A stretch of 49,597 nucleotides of DNA from an uncultured Candidatus Marinamargulisbacteria bacterium (lineage in GTDB: Bacteria; Margulisbacteria; Riflemargulisbacteria; GWF2-35-9): NCBI GenBank assembly GCA_903910705.1, contig CAIWAN010000057.1, forward strand, positions 1 through 49,597, in the 5' to 3' direction. The stretch's first letter is position 1. Every line of letters starts with the position of its first letter. A program made the position numbers and the translations under genes. The notes under the pieces are model-generated. The model had not been told where the DNA came from, made no database searches, and was given only the letters and a program-made list of their open reading frames with translations. Positions 1-49,597 of this stretch are shown here, one piece after another.

Positions 1-142
1 GCTTGCAGTTTTGCAGCGATTATGACGCAACCTGCGCCAAGCTCAGCAACAATGTGTCGGTGGTTTTAGGTGATCGCTGAAACTGCCTATTGACAGGGGG
101 GGGGCAAAACTTTAACCCATTAAGTCCGACAGACTCCTAGCG
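1..142. other. Left edge, no gene recognised
   Basis: No convincing gene begins or ends here. The stretch holds a run of nine G (96-104) just after a TTGACA hexamer (91-95 region), and a segment around 119-139 (TTAAGTCCGACAGACTCC) that has the look of a mobile-element end but cannot be confirmed. A short open frame reads through bases 1-80 on the plus strand without a recognisable domain, so the tail of a gene outside the window is possible. Confidence 0.3.
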
Positions 143-319
143 ATGTATGGAGATTCTTTAGACGATCTTGTATTGCTTATTGGGGATGACAAGAACAATT
201 ATTACGACAATCAAATAATTCGGATTCCATCAAACATGTGTGCAAGACAAGTTGGAACATATCGATATAAAACTAGAAGCGGTTTTTCAAAAACGGTCCC
301 AGCGGTATCTATTGAATAA
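143..319 (+). CDS. Small hypothetical protein (58 aa)
   Basis: An ATG frame of 58 codons starts at 143 after an in-frame TAG at 138 and ends with TAA at 317-319. It begins MYGDSLDDLVLLIGDD and is rich in Asp, Asn and Tyr. No family is recognised. It lies 15 bases upstream of the next gene. The junction TAACATAAAGGAGT recurs after the following gene (863 onward), so the three small genes look like one transcript with duplicated ribosome-binding spacers. Base composition is AT-rich compared with the sulfur genes downstream, which suggests acquired DNA. It could be the remnant of a longer gene, because there is no clear ribosome-binding site in front of the ATG. Confidence 0.4.
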   Translation: MYGDSLDDLVLLIGDDKNNYYDNQIIRIPSNMCARQVGTYRYKTRSGFSKTVPAVSIE

Positions 320-334
320 CATAAAGGAGTTATT

Positions 335-865
335 GTGATTTGGGAATCTTCATATTGGAAGGATGATTTAATTAAGTCTCGCAAGAAACTGGATCAATGG
401 GCAAGAATTAATCTTAATGAACAATCGCTTATTGCAATCGAGAAAACTTTAATGCTTGGGTTTTATTCAATTAGAAAACTCATAGAAGCAAAGAAAATTA
501 GTACAAATATTGAGGCAGCAAATATTGAGGTTGTTGAGTATCCATCAGTTAAAAATGTAACAAGGATGAATTGGCATAAAATTCAGTTCTTATATGATCT
601 GGAAAAACCGAAACAAACTGGTATCAAGTTAATAAACATATGTAATTGGTTTATTCATAGTTACGTTTTTTTAATCCATCAAAATGAGAAAGGGGGATTA
701 GAAGGGGTATATTTTAATTCAGATAAAAATAGAAACAATAAATTGTTCTATATAAGTTTAAAAGATATTCGGCTCACTTTTAATTATATAGGAACTAATT
801 ATCCATATGAATCGAGCATGACATTCAATAAGGAAACAATGGATTATGATGTAATGAGCAAGTAA
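335..865 (+). CDS. Hypothetical protein (176 aa), AT-rich
   Basis: The frame opens with GTG at 335, seven bases after an AAAGGAG ribosome-binding site at 322-328, and encodes 176 residues starting MIWESSYWKDDLIKSRKKL. The N-terminal half is helical and Lys-rich. The second half has hydrophobic beta-like stretches (INICNWFIHSYVFLI). There is no signal peptide or recognised motif. Codon use is strongly A/T-ending, unlike the genes after 1.2 kb. It sits between two small ORFs and a hipA remnant, the usual setting of defence or addiction cargo, but no function can be assigned. Confidence 0.6.
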   Translation: MIWESSYWKDDLIKSRKKLDQWARINLNEQSLIAIEKTLMLGFYSIRKLIEAKKISTNIEAANIEVVEYPSVKNVTRMNWHKIQFLYDLEKPKQTGIKLINICNWFIHSYVFLIHQNEKGGLEGVYFNSDKNRNNKLFYISLKDIRLTFNYIGTNYPYESSMTFNKETMDYDVMSK

Positions 866-890
866 CATAAAGGAGTAAAAAGGAAAAATC

Positions 891-1076
891 ATGAATACCG
901 ACATGAACTCATACAGAATGACAAGTGATGCCGAGCCTCGCGAAGAAGATTTGGCTAAACTAATCCACGAGGTTGCAATTGAGGCAGAAAAGAAGTCAAC
1001 CGTTGCTAAAAAGGCACTGAATAACCGTGTGTTTCAAGACATGCAGGATGCACTTAAAAGAGAGGGTTGCAATTGA
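891..1076 (+). CDS. Small hypothetical protein (61 aa)
   Basis: A 61-residue, highly charged and predicted all-helical protein (motif EPREEDLAKLIHEVAIEAEKK). It is preceded by AAAGGAG at 868-874 and a second purine-rich AAAGGAAA at 879-886; the second is better placed for the ATG at 891. It overlaps the start of a hipA-like remnant in another frame. No family is recognised. A small antitoxin-like or regulatory partner is possible given size and charge, but nothing in it proves this. Confidence 0.5.
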   Translation: MNTDMNSYRMTSDAEPREEDLAKLIHEVAIEAEKKSTVAKKALNNRVFQDMQDALKREGCN

Positions 1077-1077
1077 T

Positions 1078-1218
1078 TTGTATTCTGCCGCGCTAGGGCT
1101 CGACAAACTTTCACTCTTTAAACTCATACTCTTTAACTTCATCATTGGAAACACCGATACCCATAACAAGAACGATGGACTCTTGCGTTATGACCATGGA
1201 TATCGAGATTATGTCTGA
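1078..1218 (+). pseudogene. HipA-type kinase remnant
   Basis: The frame from about 1078 to the TGA at 1216-1218 encodes LSLFKLILFNFIIGNTDTHN followed by KN. This matches the catalytic loop of HipA family Ser/Thr kinases (FNxxIGNTDxHxKN, with the catalytic Asp in NTD). Everything before it (N-terminal domain and most of the ATP lobe) and the metal-binding region after it is missing. Only some 40 residues of a roughly 400-residue protein remain. It runs tail to tail into the ThiF/MoeB gene, overlapping it by ten bases. Best explained as a decayed toxin left by a deletion. Confidence 0.6.
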
Positions 1219-1970
1219 TCCCCACAGGCCCGACATTCAGGATTTCGTTTGATATTCACCGTTCGAAAGTTCATGGTTGCCGCATCAAATATCAGGAGTT
1301 TGTTCGTCAGGAGTTCGCCAGCACCCGTGATAAATTTTAAGATCTCTGTCGCTTGGATCGTCCCGAGCATCCCTGCCACGGCTCCCAGAACACCCGCTTG
1401 TGAACAGGTCGGCACGGCATCCTTGGGGGGTGGAGCACCAAAGATACAGCGATAACAGGTTGCGCCAGGCACATGCGTCAACGTCTGCCCCTCAAAGCCA
1501 AGAATGCCTCCATGGGAAAAAGGTTTGCCCGCCAACACACACGCGTCGTTGATGAGAAATTTTGAATCAAAATTGTCCGTGGCATCCACGATAAAATCAT
1601 AATCTTTGATGAGGTCAGCCATATTATGCTCACCGGCCAACACGGGATGCGTGATGACGTTCACGTCAGGGTTTAGGGCGTTGATCTTCTCAGCCGCAGA
1701 AGCGACCTTGGCTTTCCCTATATCACTCGTAAAATGGATCACTTGGCGCTGAAGGTTGGATAGATCGACATGATCTCCATCGACCAACCCGATAGTCCCG
1801 ACCCCAGCCGCGGCAAGGTAAAGCGCGATCGGCGAGCCTAGCCCCCCCACACCAATGATCAAGACTTTCGCGTTGAGGATCTTTTCTTGCCCTTGTACGC
1901 CAATGTCTTTGAGAATGATATGGCGGCTATAACGATGAAGCTGATCTTCGGTAAAATCCATTAGACCCAT
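1209..1970 (-). CDS. ThiF/MoeB/HesA-family adenylyltransferase (E1-like)
   Basis: A 253-residue E1-like enzyme that would adenylate the C-terminal glycine of a ubiquitin-like sulfur carrier (MoaD/ThiS type) and may pass sulfur on. The nucleotide loop GVGGLG is at residues 40-45 and the SNLQRQ Arg-finger motif at 71-76. Zinc ligands C172, C175, C246 and C249 and the likely catalytic C189 (VPTCSQAG) are all present, and length is normal for the family. It is last in a leftward operon after the TusA-like and DsrE2 genes, 12 bases downstream, so its job here is probably sulfur transfer rather than molybdopterin synthesis alone. No carrier protein gene is adjacent. MoeB, ThiF and HesA cannot be told apart with certainty. 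Confidence 0.9.
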   Translation of the reverse strand: MGLMDFTEDQLHRYSRHIILKDIGVQGQEKILNAKVLIIGVGGLGSPIALYLAAAGVGTIGLVDGDHVDLSNLQRQVIHFTSDIGKAKVASAAEKINALNPDVNVITHPVLAGEHNMADLIKDYDFIVDATDNFDSKFLINDACVLAGKPFSHGGILGFEGQTLTHVPGATCYRCIFGAPPPKDAVPTCSQAGVLGAVAGMLGTIQATEILKFITGAGELLTNKLLIFDAATMNFRTVNIKRNPECRACGDQT

Positions 1971-1982
1971 AACTTACCACTA

Positions 1983-2213
1983 TCAAACCGATTTGCGAAT
2001 CCTAACTTTATAAACCCCTTCACGGACGGATTCGGTGCCGAGCACGTGATACCCCTGCTCCGCTGCACTTTTTGGGATATTATCGAGCGGCTCCCCTTTT
2101 GTTAAGAGCACCTCTAAGGTATCACCCACCGCAAGTTTCTCCAGTGCGATCTTTGTTTTGACAAACGTCATGGGGCAATGCTCTTTTGTGATATCGAGTG
2201 TAACCGTACTCAT
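1983..2213 (-). CDS. TusA/SirA-like sulfurtransferase
   Basis: A 76-residue protein of the TusA/YeeD fold, which carries persulfide sulfur on a conserved cysteine. The motif is KEHCPMTFVKTK with Cys13. The Pro that usually follows two residues later in CPxP is replaced by Thr, as in several non-tRNA TusA relatives. Length matches the family. The start codon overlaps the DsrE2 stop (ATGA, 2210-2213), showing translational coupling, and a ThiF-like gene follows. TusA with DsrE2 is a known pairing in cytoplasmic sulfur relay, so a role in passing sulfane sulfur is likely. The exact donor and acceptor are unknown. Confidence 0.85.
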   Translation of the reverse strand: MSTVTLDITKEHCPMTFVKTKIALEKLAVGDTLEVLLTKGEPLDNIPKSAAEQGYHVLGTESVREGVYKVRIRKSV

Positions 2214-2683
2214 ATAAAAAGGGTTTGCCCATCGTTGGAGAGTTCGAGGAATTTGGCCACCCCAAGGACGTCTTTAACCTCAGGGATAAAGTCTTCTTTT
2301 TTAAGCCCCAAGACCACCATAGCCATTTCGCACGCATAAAAATTAACCTTCAAGTCGATCGAGGCTTGAAGGAGCTCGGGGAGGGTCGCGACATTGCGGG
2401 CCTTCATCATCGCGGTCATCAGGTGGGGGCTCGCCCCTGCAAAGTTTAGCCGACTGAGGGGCAGGTTCTTTCGACCACCCAGAAGAAAGTTAAAAAACCG
2501 CGCCATTAGGCCCTTGCCGATAAAGGCTCGTCCCGATTTCTCTTTGATGATATCAAGGCCCCAAAAAGTAAAGAACACATTGACCTCATAGCCGACCGCC
2601 GCCGCGCCAGAGGCTAACGTAAAAATAGCGATCGCTTTGTCAAAATCTCCACTCATGGCAATAATGGAGAGTTTCTTCGTCAC
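2210..2683 (-). CDS. DsrE2-type sulfur carrier protein
   Basis: A 157-residue DsrE/DsrF/DrsH-like protein. Its pattern MSGDFDKAIAIFTLASGAAA followed by VFFTFWGLD is typical of the DsrE2 subgroup. The probable active cysteine is C118 in FYACEMAMVVLG. Residues 55-80 carry the hydrophobic insertion common in DsrE2. DsrE2 proteins bind persulfide and exchange it with TusA, whose gene overlaps by four bases. A paralogue lies at 29471-29947. The gene is first in its operon, behind a TTGACA-17-TATACT promoter and a candidate shared operator. Confidence 0.85.
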   Translation of the reverse strand: MTKKLSIIAMSGDFDKAIAIFTLASGAAAVGYEVNVFFTFWGLDIIKEKSGRAFIGKGLMARFFNFLLGGRKNLPLSRLNFAGASPHLMTAMMKARNVATLPELLQASIDLKVNFYACEMAMVVLGLKKEDFIPEVKDVLGVAKFLELSNDGQTLFI

Positions 2684-2704
2684 AGCCTGCCCCTTACGAA
2701 TTGA

Positions 2705-2728
2705 ATACTTTTCCTATCAACTTTGAGA
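2705..2728 (-). promoter_or_regulatory. Weaker copy of shared Rrf2-type operator
   Basis: The plus-strand sequence starts ATACTTTTCCTATCAACTT and aligns with the 24-bp site at 20524-20547 (same ATACTTT start, same CTAT core, same AACTT). The right arm (TTAGTAT in the best sites) is degenerate here. It begins three bases downstream of the -10 box of the dsrE2 promoter, nearly the same offset as in the mar and ABC promoters. Confidence 0.4.
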
Positions 2729-2731
2729 AAG

Positions 2732-2760
2732 AGTATAAAGAGCGTGCGAGGCGATGTCAA
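2732..2760 (-). promoter_or_regulatory. Sigma70-type promoter for dsrE2-tusA-thiF
   Basis: On the minus strand TTGACA (2755-2760) is followed by a 17-base spacer and TATACT (2732-2737). The expected transcript start is about 40 bases before the DsrE2 ATG at 2683. Confidence 0.6.
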
Positions 2761-2856
2761 CTCTCGGGGGAGACTTGAGGGGTGGCGCAGCGGAAATTAT
2801 AGGTTTGATTCATTTTTTTGATTCTTAGGTTATAATATTCACAGTAGGAGGACAAA

Positions 2857-3066
2857 ATGACTCTTGAGACATTGCTTTCTGAAAGCCTTAAACTTAAACC
2901 CGAAGATCAGCTTCGCGTTGTAGAAACAATCATGGATAATTTATCGACTCCCAATAACAAGATTGATGCCCTTTGGAATGAGGAGGCACAACGCAGATTA
3001 GCACTTTATGATGCGGGGTTGGTCTCGACCATACCAGCTGAGGAACTACTTAATCAAAGTTTATGA
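2857..3066 (+). CDS. Addiction-module antitoxin, TIGR02574 type
   Basis: A 69-residue antitoxin of the 'putative addiction module component' family. It has the usual pattern of an N-terminal helix (LLSESLKLKPEDQLRVVE), a central ALWNEEAQRRL segment and a C-terminal toxin-binding tail ending PAEELLNQSL. An AGGAGG ribosome-binding site sits eight bases before the ATG, and a TATAAT box is at 2831-2836. The stop overlaps the start of the ParE-like toxin by four bases (ATGA). A related antitoxin lies at 14541-14747. Confidence 0.85.
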   Translation: MTLETLLSESLKLKPEDQLRVVETIMDNLSTPNNKIDALWNEEAQRRLALYDAGLVSTIPAEELLNQSL

Positions 3067-3356
3067 AAATCCTTGTTACGGAGTTCGCTTCAACGGAATT
3101 TAATGAAATCTGTTTATACTATTTCTCTCAGAATCCCGTACTAAAACTTATGTTCGCATTAGAGGTTAGTCGTTCATTTTCAATCATTAAGGAATATCCA
3201 AGTCTGGGCAAAACAATTGACAATCATCTCCGACAAACATTAATGAGCAAGTTTCCATATCGGATAATTTATTCAGTAAAATCCGACCATATTGCAATCA
3301 TTGCTTTCGCTCATCAGCATCGTAAGCCTAACTATTTTAGTCTCTCCGAGCCCTAA
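3063..3356 (+). CDS. RelE/ParE-family toxin
   Basis: A 97-residue toxin of the RelE/ParE superfamily, translationally coupled to the antitoxin upstream. The N-terminal helix pair (ASTEFNEICLYYFSQN), the mid-protein YPSLGKTI, the strand FPYRIIYSV and the C-terminal HQHRKPNYF match the family, and all expected segments are present. ParE members poison gyrase and RelE members cut mRNA; the sequence does not decide which. The intact copy is a useful template for the broken toxin at 14342-14544. The next gene converges from the other strand. Confidence 0.85.
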   Translation: MKILVTEFASTEFNEICLYYFSQNPVLKLMFALEVSRSFSIIKEYPSLGKTIDNHLRQTLMSKFPYRIIYSVKSDHIAIIAFAHQHRKPNYFSLSEP

Positions 3357-3381
3357 CCTAACCCACACTTTGAAAACGACC

Positions 3382-4188
3382 CTACCCCGTCAGCAACCCC
3401 GCATCAACAACGAATTGGGAGCCGGTGATATAGCGGGCTTTGTTGCTAGCTAGGAATAGCACCAGATTCGCGACATCTTCGGTTTCTATCCATGGGACGG
3501 GAAGCAGGTTGCCGGCCGAACGCTCGGCGATCTCTTCGACGGTGGCGCCCTCCATATGGGCAAGCCCGTCATTCATCGGCGTGTTGACGCCGGTGGGGTG
3601 AATACTTACTGAGCGGATATTATACGGGGCAAGCTCGATGGCCCATGATTTGGTTAAGCCGATCAAGCCATACTTCGAGGCACTGTAATGCGACAACCGA
3701 TTGAGGCCCCGAAGCCCCGCGATCGACGAATTATTAATAATGACGCCCGACTTTTTCTCGATCATGTGGGGAATAATAAACTTCGCCGTTAGCCACGCGC
3801 CTTTTAAGTTAATATCAAGCATCGCATCCCATTGTAATTCAGTCAGCTCATGACTAAGGCCATAAGCGGCTATCCCCGCATTATTAAACAGAATGTCGAT
3901 CTTGCCAAAGGTCTTGATCGCGCTATTTACCGCTATTTTTATCGCCTCACTATCGCGGACATCCCCGATCGCGATCAAACACTTTACTCCCAGCTTTTCA
4001 ACCTCTTCCTTAAGATCGTTAAGGTCATTTGTATTGCCGTTATTATACGCAGGGTACTCAATTTTTTGCCCCAGATCGAAGGCCACGATATGCGCCCCCT
4101 CTTTGGCAAACGCAAGCGCGACAGCTCGACCCTGCCCTTTCGCTGCCCCCGTAATAAACACCACGTTATCTTTGAAATCGTTTCCCAT
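3382..4188 (-). CDS. SDR-family NAD(P)-dependent dehydrogenase
   Basis: A 268-residue short-chain dehydrogenase/reductase. The nucleotide motif TGAAKGQG is at residues 13-20, NNAG at 102-105, the catalytic Ser in NNSSIAG near 155, and the YSASK catalytic Tyr168 and Lys172 pair. The GQGR form of the glycine motif and the long loop after beta 2 resemble the mycofactocin-associated subgroup, but no mycofactocin genes are seen here. It follows an AhpD-like gene with three bases between them, so the two are one operon. The substrate (an alcohol or ketone) cannot be read from the sequence. Confidence 0.85.
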   Translation of the reverse strand: MGNDFKDNVVFITGAAKGQGRAVALAFAKEGAHIVAFDLGQKIEYPAYNNGNTNDLNDLKEEVEKLGVKCLIAIGDVRDSEAIKIAVNSAIKTFGKIDILFNNAGIAAYGLSHELTELQWDAMLDINLKGAWLTAKFIIPHMIEKKSGVIINNSSIAGLRGLNRLSHYSASKYGLIGLTKSWAIELAPYNIRSVSIHPTGVNTPMNDGLAHMEGATVEEIAERSAGNLLPVPWIETEDVANLVLFLASNKARYITGSQFVVDAGLLTG

Positions 4189-4191
4189 GAT

Positions 4192-4725
4192 TTAGTCCTT
4201 TTTTTGATAGTTGATCAAGTTGTCATCTAGCTCGATTTGAAGCGCACTATTAAACACATTCGTTGCGATCATTTGTCCTGAAAAGGCTGTCAACACGACG
4301 ATTTGAGGTGATGTAAAATGCTTTCGAAGCGCAGCAAAAAGTTCATCCGATAGACTGTTAGGGTCTTTTGCAATCGCGCTTCCAAAAGCGGCTAACAGTT
4401 TATCCTTCTCAGAAAGATCCAGTTCTTCAAAGGTATAGCCTTTCTCAATAAATACCTTGCGAAAATAGACCGAACAGAGAAGACACTCGTTTTGGGTTGA
4501 AATGGCGTAGCACAAGACTTCCGCGCCCAATTCACCCGTAAAAGCGATCAATTTTTCATACAACGGGTACCACGATTGATAGGCCTCAAAAGAGGTCAAG
4601 TCATTAAGCAATACTTGCTTCATATGCGTCACCAATCCGTTTTTTTGAATGAGTTTATCGTAGGCCTGCTTGACCTCACCCGACGCATTTTCATAATCAA
4701 CAAATCCCACTCGTGCCATAGCCAA
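4192..4725 (-). CDS. Carboxymuconolactone decarboxylase/AhpD-family protein
   Basis: A 177-residue all-helical protein with the AhpD-type redox motif ECLLC (C81, C84) in ISTQNECLLCSVYF. Such proteins act as peroxidase-linked disulfide reductases or decarboxylase-like enzymes. The canonical His after CxxC (CxxCxxxH) is not evident, since SVYFRK follows, so classical AhpD peroxidase chemistry is uncertain. The gene is first of a two-gene operon with an SDR. It is divergent from the metY-mar operon: about 75 bases separate its ATG from the mar -35 box. Confidence 0.75.
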   Translation of the reverse strand: MAMARVGFVDYENASGEVKQAYDKLIQKNGLVTHMKQVLLNDLTSFEAYQSWYPLYEKLIAFTGELGAEVLCYAISTQNECLLCSVYFRKVFIEKGYTFEELDLSEKDKLLAAFGSAIAKDPNSLSDELFAALRKHFTSPQIVVLTAFSGQMIATNVFNSALQIELDDNLINYQKKD

Positions 4726-4800
4726 CTCCTTTATTCTATATTATTACCATAGACATTGTAGAGCTTTTATATATTTTTGCAATGGCTTTGCAATTTCCCA

Positions 4801-4829
4801 TTGACACCCCACACTCAATACCTCATAAT
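4801..4829 (+). promoter_or_regulatory. Sigma70-type promoter of metY-mar operon
   Basis: TTGACA (4801-4806), a 17-base spacer and CATAAT (4824-4829). The transcript would start near 4836, inside the operator that follows. Confidence 0.7.
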
Positions 4830-4831
4830 CC

Positions 4832-4855
4832 ATACTAAGTTAATAGGGTTAGTAT
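4832..4855 (+). promoter_or_regulatory. Palindromic operator of mar operon (candidate Rrf2/CymR site)
   Basis: A perfect inverted repeat ATACTAA-N10-TTAGTAT starts two bases after the -10 box, where a bound protein would block transcription. Bases 4825-4846 are identical over 22 positions to the minus strand of 20533-20554, in front of the double ABC operon. A third copy lies at 26022-26045. Two Rrf2 regulators in the window are the obvious candidates to bind it. Confidence 0.65.
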
Positions 4856-4881
4856 TATTAGTAAATTCAAGGAGGTTTATG

Positions 4882-6180
4882 ATGAGTGAAAGAAAATTAG
4901 GTTTTGATACATTACAAGTCCATGCAGGCCAGTCCACCGACCCCACTACAGGCGCTCGAGCCGTCCCCATTTATCAAACCACGTCTTTTGTCTATAAAGA
5001 CTTTGACCAAGCGATCGCCCTCAGTACCGTCGCTGAGTTTGGTAATACTTACACCCGCGTCGTGAACCCAACCAATGGCGTGTTAGAAGAACGTATTGCT
5101 GCCCTTGAGGGCGGTTCCGGCGCGCTAGCCGTCGCATCCGGTTCGGCGGCTACCACGTATGCAATCCTCAATATCACGTATGCTGGCGATGAGATCGTGG
5201 CCGCAGATACCCTTTATGGTGGCACCTACAACCTCTTCTCGATCACCTTGCCCAAATATGGGATCAACACGGTCTTTGTAAATCCTGAAGACCCGCAGAA
5301 TTTCCGAAAAGCGATCACGCCCAAAACACGTGCGATCTTTATCGAAACGATCGGCAACCCAGGCACCAATATTATCGATATCAAAAAAGTCGCTGACATC
5401 GCCCACGAAAACGGTATCCCGCTCATTGTCGACAACACCTTTGGCACCCCCTACCTGATCCGACCTTTTGAATACGGCGCCAATGTCATTGTCCACTCTG
5501 CGACCAAATATATCGGGGGGCATGGCACCTCGATCGGGGGGCTTATCGTGGACGGCGGCAACTTCGATTGGTCTAAGAGTGGCAAGTTCAAAGGCTTTAC
5601 CGAGATCGACCGTTCATACGGCTTCAGTCATTGGGAGCGGTTCGGAAATTACGGGGGAGCAAACATCGCCTTCATCATCAAAGCCCGACTTCAACTGCTT
5701 CGTGATACCGGCGCTTGCCTCAGCCCTCAAAACGCTTTTCTTTTTCTGCAAGGGATCGAAACCTTATCGCTTCGCGTCCAAAAGCATGTCGCCAACGCAC
5801 AAAAGATAGCCGAATATCTACAAAAACACCCCCAAGTCACTTCGGTCAATTATCCAGGGCTTAAGGGCAACAAATACTACGATCTGGCCCAGACCTATTT
5901 CCCCAAAGGAGCCGGTGCGATTTTCACCTTTGATATCAAGGGGGGCTTTCCTGCTGTCCGCACCTTTATCGAAAGCCTCAAAATATTTTCGTTCCTCGCC
6001 AATGTGGCCGATGCAAAATCACTCGTGGTTCACCCGGCGACCGTCACCCACGGACAACTGAGCGAAGACGAACAACGCAAGGCAGGGGTCAAACCTGACC
6101 AGATCCGACTATCGATCGGTATCGAAGACGCGGATGACCTGATCTGGGATCTTGAGCAAGCGTTTCAAAGGAGCAAATAA
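4882..6180 (+). CDS. metY: O-acetylhomoserine sulfhydrylase (mar-linked MetY)
   Basis: A 432-residue PLP enzyme of the Cys/Met family that joins O-acetylhomoserine with sulfide or methanethiol, giving homocysteine or methionine. The Schiff-base lysine is K209 in [13 protein letters not shown], with GGTYNLF and DNTFGTPYL as further family signatures. The frame extends upstream to 4777, but GGAGG at 4871-4875 favours ATG 4882 (six-base spacing); ATG 4879 is also possible. The stop is two bases before marH, so it heads the mar operon. In characterised Mar systems this enzyme captures the methanethiol produced by the reductase, so a methanethiol-to-methionine role is likely. A second MetY is at 24664-25959. 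Confidence 0.9.
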
Positions 6181-6182
6181 TC

Positions 6183-7061
6183 ATGGTAGCAAAGAAAGTT
6201 ACACAGATCGCGATCTATGGAAAAGGGGGGATCGGCAAATCGACCACCACCTCCAATCTGACCGCCGCATTGTCTCTAGCCGGCTATAAAGTGATGCAGT
6301 TTGGTTGCGATCCCAAAAGCGACTCAACCAACACGTTACGGGGCGGCACCTACATTCCCACCGTACTCGATTCCCTTCGAGAATCCACCCTCATCAAACC
6401 TGAAGAGGTTATTTACACGGGGTTTAATGGGGTTTACTGCGTCGAAGCGGGTGGCCCAGCCCCAGGGGTCGGTTGTGCTGGACGTGGCATCATCACCGCG
6501 GTCGAACTGCTAAAAAAAGGTCGGATCTATGAAGAGCTCGACCTCGATTTTGTGATTTATGATGTTCTCGGCGACGTTGTTTGTGGTGGCTTCGCGATGC
6601 CCATTCGAGAAGGCATTGCCGAACATGTCTTTACCGTGTCCTCGGCTGACTTTATGGCCGTCTACGCCGCGAACAATCTATTCAAAGGCATACAAAAGTA
6701 TTCCAATACGGGTGGTGCGCTCCTCGGTGGGGTCATCGCCAACTCCATTAATGCACCCTATTCCAAAGATATCATTGATGATTTTGTCAAACAAACTGAG
6801 ACGCAAGTCATCGAATACATCCCCCGTTCTGTCACGGTTACGCAAAGCGAGTTGCAAGGTAAAACCACCCTCGAGGCCGCACCCAATTCTGAACAAGCCA
6901 AAGTCTACAAACGACTGGCCGAGAAAATCGCAAATCACACCGAGTCCAAAACACCCAAACCGCTTGATGTCAAAGAACTGCGAGATTGGGCAGCCAAATG
7001 GGGCGACAATTTATTGGCCCTTGAACGCGGCGAGATCCGCTCCGAAGCAGCAGGGATCTAA
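6183..7061 (+). CDS. marH: Methylthio-alkane reductase iron protein MarH (NifH-like)
   Basis: A 292-residue NifH-type ATPase that delivers electrons to the catalytic component. The P-loop GKGGIGKS is at 13-20, switch [10 protein letters not shown] at 41-49, and 4Fe-4S ligands C98 (GVGCAGRG) and C134 ([10 protein letters not shown]). R101 matches the Arg that is ADP-ribosylated in NifH. These features fit nitrogenase-type reductases, with length close to NifH. A strong AAAGGAG lies before the ATG, and the gene is two bases behind metY. The neighbours (NifB-like, two NifDK-like subunits, MetY) point to the methylthio-alkane reductase group rather than nitrogenase, protochlorophyllide reductase or CfbC. 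Confidence 0.88.
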
Positions 7062-7069
7062 TTTCAGCC

Positions 7070-7951
7070 ATGAACGCCCATGATATTAAACACCCCTGCT
7101 TGAACCCTGCGGTGCGGCATATTTATGGGCGGGTTCATTTACCCGTCGCGCCTCGATGTAATGTTCAATGCAATTTCTGTAGCCGACGCTTCGACTGTGT
7201 CAATGAAAGCCGACCGGGCGTAACCAGCACTTTGCTATCACCCGAATCGGCTCTGCACTATCTCGACGAGATCTTACAGCGCCGACCCAACATCACGGTG
7301 GCGGGGATAGCCGGTCCAGGCGACCCGTTCGCTAATCCAAAGGAAACGCTCGAAACCTTGCGCTTGATCCGAGAAAAGCACCCGACCCTGTTCCTCTGTA
7401 TTTCGACAAACGGTCTGGATGTTCTGGACTATATTGAAGAGCTCGCTCATCTCAAAGTTGGCAGTGTCACGTTGACGGTTAATGGCATAGACCCGACCCT
7501 TCTCGCCAAGATTTATTCATGGATCCATTACAAAGGCAAAACCCTTAAGGGCCTTGAAGCCACCGAGATCCTCCATCAAAACCAATTTAACGCCATTCGA
7601 GCGTTAAAGGCGAAGGGCATCTTTGTTAAGGTCAATACCGTGCTTATCCCCACGATCAATGACCTTCATATCGTTGATATTGCGAAGGCCGTCGCGTCGC
7701 TCGGCGCTGATCTGCTTAACGTTATTCCACTCATCCCAACAGCCGAGACGGTATTTGAAACCTTGCCCGAACCCTCGAAAGCCGACGTGGCCGATATTCG
7801 TAAACAGGCGGAACACTATCTCCCTCAAATGAGTCACTGTCAGCGCTGTCGGGCCGATGCCGTTGGGCTCCTCGGTGAATCCTCGTGTAAAGATGATTTT
7901 GACCGCCTCAAGCAATATTCAAATAGAAAAGAAGTGAAATATGGTAGTTAA
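7070..7951 (+). CDS. marB: NifB-like radical SAM cofactor maturase MarB
   Basis: A 293-residue radical SAM protein related to NifB, which fuses two 4Fe-4S clusters with a carbide and sulfur to make the NifB-co precursor. The SAM cluster motif is RCNVQCNFC (C30, C34, C37), followed by the NifB signature RRFDCVNESRPGV with C43. Also present are GIAGPGDPFANP (79-90) and the C-terminal CQRCRADAVGLLGE (C257, C260). The C-terminal NifX domain of longer NifB proteins is absent; a separate NifX-like gene lies at 10722-11072. It overlaps marD by 11 bases. Its presence separates this cluster from Bch/Chl and Cfb reductases, which do not use NifB. Confidence 0.9.
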   Translation: MNAHDIKHPCLNPAVRHIYGRVHLPVAPRCNVQCNFCSRRFDCVNESRPGVTSTLLSPESALHYLDEILQRRPNITVAGIAGPGDPFANPKETLETLRLIREKHPTLFLCISTNGLDVLDYIEELAHLKVGSVTLTVNGIDPTLLAKIYSWIHYKGKTLKGLEATEILHQNQFNAIRALKAKGIFVKVNTVLIPTINDLHIVDIAKAVASLGADLLNVIPLIPTAETVFETLPEPSKADVADIRKQAEHYLPQMSHCQRCRADAVGLLGESSCKDDFDRLKQYSNRKEVKYGS

Positions 7952-9416
7952 TCTAAAAAGTCATCAGAATGAGAATAGAGAATCCCGCTTAGGCTCGATC
8001 ACCGGTTACAGTGGCACGCTCCGTGACCTCAGTGCACAAAGTGGTTGTGGAGGGCCTGCGAATAGAGAACGCTGCTTTAGCCAAGCGAGTCTATGTAATG
8101 CGGCTTGTGCGCTCGGCTTGACCTCCTTTATTGTCGACGCGGTCATTGTCCAGCATTCCCCTTCGGGGTGTGCCGTTACCGCCATGTCCGTCAGCAACTC
8201 AACCGATCAACTCGCCGCGACGATCAAGCTCGATAATTCAAGGTCCGCCTATGTTTGTACGGACATGAATGAATCGGATACGGTCTTTGGCGCAACGGAG
8301 AATCTCGGACAGGTGATCCGTGAAACCTATCAACGCTATCAGCCAAAGGCCATCTTTATCGGTGCGTCCTGTGTTAGCGGCGTTATCGGAGAAGACCTCG
8401 AAAGTATCGCCCGCGAATTGCACGACGAGCTCGGCATTCCCATTGCCCCGATCCACTGCGAGGGATTTCGCACCAAGATCTGGGCGTCGGGCTTTGATGC
8501 GGCGTTCCATGCGATCCTGACCCATATTGTCAAAAAGCCCGAGAAAAAAACTAACGTGGTGAACGTTATCAATTTCTTCGGCGGAGCCCGAAAAGAGATC
8601 ACCGAGATCTTTAGTCATTTTGGGATCGAACCCATATTTGTCATCACCAACACCACGGTCGATCAACTCGCCAGAATGTCCGAGTCGATTGCCACCTTAA
8701 GCACCTGCGGAACCCTCGGCACCTATTTGGGCAACGGGCTAGAAGAAGCCTATGGGGTTCCCTATGTCCGCTCGCTTCAACCCCACGGCATCGCAGGGAT
8801 CGAAAGTTGGCTTGGCGAACTCGGCAAAGTGATCGGTAAAGAGAAAGAAGTCGCTGCCTTTCTTGCCGGTGAAAAAGAAAAATACCTCCCTCAAATTAAC
8901 GAGATCAAAAAAAAGCTCAAAGGGCTAAAAGCGGTTGTGGGTATGGGGCCAGGCTTTGGGTTTAACACGATCCGCTCACTTCAAGAACTGGGCGTTGAGA
9001 TCGTCTACAGTGCCGCTTGGCATTTTGATAAAGAATATGACGATAAGAAAGCCCCGAATGCGTTTCAATATCTGGTAGAAAACTCTCCCAACAACTACCC
9101 CATGGCGGTCAGTGATCTTCAAAATTATGAGCTGATCAATATTTTAAATACCATCCGACCGGACATCTTTTTCGCGCGGCATCCGGGGTCGGCCGTTTGG
9201 GCCATGAAGCTTGGGATTCCGGCCATCTGTTTGTATGACGAATATGCGGTATTCGGATACAAAGGGCTTCTCAACTTTGCCCATTCCATTCATGACGTCG
9301 TGACCAATCGAAGTTTCACCAACAACCTTTCAAAACGGGTCGATCTGCCGTATTCCGACTGGTGGCTCAACCACAAAGCAGATCATTTTCTAAAGAAGGA
9401 GGCTCACCATGCTTAA
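7941..9416 (+). CDS. marD: Methylthio-alkane reductase subunit MarD (NifD-like)
   Basis: A 491-residue NifD homologue forming, with MarK, the catalytic heterotetramer that cleaves C-S bonds of methylthio-alkanes to methanethiol plus alkane or alkene. By eye, the P-cluster cysteines correspond to C52 or C56, C77 (HSPSGCAV) and C144 (GASCVSGVIGED). C256 in STCGTLGTYLG fits the cysteine that holds the active-site cofactor (NifD Cys275). In the C-terminal part, YDEYAVFGYKG aligns with the NifD segment carrying the cofactor histidine (His442), and that position appears to be C430 rather than His. The gene overlaps marB and marK. The cofactor-ligand change is an alignment inference. Confidence 0.88.
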   Translation: MVVNLKSHQNENRESRLGSITGYSGTLRDLSAQSGCGGPANRERCFSQASLCNAACALGLTSFIVDAVIVQHSPSGCAVTAMSVSNSTDQLAATIKLDNSRSAYVCTDMNESDTVFGATENLGQVIRETYQRYQPKAIFIGASCVSGVIGEDLESIARELHDELGIPIAPIHCEGFRTKIWASGFDAAFHAILTHIVKKPEKKTNVVNVINFFGGARKEITEIFSHFGIEPIFVITNTTVDQLARMSESIATLSTCGTLGTYLGNGLEEAYGVPYVRSLQPHGIAGIESWLGELGKVIGKEKEVAAFLAGEKEKYLPQINEIKKKLKGLKAVVGMGPGFGFNTIRSLQELGVEIVYSAAWHFDKEYDDKKAPNAFQYLVENSPNNYPMAVSDLQNYELINILNTIRPDIFFARHPGSAVWAMKLGIPAICLYDEYAVFGYKGLLNFAHSIHDVVTNRSFTNNLSKRVDLPYSDWWLNHKADHFLKKEAHHA

Positions 9417-10725
9417 AATTATCGATCAACCCCGTTACGTGTGTGCTTTAGGCGCCATGCAAACCGTTCAGGGCATTCATCGAGGCGTTCCGGTGCTTCA
9501 TGCAGGCCCCTGTTGTGCCCAGAAATTGGCCGAAGGCATTGCCGGAAACAATGGCAATTCGGGCTATATTTCGCCCCACATTTATCCGTGTACGAATATC
9601 TCCGAGAAAGAGACCATTTTTGGTGGAGAAGGACGGCTCAAAGAAACCATCGAGAATGCGCTCAAGGTGCTCGATGGCGATCTCTTTGTTGTGCTATCCG
9701 GCTGCACGGTTGAGATCGTCGGGGATGATATCGCTCAGGTCGTCAGTGAATTCTCGGATAGCGGCAAACCGATCATCTATGTCGAGACAGCCGGATTTAA
9801 AGGCAACAACCTCGAGGGGCACCAATGGGTTGTCAATGCTATTATCGAACAATACCTTGCCAAACAACCCCCCAAAGACAAGATCAAAGGTCTCGTCAAT
9901 ATTTGGGGCCCCGTCCCCTCGTATGATCCATTTTGGGTGGGCAATGTCCGCGAGCTTGAGGCGCTTGTTGCCTCGCTTGGGCTAACCCCCAATTCGATCT
10001 TCGGCGAATATCGAGGTATCGACAATATCGACAAGGTCCCCCAAGCTGAATTCAATCTACTCGTGTCGCCATGGCTCGGGCTAGACACCGTCAAGCTACT
10101 GGAAACAACCTTCGGGACCCCTTACCTGCATTGTCCAACCATCCCCATCGGGGCGTTCGAAAGCACTCATTTCTTGCAAACAGTTGGCGCTTTTGCGGGC
10201 ATTTCTTCGGCTAAGATAAAAACAATCACTCAAGCCAAAGAAAAAGAATACTATTATTATATCGAACGTAACTCTGATGTTTTCCTAGAGAACCGCTCGA
10301 TGTCTCGACGATTCTCGACAGTATCCAACGCGGCTGATGCACTCTCGATCGCCAAGTTCCTTGTCAATGACTTTGGACTCTTCCCTGCCAGACAGTACAT
10401 CACCGATGCAACCCCCGAACCCTACCGAGACGCCATCCGTCAGTACTTCAAAGAATTTCAGTACGGCATCGAAGCCGATGTCTTGTTTTCAACCGATGGC
10501 TATCTGATCCACGAAGACATTAAGAAGACCGATTATTTTGGCTCGCCCCTTCTTGTGGGCAGTATCTTTGAGAAAAAACTCGCCGAAAAGTTGTCCGGCA
10601 ATTTCCTCGCGGTGTCAGTGCCCATTAAGGAACGGCTGATCCTTGATAGCTCGTATGTGGGCTATCGTGGCGGACTTAAACTGCTCGAAGATATTTACGG
10701 ATATGTGTTAAGAAAGTTTAACTAG
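9409..10725 (+). CDS. marK: Methylthio-alkane reductase subunit MarK (NifK-like)
   Basis: A 438-residue NifK-type partner of MarD. P-cluster ligand candidates are C12 (RYVCALGAMQ), C35 or C36 (HAGPCCAQKL) and C99 (LSGCTVEIVGDD), matching the three-cysteine layout of NifK. It lacks the long N-terminal extension of classical NifK, as other short nitrogenase-like beta subunits do. An AGGAGG ribosome-binding site precedes the ATG, which overlaps the marD end by eight bases. It is last in the operon and ends in a four-base convergent overlap with the NifX-like gene. No nifE/nifN scaffold pair follows, so cofactor assembly must rely on MarB and proteins encoded elsewhere, or on MarDK itself. Confidence 0.87.
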   Translation: MLKIIDQPRYVCALGAMQTVQGIHRGVPVLHAGPCCAQKLAEGIAGNNGNSGYISPHIYPCTNISEKETIFGGEGRLKETIENALKVLDGDLFVVLSGCTVEIVGDDIAQVVSEFSDSGKPIIYVETAGFKGNNLEGHQWVVNAIIEQYLAKQPPKDKIKGLVNIWGPVPSYDPFWVGNVRELEALVASLGLTPNSIFGEYRGIDNIDKVPQAEFNLLVSPWLGLDTVKLLETTFGTPYLHCPTIPIGAFESTHFLQTVGAFAGISSAKIKTITQAKEKEYYYYIERNSDVFLENRSMSRRFSTVSNAADALSIAKFLVNDFGLFPARQYITDATPEPYRDAIRQYFKEFQYGIEADVLFSTDGYLIHEDIKKTDYFGSPLLVGSIFEKKLAEKLSGNFLAVSVPIKERLILDSSYVGYRGGLKLLEDIYGYVLRKFN

Positions 10726-11072
10726 CTATCGCGATACTTTCGCCTCAGCTTAACCAGTTTTTGAAGTTGGGGCAGCATGTTAATGATGGAGCCATCTAAT
10801 TCTAATAACTCGGTGTAAGCGGGGTCAAACAATGGCCATGCGTGTCGTCCGAACTTCTGCGCGATAATGAGGGTGCAATCGTAAAGCAATTCAGCTCGGG
10901 GGAGAAGATGGTTCTCGGGTGGTTGTCCATCAATGAGGGGCGCGACATGTCTTGTTTCCAGCCGAGTCGATGCCTCGGCAGATATCTCATAAATAACGAA
11001 GGTATCCGCACGACCAAAATGTTGATCAACGCTTCCTTCATCGCTTGAAGCAAAGGCCGCTTTTATGGCCAT
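10722..11072 (-). CDS. Stand-alone NifX/NafY-like cofactor-binding protein
   Basis: A 116-residue protein of the dinitrogenase iron-molybdenum-cofactor (NifX/NifB C-terminal) fold. The key stretch is SVDQHFGRADTFVIYEI, equal to the HFG(R/H)A..F.IYE motif that binds NifB-co or FeMo-co precursors. It starts three bases after the cystathionine gamma-lyase gene ends and is the last gene of the leftward cbs operon, convergent with marK. A job as carrier or insertase of the Mar cofactor is a reasonable inference because MarB lacks this domain. Its placement in the transsulfuration operon would tie cofactor supply to sulfur control. A general metal-chaperone role is the alternative. Confidence 0.75.
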   Translation of the reverse strand: MAIKAAFASSDEGSVDQHFGRADTFVIYEISAEASTRLETRHVAPLIDGQPPENHLLPRAELLYDCTLIIAQKFGRHAWPLFDPAYTELLELDGSIINMLPQLQKLVKLRRKYRDS

Positions 11073-11075
11073 CGG

Positions 11076-12212
11076 TTATTCCAATGCCTGCTTGAGGTCA
11101 TCGAGCAGATCATTGATGTCTTCAATCCCTACCGACAGTCGGATCAAGTTATCCGCAATCCCAATACGATCCTTAATCTCCTCAGGGATACCCCCATGGG
11201 TCATCAAATAAGGATAGCACGTCAGTGACTCAACCGCCCCCAAACTTTCGGCAAAGGTAAACACCTTGACTCGGTCAAAAAATTGATCCGCCGCTTTTCG
11301 ACCGCCCTTGATCAAAAACGACACCATTCCGGGAAACCCGCGCATCTGGTTTTTGGCGATGGCATGTCCGGGATGATCGGTAAAGCCTACAAAAAAGACT
11401 TTTTCAACGTGAGCATGACTTCTTAAGAAATGGGCGATGTCATAGGCGTTGGATTGATGCCGCTCCATTCGGACAGCCAGTGTTTTAAGTCCGCGCTGCG
11501 TCAAATAGCAATCAAAGGGGGATGGCACCGCGCCATTGGCATATTGTTGAAAATGGAGCGCTTCATCGAGCTCCGCACTATTGGTGATCACCGCTCCGCC
11601 AATAATATCGCTATGTCCACTAATATATTTGGTGGTGCTATGAATAACCAAGTCCGCACCCAGATCAAGCGGTGTTTGGAAAAAGGGGCTCGCAAAGGTA
11701 TTGTCGACAACCAGCAGGACGCTCGCTGGTTTTTTGGCGGCGACTTTGGCGATATCAATAATATTCAGAAGGGGATTGGTAGGTGTTTCGAGCCAGATCA
11801 GTTTAGTGTCCGGTGTAATGGCGGCAAGGATATCAACGGCCGAATGGGAATCCACCCATTTTACCTTAATGTTGTATTTCGGATAAACCTTCGTAAACAA
11901 CCGATAGGTGCCGCCGTAAATGTCCGCCGTTGCGATGATCTCATCCCCAGGGTTGAGGGTAGCGATAATGGCCGAACTGGCCGCCAGCCCCGACGCAAAG
12001 GCGCGTCCATATTTTCCATTTTCAACAGCGGCAAGGGTGGTTTCAAGCGAATTTCGGCTTGGGTTACCGCCACGGGCATATTCAAACCCCGAACGAAACC
12101 CACCAACCCCATCTTGCTTGAAGGTTGAGCTGACCGATATCGCAACATTAACCGCACCGGTTTGAATGTCCGGTTCCTGACCCGCATGGATGAGCTTTGT
12201 ATTGAGGTGCAT
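11076..12212 (-). CDS. Cystathionine gamma-lyase/gamma-synthase
   Basis: A 378-residue Cys/Met-metabolism PLP enzyme with the Schiff-base Lys195 in HSTTKYISGHSD, YGGTYRLF at 99-106 and the C-terminal LIRLSVGIED. Its start overlaps the cystathionine beta-synthase stop by one base. This coupling favours cystathionine gamma-lyase (cystathionine to cysteine) and reverse transsulfuration. The sequence alone does not exclude gamma-synthase activity, since the two are nearly indistinguishable by motif. It is followed after three bases by the NifX-like gene. Confidence 0.88.
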   Translation of the reverse strand: MHLNTKLIHAGQEPDIQTGAVNVAISVSSTFKQDGVGGFRSGFEYARGGNPSRNSLETTLAAVENGKYGRAFASGLAASSAIIATLNPGDEIIATADIYGGTYRLFTKVYPKYNIKVKWVDSHSAVDILAAITPDTKLIWLETPTNPLLNIIDIAKVAAKKPASVLLVVDNTFASPFFQTPLDLGADLVIHSTTKYISGHSDIIGGAVITNSAELDEALHFQQYANGAVPSPFDCYLTQRGLKTLAVRMERHQSNAYDIAHFLRSHAHVEKVFFVGFTDHPGHAIAKNQMRGFPGMVSFLIKGGRKAADQFFDRVKVFTFAESLGAVESLTCYPYLMTHGGIPEEIKDRIGIADNLIRLSVGIEDINDLLDDLKQALE

Positions 12213-13567
12213 TATTTTCTCCTTGTATAAAAGTCGATTAGATCGATACGCGTCAAGATAGATCGGGGCACCCCATTGATCGTAATAATGACGGCATTAT
12301 TGCCCGAAAGAAGCACCCGATAGGCCTCTGAGACATCAGTTTCGGCATCTAAGATAATGAGCGGGTTCCCCATGACTGCACTGACCTTTTGATTATTAAT
12401 ATCAACCCCATCAAAAACCCATTTTAATAACGTGGATTCTTGAAGACTCCCTACAGACTTGTTTTGATCAATCACGGGGATTTGTGAAATATTGAAACGA
12501 TGCATCAGATCCAACGCTTTATCGAGGGTATCCGAAGGAGAAAGGGTAATAATGGAATGCGGTTCCGTTTTGCCGCCCAAAACATCAAGGACCGTTGCTT
12601 TGGCGACAAGGTCGCTTTCCCAGAAACCGTTCTCTTGCATCCAGCGATCCGAGAAAATTTTGGTGATATAATTCCGGCCCGAATCGGGCAACAAAACAAC
12701 GATATTTTTATGTGTCTCGAGGCGTTGAGCGTATTTGATCGCCGCGGCTAGGGCAGTACCTGACGAACCTCCGGCCAGTATACCCTCTTCCCGAGCCAAT
12801 CGACGAGCGGTATTAAACGAGTCCTTGTCGCTGACCCGAACCATCTCATCAATGACCTGTCGATTGAGGGTTTTGGGAATAAAATCCTCCCCGATCCCTT
12901 CTACTTTATAGGACTTGGGCGAATCCCCCGACAAGATAGACCCTTCGGGGTCTACACCAACCACAAGAATATTCGGATTTTGTTCTTTCAAGAATTTCCC
13001 CGTGCCCGATATCGTGCCGGCCGTACCCATGCCCGCGACGAACACATCCACGTTCCCTCCAGATTGCTCCCATATCTCGGGCCCAGTAGATAAATAATGC
13101 GCTAGCGGATTGTTGGGGTTCGCGAACTGATTGGGACGATAGGCACCTTGGATCTCTCTTGCTAGCCGATCGGCGACCCCATTGTAACTCTCAGGCGAGT
13201 CGGGTGGAACAGAGGTTGGCGTCATAACCACTTCAGCCCCATAAGCCCGCAACAGGCTAATTTTATCTTCACTCATTTTGTCCGGCATAACAAAGATACA
13301 TCGATAGCCTTTGATGGCCGCAACTAGGGCCAAACCCACCCCCGTATTGCCTGCCGTGGCCTCGATGATCGTCCCTCTGGGTTTTAGCAGGCCTTCTTTC
13401 TCGGCCTCTTCGATCATCTTAACGGCGACACGGTCTTTGACACTGCCTCCGGGATTGATATACTCAACCTTCGCAAATAGGGTTGCCTTCAACCCCTTTG
13501 AGATCCGATTTAGTTTGACCAACGGTGTCTGACCAATAGCCTCAAGAATATTATTTTTATATTTCAT
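12212..13567 (-). CDS. Cystathionine beta-synthase with CBS-domain pair
   Basis: A 451-residue fold-type II PLP enzyme that condenses homocysteine with serine to cystathionine. The catalytic lysine is K44 in NPGGSVKDRVA, with EATAGNTGVGLA as the PLP/substrate loop and GTAGTISGTGKFL as the phosphate loop. Residues about 325-451 form a pair of CBS domains, which bind adenosyl ligands such as S-adenosylmethionine and usually regulate the enzyme. There is no N-terminal haem domain, as expected for bacteria. It is first gene of an operon with the gamma-lyase and a NifX-like protein. A candidate operator overlaps its ATG. Confidence 0.9.
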   Translation of the reverse strand: MKYKNNILEAIGQTPLVKLNRISKGLKATLFAKVEYINPGGSVKDRVAVKMIEEAEKEGLLKPRGTIIEATAGNTGVGLALVAAIKGYRCIFVMPDKMSEDKISLLRAYGAEVVMTPTSVPPDSPESYNGVADRLAREIQGAYRPNQFANPNNPLAHYLSTGPEIWEQSGGNVDVFVAGMGTAGTISGTGKFLKEQNPNILVVGVDPEGSILSGDSPKSYKVEGIGEDFIPKTLNRQVIDEMVRVSDKDSFNTARRLAREEGILAGGSSGTALAAAIKYAQRLETHKNIVVLLPDSGRNYITKIFSDRWMQENGFWESDLVAKATVLDVLGGKTEPHSIITLSPSDTLDKALDLMHRFNISQIPVIDQNKSVGSLQESTLLKWVFDGVDINNQKVSAVMGNPLIILDAETDVSEAYRVLLSGNNAVIITINGVPRSILTRIDLIDFYTRRK

Positions 13568-13589
13568 ACTTTTCCTATAGGGTATATAT
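13566..13589 (-). promoter_or_regulatory. Weak copy of shared operator at cbs start
   Basis: Plus-strand bases ATACTTTTCCTATAGGG share the ATACTTT start and CTAT core with the ABC-operon site and end in TAT. The first 13 bases are identical to the dsrE2 site at 2705-2717. It touches the cbs start codon and lies nine bases downstream of a possible -10. The right arm is poor. Confidence 0.35.
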
Positions 13590-13598
13590 TGTTAATGT

Positions 13599-13627
13599 AA
13601 ATTATCATGCTACTGAAACAACGTCAA
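13599..13627 (-). promoter_or_regulatory. Putative cbs operon promoter
   Basis: On the minus strand TTGACG (13622-13627), a 17-base spacer and TAATTT (13599-13604). The -10 is weak; ATAATT one base over is an alternative. Confidence 0.4.
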
Positions 13628-13706
13628 GGGTTAGAATAAGAAATTATGTTTGACTTTGACTAAAATGGGTATATTCTAATATATAATATATTTGGAGGTT
13701 TCTAGA

Positions 13707-13937
13707 ATGGGACAAATGGTTATATATATTGAAAATGACATCAAGAAAAGGATCGAAAGAGCGGCTAAATCTAAAAACACCTCATCGTCCCGATGGGTTA
13801 CCGATGTATGTTTAAAGCAATTGGACGATGAATGGCCCAAGGAGTTGATGGATCTGTATGGTTCGGTTAAAGACGATTCTTTTCAAAGACCCGAGCCAGT
13901 CGATCCGAGTTATGATGCTCCAAGGGAGCTGTTGTAA
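13707..13937 (+). CDS. VapB-type antitoxin
   Basis: A 76-residue protein. The first 35 residues (MVIYIENDIKKRIERAAKSK, then NTSSSRWVTDVCLKQL) resemble a ribbon-helix-helix DNA-binding domain, followed by an acidic toxin-binding tail. GGAGG at 13694-13698 selects ATG 13707 rather than the upstream TTG at 13692. The stop overlaps the PIN toxin start (TAATG). An AT-rich promoter with a TATAAT box precedes it, suitable for autoregulation. Confidence 0.8.
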   Translation: MGQMVIYIENDIKKRIERAAKSKNTSSSRWVTDVCLKQLDDEWPKELMDLYGSVKDDSFQRPEPVDPSYDAPRELL

Positions 13938-14335
13938 TGTACTTTTTAGATACGAATATTTTGATCTATTATCTAAAGGGGTTGCATGGTGTCCGAGACA
14001 GCCTTCATAAACACAAACTGTCTACTTACAAGGTCCCCGCGATTGTAAAAGCGGAACTATTGGCCGGAGCCTATAAAAGCAACAAACGGGTTGATACCCT
14101 AGAGAAAGCCAATGACCTGCTTAGTCATTTTGAGATTATCCCATTTGATGATAGTGCGACGGTTCTGTTTGCTGAAATTAAGTCTACCCTAGAAGCAAAG
14201 GGGATCATTATTGGGTCTTACGATTTAGTTATCGCAGCAACCGTTCTTTCACGCAACGGAATACTCATTACAAACAACACCAAAGAGTTTAACCGAGTCG
14301 ATAACCTAAATATTAAAAATATAATAGAGGGATGA
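13937..14335 (+). CDS. vapC: VapC-type PIN-domain ribonuclease toxin
   Basis: A 132-residue PIN domain. The acidic residues that bind Mg are D5 (MYFLDTN), E40 (VKAELLAG) and D96 (GSYDLVIAA). The fourth position falls in ITNNTKEF, where Asn114 takes the usual T-x-N/D place. VapC toxins cut tRNA or rRNA. Length and layout are complete, and it is coupled to the VapB-like antitoxin by a one-base overlap. It is probably an active addiction or stress module. Confidence 0.88.
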   Translation: MYFLDTNILIYYLKGLHGVRDSLHKHKLSTYKVPAIVKAELLAGAYKSNKRVDTLEKANDLLSHFEIIPFDDSATVLFAEIKSTLEAKGIIIGSYDLVIAATVLSRNGILITNNTKEFNRVDNLNIKNIIEG

Positions 14336-14341
14336 GCCAAT

Positions 14342-14544
14342 TTAATTAAGCAACTCTTGCCACTTAATTGGTTTACGATGTTGATGCATTAAGGAAATCA
14401 CCGTTATCGTTTGAGGGCTAATGGAGTAGGGAATTGTCTTAACTCGGCGTTAAACATTTGAACCACCGAAGCTCCTTCAAGGAAATAGTATTCTCTAGCT
14501 TCAAAGAGCTCCATCGCACTTGCCTTTGAGAAACGAATATTCAT
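14342..14544 (-). pseudogene. Broken RelE/ParE toxin with internal deletion
   Basis: The ATG at 14544 overlaps the antitoxin stop (ATGA), as in an intact module. The first frame gives MNIRFSKASAMELFEAREYY and continues to about residue 38, matching the N-terminus of the intact toxin at 3063. It then stops at a TAA. A neighbouring frame gives IPYSISPQTITVISLMHQHR followed by KPIKW, the family's C-terminal strand and HQHRKP motif, ending at 14342. The roughly 35 residues between them are missing. One deletion has joined the two ends out of frame, so no working toxin is expected. Confidence 0.75.
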
Positions 14545-14747
14545 TCAGAGAATAGCTCTTCGTATTTTACGGTTTCAAGCTTTCCCGATTCAATGGCCTC
14601 TAATCGAGATCGTGATTCTTTTATCCACATTGCCTCAATTTTCTTGTCGGGCACATCCATACTATTCACTAAACCTTTTATAAGCGCTGCCCTCTCAACG
14701 GGTTTAAGTTTCACGGCTTCTTGTAAAATCATTTCAACTGGACTCAT
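14541..14747 (-). CDS. Orphaned addiction-module antitoxin, TIGR02574 type
   Basis: A 68-residue antitoxin with the family pattern (AVKLKPVERAALIKGLVNSM, then MWIKESRSRLEAIESGKLE). AGGAGG seven bases upstream selects ATG 14747 over the longer frame to 14765. Its toxin gene downstream is a deletion pseudogene, so the antitoxin is now an orphan. It might still neutralise the related toxin at 3063-3356, as the two antitoxins share the same framework; that is untested inference. Confidence 0.75.
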   Translation of the reverse strand: MSPVEMILQEAVKLKPVERAALIKGLVNSMDVPDKKIEAMWIKESRSRLEAIESGKLETVKYEELFSE

Positions 14748-14825
14748 TGCAACTCCTCCTGTCAAACGCTGACTTAAACATAAACCATTTAACTTAATAT
14801 TTCAATTCCCGAATCCCATTCGTAA

Positions 14826-15497
14826 TCACCCGAAGCTCTGCGCGTCTCTTCGTCGAGGACGAGGGGCATTGACCTCGATAATGTCCGTCACCCGACTACT
14901 GGGGCTTGCCGAAAAAAGCACGATCTTATCCGAGAGATAAGTGGCTTCCTCAATATCATGGGTCACCATGATGATCGTCACAGGGTTTGATGACCAAATA
15001 TCCAGCAACAAGTCTTGCAACTGCTCTCGTGTTTGCGCATCCACCGAGGCAAAGGGTTCGTCCATGAAGATAATGCGCGGCTTTACCGCCAAGGCACGGG
15101 CAAGCGCGAGGCGTTGTTTCATCCCACCCGAAAGTTGAGAGGGGTACTTGTTGAGTGCATCGCTAAGTCCCACTTTTCTTAAATAGTCTAAGGCGATCCC
15201 TTTTCGTTGATCCCTCGGAACCCCAACGATAGACAGGGTAAACGTGACATTCTTAAGAACGGTCATCCACGGGAACACGGCATAATCTTGGAACACCATC
15301 GCCTTGTCACGTTTGGGCACGATGGCTTCACCCGAGGTGGGCAGCTGTAGTCCAGCCATCATTTCAAGCAGCGTTGACTTGCCACATCCCGTTGGGCCAA
15401 AAAGGGTCACGATACTCCCCTTGTCAATTTTGAGCGAAATATCCTCTAATATACATCGTCCTGAGAAAGATTTACTGAGATGCTTAAGTTCAATCAC
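14826..15497 (-). CDS. ABC importer ATPase, nitrate/sulfonate/taurine family (second set)
   Basis: A 223-residue ATPase: Walker A GPTGCGKST, Q-loop FQDYAVFPW, signature LSGGMKQR, Walker B IIFMDEP and switch His in THDIEEA. It belongs to the SsuB/TauB/NrtD group. GTG 15497 forms a GTGA overlap with the permease stop and is preferred to the upstream ATG at 15515. It is last gene of the seven-gene transporter operon. It should energise the permease at 15494-16243 with the binding protein at 16230-17114. The substrate is probably an organosulfur compound, judging from the operator and neighbourhood. Confidence 0.88.
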   Translation of the reverse strand: MIELKHLSKSFSGRCILEDISLKIDKGSIVTLFGPTGCGKSTLLEMMAGLQLPTSGEAIVPKRDKAMVFQDYAVFPWMTVLKNVTFTLSIVGVPRDQRKGIALDYLRKVGLSDALNKYPSQLSGGMKQRLALARALAVKPRIIFMDEPFASVDAQTREQLQDLLLDIWSSNPVTIIMVTHDIEEATYLSDKIVLFSASPSSRVTDIIEVNAPRPRRRDAQSFG

Positions 15498-16243
15498 CGC
15501 CGCACCTCTTTCCAAACCGAACTTTTCCTCTCGATAAACTTCAGCACTTCAATCAAACTCCAACCCATGAGCCCCAATACGATCATGCACGCGATCATGA
15601 CTGGGATCTGAAAAAACTCTTTGGCCTGAACCAGCATAAATCCGATTCCACTCCGTCCTCCATACATTTCGGCCGCGGTCAACATGATCAACCCCAAGGC
15701 GATCCCTGCTTTAACCCCACTAATGATCGACCCAAAGGCATTCCAGAAGTAAACATGGCGAATCAATGTCCACTCGGTCGCCCCAAAAACCCGAGCCGAG
15801 GCCACATAGCGAGGGTCCGTGTCCATCACAGCTTGATAGGTGTTCAATAGTATCGGAAAAAAGGCCCCTAACGCGACCAAGAAGACTTTCATCGGCAGAC
15901 CGATCCCAAAAATAACCATCGTCAAAGGAGCCCATGCGATCGGAGGGATAGGGGCAAGGAGCTGCAAAATCGGCAGAATATGGCGACGGACTTTTGCACT
16001 CCACCCTACCCACATTCCCAACGGTACCGCGAGGATAACCGCCAAACTGATCCCCAAAGAAAACGTGCCCAGACTACTCAGAATCGTTGCAACTAAATGT
16101 CGATGAAAAAGGAGATCGAACAAGGCAACAATAACATCACTAAATGGCGGCACCAGTGACCGTGAGACAAGGCCACTTCGTCCAACGATCTCCCAAACGA
16201 TCAATAACGGCAGGGCGACCCTCAGGGATTCAGTTCTTGGCAT
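15494..16243 (-). CDS. ABC importer permease, SsuC/TauC family (second set)
   Basis: A permease of about 249 residues with six predicted membrane segments and the EAA-type loop ASARVFGATEWTLIRHVYF that docks the ATPase. The start is uncertain: ATG 16243 has GAGG at a good distance, while ATG 16255 and 16273 extend it. All candidates overlap the end of the binding-protein gene. It belongs to the COG0600 sulfonate/nitrate/taurine permease group. Confidence 0.87.
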   Translation of the reverse strand: MPRTESLRVALPLLIVWEIVGRSGLVSRSLVPPFSDVIVALFDLLFHRHLVATILSSLGTFSLGISLAVILAVPLGMWVGWSAKVRRHILPILQLLAPIPPIAWAPLTMVIFGIGLPMKVFLVALGAFFPILLNTYQAVMDTDPRYVASARVFGATEWTLIRHVYFWNAFGSIISGVKAGIALGLIMLTAAEMYGGRSGIGFMLVQAKEFFQIPVMIACMIVLGLMGWSLIEVLKFIERKSSVWKEVRR

Positions 16244-17114
16244 CCCTCGCCTCATCCTCTTCGACTGAAACAAATAGCTTTAATAGGGCTTTATCGGCTA
16301 GAGAGTACTGGGCGATCGGAAGCGATTCCAAAATTTTGAGGGGGATCCCTGTTTTGTGAGCCGTCACTTTTCGCAGATCGGCATCACTCTCTTTTTGGAT
16401 CGATAAAAGAAGATCCGACAACGCTTGGGTCTTTTTGATGGCTTTCTTTGACGAGATCAACAAAAACTCTGTTTTAGCTGTAACAGCCGGACAGCAAGCG
16501 TCGCCCGCGGTGACATCCCATTGGACATACGGGAGGGTCAGCCCCAGTTTCTGGGCGAATATCCCATACGAACTCTTGGTGATTGCCCCATCGACTTTTC
16601 CAGCCTCGATGGCAGGAATCATGGCATCAAAGGGGATCACGACAAACTTGATCTTATGGACATTGACGCCCAATATTTCCAGATCTCTCTTAAAAGCATG
16701 ATAGAGTTTGCACGTTGTTTCGGATATCGCAATCGTATGGCCTTCTAATTCTTGAACCTTTAAATTCAGTCCTTTTCGGACAAGTAAAACAGCCCCATAG
16801 GTATAAGTGACTTTTCCCACAACATCGATATTTTTAAACTCGCGAATGTTCTTAATAAGGAGCGCTTTAGAGGGCTCAATAAACCCTGCGTCCAGTTTTC
16901 CTGAGATTAACGCATACCCTAGGTCCGCAGACGAATCAAAACGGATTAATTTGTCCGTCTTTTTCCAATGAGTACTTTTCTCCGCCAGATACAAGGGTGA
17001 CAGGAGCGGACTGCCCGTATAGCCGATTGTAAACTCACGGCTATGACTCACGGGCAACATCGAGACGAAGAAAACAAAGACACCCAGAAAAAAGGTTGGT
17101 TTATAAAGGCTCAT
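16230..17114 (-). CDS. ABC substrate-binding protein, SsuA/TauA type (second set)
   Basis: A 294-residue periplasmic binding protein with an N-terminal hydrophobic signal (residues 5-22, cut probably near VSHS). The start ATG 17114 overlaps the upstream permease stop (ATGA). The body follows the NrtA/SsuA pattern (GYTGSPLLSPLYLAEK, then LDAGFIEP and LEGHTIAIS). It has a double-Cys segment GDACCPAVTAKTE, echoed by TCCRLTATT in the other binding protein of the operon. At 294 residues it is shorter than its partner, suggesting different ligand choice. Ligand unknown. Confidence 0.85.
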   Translation of the reverse strand: MSLYKPTFFLGVFVFFVSMLPVSHSREFTIGYTGSPLLSPLYLAEKSTHWKKTDKLIRFDSSADLGYALISGKLDAGFIEPSKALLIKNIREFKNIDVVGKVTYTYGAVLLVRKGLNLKVQELEGHTIAISETTCKLYHAFKRDLEILGVNVHKIKFVVIPFDAMIPAIEAGKVDGAITKSSYGIFAQKLGLTLPYVQWDVTAGDACCPAVTAKTEFLLISSKKAIKKTQALSDLLLSIQKESDADLRKVTAHKTGIPLKILESLPIAQYSLADKALLKLFVSVEEDEARDAKN

Positions 17115-18022
17115 ACCGCATCCGTCCACTTTAGGAGATGGCGTTGGATACGACCGGTCCCCCAATTGATCACCGTAACCGTCAATCCAAAGAATATAAG
17201 ACCGGATATCACCCGAGGATAATCCCCAAATGTACCAAAATGACGAATGTACCACCCTACCCCCACACTAGAGCCGATTAACTCCGCGGCTACCAACATC
17301 AAAAAAGAGAACAATAAAGATAAGTTGGCACCAAGGCAGATCGAGGGCATGGCCCCCGGAAGGATCACTTTAAATAGAAGCGTGAACCCCTTGATATTAA
17401 GAACCTTGGACGAATCAATCAAATTACGTGGAATGTTGAGCACCCCGTGGATGGTATTTCCAAAGACAGGCCAGAAGGCGCCCAGAAAAATAACAGCAAT
17501 AGATGCACTTTGGAACGTGGGCAAGAGAGAGATCGCATAAGGGATATACACGATCGGGGGGATGGGCCCCAGTACTTTCATATAGGGATCGGCGATGCGC
17601 AACAAGCGTCCATTCACCCCAATGATCAGGCCGAGTGGAATAGCCACGACGAGTGCCAGTAAATACCCGTTCGCCAAAAGAATAAGGGTATGGCCAAGAT
17701 GGCCGATCAGATCAGGGAATTCGGCAATAAACATCTTGATGACAATGTCGGGTTCAGGAAAAAGCAGTTTGCTCAGAACGACATAGCGTACACTGAAAAC
17801 ATGCCAGAATCCAAAAAAGAAATATAAAACCGCAAGGATATCGTCGGTGCTTTTTCGTTGATTCTCATCGCGACGAAAATGCTGAACCCCCAACTGGATG
17901 ATCTTTAAACCAAGGGTGAGCCCCGCCAACAACCCATAAACTCTCCCGTTGGGTAACGGGGTCAGGAATAAAACCAGTAACGCGATAAACAGACTATTAG
18001 AAGCGGTAAATAACGTTTTCAT
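17111..18022 (-). CDS. ABC importer permease with N-terminal membrane extension (first set)
   Basis: A 303-residue SsuC/TauC-type permease with the EAA loop IDSSKVLNIKGFTLLFKVIL. The first 85 residues add extra predicted membrane helices (FIALLVLFLTPLP, GLLAGLTLGLKII, ILAVLYFFFGFWHVF) not usual in this family. It probably works with the ATPase at 19685-20500 and the binding protein at 18607-19641; the gene order (ATPase, binding protein, barrel, permease) fits that set. It overlaps the following binding-protein gene by four bases. Confidence 0.85.
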   Translation of the reverse strand: MKTLFTASNSLFIALLVLFLTPLPNGRVYGLLAGLTLGLKIIQLGVQHFRRDENQRKSTDDILAVLYFFFGFWHVFSVRYVVLSKLLFPEPDIVIKMFIAEFPDLIGHLGHTLILLANGYLLALVVAIPLGLIIGVNGRLLRIADPYMKVLGPIPPIVYIPYAISLLPTFQSASIAVIFLGAFWPVFGNTIHGVLNIPRNLIDSSKVLNIKGFTLLFKVILPGAMPSICLGANLSLLFSFLMLVAAELIGSSVGVGWYIRHFGTFGDYPRVISGLIFFGLTVTVINWGTGRIQRHLLKWTDAV

Positions 18023-18068
18023 CTTTTACTCCTGACCCGAATTTCATTTAAATATTTCCTATATTTAA

Positions 18069-18101
18069 CCTGCTCCACCAAGTAGCGGATGATGGAGCAG
18101 G
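18069..18101 (-). promoter_or_regulatory. Intercistronic hairpin in transporter operon
   Basis: A nine-base perfect stem (CCTGCTCCA with TGGAGCAGG) and 15-base loop lie between the barrel gene and the permease gene. There is no clear T-run on either strand, so partial termination or mRNA stabilisation of the upstream genes is more likely than a full stop. Confidence 0.45.
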
Positions 18102-18124
18102 GCGAGATAGGAGAATCTCCTAAA

Positions 18125-18583
18125 TTAGAACGTGAACTTGGCGACGATAACGGGAAGCGTTCCATTCAGGAACTTATACGTTGTCGTTCCACCCGTTGAA
18201 GAAATGTTCGCAAGAACGATCGCAACACCGAGCTGAAGGTTGTCATTAATGCTGTAGGTGTAGCCTTTGAGAACCGTTAAGCCGATAGTGGGATTAGAGC
18301 CAGAGACATCATCTTTTGCATAGGACAAATCAACGGCCAACCCATTAGCAAAACCATAACCGGCTGATAGCGTGTAGCTTGTATCTTTGCCTGTTACCCC
18401 GCTAACAATATTTCCAACACCAAAACGTAACGCATTCCCTGCAGCATCGATCGGGTGAATGATCGTTGCGACGATAGAATCATTGGTGCCTAAGGGCGTT
18501 GCTATAAAATCGGCTTGAGCGACACTGGCGAACAGAGATGTTAGCAACACAACTGATATTAATAGACCTTTTACTTTTTTCAT
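18125..18583 (-). CDS. Small putative outer-membrane beta-barrel protein
   Basis: A 152-residue protein with a signal peptide (MKKVKGLLISVVLLTSLFAS, cut after AQA). The rest shows alternating beta strands (YTLSAGYGFANGLAVDLSYA, LQLGVAIVLA) and ends VIVAKFTF. A terminal Phe is typical of outer-membrane barrels recognised by BamA. It lies within the ABC operon, between binding protein and permease genes. It may provide an outer-membrane pore or anchor for the transported compound; that is inference. No family is recognised. Confidence 0.6.
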   Translation of the reverse strand: MKKVKGLLISVVLLTSLFASVAQADFIATPLGTNDSIVATIIHPIDAAGNALRFGVGNIVSGVTGKDTSYTLSAGYGFANGLAVDLSYAKDDVSGSNPTIGLTVLKGYTYSINDNLQLGVAIVLANISSTGGTTTYKFLNGTLPVIVAKFTF

Positions 18584-18606
18584 TTTCTTACTCCTTTTTT
18601 GTTTTC

Positions 18607-19641
18607 CTATTGATACTTTTTATATCGAGCCAAAGCTTTCTTAAACGTTTTGTTGTTGGGGTAGCGTTTGATCACTTCATCCAACGCTTGCTTGTAAATA
18701 TTTACATTGACCCGTTTATTCCAATCGATCTTCAGATCGGCTGGAGCATCACCTGCTTTGACGATAAGAGACCAAATATCTTCCAGTGTCCCTTTTAGCG
18801 GATCAGGATCGGATTCAGCAACACGATCATTGTAAGTTTCGTTACGGACAATGGCTTCGTCGATCTTGAGGTACTTCGTATAAATTTTGACCGTTTCATC
18901 TTCGTTGTTTAGGTAAAAATCATACGCTCTAAGGATCGCGACGAGGAAATGCTTAAACTTTTCAGGGTTCTCTGCCAGTTGCTTTGTTGTCGCAGTCAGG
19001 CGGCAGCAAGTGTATCGTGGCTTGTACTCTGAAAAGTAGTGAGGAATCTTTAATCCATAATTCTTAACAGCCAGAGAATAGTTCGGTGGCCAGCTGAAAC
19101 CCACATCAACCAATCCTTTGTTGACAGCTTCGGTGACGGCCGTTGGCGAATCCAACTCCACCCACGTGATATCTTTTTTGTAATTGATACCTGCTTTGGT
19201 GAGTGCATCTTTGAAAATGTACTCGGCTTCCGTTGTGTGGATGTAACCGATACGTTTCCCTTTAAAAATCTTCAGGTCTTTACTTTTAAAGTACGCATAA
19301 TTCTCAGGACGAACGATCATCGCCTGTCCTTCGATCATGATCCCACCAAATATCGTAAAGTCTGCACCTTTAGAGATGTAGAAAAGGGGGCCCGTTGACC
19401 CAAAAGTAGCCACATCGAGTTTGCCCGTTGTTAGCGCGTTGAATCCTTCTGCGCCATTGGTAAACTCGTACAACTCTGCGTTAATTCCTTCGTCCTTAAA
19501 GAACCCTTTTTCTTTAGCAAGGAAGAAAAGACCGTGTGCCGGTTCAGCCACATAGCCGACCTTGACCGTTGTTAGATCCTTAGCGCTAACGATACCGATC
19601 GACGCCAAGAGGATCATCATAATAAAGCAAATTTTTTTCAT
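18607..19641 (-). CDS. ABC substrate-binding protein, NrtA/SsuA/TauA type (first set)
   Basis: A 344-residue periplasmic binding protein with a signal peptide (ICFIMMILLASIGIVSA). The fold matches COG0715: KVGYVAEPAHGLFFLAKEKG, then LDVATFGS, FKGKRIGYIHTTEAEYIF and VDVGFSWPP. TCCRLTATTKQLAENPEKF fits the CCR..at..la..P segment of this family. It lies 43 bases after the ATPase gene, in the operon led by the shared operator. No desulfonase (ssuD, tauD) is near, so the ligand is more likely a reduced organosulfur compound or a sulfonate handled elsewhere. Confidence 0.88.
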   Translation of the reverse strand: MKKICFIMMILLASIGIVSAKDLTTVKVGYVAEPAHGLFFLAKEKGFFKDEGINAELYEFTNGAEGFNALTTGKLDVATFGSTGPLFYISKGADFTIFGGIMIEGQAMIVRPENYAYFKSKDLKIFKGKRIGYIHTTEAEYIFKDALTKAGINYKKDITWVELDSPTAVTEAVNKGLVDVGFSWPPNYSLAVKNYGLKIPHYFSEYKPRYTCCRLTATTKQLAENPEKFKHFLVAILRAYDFYLNNEDETVKIYTKYLKIDEAIVRNETYNDRVAESDPDPLKGTLEDIWSLIVKAGDAPADLKIDWNKRVNVNIYKQALDEVIKRYPNNKTFKKALARYKKYQ

Positions 19642-19684
19642 GTTTGTATTCCTTTCTAAATATTTCTATCTCAAACGACTCCCG

Positions 19685-20500
19685 CTATATTCCATCACCT
19701 CCTGGCACAAAATTTTGACTGGCTTCGAGCTCATAAATGATGCTCTCATTGAGAAGGGTTAATATTGTGTCTCTTAGTTCGTGGAATTGCTTGTTGTTGT
19801 GCAGATGACGCCGAACTCTGGGTCGAGGTAGATCGATCGGAACGATCGTTTTGATCTTCCCCGGATTCAACGTAAACACCGCCACTTTATCGGCAAGTAG
19901 GAGTGCTTCATCGACATCATGTGTTACGAAAAGGATCGTTTTTTTCTGATGTCCTTTTTGATCCCAGAGATTAATAAGCAGATCTTGAAGATGCGCCCTT
20001 GTGATCGCGTCAAGCGCCCCGAACGGCTCATCCATGAGCAGCACGGGCGGATTGATCGCAAACACTTGGGCAATGGCTGCTCGTTGACGCATCCCGCCAG
20101 AGAGTTCTTTGGGCAATTTATCAAACGAGCCACAAAGCCCCACTAATTCCAGATAATTGGCAGCAATTTCTTTGATCTCACGTTTCTTTTTATCAGGAAA
20201 GGCCTGTTTAAGCGCGAGAGAAATGTTTTGCTCTGCGGTTAGCCAAGGGAACAAGGAGTAATCTTGGAACACAACCCCTCGATCAAGTCCCGCTCCGTTG
20301 ATTGTGTCCCCATTAATGGTTAAGCTTCCCGAAGACGGTGAACTGAGGCCTGCGATCAATCGAAGCAATGTGCTCTTTCCGCAACCCGAAGGCCCCAAGA
20401 GGCAAATGGACTCCCCTGCGTTTACCGTTAAAGAAATGTCCTCTAACACTTTTTGTGTTCCGTAAGAAAAATTGACATTTTTTACAACGATCTCAAACAT
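19685..20500 (-). CDS. ABC importer ATPase, nitrate/sulfonate/taurine family (first set)
   Basis: A 271-residue ATPase with Walker A GPSGCGKST, Q-loop FQDYSLFPW, signature LSGGMRQR, Walker B VLLMDEP and switch His in THDVDEA. It belongs to the SsuB/TauB group, with a C-terminal tail of about 40 residues. It is first gene of a seven-gene operon holding two importers. Its promoter is consensus-like and carries the same operator as mar, which makes this operon the best candidate uptake system for the Mar pathway. Confidence 0.9.
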   Translation of the reverse strand: MFEIVVKNVNFSYGTQKVLEDISLTVNAGESICLLGPSGCGKSTLLRLIAGLSSPSSGSLTINGDTINGAGLDRGVVFQDYSLFPWLTAEQNISLALKQAFPDKKKREIKEIAANYLELVGLCGSFDKLPKELSGGMRQRAAIAQVFAINPPVLLMDEPFGALDAITRAHLQDLLINLWDQKGHQKKTILFVTHDVDEALLLADKVAVFTLNPGKIKTIVPIDLPRPRVRRHLHNNKQFHELRDTILTLLNESIIYELEASQNFVPGGDGI

Positions 20501-20523
20501 TACCTGTGCCTCTTCCTTAATTC

Positions 20524-20547
20524 ATACTTTCTCTATTAACTTAGTAT
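20524..20547 (-). promoter_or_regulatory. Operator of ABC operon (shared with mar)
   Basis: On the minus strand ATACTAAGTTAATAG, then AGAAAGTAT. The outer arms ATACT/AGTAT are inverted. Bases 20533-20554 match 4825-4846 exactly over 22 positions, and the operator starts two bases after the -10 box in both promoters. Chance identity of this length in the same promoter position is very unlikely. Confidence 0.7.
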
Positions 20548-20549
20548 GG

Positions 20550-20578
20550 ATTATAGGAACAAATAATTTCATTGTCAA
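20550..20578 (-). promoter_or_regulatory. Consensus sigma70 promoter of ABC operon
   Basis: A perfect TTGACA (20573-20578), a 17-base spacer and a perfect TATAAT (20550-20555) on the minus strand. Such a strong promoter with an overlapping operator is typical of a gene set that is tightly repressed until needed. Confidence 0.8.
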
Positions 20579-20623
20579 CACTTCATTTATTTTGAAATTA
20601 GAACTCTGTGGTGAGTCCGATAG

Positions 20624-21781
20624 TTAGTGGGGCAAAAACAGATCCAATAATGCGTCTTTCATCCTCGATAGCGCCTCTTTGAGCTGTTCTCGGTTGCAAC
20701 CAAAATTGAGGCGAACAAACCCAGGCGCATCAAATTCGGCTCCATCAGACAGGCCCACTCCCGCCTTCTCAAAGAATTGAGCGGGATTCTCAACGCCTAA
20801 ACCTCGGGCATCGATCCAAATTAAATAGGTGGCCTCAACATGGGCTATCGTGAGCCCCTTCATTGAGGCAATCTCGTCTTGAAGCAAATCCCGATTGCCT
20901 CGCAAATAGTCGATCAGTTCGAGTCGCCATGGCTCCCCCTCTTTATACGCTGCCAAAGCCGCCGTATACGCGAGCAAATTAACATGAGGAACAATGCGTC
21001 CCTTGGCCGTGATGAAGCGTCGTCGCAAGGTCGGATCACTGATCACCGCGAAGGAACACCCAAGCCCCGCGATATTGTACGTTTTGCTCGGGGCAAATAA
21101 CGTAATCGTTCGGGCCGCGATCTCTGGAGACAAACTTGCAATCGGGGTGTGGTGTTTATCGGTGTCTAAAATGAGTCCGGCATGAATATCATCCGACCCC
21201 ATGATCAGGTCATGTTTCTGTGCGAGTCGAGCCAGTTCAAGTAGCTCAAGCTTTGACCACGACCGTCCCGTGGGATTATGTGGATTACACAATAGGATCA
21301 TGCGGGTTTTGGGTGTAATGGCGGCTTCAAGCGCCTCAAAATCCATGACCCATTGGTCGCCCTTAAGCTGCAACGGCAATTTGATCAGTTGACGACCGGC
21401 AAGTGCCGGAGCCGAAAGAAATGGCGGGTAGATCGGTGTAAAGGTCATGATCTCATCAGCCTGTTCGGGGGTTGTTTTGCACAAGACATTTAGCCCACAA
21501 ACCAACCCTGGCAGCCAAACGATCCACTCCGGCTGAATCGTCCACCCAAAATCTTTTTGGACATGCGCCAACACAACCTCAACAAGCTCTGACGGGGTAT
21601 TGGTATAGCCAAAGACGCCGTGCGCTACTCGCTTTGTAAGGGCCTCGATCACACATGGCGGGGAAAGAAAGTCCATGTCCGCAACCCACATGGGCAAAAC
21701 ATCTTGCCCTTTATACTTATCCCATTTGTCGCTATCGGTCTCTCGACGATCAATAAGAGCATCAAAATCAAAGTGTGTCAT
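20624..21781 (-). CDS. PatB/MalY-type C-S lyase (cystathionine beta-lyase)
   Basis: A 385-residue fold-type I aminotransferase-like enzyme. ATG 21781 overlaps the preceding gene's stop (ATGA), so the longer frame to 21889 is not used. PatB/MalY signatures are PMWVADMDF (30-38), the Asn-Pro loop CNPHNPTG (165-172), the PLP lysine K233 in FAPSKTYNIAGLG and VRLNFGCNR near the end. These enzymes cleave cystathionine, cysteine or S-alkylcysteines to thiol, pyruvate and ammonia. Last gene of the metY2 operon, it would complete cysteine-to-homocysteine conversion or release thiols. Confidence 0.88.
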   Translation of the reverse strand: MTHFDFDALIDRRETDSDKWDKYKGQDVLPMWVADMDFLSPPCVIEALTKRVAHGVFGYTNTPSELVEVVLAHVQKDFGWTIQPEWIVWLPGLVCGLNVLCKTTPEQADEIMTFTPIYPPFLSAPALAGRQLIKLPLQLKGDQWVMDFEALEAAITPKTRMILLCNPHNPTGRSWSKLELLELARLAQKHDLIMGSDDIHAGLILDTDKHHTPIASLSPEIAARTITLFAPSKTYNIAGLGCSFAVISDPTLRRRFITAKGRIVPHVNLLAYTAALAAYKEGEPWRLELIDYLRGNRDLLQDEIASMKGLTIAHVEATYLIWIDARGLGVENPAQFFEKAGVGLSDGAEFDAPGFVRLNFGCNREQLKEALSRMKDALLDLFLPH

Positions 21782-23232
21782 AACACAGCATCCAAGGATC
21801 GTTTGATACGGGGCCAAAGTTCCTCGGGTTCTTCTAGCCCGACGGATATGCGGATCAACTGTCGGGGAATGCCACAAGACTCGGCCCAATCCAGTTCGGT
21901 ATAATGGGCAAGCAACGCAAATGGACAGGCCAACGTAAAGTCCGTTCCTAGGCTCGGCCCTTTACATACTTCCAACTGGTCATAAACCGCGGCAGACGTA
22001 TGCTCTGCATTTTTGGTTATAAACGTAATCAGACTCCCCCACCCGCCCTCACGACGGCGCACCGACTCATAGGCCGATTGATATTCCCATTTGGGATACC
22101 AGACTCGTTCAATCGCCGGATGAACCCTGAGTTGTTCGGCAATATATTCGCCATTAGTATTATGTCGCTTCATTCGCACAGGGAAACTCGGGATACGCTG
22201 CGCCAGAATATCGGCATCCTCGCACCAAAGGAGGTCCTCAAAGTCATCTTGGATCAGGCGTTTCAGCTCTACATACAAAGGTGACGCTGGCACACAAATG
22301 AGCGCCCCGCCCATCACATCCCCGCTCCCACTCGCATATTTGGTCAGGCTGGTCGTGATCAGATCGGCGTAAGGGGTCAAGTCGATATTGATCGGCGTTG
22401 CCACCACATCATCAACCACCAGAGGAACACCCTGCGCTCGAAGCAAAGGGCCGATCTGACTGAGGTCAGCCGAGCCAAGCATGGGGTTTCCGGGGATCTC
22501 ACAAAAACACCCCGCAGGATGATCGGCAGCAATGATCGCGGCTAGATCGTCGGTCGCATGGTCTAATTTATCCAACAAAATAGCCGAGCTGCCGAATTTT
22601 TGCTGAAGCTTGATGGTGTCAACATAGGGAAAACCAATTTGAATCGTAGGGCTATTGGGGCAGCGTTTAAGGATCGTGCGTAATGCCGCATAAGTAGCCG
22701 CCATGCCCGTTGGGAACAAAAAGACATCCTGTTCCCCACAACCATAAAGCGTGGCCAGTTCTTGTCGCAAGGTTTCTTTCGAAGCGTCATTCGCGGGTGT
22801 CTTCGTTGATGCCGCTAAGACGTGGCGCGTCGACACGATACATCCAGTGTGTTGCCAAAAATCCTTCAAGGCTTTGGCGCCGGCCTGCATCGTCACCACC
22901 CCAAAAATATCGCCCGCCGTCACAATCGTCGACGATTCATCGGTTTGTTGTTTAATAAATATCGCGCATTGTTTGGCGATCTTTTCGGAGGGAAAAGGCA
23001 AACAGGGCTTATCGCCCGCAAGTTGTTTGGCTAATGCAGCGATCACATTGTGGATCACAAAACGCGGATAGCCGTTTTGGAGCTTGCTCATCACCTTGGG
23101 GGATTTTTCTTCATAGCCGATGACATCCTTCCATGTGGGAAGGGCGACCGACACCGCATGGGGTGAAGGGGGCATGGCGAAGCCAAGGTCAGATGAACGC
23201 CATAATGGGTGAGAAAGTAACGACAATGACAT
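21778..23232 (-). CDS. Cystathionine gamma-synthase-like enzyme with long N-terminal domain
   Basis: A 484-residue Cys/Met-family PLP enzyme with the Schiff-base Lys298 in TTSLTKYASGSGD. Residues 1-150 form an extra N-terminal region (PTWKDVIGYEEKSPKV, then NGYPRFVIHN) not found in ordinary bacterial MetB or MetY. It recalls the extended cystathionine gamma-synthases of fungi and some bacteria. The C-terminal RQLIRISVGLEEPEELW is typical. It is coupled to the PatB gene by a four-base overlap and 43 bases from the rrf2 gene. The pair could make homocysteine from cysteine through cystathionine. The substrate ester is not known. Confidence 0.75.
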   Translation of the reverse strand: MSLSLLSHPLWRSSDLGFAMPPSPHAVSVALPTWKDVIGYEEKSPKVMSKLQNGYPRFVIHNVIAALAKQLAGDKPCLPFPSEKIAKQCAIFIKQQTDESSTIVTAGDIFGVVTMQAGAKALKDFWQHTGCIVSTRHVLAASTKTPANDASKETLRQELATLYGCGEQDVFLFPTGMAATYAALRTILKRCPNSPTIQIGFPYVDTIKLQQKFGSSAILLDKLDHATDDLAAIIAADHPAGCFCEIPGNPMLGSADLSQIGPLLRAQGVPLVVDDVVATPINIDLTPYADLITTSLTKYASGSGDVMGGALICVPASPLYVELKRLIQDDFEDLLWCEDADILAQRIPSFPVRMKRHNTNGEYIAEQLRVHPAIERVWYPKWEYQSAYESVRRREGGWGSLITFITKNAEHTSAAVYDQLEVCKGPSLGTDFTLACPFALLAHYTELDWAESCGIPRQLIRISVGLEEPEELWPRIKRSLDAVL

Positions 23233-23275
23233 GGGTTTAAATATACCAGACTGTCGCTAGGTTTGCATCGAGAAA

Positions 23276-23710
23276 CTAAATCGTATACTCAGACTCAGGT
23301 TTGGGTCGCGTCTCGATGATGGCTTTGATCGTGATCTGATTCACGACTTGATTGATCGCTTCGTTGACTTTCACGAACACCGGTCGAATGGGGCACACGG
23401 ACACATCGCTACACCCCACATAGCACGGGTCGACGCAGGCAATCGGGATCAACGGGCCATCCACATAGGACAACACCGATGCGACGGTAATATCTTGTGC
23501 CTTCTTGGCCAAATAATACCCGCCATTTTTCCCGCGTCGACTCGCTAAGAATCCTCCGTTTTTGAGCCCCAACAGAACCTGTTCCAGAAACTTGATCGGG
23601 ATATCCAATCGTTTAGACAGGTCGGGGATGGTCGCCACTTGTCCATCCGGCAGCTCAGCGAGAGTGACGATGGCCTTGAGTGAATAATCACCTTTATACG
23701 TAACTCTCAT
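23276..23710 (-). CDS. Rrf2-family transcriptional regulator (CymR/IscR-like), first copy
   Basis: A 144-residue winged-helix repressor. The Rrf2 pattern is complete: YKGDYSLKAIVTLAEL, DIPIKFLEQVLLGLKNGGFL and RGKNGGYYLA in the wing. Four cysteines at 92, 96, 100 and 106 could hold an Fe-S cluster or sense thiols; in IscR the ligands sit at nearly the same place. It lies seven bases after cysK. In Bacillus CymR, CysK is the co-repressor that signals sulfur state, so this adjacency suggests a sulfur-responsive repressor. A likely binder of the shared 24-bp operator. Confidence 0.85.
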   Translation of the reverse strand: MRVTYKGDYSLKAIVTLAELPDGQVATIPDLSKRLDIPIKFLEQVLLGLKNGGFLASRRGKNGGYYLAKKAQDITVASVLSYVDGPLIPIACVDPCYVGCSDVSVCPIRPVFVKVNEAINQVVNQITIKAIIETRPKPESEYTI

Positions 23711-23717
23711 GCGTTAC

Positions 23718-24647
23718 TTACTCCTCTTGGAACAACCACGTGGACAAATAACGCTCACCCGTATCAGGCAGAACAACCACAATGTTCTTCCCTGCAGAGT
23801 CAGGACGCTTTGCCACTTCAAGGGCTGCCCACAACGCGGCACCGCTCGATATTCCGATCAAGATCCCCTCTTTGCGCGCCGCTAAACGCGAGGTTGCCCC
23901 TGCATCAGCATTCGAGACTTGGATGATCTCATCAATAATTTGGGTGTTCAAGTTTTGAGGAATAAACCCTGCGCCGATCCCTTGGATCTTGTGCGGACCA
24001 GGTGCGCCACCCGAAATAACGGGGGAATCGACCGGTTCAACGGCAATAATTTTGACGGACGGTTTCTTCTTTTTGAGCACTTCACCTACACCCGTCACCG
24101 TTCCACCCGTTCCTACCCCAGCAATAACGATATCAACCGTACCATCGGTGTCGTTCCAAATTTCTTCGGCGGTTGTTTTGCGGTGGATCTCTGGGTTCGC
24201 GGGGTTATTAAATTGTTGCGGCACAAAACTGTTTGGAGTCACAGCAGCTAATTCTTCCGCTTTAGCGATAGCGCCCTTCATGCCTTTCGCGCCTTCGGTC
24301 AACACAAGCTCCGCCCCAAATATCTTCAGCAATTGGCGACGTTCGATACTCATTGTTTCGGGCATGGTCAGGATCAGACGGTACCCACGCGCCGCTGCCA
24401 CAAAGGCTAACGCGACACCCGTATTGCCACTGGTTGGCTCGATGATAACTGTATCTTTATTGATCTTTCCGTCGCGCTCGCCTGCTTCGATGATCGCGAG
24501 GCCAATACGATCCTTGACACTGGACAAGGGGTTAAAGGACTCGATCTTTGCGAGCACTGTTCCGGGAAAACCGTCCGAGAGTTGCGATAACTTCACCAGT
24601 GGCGTACGCCCGATGGTTTCTGTAATATTATTGTAGATCTTTGCCAT
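23718..24647 (-). CDS. cysK: Cysteine synthase A (O-acetylserine sulfhydrylase)
   Basis: A 309-residue fold-type II PLP enzyme making cysteine from O-acetylserine and sulfide. Lys45 in [11 protein letters not shown] holds [16 protein letters not shown] and [13 protein letters not shown] are the substrate and phosphate loops. The frame is open to 24725, but AAGGAG eight bases before ATG 24647 and homology at [13 protein letters not shown] fix the start. It lies between metY2 and rrf2 in one operon. The lack of CBS domains separates it from the enzyme at 12212-13567. Confidence 0.92.
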
Positions 24648-24663
24648 TTTTCTGCTCCTTCTT

Positions 24664-25959
24664 TTATGCTTTTTCCAACGCTTGATCGATATCGGCGAGA
24701 ATATCATCGATATGCTCGATCCCAATGGACAGACGAATAAAATCCTGTGTCACACCCGTCGCTTCTTGTTCCGCTGGGGACAATTGCTGATGGGTCGTAC
24801 TCGCCGGATGGATCGCCAAACTCTTTGCATCGCCCACATTGGCCAAATGCGAGATCAGTTCGAGATTATTAATAAAGGTCTTACCCGACTCTAAGCCGCC
24901 CTTAATCCCAAAACCAAGAATAGCCCCTGCCCCTTTTTTAAGGTACTTGGCTACTTTTGATTTTTCAGGACTATCATCGAGTCCAGGATAATTTACCCAC
25001 GCCACCTTAGGATGCTTCTTTAGGTGTTTAGCAACGGCTAGGGCATTTTCACTATGGCGAACGATCCGAAGGTGAAGCGTTTCAAGCCCTTGAATAAATT
25101 GGAAGGAATTGAACGGTGACACCGCCGGACCTAAGTCGCGAAGCAAGGTCACGCGGGCCACAATGATATAGGCGATATTGCCAAGCGGCTTCAGCGCTTC
25201 GACAAAGTTGATCCCATGGTAACTGGGGTTAGGTTCTGCGATCAGAGGGAACTTGCTTTTGCCGTTCTCTTTAACGGTCCAATCAAACTTACCCGAGTCC
25301 ACGATCAAGCCACCGAGCGATGTCCCATGTCCCCCGATGAACTTGGTTGCCGAGTACACAATGATGTCCGCGCCAAAATCAAAAGGGCGAACAAGGTAAG
25401 GGCTGACGGTGTTGTCGATAATCAGCGGCAGGTTGTGCTTATGCGCTAACGTTGACAGGGCTTCGATATCAGCCACATTGAGTTTCGGGTTTCCGATACT
25501 TTCGGCGTAGATCGCTTTGGTCTTAGGGGTGATCGCCTTCTCGATAGCGGCCAAATCATCTGAGGGAGCGAACTTAACGTTGATCCCAAACTTTGGCAAG
25601 GTGTAGTGGAACAGGTTGTACGTTCCACCATAAAGGTTATCGAGCGAAACGACTTCATCGCCGTTCTGGGCAATGTTGAGAATCGCGAGCGTTATCGCAG
25701 ACGATCCCGAGGCCACACCGAGCGCCCCGACGCCTCCATCCAATTCAGCAATACGTTTTTCTAAAACATCCGTGGTGGGGTTCATGAGTCGAGTGTAAAT
25801 GTTCCCGAACTCTGCAAGGCCAAAAAGAGCGGCCGCATGGTCAGTATTTTTGAACTGATACGATGTCGTCTGATAGATCGGAACCGCTCGAGAGCCGGTC
25901 GTCGGATCAGCGACTTGTCCTCCGTGTAATAAAATGGTCTCTGCTTTATATTTTGCCAT
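24664..25959 (-). CDS. metY: O-acetylhomoserine sulfhydrylase, second MetY
   Basis: A 431-residue PLP enzyme closely resembling the mar-linked MetY. Lys206 lies in [27 protein letters not shown] and [15 protein letters not shown] are further signatures. It heads the leftward operon metY2-cysK-rrf2-CGS-like-patB behind the promoter and operator at 26022-26072. With cysK next to it, its likely sulfur source is sulfide, giving homocysteine. The mar-linked copy more likely uses methanethiol. That split is inference from context, not residues. Confidence 0.92.
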
Positions 25960-26021
25960 CTTGCTTTCCTCCTATATTTATTATTCTTATTGCGATCATC
26001 AAAGATTCCTTTCTTTTTATT

Positions 26022-26045
26022 ATAGTTTGTCTATGTGGTTAGTAT
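26022..26045 (-). promoter_or_regulatory. Operator of metY2-cysK-rrf2 operon
   Basis: Plus-strand ATAGTTTGTCTATGTGG followed by TTAGTAT aligns without gaps to the ABC-operon site; the CTAT core and the TTAGTAT arm are identical. It overlaps the -10 box of the leftward promoter by two bases. It would make the rrf2 gene in this operon autoregulated. Confidence 0.6.
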
Positions 26046-26072
26046 AGTATTATCCAATAGATCGATTGTCAA
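26044..26072 (-). promoter_or_regulatory. Promoter of metY2-cysK-rrf2 operon
   Basis: On the minus strand TTGACA (26067-26072), 17-base spacer, TACTAT (26044-26049). The -35 box shares bases with the -35 of the divergent second rrf2 promoter. Confidence 0.6.
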
Positions 26073-26094
26073 GCATCAACTTTATCCTTATAAT
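26066..26094 (+). promoter_or_regulatory. Divergent promoter of second rrf2, leaderless
   Basis: TTGTCA (26066-26071), 17-base spacer, perfect TATAAT (26089-26094). The expected transcript start (26101-26103) coincides with the ATG at 26103, and no ribosome-binding site is present, so the mRNA is probably leaderless. Confidence 0.6.
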
Positions 26095-26102
26095 ACTCGA
26101 CT

Positions 26103-26561
26103 ATGAAGGTATCCTTTAAAGGTGATTATGCACTAAAGATCATCCTTGATCTTTCTCTCCTCTATCATCAGAGTAAAACGGCCCTTACCCAGATCCGAGA
26201 AATTGCCCGCCGGCAAGATATCCCCGAGAAGTTCCTTGAGCAGATCGTCTCCATTCTAAAGCAAGCCAATTACCTTCGCACCATTCGAGGCCCCAAGGGC
26301 GGGATTGCCCTATCGAAGGCCCCGTCGCAGATCACCCTAGGAGAGATTATTCGTCTGATCGATGGCACCACCGCCCCGATCGCCTGTGTCAGTTGCACCC
26401 AGTACAGCCGATGCGACTTTGAGACGCGTTGTGTATTTAAGGGGGTTTTTGAAGAGATCCGCAACAAAACCAATGCGATCGTTGACAACATCACGTTTCA
26501 AGAACTCTACGAACGCCAAACCCACCAAGAGGCAACCATCTTCCAAGGCTTCGGGATTTAA
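26103..26561 (+). CDS. Rrf2-family transcriptional regulator, second copy
   Basis: A 152-residue Rrf2 protein: FKGDYALKIILDLSLL, DIPEKFLEQIVSILKQANYL and wing RGPKGGIALS. Cysteines at 95, 98, 104 and 110 (C-x2-C-x5-C-x5-C) suggest an Fe-S or thiol-sensing site, spaced differently from the first copy (C-x3-C-x3-C-x5-C). It is transcribed divergently from the metY2 operon, whose -35 overlaps its own, so binding by either Rrf2 protein could switch both directions. The two proteins probably sense different signals or antagonise each other; that is inference. Confidence 0.85.
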   Translation: MKVSFKGDYALKIILDLSLLYHQSKTALTQIREIARRQDIPEKFLEQIVSILKQANYLRTIRGPKGGIALSKAPSQITLGEIIRLIDGTTAPIACVSCTQYSRCDFETRCVFKGVFEEIRNKTNAIVDNITFQELYERQTHQEATIFQGFGI

Positions 26562-26684
26562 GCTTCTTCAAAATGCGGTCACCTCGGCTTCTCTCAGTGT
26601 CCGCCTAATAATAATCCAGCTATTTTTCACTTTTTCTGTTTGAAACCTTCTTTTGGTGGGAATACTAGCTTATAGAGGTAAGTA

Positions 26685-27230
26685 ATGGTCAAAGATATAA
26701 AAACGCAAGTCAAAATACTCAAAGAAGATACCCAAGAGCTTTCCAAAAAGGTCAGGGACTTAACAATGCAGTACAAAATGCCGAACTGCTATCTCATATT
26801 GAATGCCAACTACAAAATACTTTGCCTAACCATCAAAAACACGGCACCCGTTACGACGCTTGTCGACGAGCTAAACACCATCCTTCGCCAATATGGCCAT
26901 GAGCTGACTAAGCTTGATGTCAAAATCAGAACAAAGATCAACGAGATCATCCAAAACGAAGCCCTCAACTTTGTCCAAATGTACTACGAGTACAAAGACA
27001 AACAAAACAACCACTTCCTCACCCTTGATGAGCGCTTAGCCCAAACCCATATCGAGCTTAGCAGCGACAATCTGCAGCTTCGATTAAAAAGCAACCTCCT
27101 CTTAAGCGACTTCACGCTAAAAGCCGAGGCCACCTTAACCGATGTCAACCTCTTGCTAAAAACCTTCCAAGATCTTTTTACCCGATTTGTCGTACAAATG
27201 CATATCAAAGAAAGTGCGATAAGCAAATAA
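26685..27230 (+). CDS. Hypothetical helical protein (181 aa)
   Basis: A 181-residue soluble protein, mostly helical, with heptad-like stretches (VKDIKTQVKILKEDTQELSK at the N-terminus, then ELTKLDVKIRTKINEII and the C-terminal helices). There is no signal peptide or recognised domain. GAGG lies before ATG 26685. It precedes another small orphan by 15 bases, and the two are probably co-transcribed. They sit between two regulator genes of the sulfur region, but no sequence feature links them to sulfur. Confidence 0.6.
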   Translation: MVKDIKTQVKILKEDTQELSKKVRDLTMQYKMPNCYLILNANYKILCLTIKNTAPVTTLVDELNTILRQYGHELTKLDVKIRTKINEIIQNEALNFVQMYYEYKDKQNNHFLTLDERLAQTHIELSSDNLQLRLKSNLLLSDFTLKAEATLTDVNLLLKTFQDLFTRFVVQMHIKESAISK

Positions 27231-27245
27231 TCAAGGAGGCAAGAA

Positions 27246-27530
27246 ATGGCATTAACAGTACCTGACAATAAATATGGAATTACTTCCAACGTCAACAACA
27301 TCAGCAACACAACCTTAAGCGAAGCAGGACGATTAGCTTTAAATGGGACAGGTCTTCTAACCCCAGATGGGAAAGGGATTAAGCCTGAATATGCGGCCTT
27401 TATACCAGAGCAAGGGGTTACCCCTTCAACCATGACAACCGACCAAGTGAAAAAATTCATTTCATGCGTCGTGGATAGCCTGCTCGGTGATAGTATGGGA
27501 CGGAAGGGTATTTTTCGTCCTTATTGTTGA
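27246..27530 (+). CDS. Hypothetical small protein (94 aa)
   Basis: A 94-residue protein, Asn/Thr/Gly-rich in the first half (NKYGITSNVNNISNTTLSEA) and helical in the second (MTTDQVKKFISCVVDSLLGD), ending RPYC. AAGGAGG eight bases before the ATG supports expression. It is coupled by position to the 181-residue gene upstream. No family is recognised. The composition of the first half recalls secreted or filament-associated small proteins, but there is no signal peptide. Confidence 0.55.
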   Translation: MALTVPDNKYGITSNVNNISNTTLSEAGRLALNGTGLLTPDGKGIKPEYAAFIPEQGVTPSTMTTDQVKKFISCVVDSLLGDSMGRKGIFRPYC

Positions 27531-27561
27531 GGCCTAATAATCTTGTAACGGTGATTTCCTC

Positions 27562-27590
27562 TTGAAAAAAAGGACTCCATACTTTAACAT
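27562..27590 (+). promoter_or_regulatory. Putative promoter of arsR-sqr operon
   Basis: TTGAAA (27562-27567), 17-base spacer, TAACAT (27585-27590). The implied start near 27597 is two bases from the ATG, giving a second leaderless regulator mRNA. The -10 is weak. Confidence 0.35.
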
Positions 27591-27593
27591 CTA

Positions 27594-27605
27594 TTAACAT
27601 GTTAA
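27594..27605 (+). promoter_or_regulatory. Palindrome over arsR start (candidate ArsR operator)
   Basis: TTAACATGTTAA is a perfect 12-base palindrome spanning the ATG at 27599. ArsR-family repressors bind such short AT-rich palindromes at their own promoter, so autoregulation is likely. Confidence 0.5.
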
Positions 27606-27889
27606 CCCGAAGCGACCTTGAGTGCCAACGTGTGCTCGACATGCTTAGCATTTTATCCAACAAGTCGCGGCTCAAAATATTGTGCCTCCTTCGCGAGGGC
27701 GAGTTTAACGTTAGCGAAATCATCACTGTTGTGGGAGGTAAACCATCAAATATTTCCCAACAGATCAAGATCCTTTCACTGGCTGGCTACATTAAAGGGC
27801 GCCGCCAAGAAAAACACATTTTCTATTCCCTCACCAACGAGACCATCCGTGGAATCCTAGATTATTTACAAAAGTGCTATATCAACTAA
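27599..27889 (+). CDS. ArsR-family regulator, possible persulfide sensor (BigR/SqrR-like)
   Basis: A 96-residue winged-helix protein of ArsR type (LSNKSRLKILCLLREGEFNV, then KPSNISQQIKILSLAGYIKG). It lacks the metal-binding ELCVCDL motif. C29 in the RLKILCLL helix and C93 near the C-terminus lie where BigR, SqrR and YgaV carry the two cysteines that form a tetrasulfide bridge with persulfides. C9 is an extra cysteine. It is followed after ten bases by an SQR-like gene, the usual target of such sensors. No ribosome-binding site precedes the ATG. The persulfide role is inference from cysteine position and context. Confidence 0.8.
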   Translation: MLTRSDLECQRVLDMLSILSNKSRLKILCLLREGEFNVSEIITVVGGKPSNISQQIKILSLAGYIKGRRQEKHIFYSLTNETIRGILDYLQKCYIN

Positions 27890-27899
27890 GGAGGACGAT

Positions 27900-29132
27900 A
27901 TGAAGAAGCTTGTCATTTTAGGTGCGGGGTCTGCAGGAACGATGATGGCCAATCATCTGAACAAAAAGCTCGACAAAGCCGAATGGTCCATCACGATCAT
28001 CGACGAATATGAGTCGCATTATTATCAACCCGGATTCTTGTTCATTCCGTTTGGTATCTATAAAGCAAAAGATGTCGTTCGCTCGAAGCATGACTTTATC
28101 CCCAAAGGCGTCGAATTTATCCTTAAGCGGGTCAAAACCATTGCTGCCGAAAGCAACACGATCACCTTAGCGTCGGGAGAGACCCTGCCGTATGACCTGC
28201 TTATTATTGCCACCGGCGCCAAGATCAACCCTGCCGAAACAGCCGGACTCGACGAGGGCTGGTACAAAGATATTTTCGATTTCTATACCCTTGAGGGAGC
28301 CAAGGCGCTCTACGAACGCCTCAAAACGTGGACAGGCGGAAAGATGGTAGTCCATATTACCGAACTGCCCATTAAATGCCCCGTTGCCCCGCTTGAGTTT
28401 AGTTTTCTCGCCGATTCGTGGCTTCGCAAAAAAGGGCTTCGCGACAAAACCGAACTCATTTACGTGACCCCTCTTTCGGGTGCCTTTACCAAACCAACCA
28501 GCTCCAAAGCCTTGGGCTATCTGCTCGAAGAAAAGGGCATCAAGTTGGTCACCGATTTTGGCGTGATGCAAGTCGATGCCGAGAAGAAAAAGCTCATTTC
28601 GTATGATGAGATCGAAGTCGACTATGACCTACTTGTCACCATCCCCACCAATATGGGCGACCGAATGATCGAGGAATCCGGCCTTGGGGATGACCTTAAC
28701 TATGTCGCTACCGATAAGAACACGCTGCAATCCAAAGCGTATCCGAACGTTTTCGTCATCGGTGACGCGACCAACATCCCTGCCTCTAAGGCGGGGTCTG
28801 TGGCTCACTTTGAAGCCGAGATCTTAACCGAAAATATTTTACTTTTCCTCGAAGGCAAACCGCTCAAGCCCGATTTTGACGGCCATGCCAACTGTTTTAT
28901 CGAATCCGGCAACGGCAAAGCACTCCTCATCGATTTCAATTACGACGTCGAACCGGTTTTTGGCACGTTCCCCTTCCCCATTATCGGGCCGATGCAGCTC
29001 CTACGCGAATCACGGCTTAATCATATTGGAAAAATGGTTTTTAAATGGATATACTGGAACATGCTGTTGCGCGCGATCCCTATTCCGCTCATCACCGCAA
29101 AAATGTCTCGAATGGGAAAGAAAATTAAATAG
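27900..29132 (+). CDS. Sulfide:quinone oxidoreductase-like flavoprotein
   Basis: A 410-residue FAD-dependent pyridine-nucleotide-disulfide-type enzyme. The dinucleotide motif GAGSAGTMMA is at 8-17, the second conserved stretch LIIATGAKINP at 101-111 and VFVIGDATNIPASKAG at 284-299. C160 (PIKCPVAP) and C332 (HANCFIESG) match the two catalytic SQR cysteines that carry the sulfur bridge. The C-terminal 40 residues are aromatic and basic, suitable for membrane docking. AAGGAGG precedes the ATG. The gene follows an ArsR-type sensor and precedes tusE and dsrE2, so sulfide oxidation to persulfide that is handed to cytoplasmic carriers is a fair reading. Electron acceptor is unproven. Confidence 0.85.
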   Translation: MKKLVILGAGSAGTMMANHLNKKLDKAEWSITIIDEYESHYYQPGFLFIPFGIYKAKDVVRSKHDFIPKGVEFILKRVKTIAAESNTITLASGETLPYDLLIIATGAKINPAETAGLDEGWYKDIFDFYTLEGAKALYERLKTWTGGKMVVHITELPIKCPVAPLEFSFLADSWLRKKGLRDKTELIYVTPLSGAFTKPTSSKALGYLLEEKGIKLVTDFGVMQVDAEKKKLISYDEIEVDYDLLVTIPTNMGDRMIEESGLGDDLNYVATDKNTLQSKAYPNVFVIGDATNIPASKAGSVAHFEAEILTENILLFLEGKPLKPDFDGHANCFIESGNGKALLIDFNYDVEPVFGTFPFPIIGPMQLLRESRLNHIGKMVFKWIYWNMLLRAIPIPLITAKMSRMGKKIK

Positions 29133-29144
29133 GAGGACGGAAAA

Positions 29145-29456
29145 ATGGTACAAAAGACATTGGCTGGAAAAAACGTTGAGGTAAATGATGAAGGCTATAT
29201 GACCACCCCATCCGAATGGAGTCGCGATATTGCGACGGCACTCGCCACCGAGATCGGCATTACGTTAACCGACAAACATTGGGAAGTCCTTGAGTATCTG
29301 CGCAAGAGTTTTAATGAAGGGGTCGCGCTGAGCCTTCGCAAAGTCGGCAACTCTGGCATTGTCGATATCAAAGGGCTTTATTCGCTTTTTCCGGGTGGCC
29401 CGCTTAAGAAATCGGCTTTGATCGCTGGCATTCCCAAACCCGCTAGTTGCGTCTAA
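29145..29456 (+). CDS. tusE: TusE/DsrC-family sulfur carrier
   Basis: A 103-residue DsrC/TusE protein. Typical segments are NDEGYMTTPSEWSRDIATAL, then LTDKHWEVLEYLRKSF, and the C-terminal arm ending IPKPASCV. Only the penultimate cysteine (C102) is present; the second cysteine of true DsrC, eleven residues earlier, is absent (KKSALIAG region). So it is a TusE-like sulfur acceptor rather than a DsrC for dissimilatory sulfite reductase. TAGGAGG lies before the ATG, 12 bases after the SQR-like gene. Confidence 0.88.
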   Translation: MVQKTLAGKNVEVNDEGYMTTPSEWSRDIATALATEIGITLTDKHWEVLEYLRKSFNEGVALSLRKVGNSGIVDIKGLYSLFPGGPLKKSALIAGIPKPASCV

Positions 29457-29470
29457 AGAAAGGAACCATC

Positions 29471-29947
29471 ATGACCGACAAACCTGAATCCATTAAAAAA
29501 GTTTCGATCATTTGTGCGAGTGGAGATATTGAATCGGTTTATGCGACCCTCATTATGAGTAATGGGGCGGTCATGGAGGGCATGGAAGCCAATATTTTCT
29601 TTACCTTCTGGGGCATCAATGCCGTCAAAAAGCGCAGCATGAACAAAATAAAAACCGCGGTCATCGGCAACCCCGCGATGCCCATTCCCTCGATCCTAGG
29701 GCTGATCCCTGGACTATCGTGGCTCGCCTCAAAGGCCATGATGTGGCGCATGAACCAGCTTGATATCCCGCCTGTGGATGAATTCCTTGAGATGATCCAA
29801 GCCGGTGGCGGACGTGTTTTTGTCTGCAAGGCTGCCGTGGATATGTTTATGGTCAAAAAGGAACAACTCTGGGAGGGTGTCGAAGATATCATCACCGTGG
29901 GTACTTTTTATGAACTCGCCGCAGGTGGACAGATTATTTTTACCTAG
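29471..29947 (+). CDS. DsrE2-type sulfur carrier, second copy
   Basis: A 158-residue DsrE/DsrF/DrsH-like protein (CASGDIESVYATLIMSNGAV, then FFTFWGINAVKKRS) with the conserved cysteine in RVFVCKAAVDMF. The hydrophobic insertion IPSILGLIPGLSWLASKAMM could touch the membrane. The frame opens at 29447, but AAAGGA before ATG 29471 marks the start. It is last of the arsR-sqr-tusE-dsrE2 operon. It is a paralogue of the gene at 2210-2683, whose partner there is a TusA-like protein rather than TusE. Confidence 0.85.
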   Translation: MTDKPESIKKVSIICASGDIESVYATLIMSNGAVMEGMEANIFFTFWGINAVKKRSMNKIKTAVIGNPAMPIPSILGLIPGLSWLASKAMMWRMNQLDIPPVDEFLEMIQAGGGRVFVCKAAVDMFMVKKEQLWEGVEDIITVGTFYELAAGGQIIFT

Positions 29948-29961
29948 ATATACTACCGCCC

Positions 29962-30841
29962 ATGCAAAACATCATGGATGACCTTAAAACGATCGTTGAA
30001 CTCGCGATCAAAGAAGATGTCGGCCGAGGCGATATCACATCGATCCTGACCATTGCCTCCGAGCAGATGTCTGAGGGCAAGATCATTGCCAAGGCTGACG
30101 GCATTATCAGCGGCATGATGGTCGTCGACTATATTCTTCGGGCACATACCTCGATCGAATATACGATCCTCATTAAAGACGGCGAGTTTGCCACCCGAGG
30201 CGAAACCGTCCTTCGGATGAAAGGGTCGGCTATCGAGATCCTCACGTATGAACGGATTATGCTTAACTTTCTGCAACACCTCAGCGGCATTGCCACCTAT
30301 ACCAATCAATTCGTTTTGACCGTCATCAACTATGGCGTCAAGATCCTTGATACGCGCAAAACCTTACCCGGCATGAGAAAGCTTGAGAAAAAAAGCTGTC
30401 CTTGACGGCGGCGGCATGAACCACCGCATGGGGCTTTATGCGGCGATCCTTATCAAGGAGAACCATATCAAGGCGTCTGGCTCTATCACCAAAGCGTATG
30501 AAAAAATTAAATCCTCGCCTCAATATGATCGACTCAGCAAACGACCCGACTTTTTTGTTCAGGTCGAGACCGAAGATCTGGATCAAGTGCGCGAGGCTTG
30601 TCTTTTGGGGGTCGATGAAATCCTTCTCGACAATATGCCCAATAGCTTGATGAAGGAGTCTATTTCGCTCATTCGGAATTTGTCACCCAATACCTCCATC
30701 GAGGTGTCGGGGAATGTAAACCTCGAAAGCATCATTTCTATCGCTCGATTACGACCCGACCGGATCAGTATCGGCAAGATCACCCATTCAGCGCCCGTAC
30801 TCGACCTATCACTCCTTTTGGATGACATCCTAATCGTTTGA
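29962..30841 (+). pseudogene. nadC: Quinolinate phosphoribosyltransferase NadC, frameshifted
   Basis: Two frames together encode a full NadC of about 290 residues, which makes nicotinate mononucleotide from quinolinate. The first frame (from 29962) carries the N-terminal domain to DTRKTLPGMRKLEKK; the second carries AVLDGGGMNHRMGLYAAILI through to the TGA at 30839-30841. The break falls in a run of seven A at 30388-30394; with six A the enzyme would be continuous (KLEKKAVLDGGG). All catalytic segments survive on both sides. A sequencing or assembly homopolymer error is most likely; a recent real mutation or slippage at the A-run is possible. The stop overlaps the next start (TGATG). Confidence 0.85.
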
Positions 30842-31761
30842 TGCGGCTGGTCTTTTTTGGCATTACCCAGTTTGCAACCAGTGGTCTTCGAAAACTGATC
30901 GAACGCGGGACACCCCCTGTTGCATTGGTCGTCGCCCCTGTGATGGCCCAAGATATCGAAAACATGAAACAGATCGGCAGTGCCCATCAGATCCCTGTCT
31001 TCGCGCCGGCTGATGTAAACGCACCCGACTTTGTTGCAGCCCTTGCAGCCCTTAACCCCGACATCTTGATCACCTATACCTTTGATAAAAAACTGGGGCC
31101 CGAGGTTCTCGCTTTGACCCAACATGCTTACAACATGCACCCCGCCCTACTGCCCGATTATCGAGGCAATAACCCCTATTTCTGGACACTTGCAAACGGG
31201 GAGACTGAAACGGGCGTGACCTTTCATCGACTCACACAGCACTTTGATCAAGGCGATATCCTCCTCCAAACCCGCATCCCTATTCACCCCAACGATACGT
31301 GTGGGTTGGTCGTTGCGCGGCAGGAAGGTATTGCAGCCACTATGCTTGATCAACTACTCGGTCTTATCGAATCAGACAAACCTCTGCCCGCCACCCCTCA
31401 AATTGAGGGAACCTTCAAGCGTGCCCCCAAGCCAACGATAGAAGACCACTTTATTCACTGGGACTGGCCCACTCATGTCATTATTGATCGGATCCGCGCC
31501 ATTAATCCGTTCTCGGGTGCCTTCGCTCAATACAAACAAGACATCCTTGCTATTTACCAAGCAAAGCCCATCACCTTTGAAAGTCCAGACCCTGCGGGAA
31601 CCGTTGTGATGTTGACACCCGAAGGCCCGCTCATTAAAACAGGTGATGGAGCGATCGTCTTATTGATCGTCATGGTCGGAAAAAAATATCTACTCTCCGG
31701 TAATGATTTTATTGAAAACGAGAACGTTCATGTCGGCGATAAAATAACCTGTTTGGAATAA
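30841..31761 (+). CDS. Methionyl-tRNA formyltransferase-like protein
   Basis: A 306-residue N10-formyltetrahydrofolate-dependent formyltransferase. The catalytic triad N98, H100 and D136 (YNMHPALLPDYRGNNPYFW, then HFDQGD) has the same spacing as Asn108/His110/Asp146 of E. coli Fmt. The C-terminal part with RIRAINPFSGAFA resembles the tRNA-binding domain of Fmt, though the match is loose. The N-terminal folate loop differs (VMAQDIENMKQI), so a sugar or other formyltransferase is an alternative. It overlaps the nadC stop by one base. Confidence 0.75.
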   Translation: MRLVFFGITQFATSGLRKLIERGTPPVALVVAPVMAQDIENMKQIGSAHQIPVFAPADVNAPDFVAALAALNPDILITYTFDKKLGPEVLALTQHAYNMHPALLPDYRGNNPYFWTLANGETETGVTFHRLTQHFDQGDILLQTRIPIHPNDTCGLVVARQEGIAATMLDQLLGLIESDKPLPATPQIEGTFKRAPKPTIEDHFIHWDWPTHVIIDRIRAINPFSGAFAQYKQDILAIYQAKPITFESPDPAGTVVMLTPEGPLIKTGDGAIVLLIVMVGKKYLLSGNDFIENENVHVGDKITCLE

Positions 31762-31773
31762 GGAGTCCTCATC

Positions 31774-32664
31774 ATGTACATCGGCTTAGATATTGGTGGA
31801 ACCAAAATGTTGGGTGGCGCGTTTGAAAAGAACAAGCTGCTTCGCACTCTGAAAATAAAAACCCCGAACGACACAACGGCCGAAGCCATCACCGTTCACA
31901 TTCTTGCTTTGATCAAAGATCTTGCCAAGGATACCCCCATTGAAGGGGTGGGGATCGGCATTCCCGGCAGCATTGATCGTGCGAGCGGTACGATCGGATT
32001 TTCGCCCAACTTACCCTTTAAGAATTTTGCACTCAAAACCGTGTTGGCCGAAACCTTAAAATGCCCGATCGCCATCGATAACGATGTGAACGTGGGGTTA
32101 CTCGGTGAGCACTGGGCAGGGGCCGCGAAGCCTTATAAAAACGTGGTCGGGCTCTTTGTGGGAACAGGGATCGGGGGGGCCATTATCCTCAACGGCCAGC
32201 TTTATCACGGCCAGCATCAAATTGCGGGCGAAGTCGGCCACATGAAACTTAAACTCGACGGGCCGCTTTGCAATTGCGGCGAAAAGGGCTGCCTCGAAGC
32301 CTTGGCCTCAAAAACAGGGATACAAAAAATGCTCGAACCCCTCGGCTATAAGTTTGAGGGGGTGGTGAAAAGCTCTTGGATAAAAGATCAGCTCGACAAA
32401 GACAATAAAGACGTTAAAGCGGCGATGAAGCGCGCCACGCTGGCTCTCGGCGAAGGCATCGGCAGCCTCGCCAACCTTCTCGACCCCGAGGCCTTCATTT
32501 TAGGCGGCGGCATGATCGAGGCGTTGGGGGAGAGCTGGCTAAAACGCATCAAAGATCAGGTCAAACTGCGCTCCCTCGTCGAGCCCGTTATTAAAGCGTC
32601 CGCGCTTGGCGATCATGCGTTGCTATATGGGGCGGTACGATTAGTCCATTTAACGTTATCGTAA
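31774..32664 (+). CDS. ROK-family sugar kinase (glucokinase-like)
   Basis: A 296-residue ROK kinase: phosphate motif DIGGTK at 6-11, catalytic Asp103 in IDNDVN, GTGIGGAII, and the zinc site H156 with C166, C168 and C173 (CNCGEKGCLEA). These residues fit bacterial glucokinases and related hexose kinases; the exact sugar is not determined. AAGGAG seven bases upstream gives a firm start. It is third in the nadC-fmt-like-ROK row and ends in a nine-base convergent overlap with a pseudopilin gene. Confidence 0.88.
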   Translation: MYIGLDIGGTKMLGGAFEKNKLLRTLKIKTPNDTTAEAITVHILALIKDLAKDTPIEGVGIGIPGSIDRASGTIGFSPNLPFKNFALKTVLAETLKCPIAIDNDVNVGLLGEHWAGAAKPYKNVVGLFVGTGIGGAIILNGQLYHGQHQIAGEVGHMKLKLDGPLCNCGEKGCLEALASKTGIQKMLEPLGYKFEGVVKSSWIKDQLDKDNKDVKAAMKRATLALGEGIGSLANLLDPEAFILGGGMIEALGESWLKRIKDQVKLRSLVEPVIKASALGDHALLYGAVRLVHLTLS

Positions 32665-32985
32665 AACAACCAGCCCTTCTACTTCAGGGTTCATGATCTC
32701 CACCGCAATTTTGTCCCCTTGTGGGGATAGTCGAAAATCGCTGTGGGTACTGAGGGAAGAAAGGGGCTCCGTTTCGGCTGTTATGACCTGTTCCCGACAG
32801 GCGAGCAAGGCGTCTCGTTCTTGGTGAAGTCGTTTTTCCATCTGCATCAAATTCGAAAACGCAGGGAGCAGCATCACCAACACCCCCATAGCGAGTCCAA
32901 GAGACAGGAGGGTTTCCATTAAAACAAATCCCTCGTGAATCGCCCCTCTTTGGTAAAGAGGGGTTGGGGGAGATTTTTTCTTCAT
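32656..32985 (-). CDS. Type IV pilin-like (pseudopilin) protein
   Basis: A 109-residue protein with a class III signal: HEG then FVLMETLLSLGLAMGVLVML, with Gly at -1, Phe at +1 and Glu at +5. This is the mark of prepilin peptidase substrates, and the peptidase gene is two genes upstream. The leader is odd: KSPPTPLYQRGAIHEG is encoded by a palindromic repeat of the dispersed type (32943-32963). A minor pseudopilin (GspI/J or PilV-like) role fits its small size. Start overlaps the upstream pseudopilin gene by four bases. Confidence 0.7.
   Translation of the reverse strand: MKKKSPPTPLYQRGAIHEGFVLMETLLSLGLAMGVLVMLLPAFSNLMQMEKRLHQERDALLACREQVITAETEPLSSLSTHSDFRLSPQGDKIAVEIMNPEVEGLVVLR
32943..32963. 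repeat. Palindromic repeat inside prepilin leader
   Basis: CCCCTCTTT-GGT-AAAGAGGGG is a perfect nine-base inverted repeat, followed on the plus strand by TTGGGGGAGATTTTTT. Its translation (PPTPLYQRG) resembles dispersed palindromic repeats known from many bacterial genomes. On the plus strand, hairpin plus T-run could also act as a terminator. Confidence 0.6.
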
Positions 32986-33398
32986 TTTGATAATCTTATC
33001 CGACCCGTAACCGGATCAATAATCACCCGCGCTTGTCGTGAACCGGCCCTGAAAACATACGTGCCCCCTTGTGTCGGGGTCAGACGAGAGGTAAAGGCAA
33101 ATCGATAACCGGACAACGTGATCGAGTCGGGGATCAGACGTTCTTTAATCACCTCGCCACTATCCGACTTAATGACATAATGATGGGGCGTCGCCTCGAC
33201 CCAAACCTTGGTCTGAAAAGTCATCGCTTGCTGCTGAGCAAGATTTAAATACTTTTCAAACACGACCGCTTCATGCCGAAGACTTGTTGAGATTAAGATA
33301 GCTTTAAACCCAAACAGCATCGCCGTCATCAAGACCGCCATGACAGCCAGCCCCACCATCATCTCAAAAAGTGTATTTCCGGATTTTATTTTTTTCAT
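32982..33398 (-). CDS. GspH/FimT-type pseudopilin
   Basis: A 138-residue pseudopilin with leader MKKIKSG and mature start NTLFEMMVGLAVMAVLM, Glu at +5. The C-terminal half forms beta strands as in GspH (TYVFRAGSRQARVIIDPVTG followed by RIRLS). ATG 33398 overlaps the peptidase stop (ATGA), preferred over the frame start at 33410. It is the second gene in the peptidase-pseudopilin operon. Confidence 0.82.
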   Translation of the reverse strand: MKKIKSGNTLFEMMVGLAVMAVLMTAMLFGFKAILISTSLRHEAVVFEKYLNLAQQQAMTFQTKVWVEATPHHYVIKSDSGEVIKERLIPDSITLSGYRFAFTSRLTPTQGGTYVFRAGSRQARVIIDPVTGRIRLSK

Positions 33399-34096
33399 AC
33401 TTTGAAACAAAGAAGCACCCCCGCACCCAGAGCCAACAAACTCACAAACGGAAGTTCCTTCTTTTTAAGTACAACACCCAACAGAATCCCGATTAGGGAG
33501 CCGATCAAAATAACCCCCAAAGTCGAAGCACCCCGAAGTGCTAAAAAAAGACCAAAGAGCACATAGAAGTCGCCTTCCCCCATGGTCGGTTTTTTAAGAA
33601 AGACCTCTAAAAGTCGGGCAAGCCCGAAAACAAAGGCAACCAAAACAACGGCACCCAAAACAGCAAAAAACCATTCACCCTGAATAAGACAAATAAGCCC
33701 AGAAACCAATAGCCATGGATACATGATCGAATCATATAATTGAAGCGTCCAATAATCTGTTAACCCCATTACGAGTAGCCCTAACCACCAAACCATCAAA
33801 AGACCCATGATACCCAAAGAAGGGTTATGCCAAGCAATCGCAAAAAAGACCATTGAGGATGCAAGCTCAATGACAGGATACATCCAATCAATGGGTTTAT
33901 GGCAGCAGGTGCTATGCCCCCGATGCCACAGATAACCAACGATGGGAATAAGCGCTACAATGCCTACAGGCTCACCACAAAGATCACAGTGGGAACGTTT
34001 GCTGAATAAGGGTAAGGCGTGTGAAAGTCGATAGGCTAATGTATGTGAAAAACTCCCCAATATTAGCCCAATCATGGCGATCAAAATAAACGTCAT
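33395..34096 (-). CDS. Prepilin peptidase (type IV leader peptidase)
   Basis: About 233 residues with seven to eight predicted membrane helices. The two catalytic aspartates are in GLTDYWTL and MGEGDFYVLFGLFLAL (GxGD-type). The zinc-binding CDLCGE and TCCHKP pairs (CxxC, CC) of the cytoplasmic domain are present. N-terminal GLILGSFSHTLAYRL fits the methylase domain of PilD proteins. ATG 34096 is chosen because homology starts there; upstream ATGs at 34120 and 34138 lengthen it. It processes the two pseudopilins encoded downstream. Confidence 0.88.
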   Translation of the reverse strand: MTFILIAMIGLILGSFSHTLAYRLSHALPLFSKRSHCDLCGEPVGIVALIPIVGYLWHRGHSTCCHKPIDWMYPVIELASSMVFFAIAWHNPSLGIMGLLMVWWLGLLVMGLTDYWTLQLYDSIMYPWLLVSGLICLIQGEWFFAVLGAVVLVAFVFGLARLLEVFLKKPTMGEGDFYVLFGLFLALRGASTLGVILIGSLIGILLGVVLKKKELPFVSLLALGAGVLLCFKV

Positions 34097-34187
34097 CTTC
34101 TCAGTATACTGCTGTTGCATGCAAATAAACAGATACAAGGAAAAGCCGACAAAAATCGTTATGTTAGTGGGGGAAGACGTCGGTCAT

Positions 34188-34215
34188 TTGACGTATTACA
34201 CATTCTGCCTATAAT
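34188..34215 (+). promoter_or_regulatory. Promoter of orphan gene 34238-34657
   Basis: TTGACG (34188-34193), 16-base spacer, TATAAT (34210-34215), about 15 bases ahead of the ribosome-binding site AAGGGGGG. Confidence 0.55.
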
Positions 34216-34237
34216 AGTTCATATAAGGGGGGCCAAA

Positions 34238-34657
34238 ATGGTACAGGGGAGTATTGATCAAGTTAAAACAGGTGGGCCGGAAAAGCTCGATAGTGAGAAG
34301 CAAAAAAAAGCCAAAGAACTCACCGAGAAGGTTTTATCACAACTAAAAGATATGCTCGCTTCAAAGCCTGGGAATCTTTCCGCACTCAAAGATATGATCA
34401 GTATGCTCAAAGAGCTCGATCCCGCCGCAGCAGCTAAGGCCGAAGACATGCTCAATAAAATGGAAAAAGAGCTTGCCTCAAAAGGGCTTAACAATGTGTC
34501 CGAAGACGAAAAACTCAAGAAAATGCAAGAAATGGTTATCGCTGCACAAGCAGGTCAACTCGGCGTTTTTGCAAGTAATAACGATAATATCGGGCAAGCG
34601 GCTTCTGCACAGGATGAGAACAAAAATAAACTAGGATCGATCAGCGTTTCTATTTAG
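34238..34657 (+). CDS. Hypothetical Lys/Ala-rich helical protein (139 aa)
   Basis: A 139-residue protein with no signal peptide, strongly helical and charged (ELTEKVLSQLKDMLASKPG, then LDPAAAAKAEDMLNKMEKEL). ATG 34238 follows AAGGGGGG and a good promoter; the frame is open upstream to 34115 but that part overlaps the divergent peptidase region. The hydrophilic, Ala-rich coil recalls secreted filament or needle-type proteins, yet no family is recognised. A 37-codon frame follows two bases later. Confidence 0.6.
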   Translation: MVQGSIDQVKTGGPEKLDSEKQKKAKELTEKVLSQLKDMLASKPGNLSALKDMISMLKELDPAAAAKAEDMLNKMEKELASKGLNNVSEDEKLKKMQEMVIAAQAGQLGVFASNNDNIGQAASAQDENKNKLGSISVSI

Positions 34658-34659
34658 GG

Positions 34660-34773
34660 ATGGATCGACCTACACCCATTAAGCCCTCTTCCGAACAATG
34701 GAAGGCGCAGGTGATCGAGAAAATGGTTCATTTTAAAAGTATTCTGCTTAAGTTTTTAGAAAAGATATTTTAA
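34660..34773 (+). CDS. Possible small protein (37 aa)
   Basis: A 37-codon frame (starts MDRPTPIKPSSEQWKAQVIE, ends FLEKIF) begins two bases after the preceding stop. It ends with a four-base overlap with the convergent 751-residue gene. The spacing suggests coupled translation; the AGGGA directly at the ATG is too close to be a good ribosome-binding site. Reported with low confidence. Confidence 0.3.
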   Translation: MDRPTPIKPSSEQWKAQVIEKMVHFKSILLKFLEKIF

Positions 34774-37025
34774 GGTACCCGTATTCGTTTAAAAACGATA
34801 TGCTGCGAGTCAATAAACTCGCCCTTTATGCTGCCGCTCTCGGCATTTATTGACCTGACAACTATTGCCGAATCCACGTTAACTTTTTTTCTTGCCTTTG
34901 ACACATCAACGTGACGCTCGATCCGCACCCTTTTAGTCGTAGGTTGAGTAAACAGTGTCGGGGGTTGAACTTCAATCCTTGTTTGTCTGACCTTATTGGT
35001 CACCCATTTCTCTCCACTCTGACTCTCCGTCCAATCTGTTTTAGTGTTTATCACAACGGCCTTAAAACTTTTTAACAGGGGGCTGTTTTGAACCGTACTC
35101 ATTTTGAAGCTCTCTGATTCAAGATTGATCCCTCCCCCCACCTCGACGAGAAGCGGGGTTATTTTCGATTGAGCCTGATTAAAATCAGTCACTCGTTCAT
35201 TAAATCGATCCGATCGGGCCCGATAGGCTTCCACTTCGGCGTTAAAGAGCTCATGTGTCATATTCGGAGAATCTTTGATCTGTTCTTGAAGCAAAGACAA
35301 TTCCTTCCTCTTTTCGGTTAAGGCTTTATTTTCTTCTTCCAATTGGCTAATTTCCAATCGGATAGCCGCCATGGGTCGCTTTCTCTCCCCTGCAAATAAA
35401 GCAAAAGCCTGTAGATCCTTTTGTTCATGGATCAGCGTTCGGACAGGTTGATGGCCTCTACTATTCATGATGCGTAAAGCGTCCTCTTGCCCCGACTTCT
35501 CCGAAAGAAAGTGGGCTAAGTCTTTTGTGTCGTTGAAATAGGTCGAAATGGACTTATCTAACTCAGGGGTTAAGTACGTGATGTCTAGCCGATTCTTCTC
35601 AGGGTTTAGCGTTGAGGCCGCAATAAGTTGCGTCCTCTCACGTTCGGTATGAACGGTGGGGATTTTGACCGACAACAAGGCATCCAGATCAAGGCCTTGG
35701 GGATCAACCTTAAAAAGCCAACTGCAAATGGCCATTAAACGGCCTACCGTTTCGAGTTCTCTAAACTCTCTAAACGCTTGGGCGTACTGAGAATAATTAC
35801 GATTAAGGTCATCAATGTTCGCTTGGATAGCGGGCAACAAAAAAGCCTTTTTCTTTTTCATATATTCCGCAGATGATCCGAAATCATCTCGGCTTCGTTC
35901 CGCATCGGCCAGAAATCGTGGGGTCACAATTCGAGCGAAATGCTTTGTGGGATCGGTTTGAACCTCGATGGAGTCTGGATAAAACCAAAACCTTGTTTTG
36001 ATCCACCCTTTATTATTGATAAGTCCCGACATCCCCTCCCGTTCACTCACAGTTAGAAAAAGGGGAACATGTTGACGAGTGGTCATCCGAATATCTTTGC
36101 CATTATTGGGGTCTAGTCCACTTGTTAGGGTTTTAAATCGTTTATCGGCGTCAAGAACCACTTTACCGATAGCCGTATCTTCGAGATAACCTCCAAAATT
36201 CACCGCGGCTTTGGTTACATCAACATGCGGATCGAGACTGATGAAGGCCTTATTTTCTCCTGCATGAAATACAGCTCGATAAGCAACCGACAAATCAGCC
36301 AGTTTCACAGGGGAACCATTCAGGGTTTGGGGTTGCGCCACTTTAGAATAGAGCGAAAGCCCTGCTCTTTCATTGATCTGAGCCCCTTCGAGTTGCCCTC
36401 CCATGGCAAAGAAGTCTCGAAGTCCCTCCAAATCAAGTGGCGTCTTTCCTGCGGGTGTACCAAAATATGCGCCATTGATCATGACCGGCTCTGGATTAAG
36501 CTTAAACGACAGTGAGCGATAATCATTTTCGAACGAATAGACCTCAACATGTAGTTTTCCCCATACCGGTTTGAGGGTGTTAAGCAGGTGTCTCACGATC
36601 GAATAATTTGCGTTATAAGCAAGTTGAGGCGTCGCCCCTTGGAGGAAGAGTCTTACCGTTCTCTTGTTGTCCGTATAGGCGGACATGCGTCCACTTCGAA
36701 ACAAAGCGACCCATGCCGGTTGCTCGGTTCCAACGGGGTAATTCTCGACAACATTTCTAAAGGTTGGGGATTCTTTATTTACAAGCTCTATCGCATATTC
36801 CAATAGATAGGAATACTTGTCTAGAAAGGGCTGTAACGCTCCCTTAAGATGATTGCTAGCTAAAGCGGAACCCAAACTCTGCCCCGTACGGATCAAGACG
36901 CCTCTGTCTACGAGATCGCTATAATCTACATTTAACCCTTGAAGATCTTGGGCAAAAGAAAAATGAAGAAAAAGAAAAAATACAACAATGACCCGCCCAC
37001 GACAACAGTTTGACAGGGCGAGCAT
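34770..37025 (-). CDS. Large secreted protein of unknown function (751 aa)
   Basis: A 751-residue protein with an N-terminal signal (RVIVVFFLFLHFSFAQ) and no further membrane helix. The middle (about 180-400) is predicted beta-rich. Residues 545-620 form a coiled coil (AAIRLEISQLEEENKALTEK and following). The C-terminus is beta-rich and polar. No known domain is recognised. It is followed on the same strand, 22 bases upstream, by the chemoreceptor gene, so both may be one transcript. A periplasmic or surface role is likely from the signal peptide; nothing more can be said. Confidence 0.7.
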   Translation of the reverse strand: MLALSNCCRGRVIVVFFLFLHFSFAQDLQGLNVDYSDLVDRGVLIRTGQSLGSALASNHLKGALQPFLDKYSYLLEYAIELVNKESPTFRNVVENYPVGTEQPAWVALFRSGRMSAYTDNKRTVRLFLQGATPQLAYNANYSIVRHLLNTLKPVWGKLHVEVYSFENDYRSLSFKLNPEPVMINGAYFGTPAGKTPLDLEGLRDFFAMGGQLEGAQINERAGLSLYSKVAQPQTLNGSPVKLADLSVAYRAVFHAGENKAFISLDPHVDVTKAAVNFGGYLEDTAIGKVVLDADKRFKTLTSGLDPNNGKDIRMTTRQHVPLFLTVSEREGMSGLINNKGWIKTRFWFYPDSIEVQTDPTKHFARIVTPRFLADAERSRDDFGSSAEYMKKKKAFLLPAIQANIDDLNRNYSQYAQAFREFRELETVGRLMAICSWLFKVDPQGLDLDALLSVKIPTVHTERERTQLIAASTLNPEKNRLDITYLTPELDKSISTYFNDTKDLAHFLSEKSGQEDALRIMNSRGHQPVRTLIHEQKDLQAFALFAGERKRPMAAIRLEISQLEEENKALTEKRKELSLLQEQIKDSPNMTHELFNAEVEAYRARSDRFNERVTDFNQAQSKITPLLVEVGGGINLESESFKMSTVQNSPLLKSFKAVVINTKTDWTESQSGEKWVTNKVRQTRIEVQPPTLFTQPTTKRVRIERHVDVSKARKKVNVDSAIVVRSINAESGSIKGEFIDSQHIVFKRIRVP

Positions 37026-37047
37026 TATTTTAAGAACCGTAATTGAA

Positions 37048-39258
37048 CTAGGCGGCGGCGATCAGTCTCTCCAATAGGCCAACCACTATCGATGAATAAT
37101 TCTTGGCCTCAACCAATTTTTGTTGTGCACTATCTTTTTGCCCTGCGTGATGAAGTCTAACAAGTTCATTCCCTAAAGCATGAACTTTTTCATGAGGGGT
37201 TAATAGACTCTTAAAAGTCTCTGTATGACCGTATTCATTCTTGCCCGCTCCATCGTACCATTTCCCGAAGCGACATGTGTGATGGTCCGCTAATGTTCCA
37301 AGGTCTATATTCGCTTGCCCCATCAATAATCTTTCTAATCGAGCAATAAAGGATTGGTGATCATAGATCGCTAGTTCAATTATGCTGGTTTTTGCTTTAT
37401 GGGCATCAAACTTATAGGTGGCAATTATGGCTTTAAGCGACAGGGCTTCTTTAGACAACTCTTGGGATGAGTAAGACACTTTATCTATCGAAGCATTTGT
37501 CTCCTGCATTGATGCAGAAGCCTGTTCGCTTGAAGCGGCAGATTCTTCGGCTACGGCACTTACATTAATAATTGATTCTTCTACTTTTGCAGAACTTGCC
37601 AACTGATTTTCTGTCGAAGCAGAGATCTCCTCCACTTGAGAAGCAACCTCTACAACCCGCTGAGCGATAATATCCAATGCATTTAGTGCTTCATTAACCA
37701 CTGCATTACTATGAGTGATCCGTGAAAAGATCTCGTCCATATCTTTTTTTATGGAATCTGAAACCATAAGGATCATCTCCTTGGTTCCACTCATTTCATG
37801 CTCCGTCTCCTCAGACTTCTTCTGCGTGGCTTCGATGAGCTCATTGATTTGAAGCGTGGCTTGATGGGATCCTTCGGCTAGCTTTCGAACCTCATCCGCA
37901 ACCACCGCGAAACCTTTACCCGCTTCCCCTGCACGCGCTGCCTCGATGGCCGCATTAAGCGCTAATAGATTTGTCTGATTAGAGATGCCAGAAATGACAT
38001 CGGTAATCTGAGTAATTTTGCTCTGATGGGTAACGAGTTCCGTTACTTTTGTTGCTGACTTGGAAATATTATTCTCAATATCTTTCATCGATCCTTCCGT
38101 TCGATTAGCGATGGCTTTAACTGACTGCTGAATATTGTTCATTTCATCAATAGTCACCGAGGCGGCATGTGAGCCTTTTTGAGCCGCTTCATTAGCTGCA
38201 GACACCTTAACGACTGTATCCTGAGCAGCTTCTGCTATAGCATTAATCGAGTAAATAAGGCCCGTTACTTCGTGCTTTGTTTCTGATGCTATATCGCTAA
38301 GCGATTGCCCCCCCGTTGCGATCTCTTGAACGGCCATCGATACTTGATTGGCCGCCACACTAATCTGACCGGAAATAGAGGCAATCTCTCGTGCGGCATT
38401 GGACGTAGCCTCTGCCGTTTTTGTAGCATTAGCAAAAAAGTACTGCAAGTTGGCGATCAAATATCGGAATGAATATGCTAATGTTCCCACCTCATCCTGA
38501 CGATCGATCAGATCAACAGGAATCGATGTTCTCAAGTCCCCAGAAGCCATGGCATTCGCGATTATTTCAAGCTGCTGTAGCGGCTCAGCGATCAACTTAT
38601 TCATGACCTTGGCGATCGAGCGAGAAAAGAAGATACCGAATCCCCCACCAAATAGAAGCAGGAAAAAACAAGCAACAATGATGCCTATCATTACCGCGGA
38701 ATCGTGGTGGATCTTTTTCCCTACATCTTTTAATAGTCCATCCAGCTCTAGGCGGGAGGCTGTTACGCCTTTATCTATAGTCGTAATCATATAATCATAC
38801 ATGGCCTTATACGACTCATTTGTAGGCGTTTGCTCGTAAGCATTCACTAGTAGAAGAAATTGCGCTCGTGTTTTATTCGCTCCGACACATCGATCCTGCA
38901 ATGCGTTGATCGCCGTTGATTCTTTTTTGCTTTTGTAGAGTTTCTCCACAACTTGGAAGGCTTCATTTTTTGTTTTTTCTTGGATCGAAAGGTTTCTTTT
39001 TATCGAAGCAATCGCCTCAGCAGAAAGGTCCTTAATAAGAAACATGTTCATCTGAGCGTCCATCTCGGTGACGGCCTCTTTGATAACGGATATCTCTTGA
39101 GAAACGATGACCTCTTTATCTACAATTGCGCTCATTAAGGTAAATAAATAGGCAACACCCAGAAGACAAAGAATAACCGCAATAATGATCCCCACGACCA
39201 CTTTACTCGCTATTTTGTTTATTTTATGTCCAATCGCCCCATCTAATTGACTTGCCAT
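37048..39258 (-). CDS. Methyl-accepting chemotaxis protein with C-terminal CZB domain
   Basis: A 736-residue chemoreceptor. A first membrane helix is at about 18-42, then a four-helix-type periplasmic domain to about 190, a second helix near 190-215 and a HAMP region with [20 protein letters not shown]. The signalling tip is [20 protein letters not shown]. The last 95 residues carry a chemoreceptor zinc-binding (CZB) domain: [12 protein letters not shown] and PHEKVH supply the His/Cys ligands. CZB domains sense zinc or hypochlorite. CZB at the end of a membrane MCP is less common than in soluble ones. No che genes are near. Confidence 0.9.
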
Positions 39259-39381
39259 GATTGCCCCCTTTTACTGATCAAAAAACCCAAATTACTTTCG
39301 TAAGATTATCAAATAATCGTCAAATTTGCACTACTATTGCGGAAAATGTATCTTTTTTGCCAAGGGATCATCTAAACCATT

Positions 39382-40086
39382 GTGAGCAGTTTGATCAATG
39401 GGCATGTTAATGGGTTCATCGCCTTTTTTTCGGGGCTTCTATCCTTTTTATCGCCCTGCATGTTGCCTCTTATCCCCCTGTACATCCTCTATTTTTCAGG
39501 CTTAACCCTACAGCAACTTAAGGATCCCACTCAGTCACACCAGCAGGTCACGAAGTTGTTAATTCGAAACACCAGCGCCTTCATTATCGGGTTTACGATT
39601 ATCTTTGTATTACTTGGTGCTTCAGCGACCCTTTTAGGCCAATTCATAACTCGTTATACAGGGGTTCTACTCCTCTCTGGCGCCTTGCTCATCATTATTT
39701 TGGGGCTTTACATGGTCGGCTTTTTAAAATGGAGCTTCTTTTCTCGATCATGGAGCATTCACACTTCAACCAACAAAGGAACACTCTGGGGTGCATTTCT
39801 ATTTGGCGTTGTTTTTAGTTTGGGATGGACCCCCTGTACCGGCCCGATCCTGACAAGTATTCTTATTCTTGCTGGATCAGAAAAATCAATTTGGCAGGGC
39901 ATGTTGCTGCTATTTATCTATGCATCCGGATTAGCGGTACCGTTCATCATTACGGCATTTGTTTGGGGTAAAGCCCTGTCATTGATCAATTGGGGGAAAC
40001 AATACAGTCTGATCCTTGAAAAATTAGGGGGAATGATATTTATTGTAATAGGGATTTGGATGTTATTCAAAGGGGGGCATTTATGA
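39382..40086 (+). CDS. CcdA-family thiol-disulfide electron carrier
   Basis: A 234-residue membrane protein of the CcdA/DsbD-beta type with six predicted helices. The redox cysteines lie in FLSPCMLPLIPLY and GWTPCTGPILTS, both with the family prolines. It passes electrons from cytoplasmic thioredoxin to extracytoplasmic partners. The start GTG 39382 has no good ribosome-binding site, so the N-terminus is uncertain by a few residues. The stop overlaps the start of a TlpA-like gene (ATGA), its probable partner. Confidence 0.87.
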   Translation: MSSLINGHVNGFIAFFSGLLSFLSPCMLPLIPLYILYFSGLTLQQLKDPTQSHQQVTKLLIRNTSAFIIGFTIIFVLLGASATLLGQFITRYTGVLLLSGALLIIILGLYMVGFLKWSFFSRSWSIHTSTNKGTLWGAFLFGVVFSLGWTPCTGPILTSILILAGSEKSIWQGMLLLFIYASGLAVPFIITAFVWGKALSLINWGKQYSLILEKLGGMIFIVIGIWMLFKGGHL

Positions 40087-40544
40087 AATTTATCTGGGGT
40101 TTTGTTTTGGCAAGCACACTTCTTTTTGCTCAATCGATCCCTAACTTTAAACTCACGGAACTCAATCAAAAACCTGCATGGCTTCATCAGATCACAAAAG
40201 AAAATGAGCTAACAATAGTTTCACTGGTGACGCTCACGTGCCCCTATTGCCTAAAAGAAATGAAGGACTATACTCGTTTATCGCAAAAATTCGGAATTAA
40301 AAAAGTCGGTTTTGTTGCCCTGTTCTTGGATAATAACCCACGAATGATCCAGGCCTTAATCGCCCGCGATAAAATCACTTACCCCGTCCTTATCGCGGGG
40401 TCAGACATGTCAAAGTATTTTGGAATAAGAGGGGTTCCTTTTACCTTTATTCTTGATAGCAATAATATTATTATTGAAAAGATCCCTGGATACGTCCCTA
40501 TTGAAAGTATGGACGAATATATCACCCATTATTTAAACAAATAA
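40083..40544 (+). CDS. TlpA/ResA-like extracytoplasmic thioredoxin
   Basis: A 153-residue thioredoxin-fold protein with signal peptide (FIWGFVLASTLLFAQS) and active site CPYC in LTCPYCLKEMKDY. The cis-Pro is in IRGVPFTFIL. ATG 40083 overlaps the ccdA stop; the longer frame from 40056 lies inside ccdA. Together they form a reductant pair for periplasmic disulfides, for example apocytochrome c or sulfur proteins. Confidence 0.88.
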   Translation: MKFIWGFVLASTLLFAQSIPNFKLTELNQKPAWLHQITKENELTIVSLVTLTCPYCLKEMKDYTRLSQKFGIKKVGFVALFLDNNPRMIQALIARDKITYPVLIAGSDMSKYFGIRGVPFTFILDSNNIIIEKIPGYVPIESMDEYITHYLNK

Positions 40545-40565
40545 AAGCCATGACTGCGTCATGGC
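40541..40565 (-). terminator. Rho-independent terminator of tRNA-Arg
   Basis: On the minus strand GCCATGAC-GCA-GTCATGGC forms an eight-base stem followed by TTTTAT, 14 bases after the tRNA CCA end. Confidence 0.7.
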
Positions 40566-40578
40566 CGATCGTAATTAG

Positions 40579-40654
40579 TGGTGCGCTTGAAGGGAATTGA
40601 ACCCCCGGCACACGGGTTCGAAGCCCGATGCTCTATCCACTGAGCTACAAGCGC
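40579..40654 (-). tRNA. tRNA-Arg (anticodon TCG)
   Basis: A 76-base cloverleaf on the minus strand including an encoded CCA end (40579-40581). The acceptor GCGCTTG pairs with CAAGCGC. The D-arm is GCTC-AGTGGATA-GAGC. The anticodon loop is CTTCGAA, giving TCG, which reads CGA. The T-arm GGGGG-TTCAATT-CCCTT has two G-T pairs. The outermost anticodon-stem pair (27-43) is a T-T mismatch. Confidence 0.92.
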
Positions 40655-40691
40655 GGATGCGACATTATATCATGTAACCTGTGCGAATTGT

Positions 40692-41921
40692 CTACTTTGT
40701 CAGTTGAAGAATCAGATCGACCTCACCTTTACCCATATTGAGATAGCGGGCAACCTCGGCTGACTCTGTACCCACCGACGTCAAGGCGACGACCTTTTCA
40801 TTCTTTGTCATCGAATCATTGGCTAGAATGCTTTCAATTTCCGACTTTAGATCAGGATCCATGTCATCATCAAGAAACAGTGATTCGGCTGTTTCGGAAG
40901 CCGCCTCTTCGGTATGCTCGATCTCATCGGCGAGTTGCTCAGCCAAAGATCGCTCGGGTTTATCAACCACTGGGATCGGAGGGGGTTCAACAGGTTGCGG
41001 AACAGGCTCCTCAAGGATCATCTGGGGCTCACGTTTAGGTTCCTTTTCTATGGGAAGCGGTTCAGGAATTTCTGCGACAGGTCGTTGTTCAGGAATGGAT
41101 AATGTCTTTGCCTCGATCAGTTTTTTATCGAGCTCACCCAAAACCGCCTTGGCTTTTTCCGTAACATTATCAGACGTTTCATGAAGCTCTCGCATCAAGG
41201 TACTCACTGAGTTCTCCAGCTCTTCCAACCGATTGGTTTTCTCAAGAACCCCTAGACTACCGAGCTTCTTATTCACTCGCCAATAGAGGAAACCTAACAC
41301 TCCGACAAAAAAGAAACTAACCATTAAGGATATAGGCAGTATGGGGCTACTGGATTGCCGCTTGAGGCTTTTCAGACCCGCACGCAAGAGAGCGACCTCT
41401 CGTTTTAGACGCTCTTGCTCCACAAAACTTTGATCTTGCAAGGCTTCTTCGACTTGATTAGAAACAACGCTTTCTGCTAGGTTTGACGTGCCTTGGATTT
41501 CTTGTACAACTCTGATCGGTTTGGGCCCTTGTGCAACGATACGCTTAATATTGTTTATCCAGTCTGACATTAAGCTCTCCGGCGTTGAGCCGTTTGCAGC
41601 CACCTCTTCGGGATAAATGGAGAACAGTTTATCTTTATCCAGAATGGCCGTGTAAATATCGTTTGGGTAGGAAAAGCGGATCTTCTCGAAGTCGGTTAAT
41701 GCGGTGATCCGTTGAGATAATCGTTCGGCGACAACCTGCGCGCGTCCGTAGGGCGATAATGCTCCTTCTTTAGACAAGAGTCGCATGACGGTCAGCCCAT
41801 TTCCCTGCACTTCCCCGATCTTTTTGCCTTGATAGAGGGTCTCCTTGGCTGAGAACTGAACACTTGCGCCTAAAGACACACTGAGGATCGATAACAACAG
41901 AATGGTCAAGGTACGTTTCAT
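40692..41921 (-). CDS. Membrane-anchored coiled-coil protein with SwrB/DUF6115-like tail
   Basis: A 409-residue protein: signal (residues 1-19), a folded N-terminal domain to about 125, a coiled segment at 155-195, a membrane helix PISLMVSFFFVGVLGFLYWR, then a second coil. A Pro/Glu-rich linker follows, and finally VARYLNMGKGEVDLILQL. That last motif matches the C-terminal helix-turn-helix-like tail of SwrB (DUF6115), a Bacillus protein that promotes flagellar assembly. It is the last gene of the fliF/fliG/fliM-like operon, which makes the match meaningful. The N-terminal domain is unknown. Confidence 0.65.
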   Translation of the reverse strand: MKRTLTILLLSILSVSLGASVQFSAKETLYQGKKIGEVQGNGLTVMRLLSKEGALSPYGRAQVVAERLSQRITALTDFEKIRFSYPNDIYTAILDKDKLFSIYPEEVAANGSTPESLMSDWINNIKRIVAQGPKPIRVVQEIQGTSNLAESVVSNQVEEALQDQSFVEQERLKREVALLRAGLKSLKRQSSSPILPISLMVSFFFVGVLGFLYWRVNKKLGSLGVLEKTNRLEELENSVSTLMRELHETSDNVTEKAKAVLGELDKKLIEAKTLSIPEQRPVAEIPEPLPIEKEPKREPQMILEEPVPQPVEPPPIPVVDKPERSLAEQLADEIEHTEEAASETAESLFLDDDMDPDLKSEIESILANDSMTKNEKVVALTSVGTESAEVARYLNMGKGEVDLILQLTK

Positions 41922-41923
41922 GT

Positions 41924-42253
41924 CTACCCCCTCCAGTCTAGGGCATTGCCTAGCTCAGGATCATTATACACAACATACTCAACATTTTCAGGCTCTTGCG
42001 CGTCAACATCGACGGTCGATGGTTCTTTTTCTTCCTCTCGATAGGGTTGTCGTGATGGTGCATGATCGGTATTGATCACCACTTCATCAGCGCCCTCCAC
42101 CATCTTTGTCGACATCTCGTGTTCGGCTTGATCTTTTTGGATTAAATGAGCAAGCTGTTGTTGTTGGATCCTCAAGAAGTCATCACTGGCCACCTTAGAC
42201 AAGTCAGAACGCTGGTTTGCCAACGACGACATATCAACGGGTGTTATGGCCAT
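41924..42253 (-). CDS. Small acidic protein in fli-like operon (109 aa)
   Basis: A 109-residue soluble, acidic and probably disordered protein (MAITPVDMSSLANQRSDLSK, tail EYVVYNDPELGNALDWRG). It directly follows the TPR protein stop and is two bases ahead of the SwrB-like gene, so it is part of the operon. It resembles adaptor-like small proteins of flagellar clusters only in size and N-terminal pattern. No domain is recognised. Confidence 0.65.
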   Translation of the reverse strand: MAITPVDMSSLANQRSDLSKVASDDFLRIQQQQLAHLIQKDQAEHEMSTKMVEGADEVVINTDHAPSRQPYREEEKEPSTVDVDAQEPENVEYVVYNDPELGNALDWRG

Positions 42254-43504
42254 CTATTTTGCCTCCCAAAGTTTCACATCGATATGGTGGTCTTGAAGGA
42301 AAGTATTCAACACTTCGTTGTTTTTGTCTAGTTCATACGCTCTACGCCATGCCGTAATGGCAGACTGCTTCTGCCCCATTGTCCAATATATCGAGCCCAT
42401 TTGAATATGGATCTCAGGGATCTGACTATTGATAAGATTGGCCTTTGAGAGCTCCCCGATGGCTTCGGGGTACTGCTCATCATAATAATATTGAAGGGCT
42501 CGGTAATAGTATTTTAAGACATCTTCCTTGAGCTGAGAGACACCTTTAAATCCATCTGAAACGATCAACTCACGCAGGGATTTGATATCGGACTTAAAAC
42601 GATCTTTTTGTGCTTTGGCGTCATCCAAGGCTTTGACCAGCTCGTTCATGATCAGAGTTTTCTTCTCTTTTATTTCAGTTAAAATCTGTTCGCTCTGATC
42701 GGCATTCGAGATCATCACATTAAGCTTGTCCTTTAAGAACACACTCTTATCGTCTATATCTCTTAGTTTATTGGCCATTCGCCCGAGCTCTTCACTGTAT
42801 GACGAAAAGAGATTGAATGAATAATCAAAACCCACGCTCAATGTCTCAAACGGCACACTTGAACCATAGGCAGGATTGTTGCCCGTCCGCGCAGGCAGCT
42901 GTGTTAAGGCGACATTAAGTGCAAGCGATCCATTCAGGGGGAAATGAAGTCCTAAATTAAAGTCTTTGCTGTCATATTCGACACTACATCGGGGAGAGGT
43001 TTGGATATCCTTTGAGAAATAATAGGACGCCGAAAAAAAGATAGGATTCAACCTCCCTTTACCTATCCCCAGTGTATATTCCCATGGCCATTGATGGGAG
43101 GTTGCTACAACGTATGCACTCATGGCATTTGAAACGTCTTCAGCGATCGTCTCGATGGTGGAGTCTTTTGCTCGTCCGGTGATCTGCTCGACCCCAATGG
43201 CTACATCCATCAAGGGAACAATGTCTTTGGCCACAATAAGCTGCATATTGGCAACAGTACTCGCGGCATGAATACGCGTGATCCCCACTTGCAAAACGTC
43301 GGTCACTTGGTAGTTGAGAAAATAATCGTCTTCCCACACCGTGTTGCTGCCGTCAAGATACGGTGCACTACTGCCCCCCATCCCCACTTGCCCCATGGCC
43401 CCTGACTTGACAATGGGGGTATTGATGTTTGTATTCACCCGATTAAACACCGCCGACAGAGAAAGGCTCAGGACTAGGCTGATCATAATGAACGTTCTCA
43501 TCAT
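42254..43504 (-). CDS. Outer-membrane barrel-like protein with C-terminal TPR (416 aa)
   Basis: A 416-residue exported protein: signal FIMISLVLSLSLSAVF, a beta-rich region of about 220 residues (PLNGSLALNVALTQLPAR, VGFDYSFNLFS) typical of barrels. A helical spacer follows, then tetratricopeptide repeats (YYRALQYYYDEQYPEAIGEL, IQMGSIYWTMGQKQSAITAW) at the end. Start overlaps the previous stop. It is a paralogue in layout of the next gene (43501-44619). The pair could form the outer-membrane part of a machine whose inner part is the FliF/FliG-like proteins; that is inference. Confidence 0.7.
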   Translation of the reverse strand: MMRTFIMISLVLSLSLSAVFNRVNTNINTPIVKSGAMGQVGMGGSSAPYLDGSNTVWEDDYFLNYQVTDVLQVGITRIHAASTVANMQLIVAKDIVPLMDVAIGVEQITGRAKDSTIETIAEDVSNAMSAYVVATSHQWPWEYTLGIGKGRLNPIFFSASYYFSKDIQTSPRCSVEYDSKDFNLGLHFPLNGSLALNVALTQLPARTGNNPAYGSSVPFETLSVGFDYSFNLFSSYSEELGRMANKLRDIDDKSVFLKDKLNVMISNADQSEQILTEIKEKKTLIMNELVKALDDAKAQKDRFKSDIKSLRELIVSDGFKGVSQLKEDVLKYYYRALQYYYDEQYPEAIGELSKANLINSQIPEIHIQMGSIYWTMGQKQSAITAWRRAYELDKNNEVLNTFLQDHHIDVKLWEAK

Positions 43505-44619
43505 TTCGCTGCTCCCTCCGCCGCAAAAAGGTTAGGATGTTCTCTCTGGAGTTTCGCAAGGCTTTCACGGGCCTCATCACTGGTGGGGTCTAAAGATAGC
43601 CATAATTGCCATTCAAGCTTGGCCTTTTCAAAATGGCCCATTACATAATGCAAACTACCCAAGCTCGCGTGAACAACCGGCAAATTCGGATAGAGCGTAT
43701 TTGCCTTTTGATATTCCTCAGAAGCATGCTCATAGTCGCGGGCATAAAACAATTCTGTCCCTTTCTTGAGCGACTGAAGGGTTAATTTCAATCGATCCGT
43801 TTCATTGTCGGTATACTTGCGATCTACCAGTTGTTGACTGAGCAGTTCATTGAGCAATTTTTTCTGAAAGGTCTCCGAATAAAGCGTCTCCATGGCCGTT
43901 AAGCGGGATTGAAGAACGTAAATTTTTTGATCTTGCTCTTGACTCAAGGGATTGGCCATATTTTGAGAAAGACTAGGCTGCATCAACCACGTAAAGGATA
44001 TTTCAGCTGACCGATAATCGATCTGATCTTGATTGGGTACAGGCGCCATTCCCAAAAGACTGACCCTCAAACGATCATCGATGGGCACCGATAAGCCGAT
44101 CCCGATTGCTCGGTTCTCCAAAAACACATCCATTTCAAACCGACCTAGAAAAGTTGACTGAGCAGAAAGGATCGGATCGAGATAGTCGGCACCATTATTG
44201 ATCATACGCTGAACGCCTAAGGTTAATTTCAACTTTGTCATGTCCACTAAACAGGTCACAAATTCTTGACCAAAAGGACTCGTCGTATCGGCATAGCTTG
44301 TGCCTAGATTTCTCACCCCAACATCCATGGGTCCCCACGCCGTATTCACGTGGGTTTGTAGGCCCATTGTTAGTTTATTTGAGAGATACTTTTTCTCGAA
44401 AGAAAGTAACAACAGTTCGGCGAGTTGATATCGAAATCGCGTACTGTCTTTTAATTGAAGGGATCCGCCCCGATTAAAATAGGCCTGAGCATAATTCACT
44501 TCATGGGTGCCTTGGGGATAATCGGTCGGGCGGGGATATCCAAAACCATTATCCCCAATATTGATGGCCAAAACGAGAGGAAGGGCAACTATGGAAAAGC
44601 AAAGGACGCCAAACTTCAT
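43501..44619 (-). CDS. Outer-membrane barrel-like protein with C-terminal TPR (372 aa)
   Basis: A 372-residue exported protein: signal FGVLCFSIVALPLVLA, beta-rich body (LTMGLQTHVNTAWGPMDVGV, IGIGLSVPIDDRLRVSLLG), helical linker and TPR tail (LFYARDYEHASEEYQKANTL, VHASLGSLHYVMGHFEKAKL). ATG 44619 overlaps the FliM-like stop (ATGA), so the longer frame to 44646 is not used. Same architecture as the downstream gene, but low sequence similarity, suggesting an old duplication. Confidence 0.7.
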   Translation of the reverse strand: MKFGVLCFSIVALPLVLAINIGDNGFGYPRPTDYPQGTHEVNYAQAYFNRGGSLQLKDSTRFRYQLAELLLLSFEKKYLSNKLTMGLQTHVNTAWGPMDVGVRNLGTSYADTTSPFGQEFVTCLVDMTKLKLTLGVQRMINNGADYLDPILSAQSTFLGRFEMDVFLENRAIGIGLSVPIDDRLRVSLLGMAPVPNQDQIDYRSAEISFTWLMQPSLSQNMANPLSQEQDQKIYVLQSRLTAMETLYSETFQKKLLNELLSQQLVDRKYTDNETDRLKLTLQSLKKGTELFYARDYEHASEEYQKANTLYPNLPVVHASLGSLHYVMGHFEKAKLEWQLWLSLDPTSDEARESLAKLQREHPNLFAAEGAAK

Positions 44620-45143
44620 GGTTGAGGCTCCGCTTGAGTATCCCAATGAAAATCGCGATCGACACAGAGAAAGATCATGCCCGCCTGATGCGGACCGATC
44701 TTGACTTCAAAAGCAACCTGCCACACTAATTCGTCGGGCAAATAGATATAAAAGAACTTGGGGCTTTCGGCGATCTTCCCTACACTTAAGGAAACGCCTT
44801 GTTTACGAAATGCGGCCTGTGTCCAATGAATAAGATGATGCCCCAGTGCATTGTCTGAAGCCGAAAAAGTCGATCGACCACGGGGCTCTATGACGCCCTC
44901 TCCGCCGAGCAATCGATTCGAAAGTCGATGAATGATCGGCGCATCAACGGCAATAAGAATGGGCGCTTTGTCTGAATTGTAGAGTGAAAAGGTAAAGTAG
45001 TCGCTTTCAAGCTGCTGTATCGACTGAAACGGGATCATTTTTTTCCCAAAGAAACGGCAGGTGAAATGCGTTTGGAGTTGCCCCGAAACCGAGTCACTGA
45101 GGAGCAATGCCATTTTTTTTACTAACAACTCTAGTTCTGGCAT
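44616..45143 (-). CDS. FliM-like middle-domain protein, shortened
   Basis: A 175-residue protein resembling only the middle domain of the flagellar switch protein FliM. VDAPIIHRLSNRLLGGEGVI fits the FliM pattern before the GG..G loop. FliM proteins are about 330 residues; both the N-terminal CheY-binding peptide and the C-terminal SpoA domain are missing. Without SpoA it cannot build a normal C-ring. The start overlaps the FliG-like gene by 13 bases. Assignment rests on that motif plus the fliF-fliG order, so it is moderately sure. Confidence 0.55.
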   Translation of the reverse strand: MPELELLVKKMALLLSDSVSGQLQTHFTCRFFGKKMIPFQSIQQLESDYFTFSLYNSDKAPILIAVDAPIIHRLSNRLLGGEGVIEPRGRSTFSASDNALGHHLIHWTQAAFRKQGVSLSVGKIAESPKFFYIYLPDELVWQVAFEVKIGPHQAGMIFLCVDRDFHWDTQAEPQP

Positions 45144-46105
45144 CGCAACGTCACGCGCCCTTCCTGCTCAAGTTTTCGTGCAGTCTCCATAAAATATCGC
45201 TTTGCTTCGTCCGTTCGCTCTTGATCGAAGGTCAACCCTGACGTTTCGATATCCACCCTCGACAACATTTTATCGGTCATACATCGATTGATCTTAGCCA
45301 CCCAATCTTCTTGAAGTTGAAGTCGGAGGTGAGCCACATGCCGATAATCAAAGGAGGCGGACATCATCGTTCGAAGTGTTTCGTCCGGTAAATCCATTAG
45401 ATCATCGAAGGTAAAGACCAGTTGTCTCAACCGCTGTGCAAGTTCGGGTGAGCGCTGACTGTAGCCTTTAAGTAGAGACTCTCTACGTGATTTGGGCAAA
45501 TACTCGATCATGCTGGCAATCTTACGAACACTCGCATCATCTGACGAGGATCGCTCTTGCTGAAGTCGATCAAAATAAGCAGCCCACGCCACCTCAACCT
45601 CATCAAGCAGATCGGGCGAGGGAACACTGACCCCTTTGTCCAGGGAAAAAACGACAGGGTCATCCCCTAGCAACAGTAGAACCTGCGAGGCTTTTTTAGG
45701 GCTCAAGAAATGAAAGAGGAGGGTTTTGGCTTGGTTGGTCTCTGTCCCAAGGAATTGAACAATGTCTTCATCGGAAACGTTGTCTAGAAACCGGAAACGG
45801 TCTTTGTTGTTTTTAATAATGGCGGACGTTTGGTCTTCACCAAAAACCGCAGTGGCGATGCGAGCGGTAACCCCACTCCCTCCATAGATCGACTCATTGT
45901 CAAAGGCGACCGCATAGAACTCTTTAATGACAGACTGGCATCGTTCTGGTGATAGACAGTTCATTTCACTCATTGCCCCGAGAATGGTTTTTGCATGATC
46001 TGACTCCATGCCCGAAATGATCGGTTCGATAACACCCGGAGCTATCTTTTCAAGCGACAAGAAAAGAACCGCTGCTTTTTGGACTTGCTCTGTTGTCAGT
46101 CTCAT
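45131..46105 (-). CDS. FliG-like switch protein
   Basis: A 324-residue protein with the layout of FliG. The N-terminal part (LTTEQVQKAAVLFLSLEKIA) fits the FliF-binding domain, and FTFDDLMDLPDETLRTMMSA the middle/C-terminal armadillo motif. A final helix follows (DEAKRYFMETARKLEQEGRV). Length is near the usual 335. The charged residues of the torque helix are less regular than in standard FliG. ATG 46105 overlaps the FliF-like stop (ATGA). It is probably docked on the ring encoded by the gene before it. Confidence 0.75.
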   Translation of the reverse strand: MRLTTEQVQKAAVLFLSLEKIAPGVIEPIISGMESDHAKTILGAMSEMNCLSPERCQSVIKEFYAVAFDNESIYGGSGVTARIATAVFGEDQTSAIIKNNKDRFRFLDNVSDEDIVQFLGTETNQAKTLLFHFLSPKKASQVLLLLGDDPVVFSLDKGVSVPSPDLLDEVEVAWAAYFDRLQQERSSSDDASVRKIASMIEYLPKSRRESLLKGYSQRSPELAQRLRQLVFTFDDLMDLPDETLRTMMSASFDYRHVAHLRLQLQEDWVAKINRCMTDKMLSRVDIETSGLTFDQERTDEAKRYFMETARKLEQEGRVTLRCQN

Positions 46106-47124
46106 GATTTCACCTCGGAAGAGGCCAGCCAACGATTGATCGCAGAAATGAATGCTTGCGGCTGACGCTGCGCCATTAAGGCAAGTTCGTCTAATTGACT
46201 CTTTGTTTGGAAATCGATCCGATCGGAGGGTTCAGGTCGGGTTGCGTTTAAGGCTTGTCTTTTTAAGACCTGATGTCGTTTCAAGCGGGGCCATGCCCAT
46301 CGCCCAACGCTCATTATGCTCCCAGCAACCAAAAGGACGAACAGTAAAGCTAAAATTTGATGCTGTGCCTTTTGTGCTTTGTTAATCGCCAAATGCCCCC
46401 ACTGGTTTACCCAATAGAGCCAGCCTTTAAAGGGATAAGCGACGATCTTGATCGTATCCCCTCTATCGGGAAGAAACCCAATGGTTGAACGGATAACCCC
46501 ACTCACATCTTCGGTTGTGATATTCAATTCTTTCAACCGATCTTGATCGAGAATAACGCTGACCGACAGATGATCAATAATCGACTCTGGGTATACGATC
46601 GTCTCTTTGTTTTCATTGAAAAACTGTTTTATGTGGGTCTGATGACTTTGCGCCTCTCTGTTTTCAACGACTCCACGCTTCTGGATGGGGAAGCCCGGCA
46701 AGATCGAAACAGGCGCTTTAGCCGGCCGTGGAGATATCCCTGGAAGACGTTCTTGGGGGTCAAAATCGGGAGCCTTCATCACAGCGGGTTGATTCTCCTT
46801 TTCACTAACAGGGAACCGGAACGTCTGATCAATTCTTTCGGTAATATTTCGAGGCGTATACTGAACTCGCTGCAGTTCGCGTTTCACTTCTGACAACTGA
46901 ACACTCACGTTGATCACGTAGTGCTCATGCCCCATCATTCGATTGAGGGTTTGATCAACCCGATGCTGAAAGAACTGCTGTTTTTGAACATAAATGGGTG
47001 TCTGCGCCAGCTGAATAAGACGCGCAGATATAAGGCCTGCCACTAATATCAAGACAAGCCCTGCCGCCCACGGCAGTAACGATGGTTTATTTAATGTAAC
47101 GGGCTTAGGCCGATATTTCCTCAT
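46102..47124 (-). CDS. FliF-like MS-ring protein, shortened
   Basis: A 340-residue membrane protein. A membrane helix at 17-37 (LLPWAAGLVLILVAGLISAR) and another near 260-280 flank a periplasmic part. That part includes HYVINVSVQL and HLSVSVILDQ (FliF beta strands) and STIGFLPDRGDTIKIVAYPF (the FliF GF..RGD..v..pF motif). The tail QLDELALMAQRQPQAFISAI fits the FliG-binding end. Flagellar FliF is about 530 residues; the first ring-building motifs (RBM1/2) are missing. It is the first gene of a seven-gene operon. Confidence 0.72.
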   Translation of the reverse strand: MRKYRPKPVTLNKPSLLPWAAGLVLILVAGLISARLIQLAQTPIYVQKQQFFQHRVDQTLNRMMGHEHYVINVSVQLSEVKRELQRVQYTPRNITERIDQTFRFPVSEKENQPAVMKAPDFDPQERLPGISPRPAKAPVSILPGFPIQKRGVVENREAQSHQTHIKQFFNENKETIVYPESIIDHLSVSVILDQDRLKELNITTEDVSGVIRSTIGFLPDRGDTIKIVAYPFKGWLYWVNQWGHLAINKAQKAQHQILALLFVLLVAGSIMSVGRWAWPRLKRHQVLKRQALNATRPEPSDRIDFQTKSQLDELALMAQRQPQAFISAINRWLASSEVKS

Positions 47125-47202
47125 TTATCCCCTCATGGCGGTCTCTAGTATTTAGTGTACCGTTTGGGCTCGTTTGGGTAAATGGATACTCGGTTTTTTG
47201 AT

Positions 47203-47235
47203 TAAAAAAGGATTCAGCGAGCTAATTTATCTCGC
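47203..47235 (-). terminator. Possible terminator after speE
   Basis: On the minus strand GCGAG-ATAAATTAG-CTCGC, overlapping the speE end, is followed seven bases later by TTTTTT. The stem is short, so termination may be partial. It lies between speE and the fliF-like gene. Confidence 0.4.
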
Positions 47236-48053
47236 AAAAAAACGGGAAGAACAAACGCCGATCGGTGAATGGCTTCGGAGTAGTACCTCAGCCCTGTCAA
47301 CTCGGCAACACGATCGGCCTGAAGATGGGTCGTTGGGCCAGATGATCTCGAACAAAAGGAAAAACCGATCGTCCCGCTTGGATAGGTTGGAACAAGGGTG
47401 TAATAATACTCATTAACGGGAAAGATCGTCTTGTTTTGAGCAAACAGCTCAGCGATAAAGTCCTGATGATAATACATGGATTCAGACTGGCTGACGGCGA
47501 CCCCATCCTCGGTAAGTGCGCTGAAAACATCACGGTAAAAGGCTTCTTGGAAGAGGATCTCGGCTGGACCGATGGGGTCCGATGAGTCTATGGCGATCAC
47601 ATCAAAGGCATTCGTTTTGTGTTTTATATACTCGGCGGCATCTCGAATAATGACTGTTACTCGCTTATCATCAAAGGCTTTGTCAAACTCGGGGAAGTGT
47701 TTGCGAGACACATCGATCACCGTTTTATCGATCTCACAAAGAATAATGGTTTCTAACGAGGGATATTTCACGGCTTCTGCTAAGGCTCCTCCATCTCCCC
47801 CGCCCACGATCAATAAGCTCTTTGGGTTAGAATGGGCATTCATCGGAACATGAATGAGCATCTCATGGTAAGCAAAATGATCAAACTCAGTCAGCTGAAT
47901 AACCCCATCAAGCACCAACATCTTACCATAGGGCACGGTTTCAAATACTTCCAGGTGTTGGAAATCTGAATGACTCGATGTCAGGATTTTTTTATACTCG
48001 ATCTGAACTTGTCGTCCTAGCGATGTCTCAAGGGTCTCTGTAAACCAATTCAA
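47214..48053 (-). CDS. speE: Spermidine synthase SpeE
   Basis: A 279-residue aminopropyltransferase: VGGGDGGALAE binds decarboxylated S-adenosylmethionine, FQHLEVFETVPYG, FAYHEMLIHVP and IDSSDPIGPAEILF (catalytic Asp) are typical, and VPTYPSGTIGF fits the polyamine site. The frame opens with ATG 48092, but that overlaps speH by 35 bases. TTG 48053, four bases after the speH stop with GGGAG ahead, gives the usual MNWFTE start and is preferred. It uses the product of the upstream SpeH enzyme to make spermidine from putrescine. Confidence 0.9.
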   Translation of the reverse strand: MNWFTETLETSLGRQVQIEYKKILTSSHSDFQHLEVFETVPYGKMLVLDGVIQLTEFDHFAYHEMLIHVPMNAHSNPKSLLIVGGGDGGALAEAVKYPSLETIILCEIDKTVIDVSRKHFPEFDKAFDDKRVTVIIRDAAEYIKHKTNAFDVIAIDSSDPIGPAEILFQEAFYRDVFSALTEDGVAVSQSESMYYHQDFIAELFAQNKTIFPVNEYYYTLVPTYPSGTIGFSFCSRSSGPTTHLQADRVAELTGLRYYSEAIHRSAFVLPVFLRDKLAR

Positions 48054-48057
48054 AGGG

Positions 48058-48447
48058 CTACGCTCCCTCGGGTTTATGTCTGATCTGTTCATCCGGAAGG
48101 TTCAGGAGACCCCGCTTCATCTCGATTGCCGAATAATGGCTAGATTTGAACCCTTTTTTTAGTGTCTCAAGGGCAGCGGAATTGTCCGTCAAGTTGCCGC
48201 AAGTAAAGATATCCACGGCACAATAGCCAAACTCTGGCCACGTGTGGATCGCAAAATGGGATTCCGCGATGATGAGAACCCCGCTAATCCCATGTGGGGC
48301 GAATTTATGGAACCGATGCTCAACGACGGTGGCTTTAGCTGCAATAGCCGCCGCGATCATAATAGTCTCGACGGCTTTCAGATCATTGATAATCTCACGG
48401 TCGCACTCGTACAACTCAACAATCAAATGTTTGCCAAGTTCTTTCAT
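48058..48447 (-). CDS. speH: S-adenosylmethionine decarboxylase proenzyme (SpeH/SpeD)
   Basis: A 129-residue class 1B proenzyme. Cleavage at Glu62-Ser63 in LIIAESHFAIHTWPE turns Ser63 into the pyruvoyl group, and His and Cys residues in HTWPEFGYCAVDIFTCG complete the site. Length is normal. The start overlaps the dnaJ stop (ATGA), so dnaJ, speH and speE are one operon. Its substrate SAM links it to the methionine genes in the window only in general terms. Confidence 0.92.
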   Translation of the reverse strand: MKELGKHLIVELYECDREIINDLKAVETIMIAAAIAAKATVVEHRFHKFAPHGISGVLIIAESHFAIHTWPEFGYCAVDIFTCGNLTDNSAALETLKKGFKSSHYSAIEMKRGLLNLPDEQIRHKPEGA

Positions 48448-49583
48448 TTTAGAATCTTTTTCATCTTTTCTTTCAACGAATCGATTTTGCCTGCCGTTCC
48501 TTTTTCTTTGCGCAGCGCAGCAAAATATTCTAACACTGTTCGTTCTTCCGGGGAAAGATTTTTAGGCGTCTCCACATGGATGACCACATAATGATCACCC
48601 GCTCCATGATGCTGCAAGTGCGGCATTCCTTTGCCTTTTAAACGCATGACCGTTTGCGATTGTGTACCTGGGGGAATCTTAAGCTTCATAACACCCTGCA
48701 AGGTGTTAACGTCGATCTCATCGCCGATCGCTGATTGGGCATAGGTCACATTTAAGGGGCTATGGATATCACTGCCATCTCGTTCAAATTGAGCATGGCG
48801 TTTAACATCGATATAAACATAGAGATCCCCTCGTTCGCCGCCCCGTTGTCCGATATTCCCTTCACCGGTCACCCGTAACTTCGACCCTTCATCCACCCCA
48901 GCAGGGATTTTTACATTCATTGTTTTACTGCGAGCCGATCGTCCGGTTCCACCACAATCACCACAAGGATCTGTGATTGTCTGCCCTTCACCATGACAAG
49001 TCGGACAAGCCATAACAGTACTCATATTCCCCAGCATCGTCTGACGGGTCTGACGGACTTCGCCTCGGCCACCGCAGGTTTTGCAAGACTCCGCGGCTTT
49101 CTTACCGCGCGACCCCGTTCCAGAACAGGTTTCACACGCCGTTAAATGGCGAATATGAATTTCTTTCTCAACCCCTTTGGCCGCCTCTTCAAGCGTAATG
49201 GATGTATCCACGCGAATGTCTTCACCCCGTCTACGTGAAGGGGTTTGACTCTGTCGACTGGATCGTCCACCGAATCCAAATCCTTCGAATATATCGCTAA
49301 AGTTGCCGAAAATATCGCCAAAGTCTTGAGCGCCACTAAAACCACCGCCCCCACCAAACTGGGGACCCTCAGCAGAACCGAACTGGTCGTAGTTGCTCCG
49401 TTTTGAAGGATCGCTGAGCACTTGATAAGCCTCATTGATCTCTTTGAATTTCTCTTGAGAGCCCTTTTCCTTATTGGCATCAGGATGATGCTTTTTCGCT
49501 AAATTGCGATAGGCACTTTTGAGTTCTGCTTCGGACGCACCCTTACTAACCCCTAAAATGCCATAATAATCTTTATTTGCCAA
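48444..49583 (-). CDS. dnaJ: Chaperone protein DnaJ
   Basis: A 379-residue type I DnaJ, the co-chaperone that stimulates DnaK. The J-domain with HPD at 33-35 is complete. A Gly/Phe-rich stretch follows (70-115), then four zinc-finger repeats (CETCSGTG, CKTCGGRG, CPTCHGEG, CGDCGGTG) and the C-terminal substrate domain. The start codon is TTG 49583, seven bases after AAAGGA at the very edge of the window. grpE/dnaK, often upstream, would lie outside. Confidence 0.95.
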   Translation of the reverse strand: MANKDYYGILGVSKGASEAELKSAYRNLAKKHHPDANKEKGSQEKFKEINEAYQVLSDPSKRSNYDQFGSAEGPQFGGGGGFSGAQDFGDIFGNFSDIFEGFGFGGRSSRQSQTPSRRRGEDIRVDTSITLEEAAKGVEKEIHIRHLTACETCSGTGSRGKKAAESCKTCGGRGEVRQTRQTMLGNMSTVMACPTCHGEGQTITDPCGDCGGTGRSARSKTMNVKIPAGVDEGSKLRVTGEGNIGQRGGERGDLYVYIDVKRHAQFERDGSDIHSPLNVTYAQSAIGDEIDVNTLQGVMKLKIPPGTQSQTVMRLKGKGMPHLQHHGAGDHYVVIHVETPKNLSPEERTVLEYFAALRKEKGTAGKIDSLKEKMKKILK

Positions 49584-49597
49584 TTTTTATTCCTTTA

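Follow-up and report, generated by a model that had tools for sequence, protein, structure and literature searches.

FliF, FliG, and MotAB of the torque type count as hallmarks of the flagellum. The latest stator survey equates torque-interface stators with flagella, describes that interface in the flagellar-type (FIT) stators, and places GldLM, AglRQS, ExbBD, and TolQR among the generic, condensed stators (PMC12505986). The published contacts quoted there are those of MotA R90 with FliG D288-D289 and of MotA E98 with FliG R281 (PMC12505986). Searches of the openly accessible literature, which took in few subscription journals and preprints, yielded no account of FliF-FliG-MotAB operons outside flagella. 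Here, we describe a seven-gene operon that contains such rotor proteins, together with its relatives, and compare it with these systems.

Results

The window, which is the whole stretch of 49,597 nucleotides that was analyzed, is contig C57 of a 2.2 Mb Ca. Marinamargulisbacteria MAG (G000, 97.7% complete). It was compared with a MAG of the same genus (G001) and with two genomes of the same family (G002 and G003). Seven ORFs were present at 40692-47124, all on the minus strand and overlapping or 0-2 bases apart. This agrees with the tight packing described in the initial annotation, whose account of the first six products (a shortened FliF without RBM1/2, FliG, a FliM reduced to its middle domain without SpoA, two exported TPR proteins, and a small acidic protein) was also borne out. 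The first gene (46102..47124, minus strand) encodes a short FliF of 340 aa, in which a membrane segment (TM1, 13-42) is followed by an RBM3-type domain with an LPGFP-containing insert, a second membrane segment (TM2, 253-278), and a FliG-binding C-terminal tail. In the alignment this tail, LA..QP..FI..INRWL, resembles those of flagellar FliF. YscJ_FliF_C of Pfam was above cut-off (4.5e-13) with the full model covered, and the Pfam scan of this protein gave no match to PF01514. The profile of the short-FliF family matched the solved Salmonella FliF at 333-558 only (2.4e-14) and another FliF at 254-320; since the matches are restricted to these regions, the short FliF lacks RBM1 and RBM2. The second gene (45131..46132, minus strand) encodes a FliG-type rotor protein of 333 aa. 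Its N, M, and C parts were all recognized, FliG_C (6.1e-15) and FliG_N (1.5e-11) above the Pfam cut-off and FliG_M (4.8e-4) below it. The third (44616..45143, minus strand) encodes a FliM middle domain alone, 175 aa with a GGEG motif and neither the N-terminal CheY-binding peptide nor SpoA; Pfam FliM (6.6e-7) spans residues 1-161. No SpoA domain was found on the window contig, and the SpoA proteins of the genome sit on contigs C52 and C66. None of the operon's proteins reached the NCBIfam cut-offs for flagellar FliF, FliG, and FliM, with the short FliF scoring 16.4 bits against 129.75 for the fliF equivalog and FliG scoring 61.5 bits against 226.7 for the fliG equivalog.

The next two products, TPR1 (43501..44646, minus strand, 381 aa) and TPR2 (42254..43504, minus strand, 416 aa), are exported proteins with a hydrophobic N-terminal segment, a beta-rich-looking N-terminal part, and C-terminal TPRs; TPR2 also has a coiled coil. 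Pfam TPR_2 was found in TPR2 (1.7e-8), and the TPR matches in TPR1 were just under cut-off. TPR1 has a counterpart at the same place in the related operons, and the alignment of TPR2 across nine operons contains invariant N, P, G, and Y positions. AlphaFold2 models made from two-row alignments reached a pLDDT of 36 for TPR2 and 45 for FliF; the alignments were too shallow and the models unusable. The small acidic protein (41924..42253, minus strand, 109 aa, net charge -14) had no Pfam match, and its counterparts are conserved in G001, G002, and G003. The last gene (40692..41921, minus strand), whose product the initial annotation had called SwrB-like, encodes a bitopic protein of 409 aa that has an exported N-terminal part, a TM at 190-216, an acidic cytoplasmic part, and DUF6115 at 331-407 (Pfam, 3.9e-8). 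Relatives of this protein adjoin flagellar genes on C52 and in G007.

G001 has the complete set of seven genes in the same order, with 72-88% protein identity and dN/dS of 0.04-0.13 at a dS near saturation. For FliG, identity between the window and this uncultured Candidatus Marinamargulisbacteria bacterium is 81% and dN/dS is 0.09. These values indicate that the operon is under purifying selection. Misassembly was ruled out by the same gene order in an independent MAG, and this order, with the recurrence of related operons across the phylum, makes the operon real beyond chance. In both members of the genus, the operon is followed downstream by genes for a chemoreceptor and for an exported protein of 751 aa that belongs to no family (34770-39258). 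This pair was rejected as part of the operon: it is kept in G001 but does not adjoin the operon in G002 and G003. The CcdA/thioredoxin neighbors (39382-40544) were also rejected, being on the opposite strand and absent from this place in G001. Elsewhere in the window (4777-10725), NifH-, NifDK-, and NifB-like genes lie next to a cystathionine gamma-synthase family gene in sulfur-metabolism surroundings, and by sequence this region resembles a methylthio-alkane reductase cluster more than a nitrogenase.

The initial annotation had reported no other flagellar genes. This holds for the operon itself, but the rest of the genome does contain them. In G000, contig C25 carries flgBC-fliF-fliG-fliH-fliI-fliJ, C52 carries fliM and the block flgD-flgE-fliL-fliN-fliOPQR-flhB, C53 carries flhA-flhF with a sigma gene of the fliA type, and C61 carries three flagellins; some of these names were assigned by eye from gene order and sequence. 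The annotation had also considered that the operon might hold the only fliF, fliG, and fliM beside a normal flagellum; the flagellum has its own copies. Since this flagellum is complete and separate, the operon is an extra set, and a remnant of a lost flagellum was ruled out. The flagellar FliGs, including that of E. coli, formed one group (95/92) in an unrooted tree of FliG, apart from the FliGs of the window's operon type and of a fused type. This argues against a recent copy of the cell's own fliG, which is not supported in this unrooted tree with long branches. The E. coli references for the tree and the alignments are perhaps not letter-exact; in the alignments, the known residues have the right numbers.

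At least 12 of the phylum's genomes carry related operons, and eight of these lack flagellin. We call the operon type of the window type A; a second type has FliF and FliG fused. MotAB is located inside the operon in six genomes, namely the flagellated G002 and G003 and the flagellin-less G020, G028, G032, and G041. The order is FliF-FliG-MotA-MotB-FliM-TPR1-TPR2-...-small-DUF6115 in G002 and G003, FliF-FliG-MotA-MotB-FliM-TPR in G028 and G041, FliF-FliG-FliM-TPR-TPR-MotA-MotB in G032, and MotA-MotB-FliM-x-FliF-FliG-TPR-TPR in G020, where an unrelated-looking 581-aa ORF lies between FliM and FliF (L069 6783-8528). G045 and G049 have FliF-FliG-FliM-TPR-TPR, G012 has one fused protein followed by FliM-TPR-TPR, and in G030 FliF and FliG lie at a contig end. 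The most distant assignments (G041, G028, and G012) combine weak sequence matches with gene order. No export gate, rod, hook, or filament genes were found in the window operon or in those of its relatives. The search outside the phylum comprised a single pattern scan, with the FliG of the window as the only query. A Rhodobacteraceae match from the genome scan was rejected as a relative since it is an ordinary flagellar cluster.

The independence of these genes from flagella was surveyed in 55 genomes of the phylum, which share ancestry and so are not 55 independent tests. Flagellin was restricted to G000-G007 (8/55). MotA was present in 23 of the 55, and all 23 also carry FliG_C; among the 32 genomes without MotA, FliG_C was seen only in G018, as a weak partial match. 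Fifteen genomes have FliG_C and MotA and no flagellin. The score for canonical flagellar FliG was at least 131 bits in G000-G007 and at most 91 elsewhere, so that none of the 15 reached the canonical range; the eight flagellin-less type A carriers have no canonical flagellar FliG. Many of the non-flagellated genomes are incomplete MAGs and, thus, the absence of flagellin is weak in any single one. Incompleteness is unlikely to be the cause in all 15, since several are 90-97% complete and none has a canonical flagellar FliG score. The use of this rotor and ring base for something other than a flagellum is well supported.

The stators inside the operons were then compared with known ones. Operon MotAs fit the flagellar stator models (MotP/PomA/MotA, 1e-53 to 1e-62) far better than TolQ/ExbB (TolQ, 6e-6 or weaker) and so belong to the stator type with a torque interface (PMC12505986). 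MotA 90 is basic in 6/6 type A operons and in 0/7 of the fused type. On the rotor side, FliG 281 is basic in 14/14 type A proteins and 0/9 fused ones, and FliG 289 is acidic in 13/14 and 0/9, respectively. Every copy compared has MotB D32 and MotA P173/P222, most operon MotAs do not conserve E98, and the one operon MotB scanned has an OmpA-like domain. By sequence, the relatives' operon MotAB is of the FIT type, with a torque-interface MotA, MotB D32, and a peptidoglycan-binding domain in the one MotB scanned. The window FliG has K281, I288, and E289 (E. coli numbering), and its relatives have R281, mostly E or D at 288, and in most cases an acidic 289. The window's K281 and I288 are in line with a relaxed contact. 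The FliM GGXG motif is kept in the window and lost in G001.

No operon-type MotAB was found in the assemblies of G000 or G001 (the latter 82% complete). G000 has FliG_C at five places besides that of the window and five MotB genes elsewhere; its five MotAs and the five of G001 are apparently pairwise orthologous. The MotAB on C64, which resembles that beside the flagellar cluster of G007, is probably the flagellar stator, and the MotAs on C3, C70, and C104 cluster with those of the fused type. The MotAB on C53 has no adjoining rotor gene and is conserved in seven genomes of the order.

Other motor and export genes were seen in the phylum. Non-flagellar motors of a second family combine parts resembling FliF and FliG in one protein of ~480-570 aa, usually beside MotAB and often with a TPR protein (L020 7398-9708, L019 8053-11086, L022 9630-11348; L064, L067, L070, L136, and L137). 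These fused motors occur in genomes with and without flagellin, and neither their FliG part nor their MotA retains the charges of the FliG-MotA contact. Giant exported proteins of 1600-2600 aa with FlgD_ig/CHU_C-like C-terminal ends were observed (L054 321-6830, L020 9782-17512, L022 13236-18023, L088 12218-17998), several near motor genes, as were PorV/PorQ-family proteins near MotAB on C70 and C3 (L086 10687-11937, L019 14836-16275). One PorV_fam protein, next to MotAB on C70, was above cut-off and the others were below it; the giant protein that lies upstream of the operon in G002 matched CHU_C and Por_Secre_tail at cut-off. No SprA-like giant was recognized by eye in about half of the G000 genome. 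Additionally, G000 has a second flagellum-like export system (L021, C94; L089, C66; L016 10273-12372, C91) with FlgG, FlgH, FlgI, FliE, full FliF, FliH, FliI, SpoA proteins, and FlhA, in which FliG is represented only by a FliG_N fragment of 183 aa, with no FliG_C. FlhA occurs in 52 of the 55 genomes, most of them without MotA or FliG_C, and a motorless flagellar-type secretion system is apparently present across the phylum.

Discussion

We put at about 0.6 the probability that the type A operon encodes a stand-alone non-flagellar rotary machine, with a FliF-FliG-FliM rotor, a MotAB stator, and TPR proteins that couple it to the outer envelope. Short FliF would form a ring in the inner membrane, and FliG, bound to the FliF tail and braced by the middle domain of FliM, would serve as the cytoplasmic gear. 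In the fuller form, operon-encoded MotAB, anchored to peptidoglycan via MotB, would push the ring using the ion gradient. With no rod, hook, filament, or export gate, the periplasmic domain of FliF would hand rotation or twist to TPR1 and TPR2 and, through them, to the outer envelope. The genes present, their conservation, the co-occurrence with MotA, the independence from flagella, and the retained contact residues are observed; from them we infer the assembly of the ring, its rotation, its coupling to the outer membrane, and the work done. The initial annotation had suggested a ring base repurposed for an envelope-spanning device. Its non-flagellar use stands, given the flagellum's own fliF, fliG, and fliM and the eight flagellin-less carriers, four of which have operon MotAB; the reach to the outer membrane is suggested by signal peptides, the beta-rich look, and the TPRs. 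Since relatives without a flagellum carry the set with MotAB, it is probably a rotary machine with a different job.

In the window's genus, operon MotAB and part of the charge pattern have been lost and, therefore, the stator would be borrowed from elsewhere or the ring would now be static. For a borrowed stator, the best candidate that we can name is the orphan MotAB on C53, picked by exclusion. A static ring, which once rotated and in this genus now serves, without turning, as a platform for secretion or for envelope proteins, seems unlikely. It would explain the missing dedicated MotAB in G000 and G001, the changed contact residues (K281 and I288), and the loss of GGXG from G001 FliM, but E289 and a basic 281 are retained in a FliG under a dN/dS of 0.09, and a conserved, rotor-less MotAB is at hand on C53.

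The giant protein with a type IX-like C-terminal signal upstream of the operon in G002 and the PorV-family neighbors of motor genes on C70 and C3 suggest the export or movement of surface proteins. It is a long shot that FliF-FliG rings with MotAB, rotors of the flagellar type, took the place of GldLM in Margulisbacteria and drive a type IX-like or gliding machine by which giant surface proteins are exported or moved. Several such motors, that of the type A operon unfused and others fused, adjoin PorV-family proteins or exported proteins of 1600-2600 residues whose ends resemble sorting signals.

We consider it very improbable that the operon supplies the cell's own flagellum with an accessory switch complex or an alternative one. 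G000-G003 all have flagella, DUF6115 proteins also adjoin flagellar genes, and a chemoreceptor gene lies downstream of the operon. However, eight carriers have neither flagellin nor a canonical flagellar FliG, FliF and, in relatives, MotAB are encoded in the operon itself, and no type A FliG was found in the flagellated G004-G007. Equally improbable is a motor that turns the second export system in trans, as could be imagined from the carriers examined outside the flagellated class (G020, G032, and G045), which have only the FlhA type of that system. FlhA exists in most genomes that lack both MotA and FliG_C, so the export system occurs without the motor, and in G000 it has its own FliF and FliG_N-only protein.

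If the stand-alone rotary machine is real, a rotor-stator pair with outer-envelope partners and without flagellin or its own export system would make the motor a separable module. It would provide a natural test of the minimal requirements of a rotary motor and would bear on whether the flagellar motor and its export system have histories of their own. Automated calls of "flagellated" from fliG or motA are unsafe in such genomes.

Compared with the flagellar motor, the type A set has homologous rotor proteins, the FliG-binding FliF tail, the FliM middle domain, the contact positions, and, in six relatives, torque-interface MotAB. It differs in a FliF without RBM1/2, in the lack of SpoA/FliN, export gate, rod, hook, and filament, in its two exported TPR proteins, and in its occurrence in flagellin-less genomes. 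Judged by these parts, its product would work like a flagellar motor but is not a flagellum. Non-flagellar type III secretion systems and flagellum-derived basal bodies share the YscJ/FliF-type ring; in contrast to type III secretion, the type A operon has no FlhA, FliPQR, or FliI and keeps the torque part that injectisomes lack. GldLM (type IX secretion and gliding), AglRQS (Myxococcus), ExbBD, and TolQR are also ion-driven inner-membrane motors thought to move parts of the outer envelope, but they have no FliF/FliG rotor ring, whereas the type A stator is of the flagellar type and would act on a ring of FliG.
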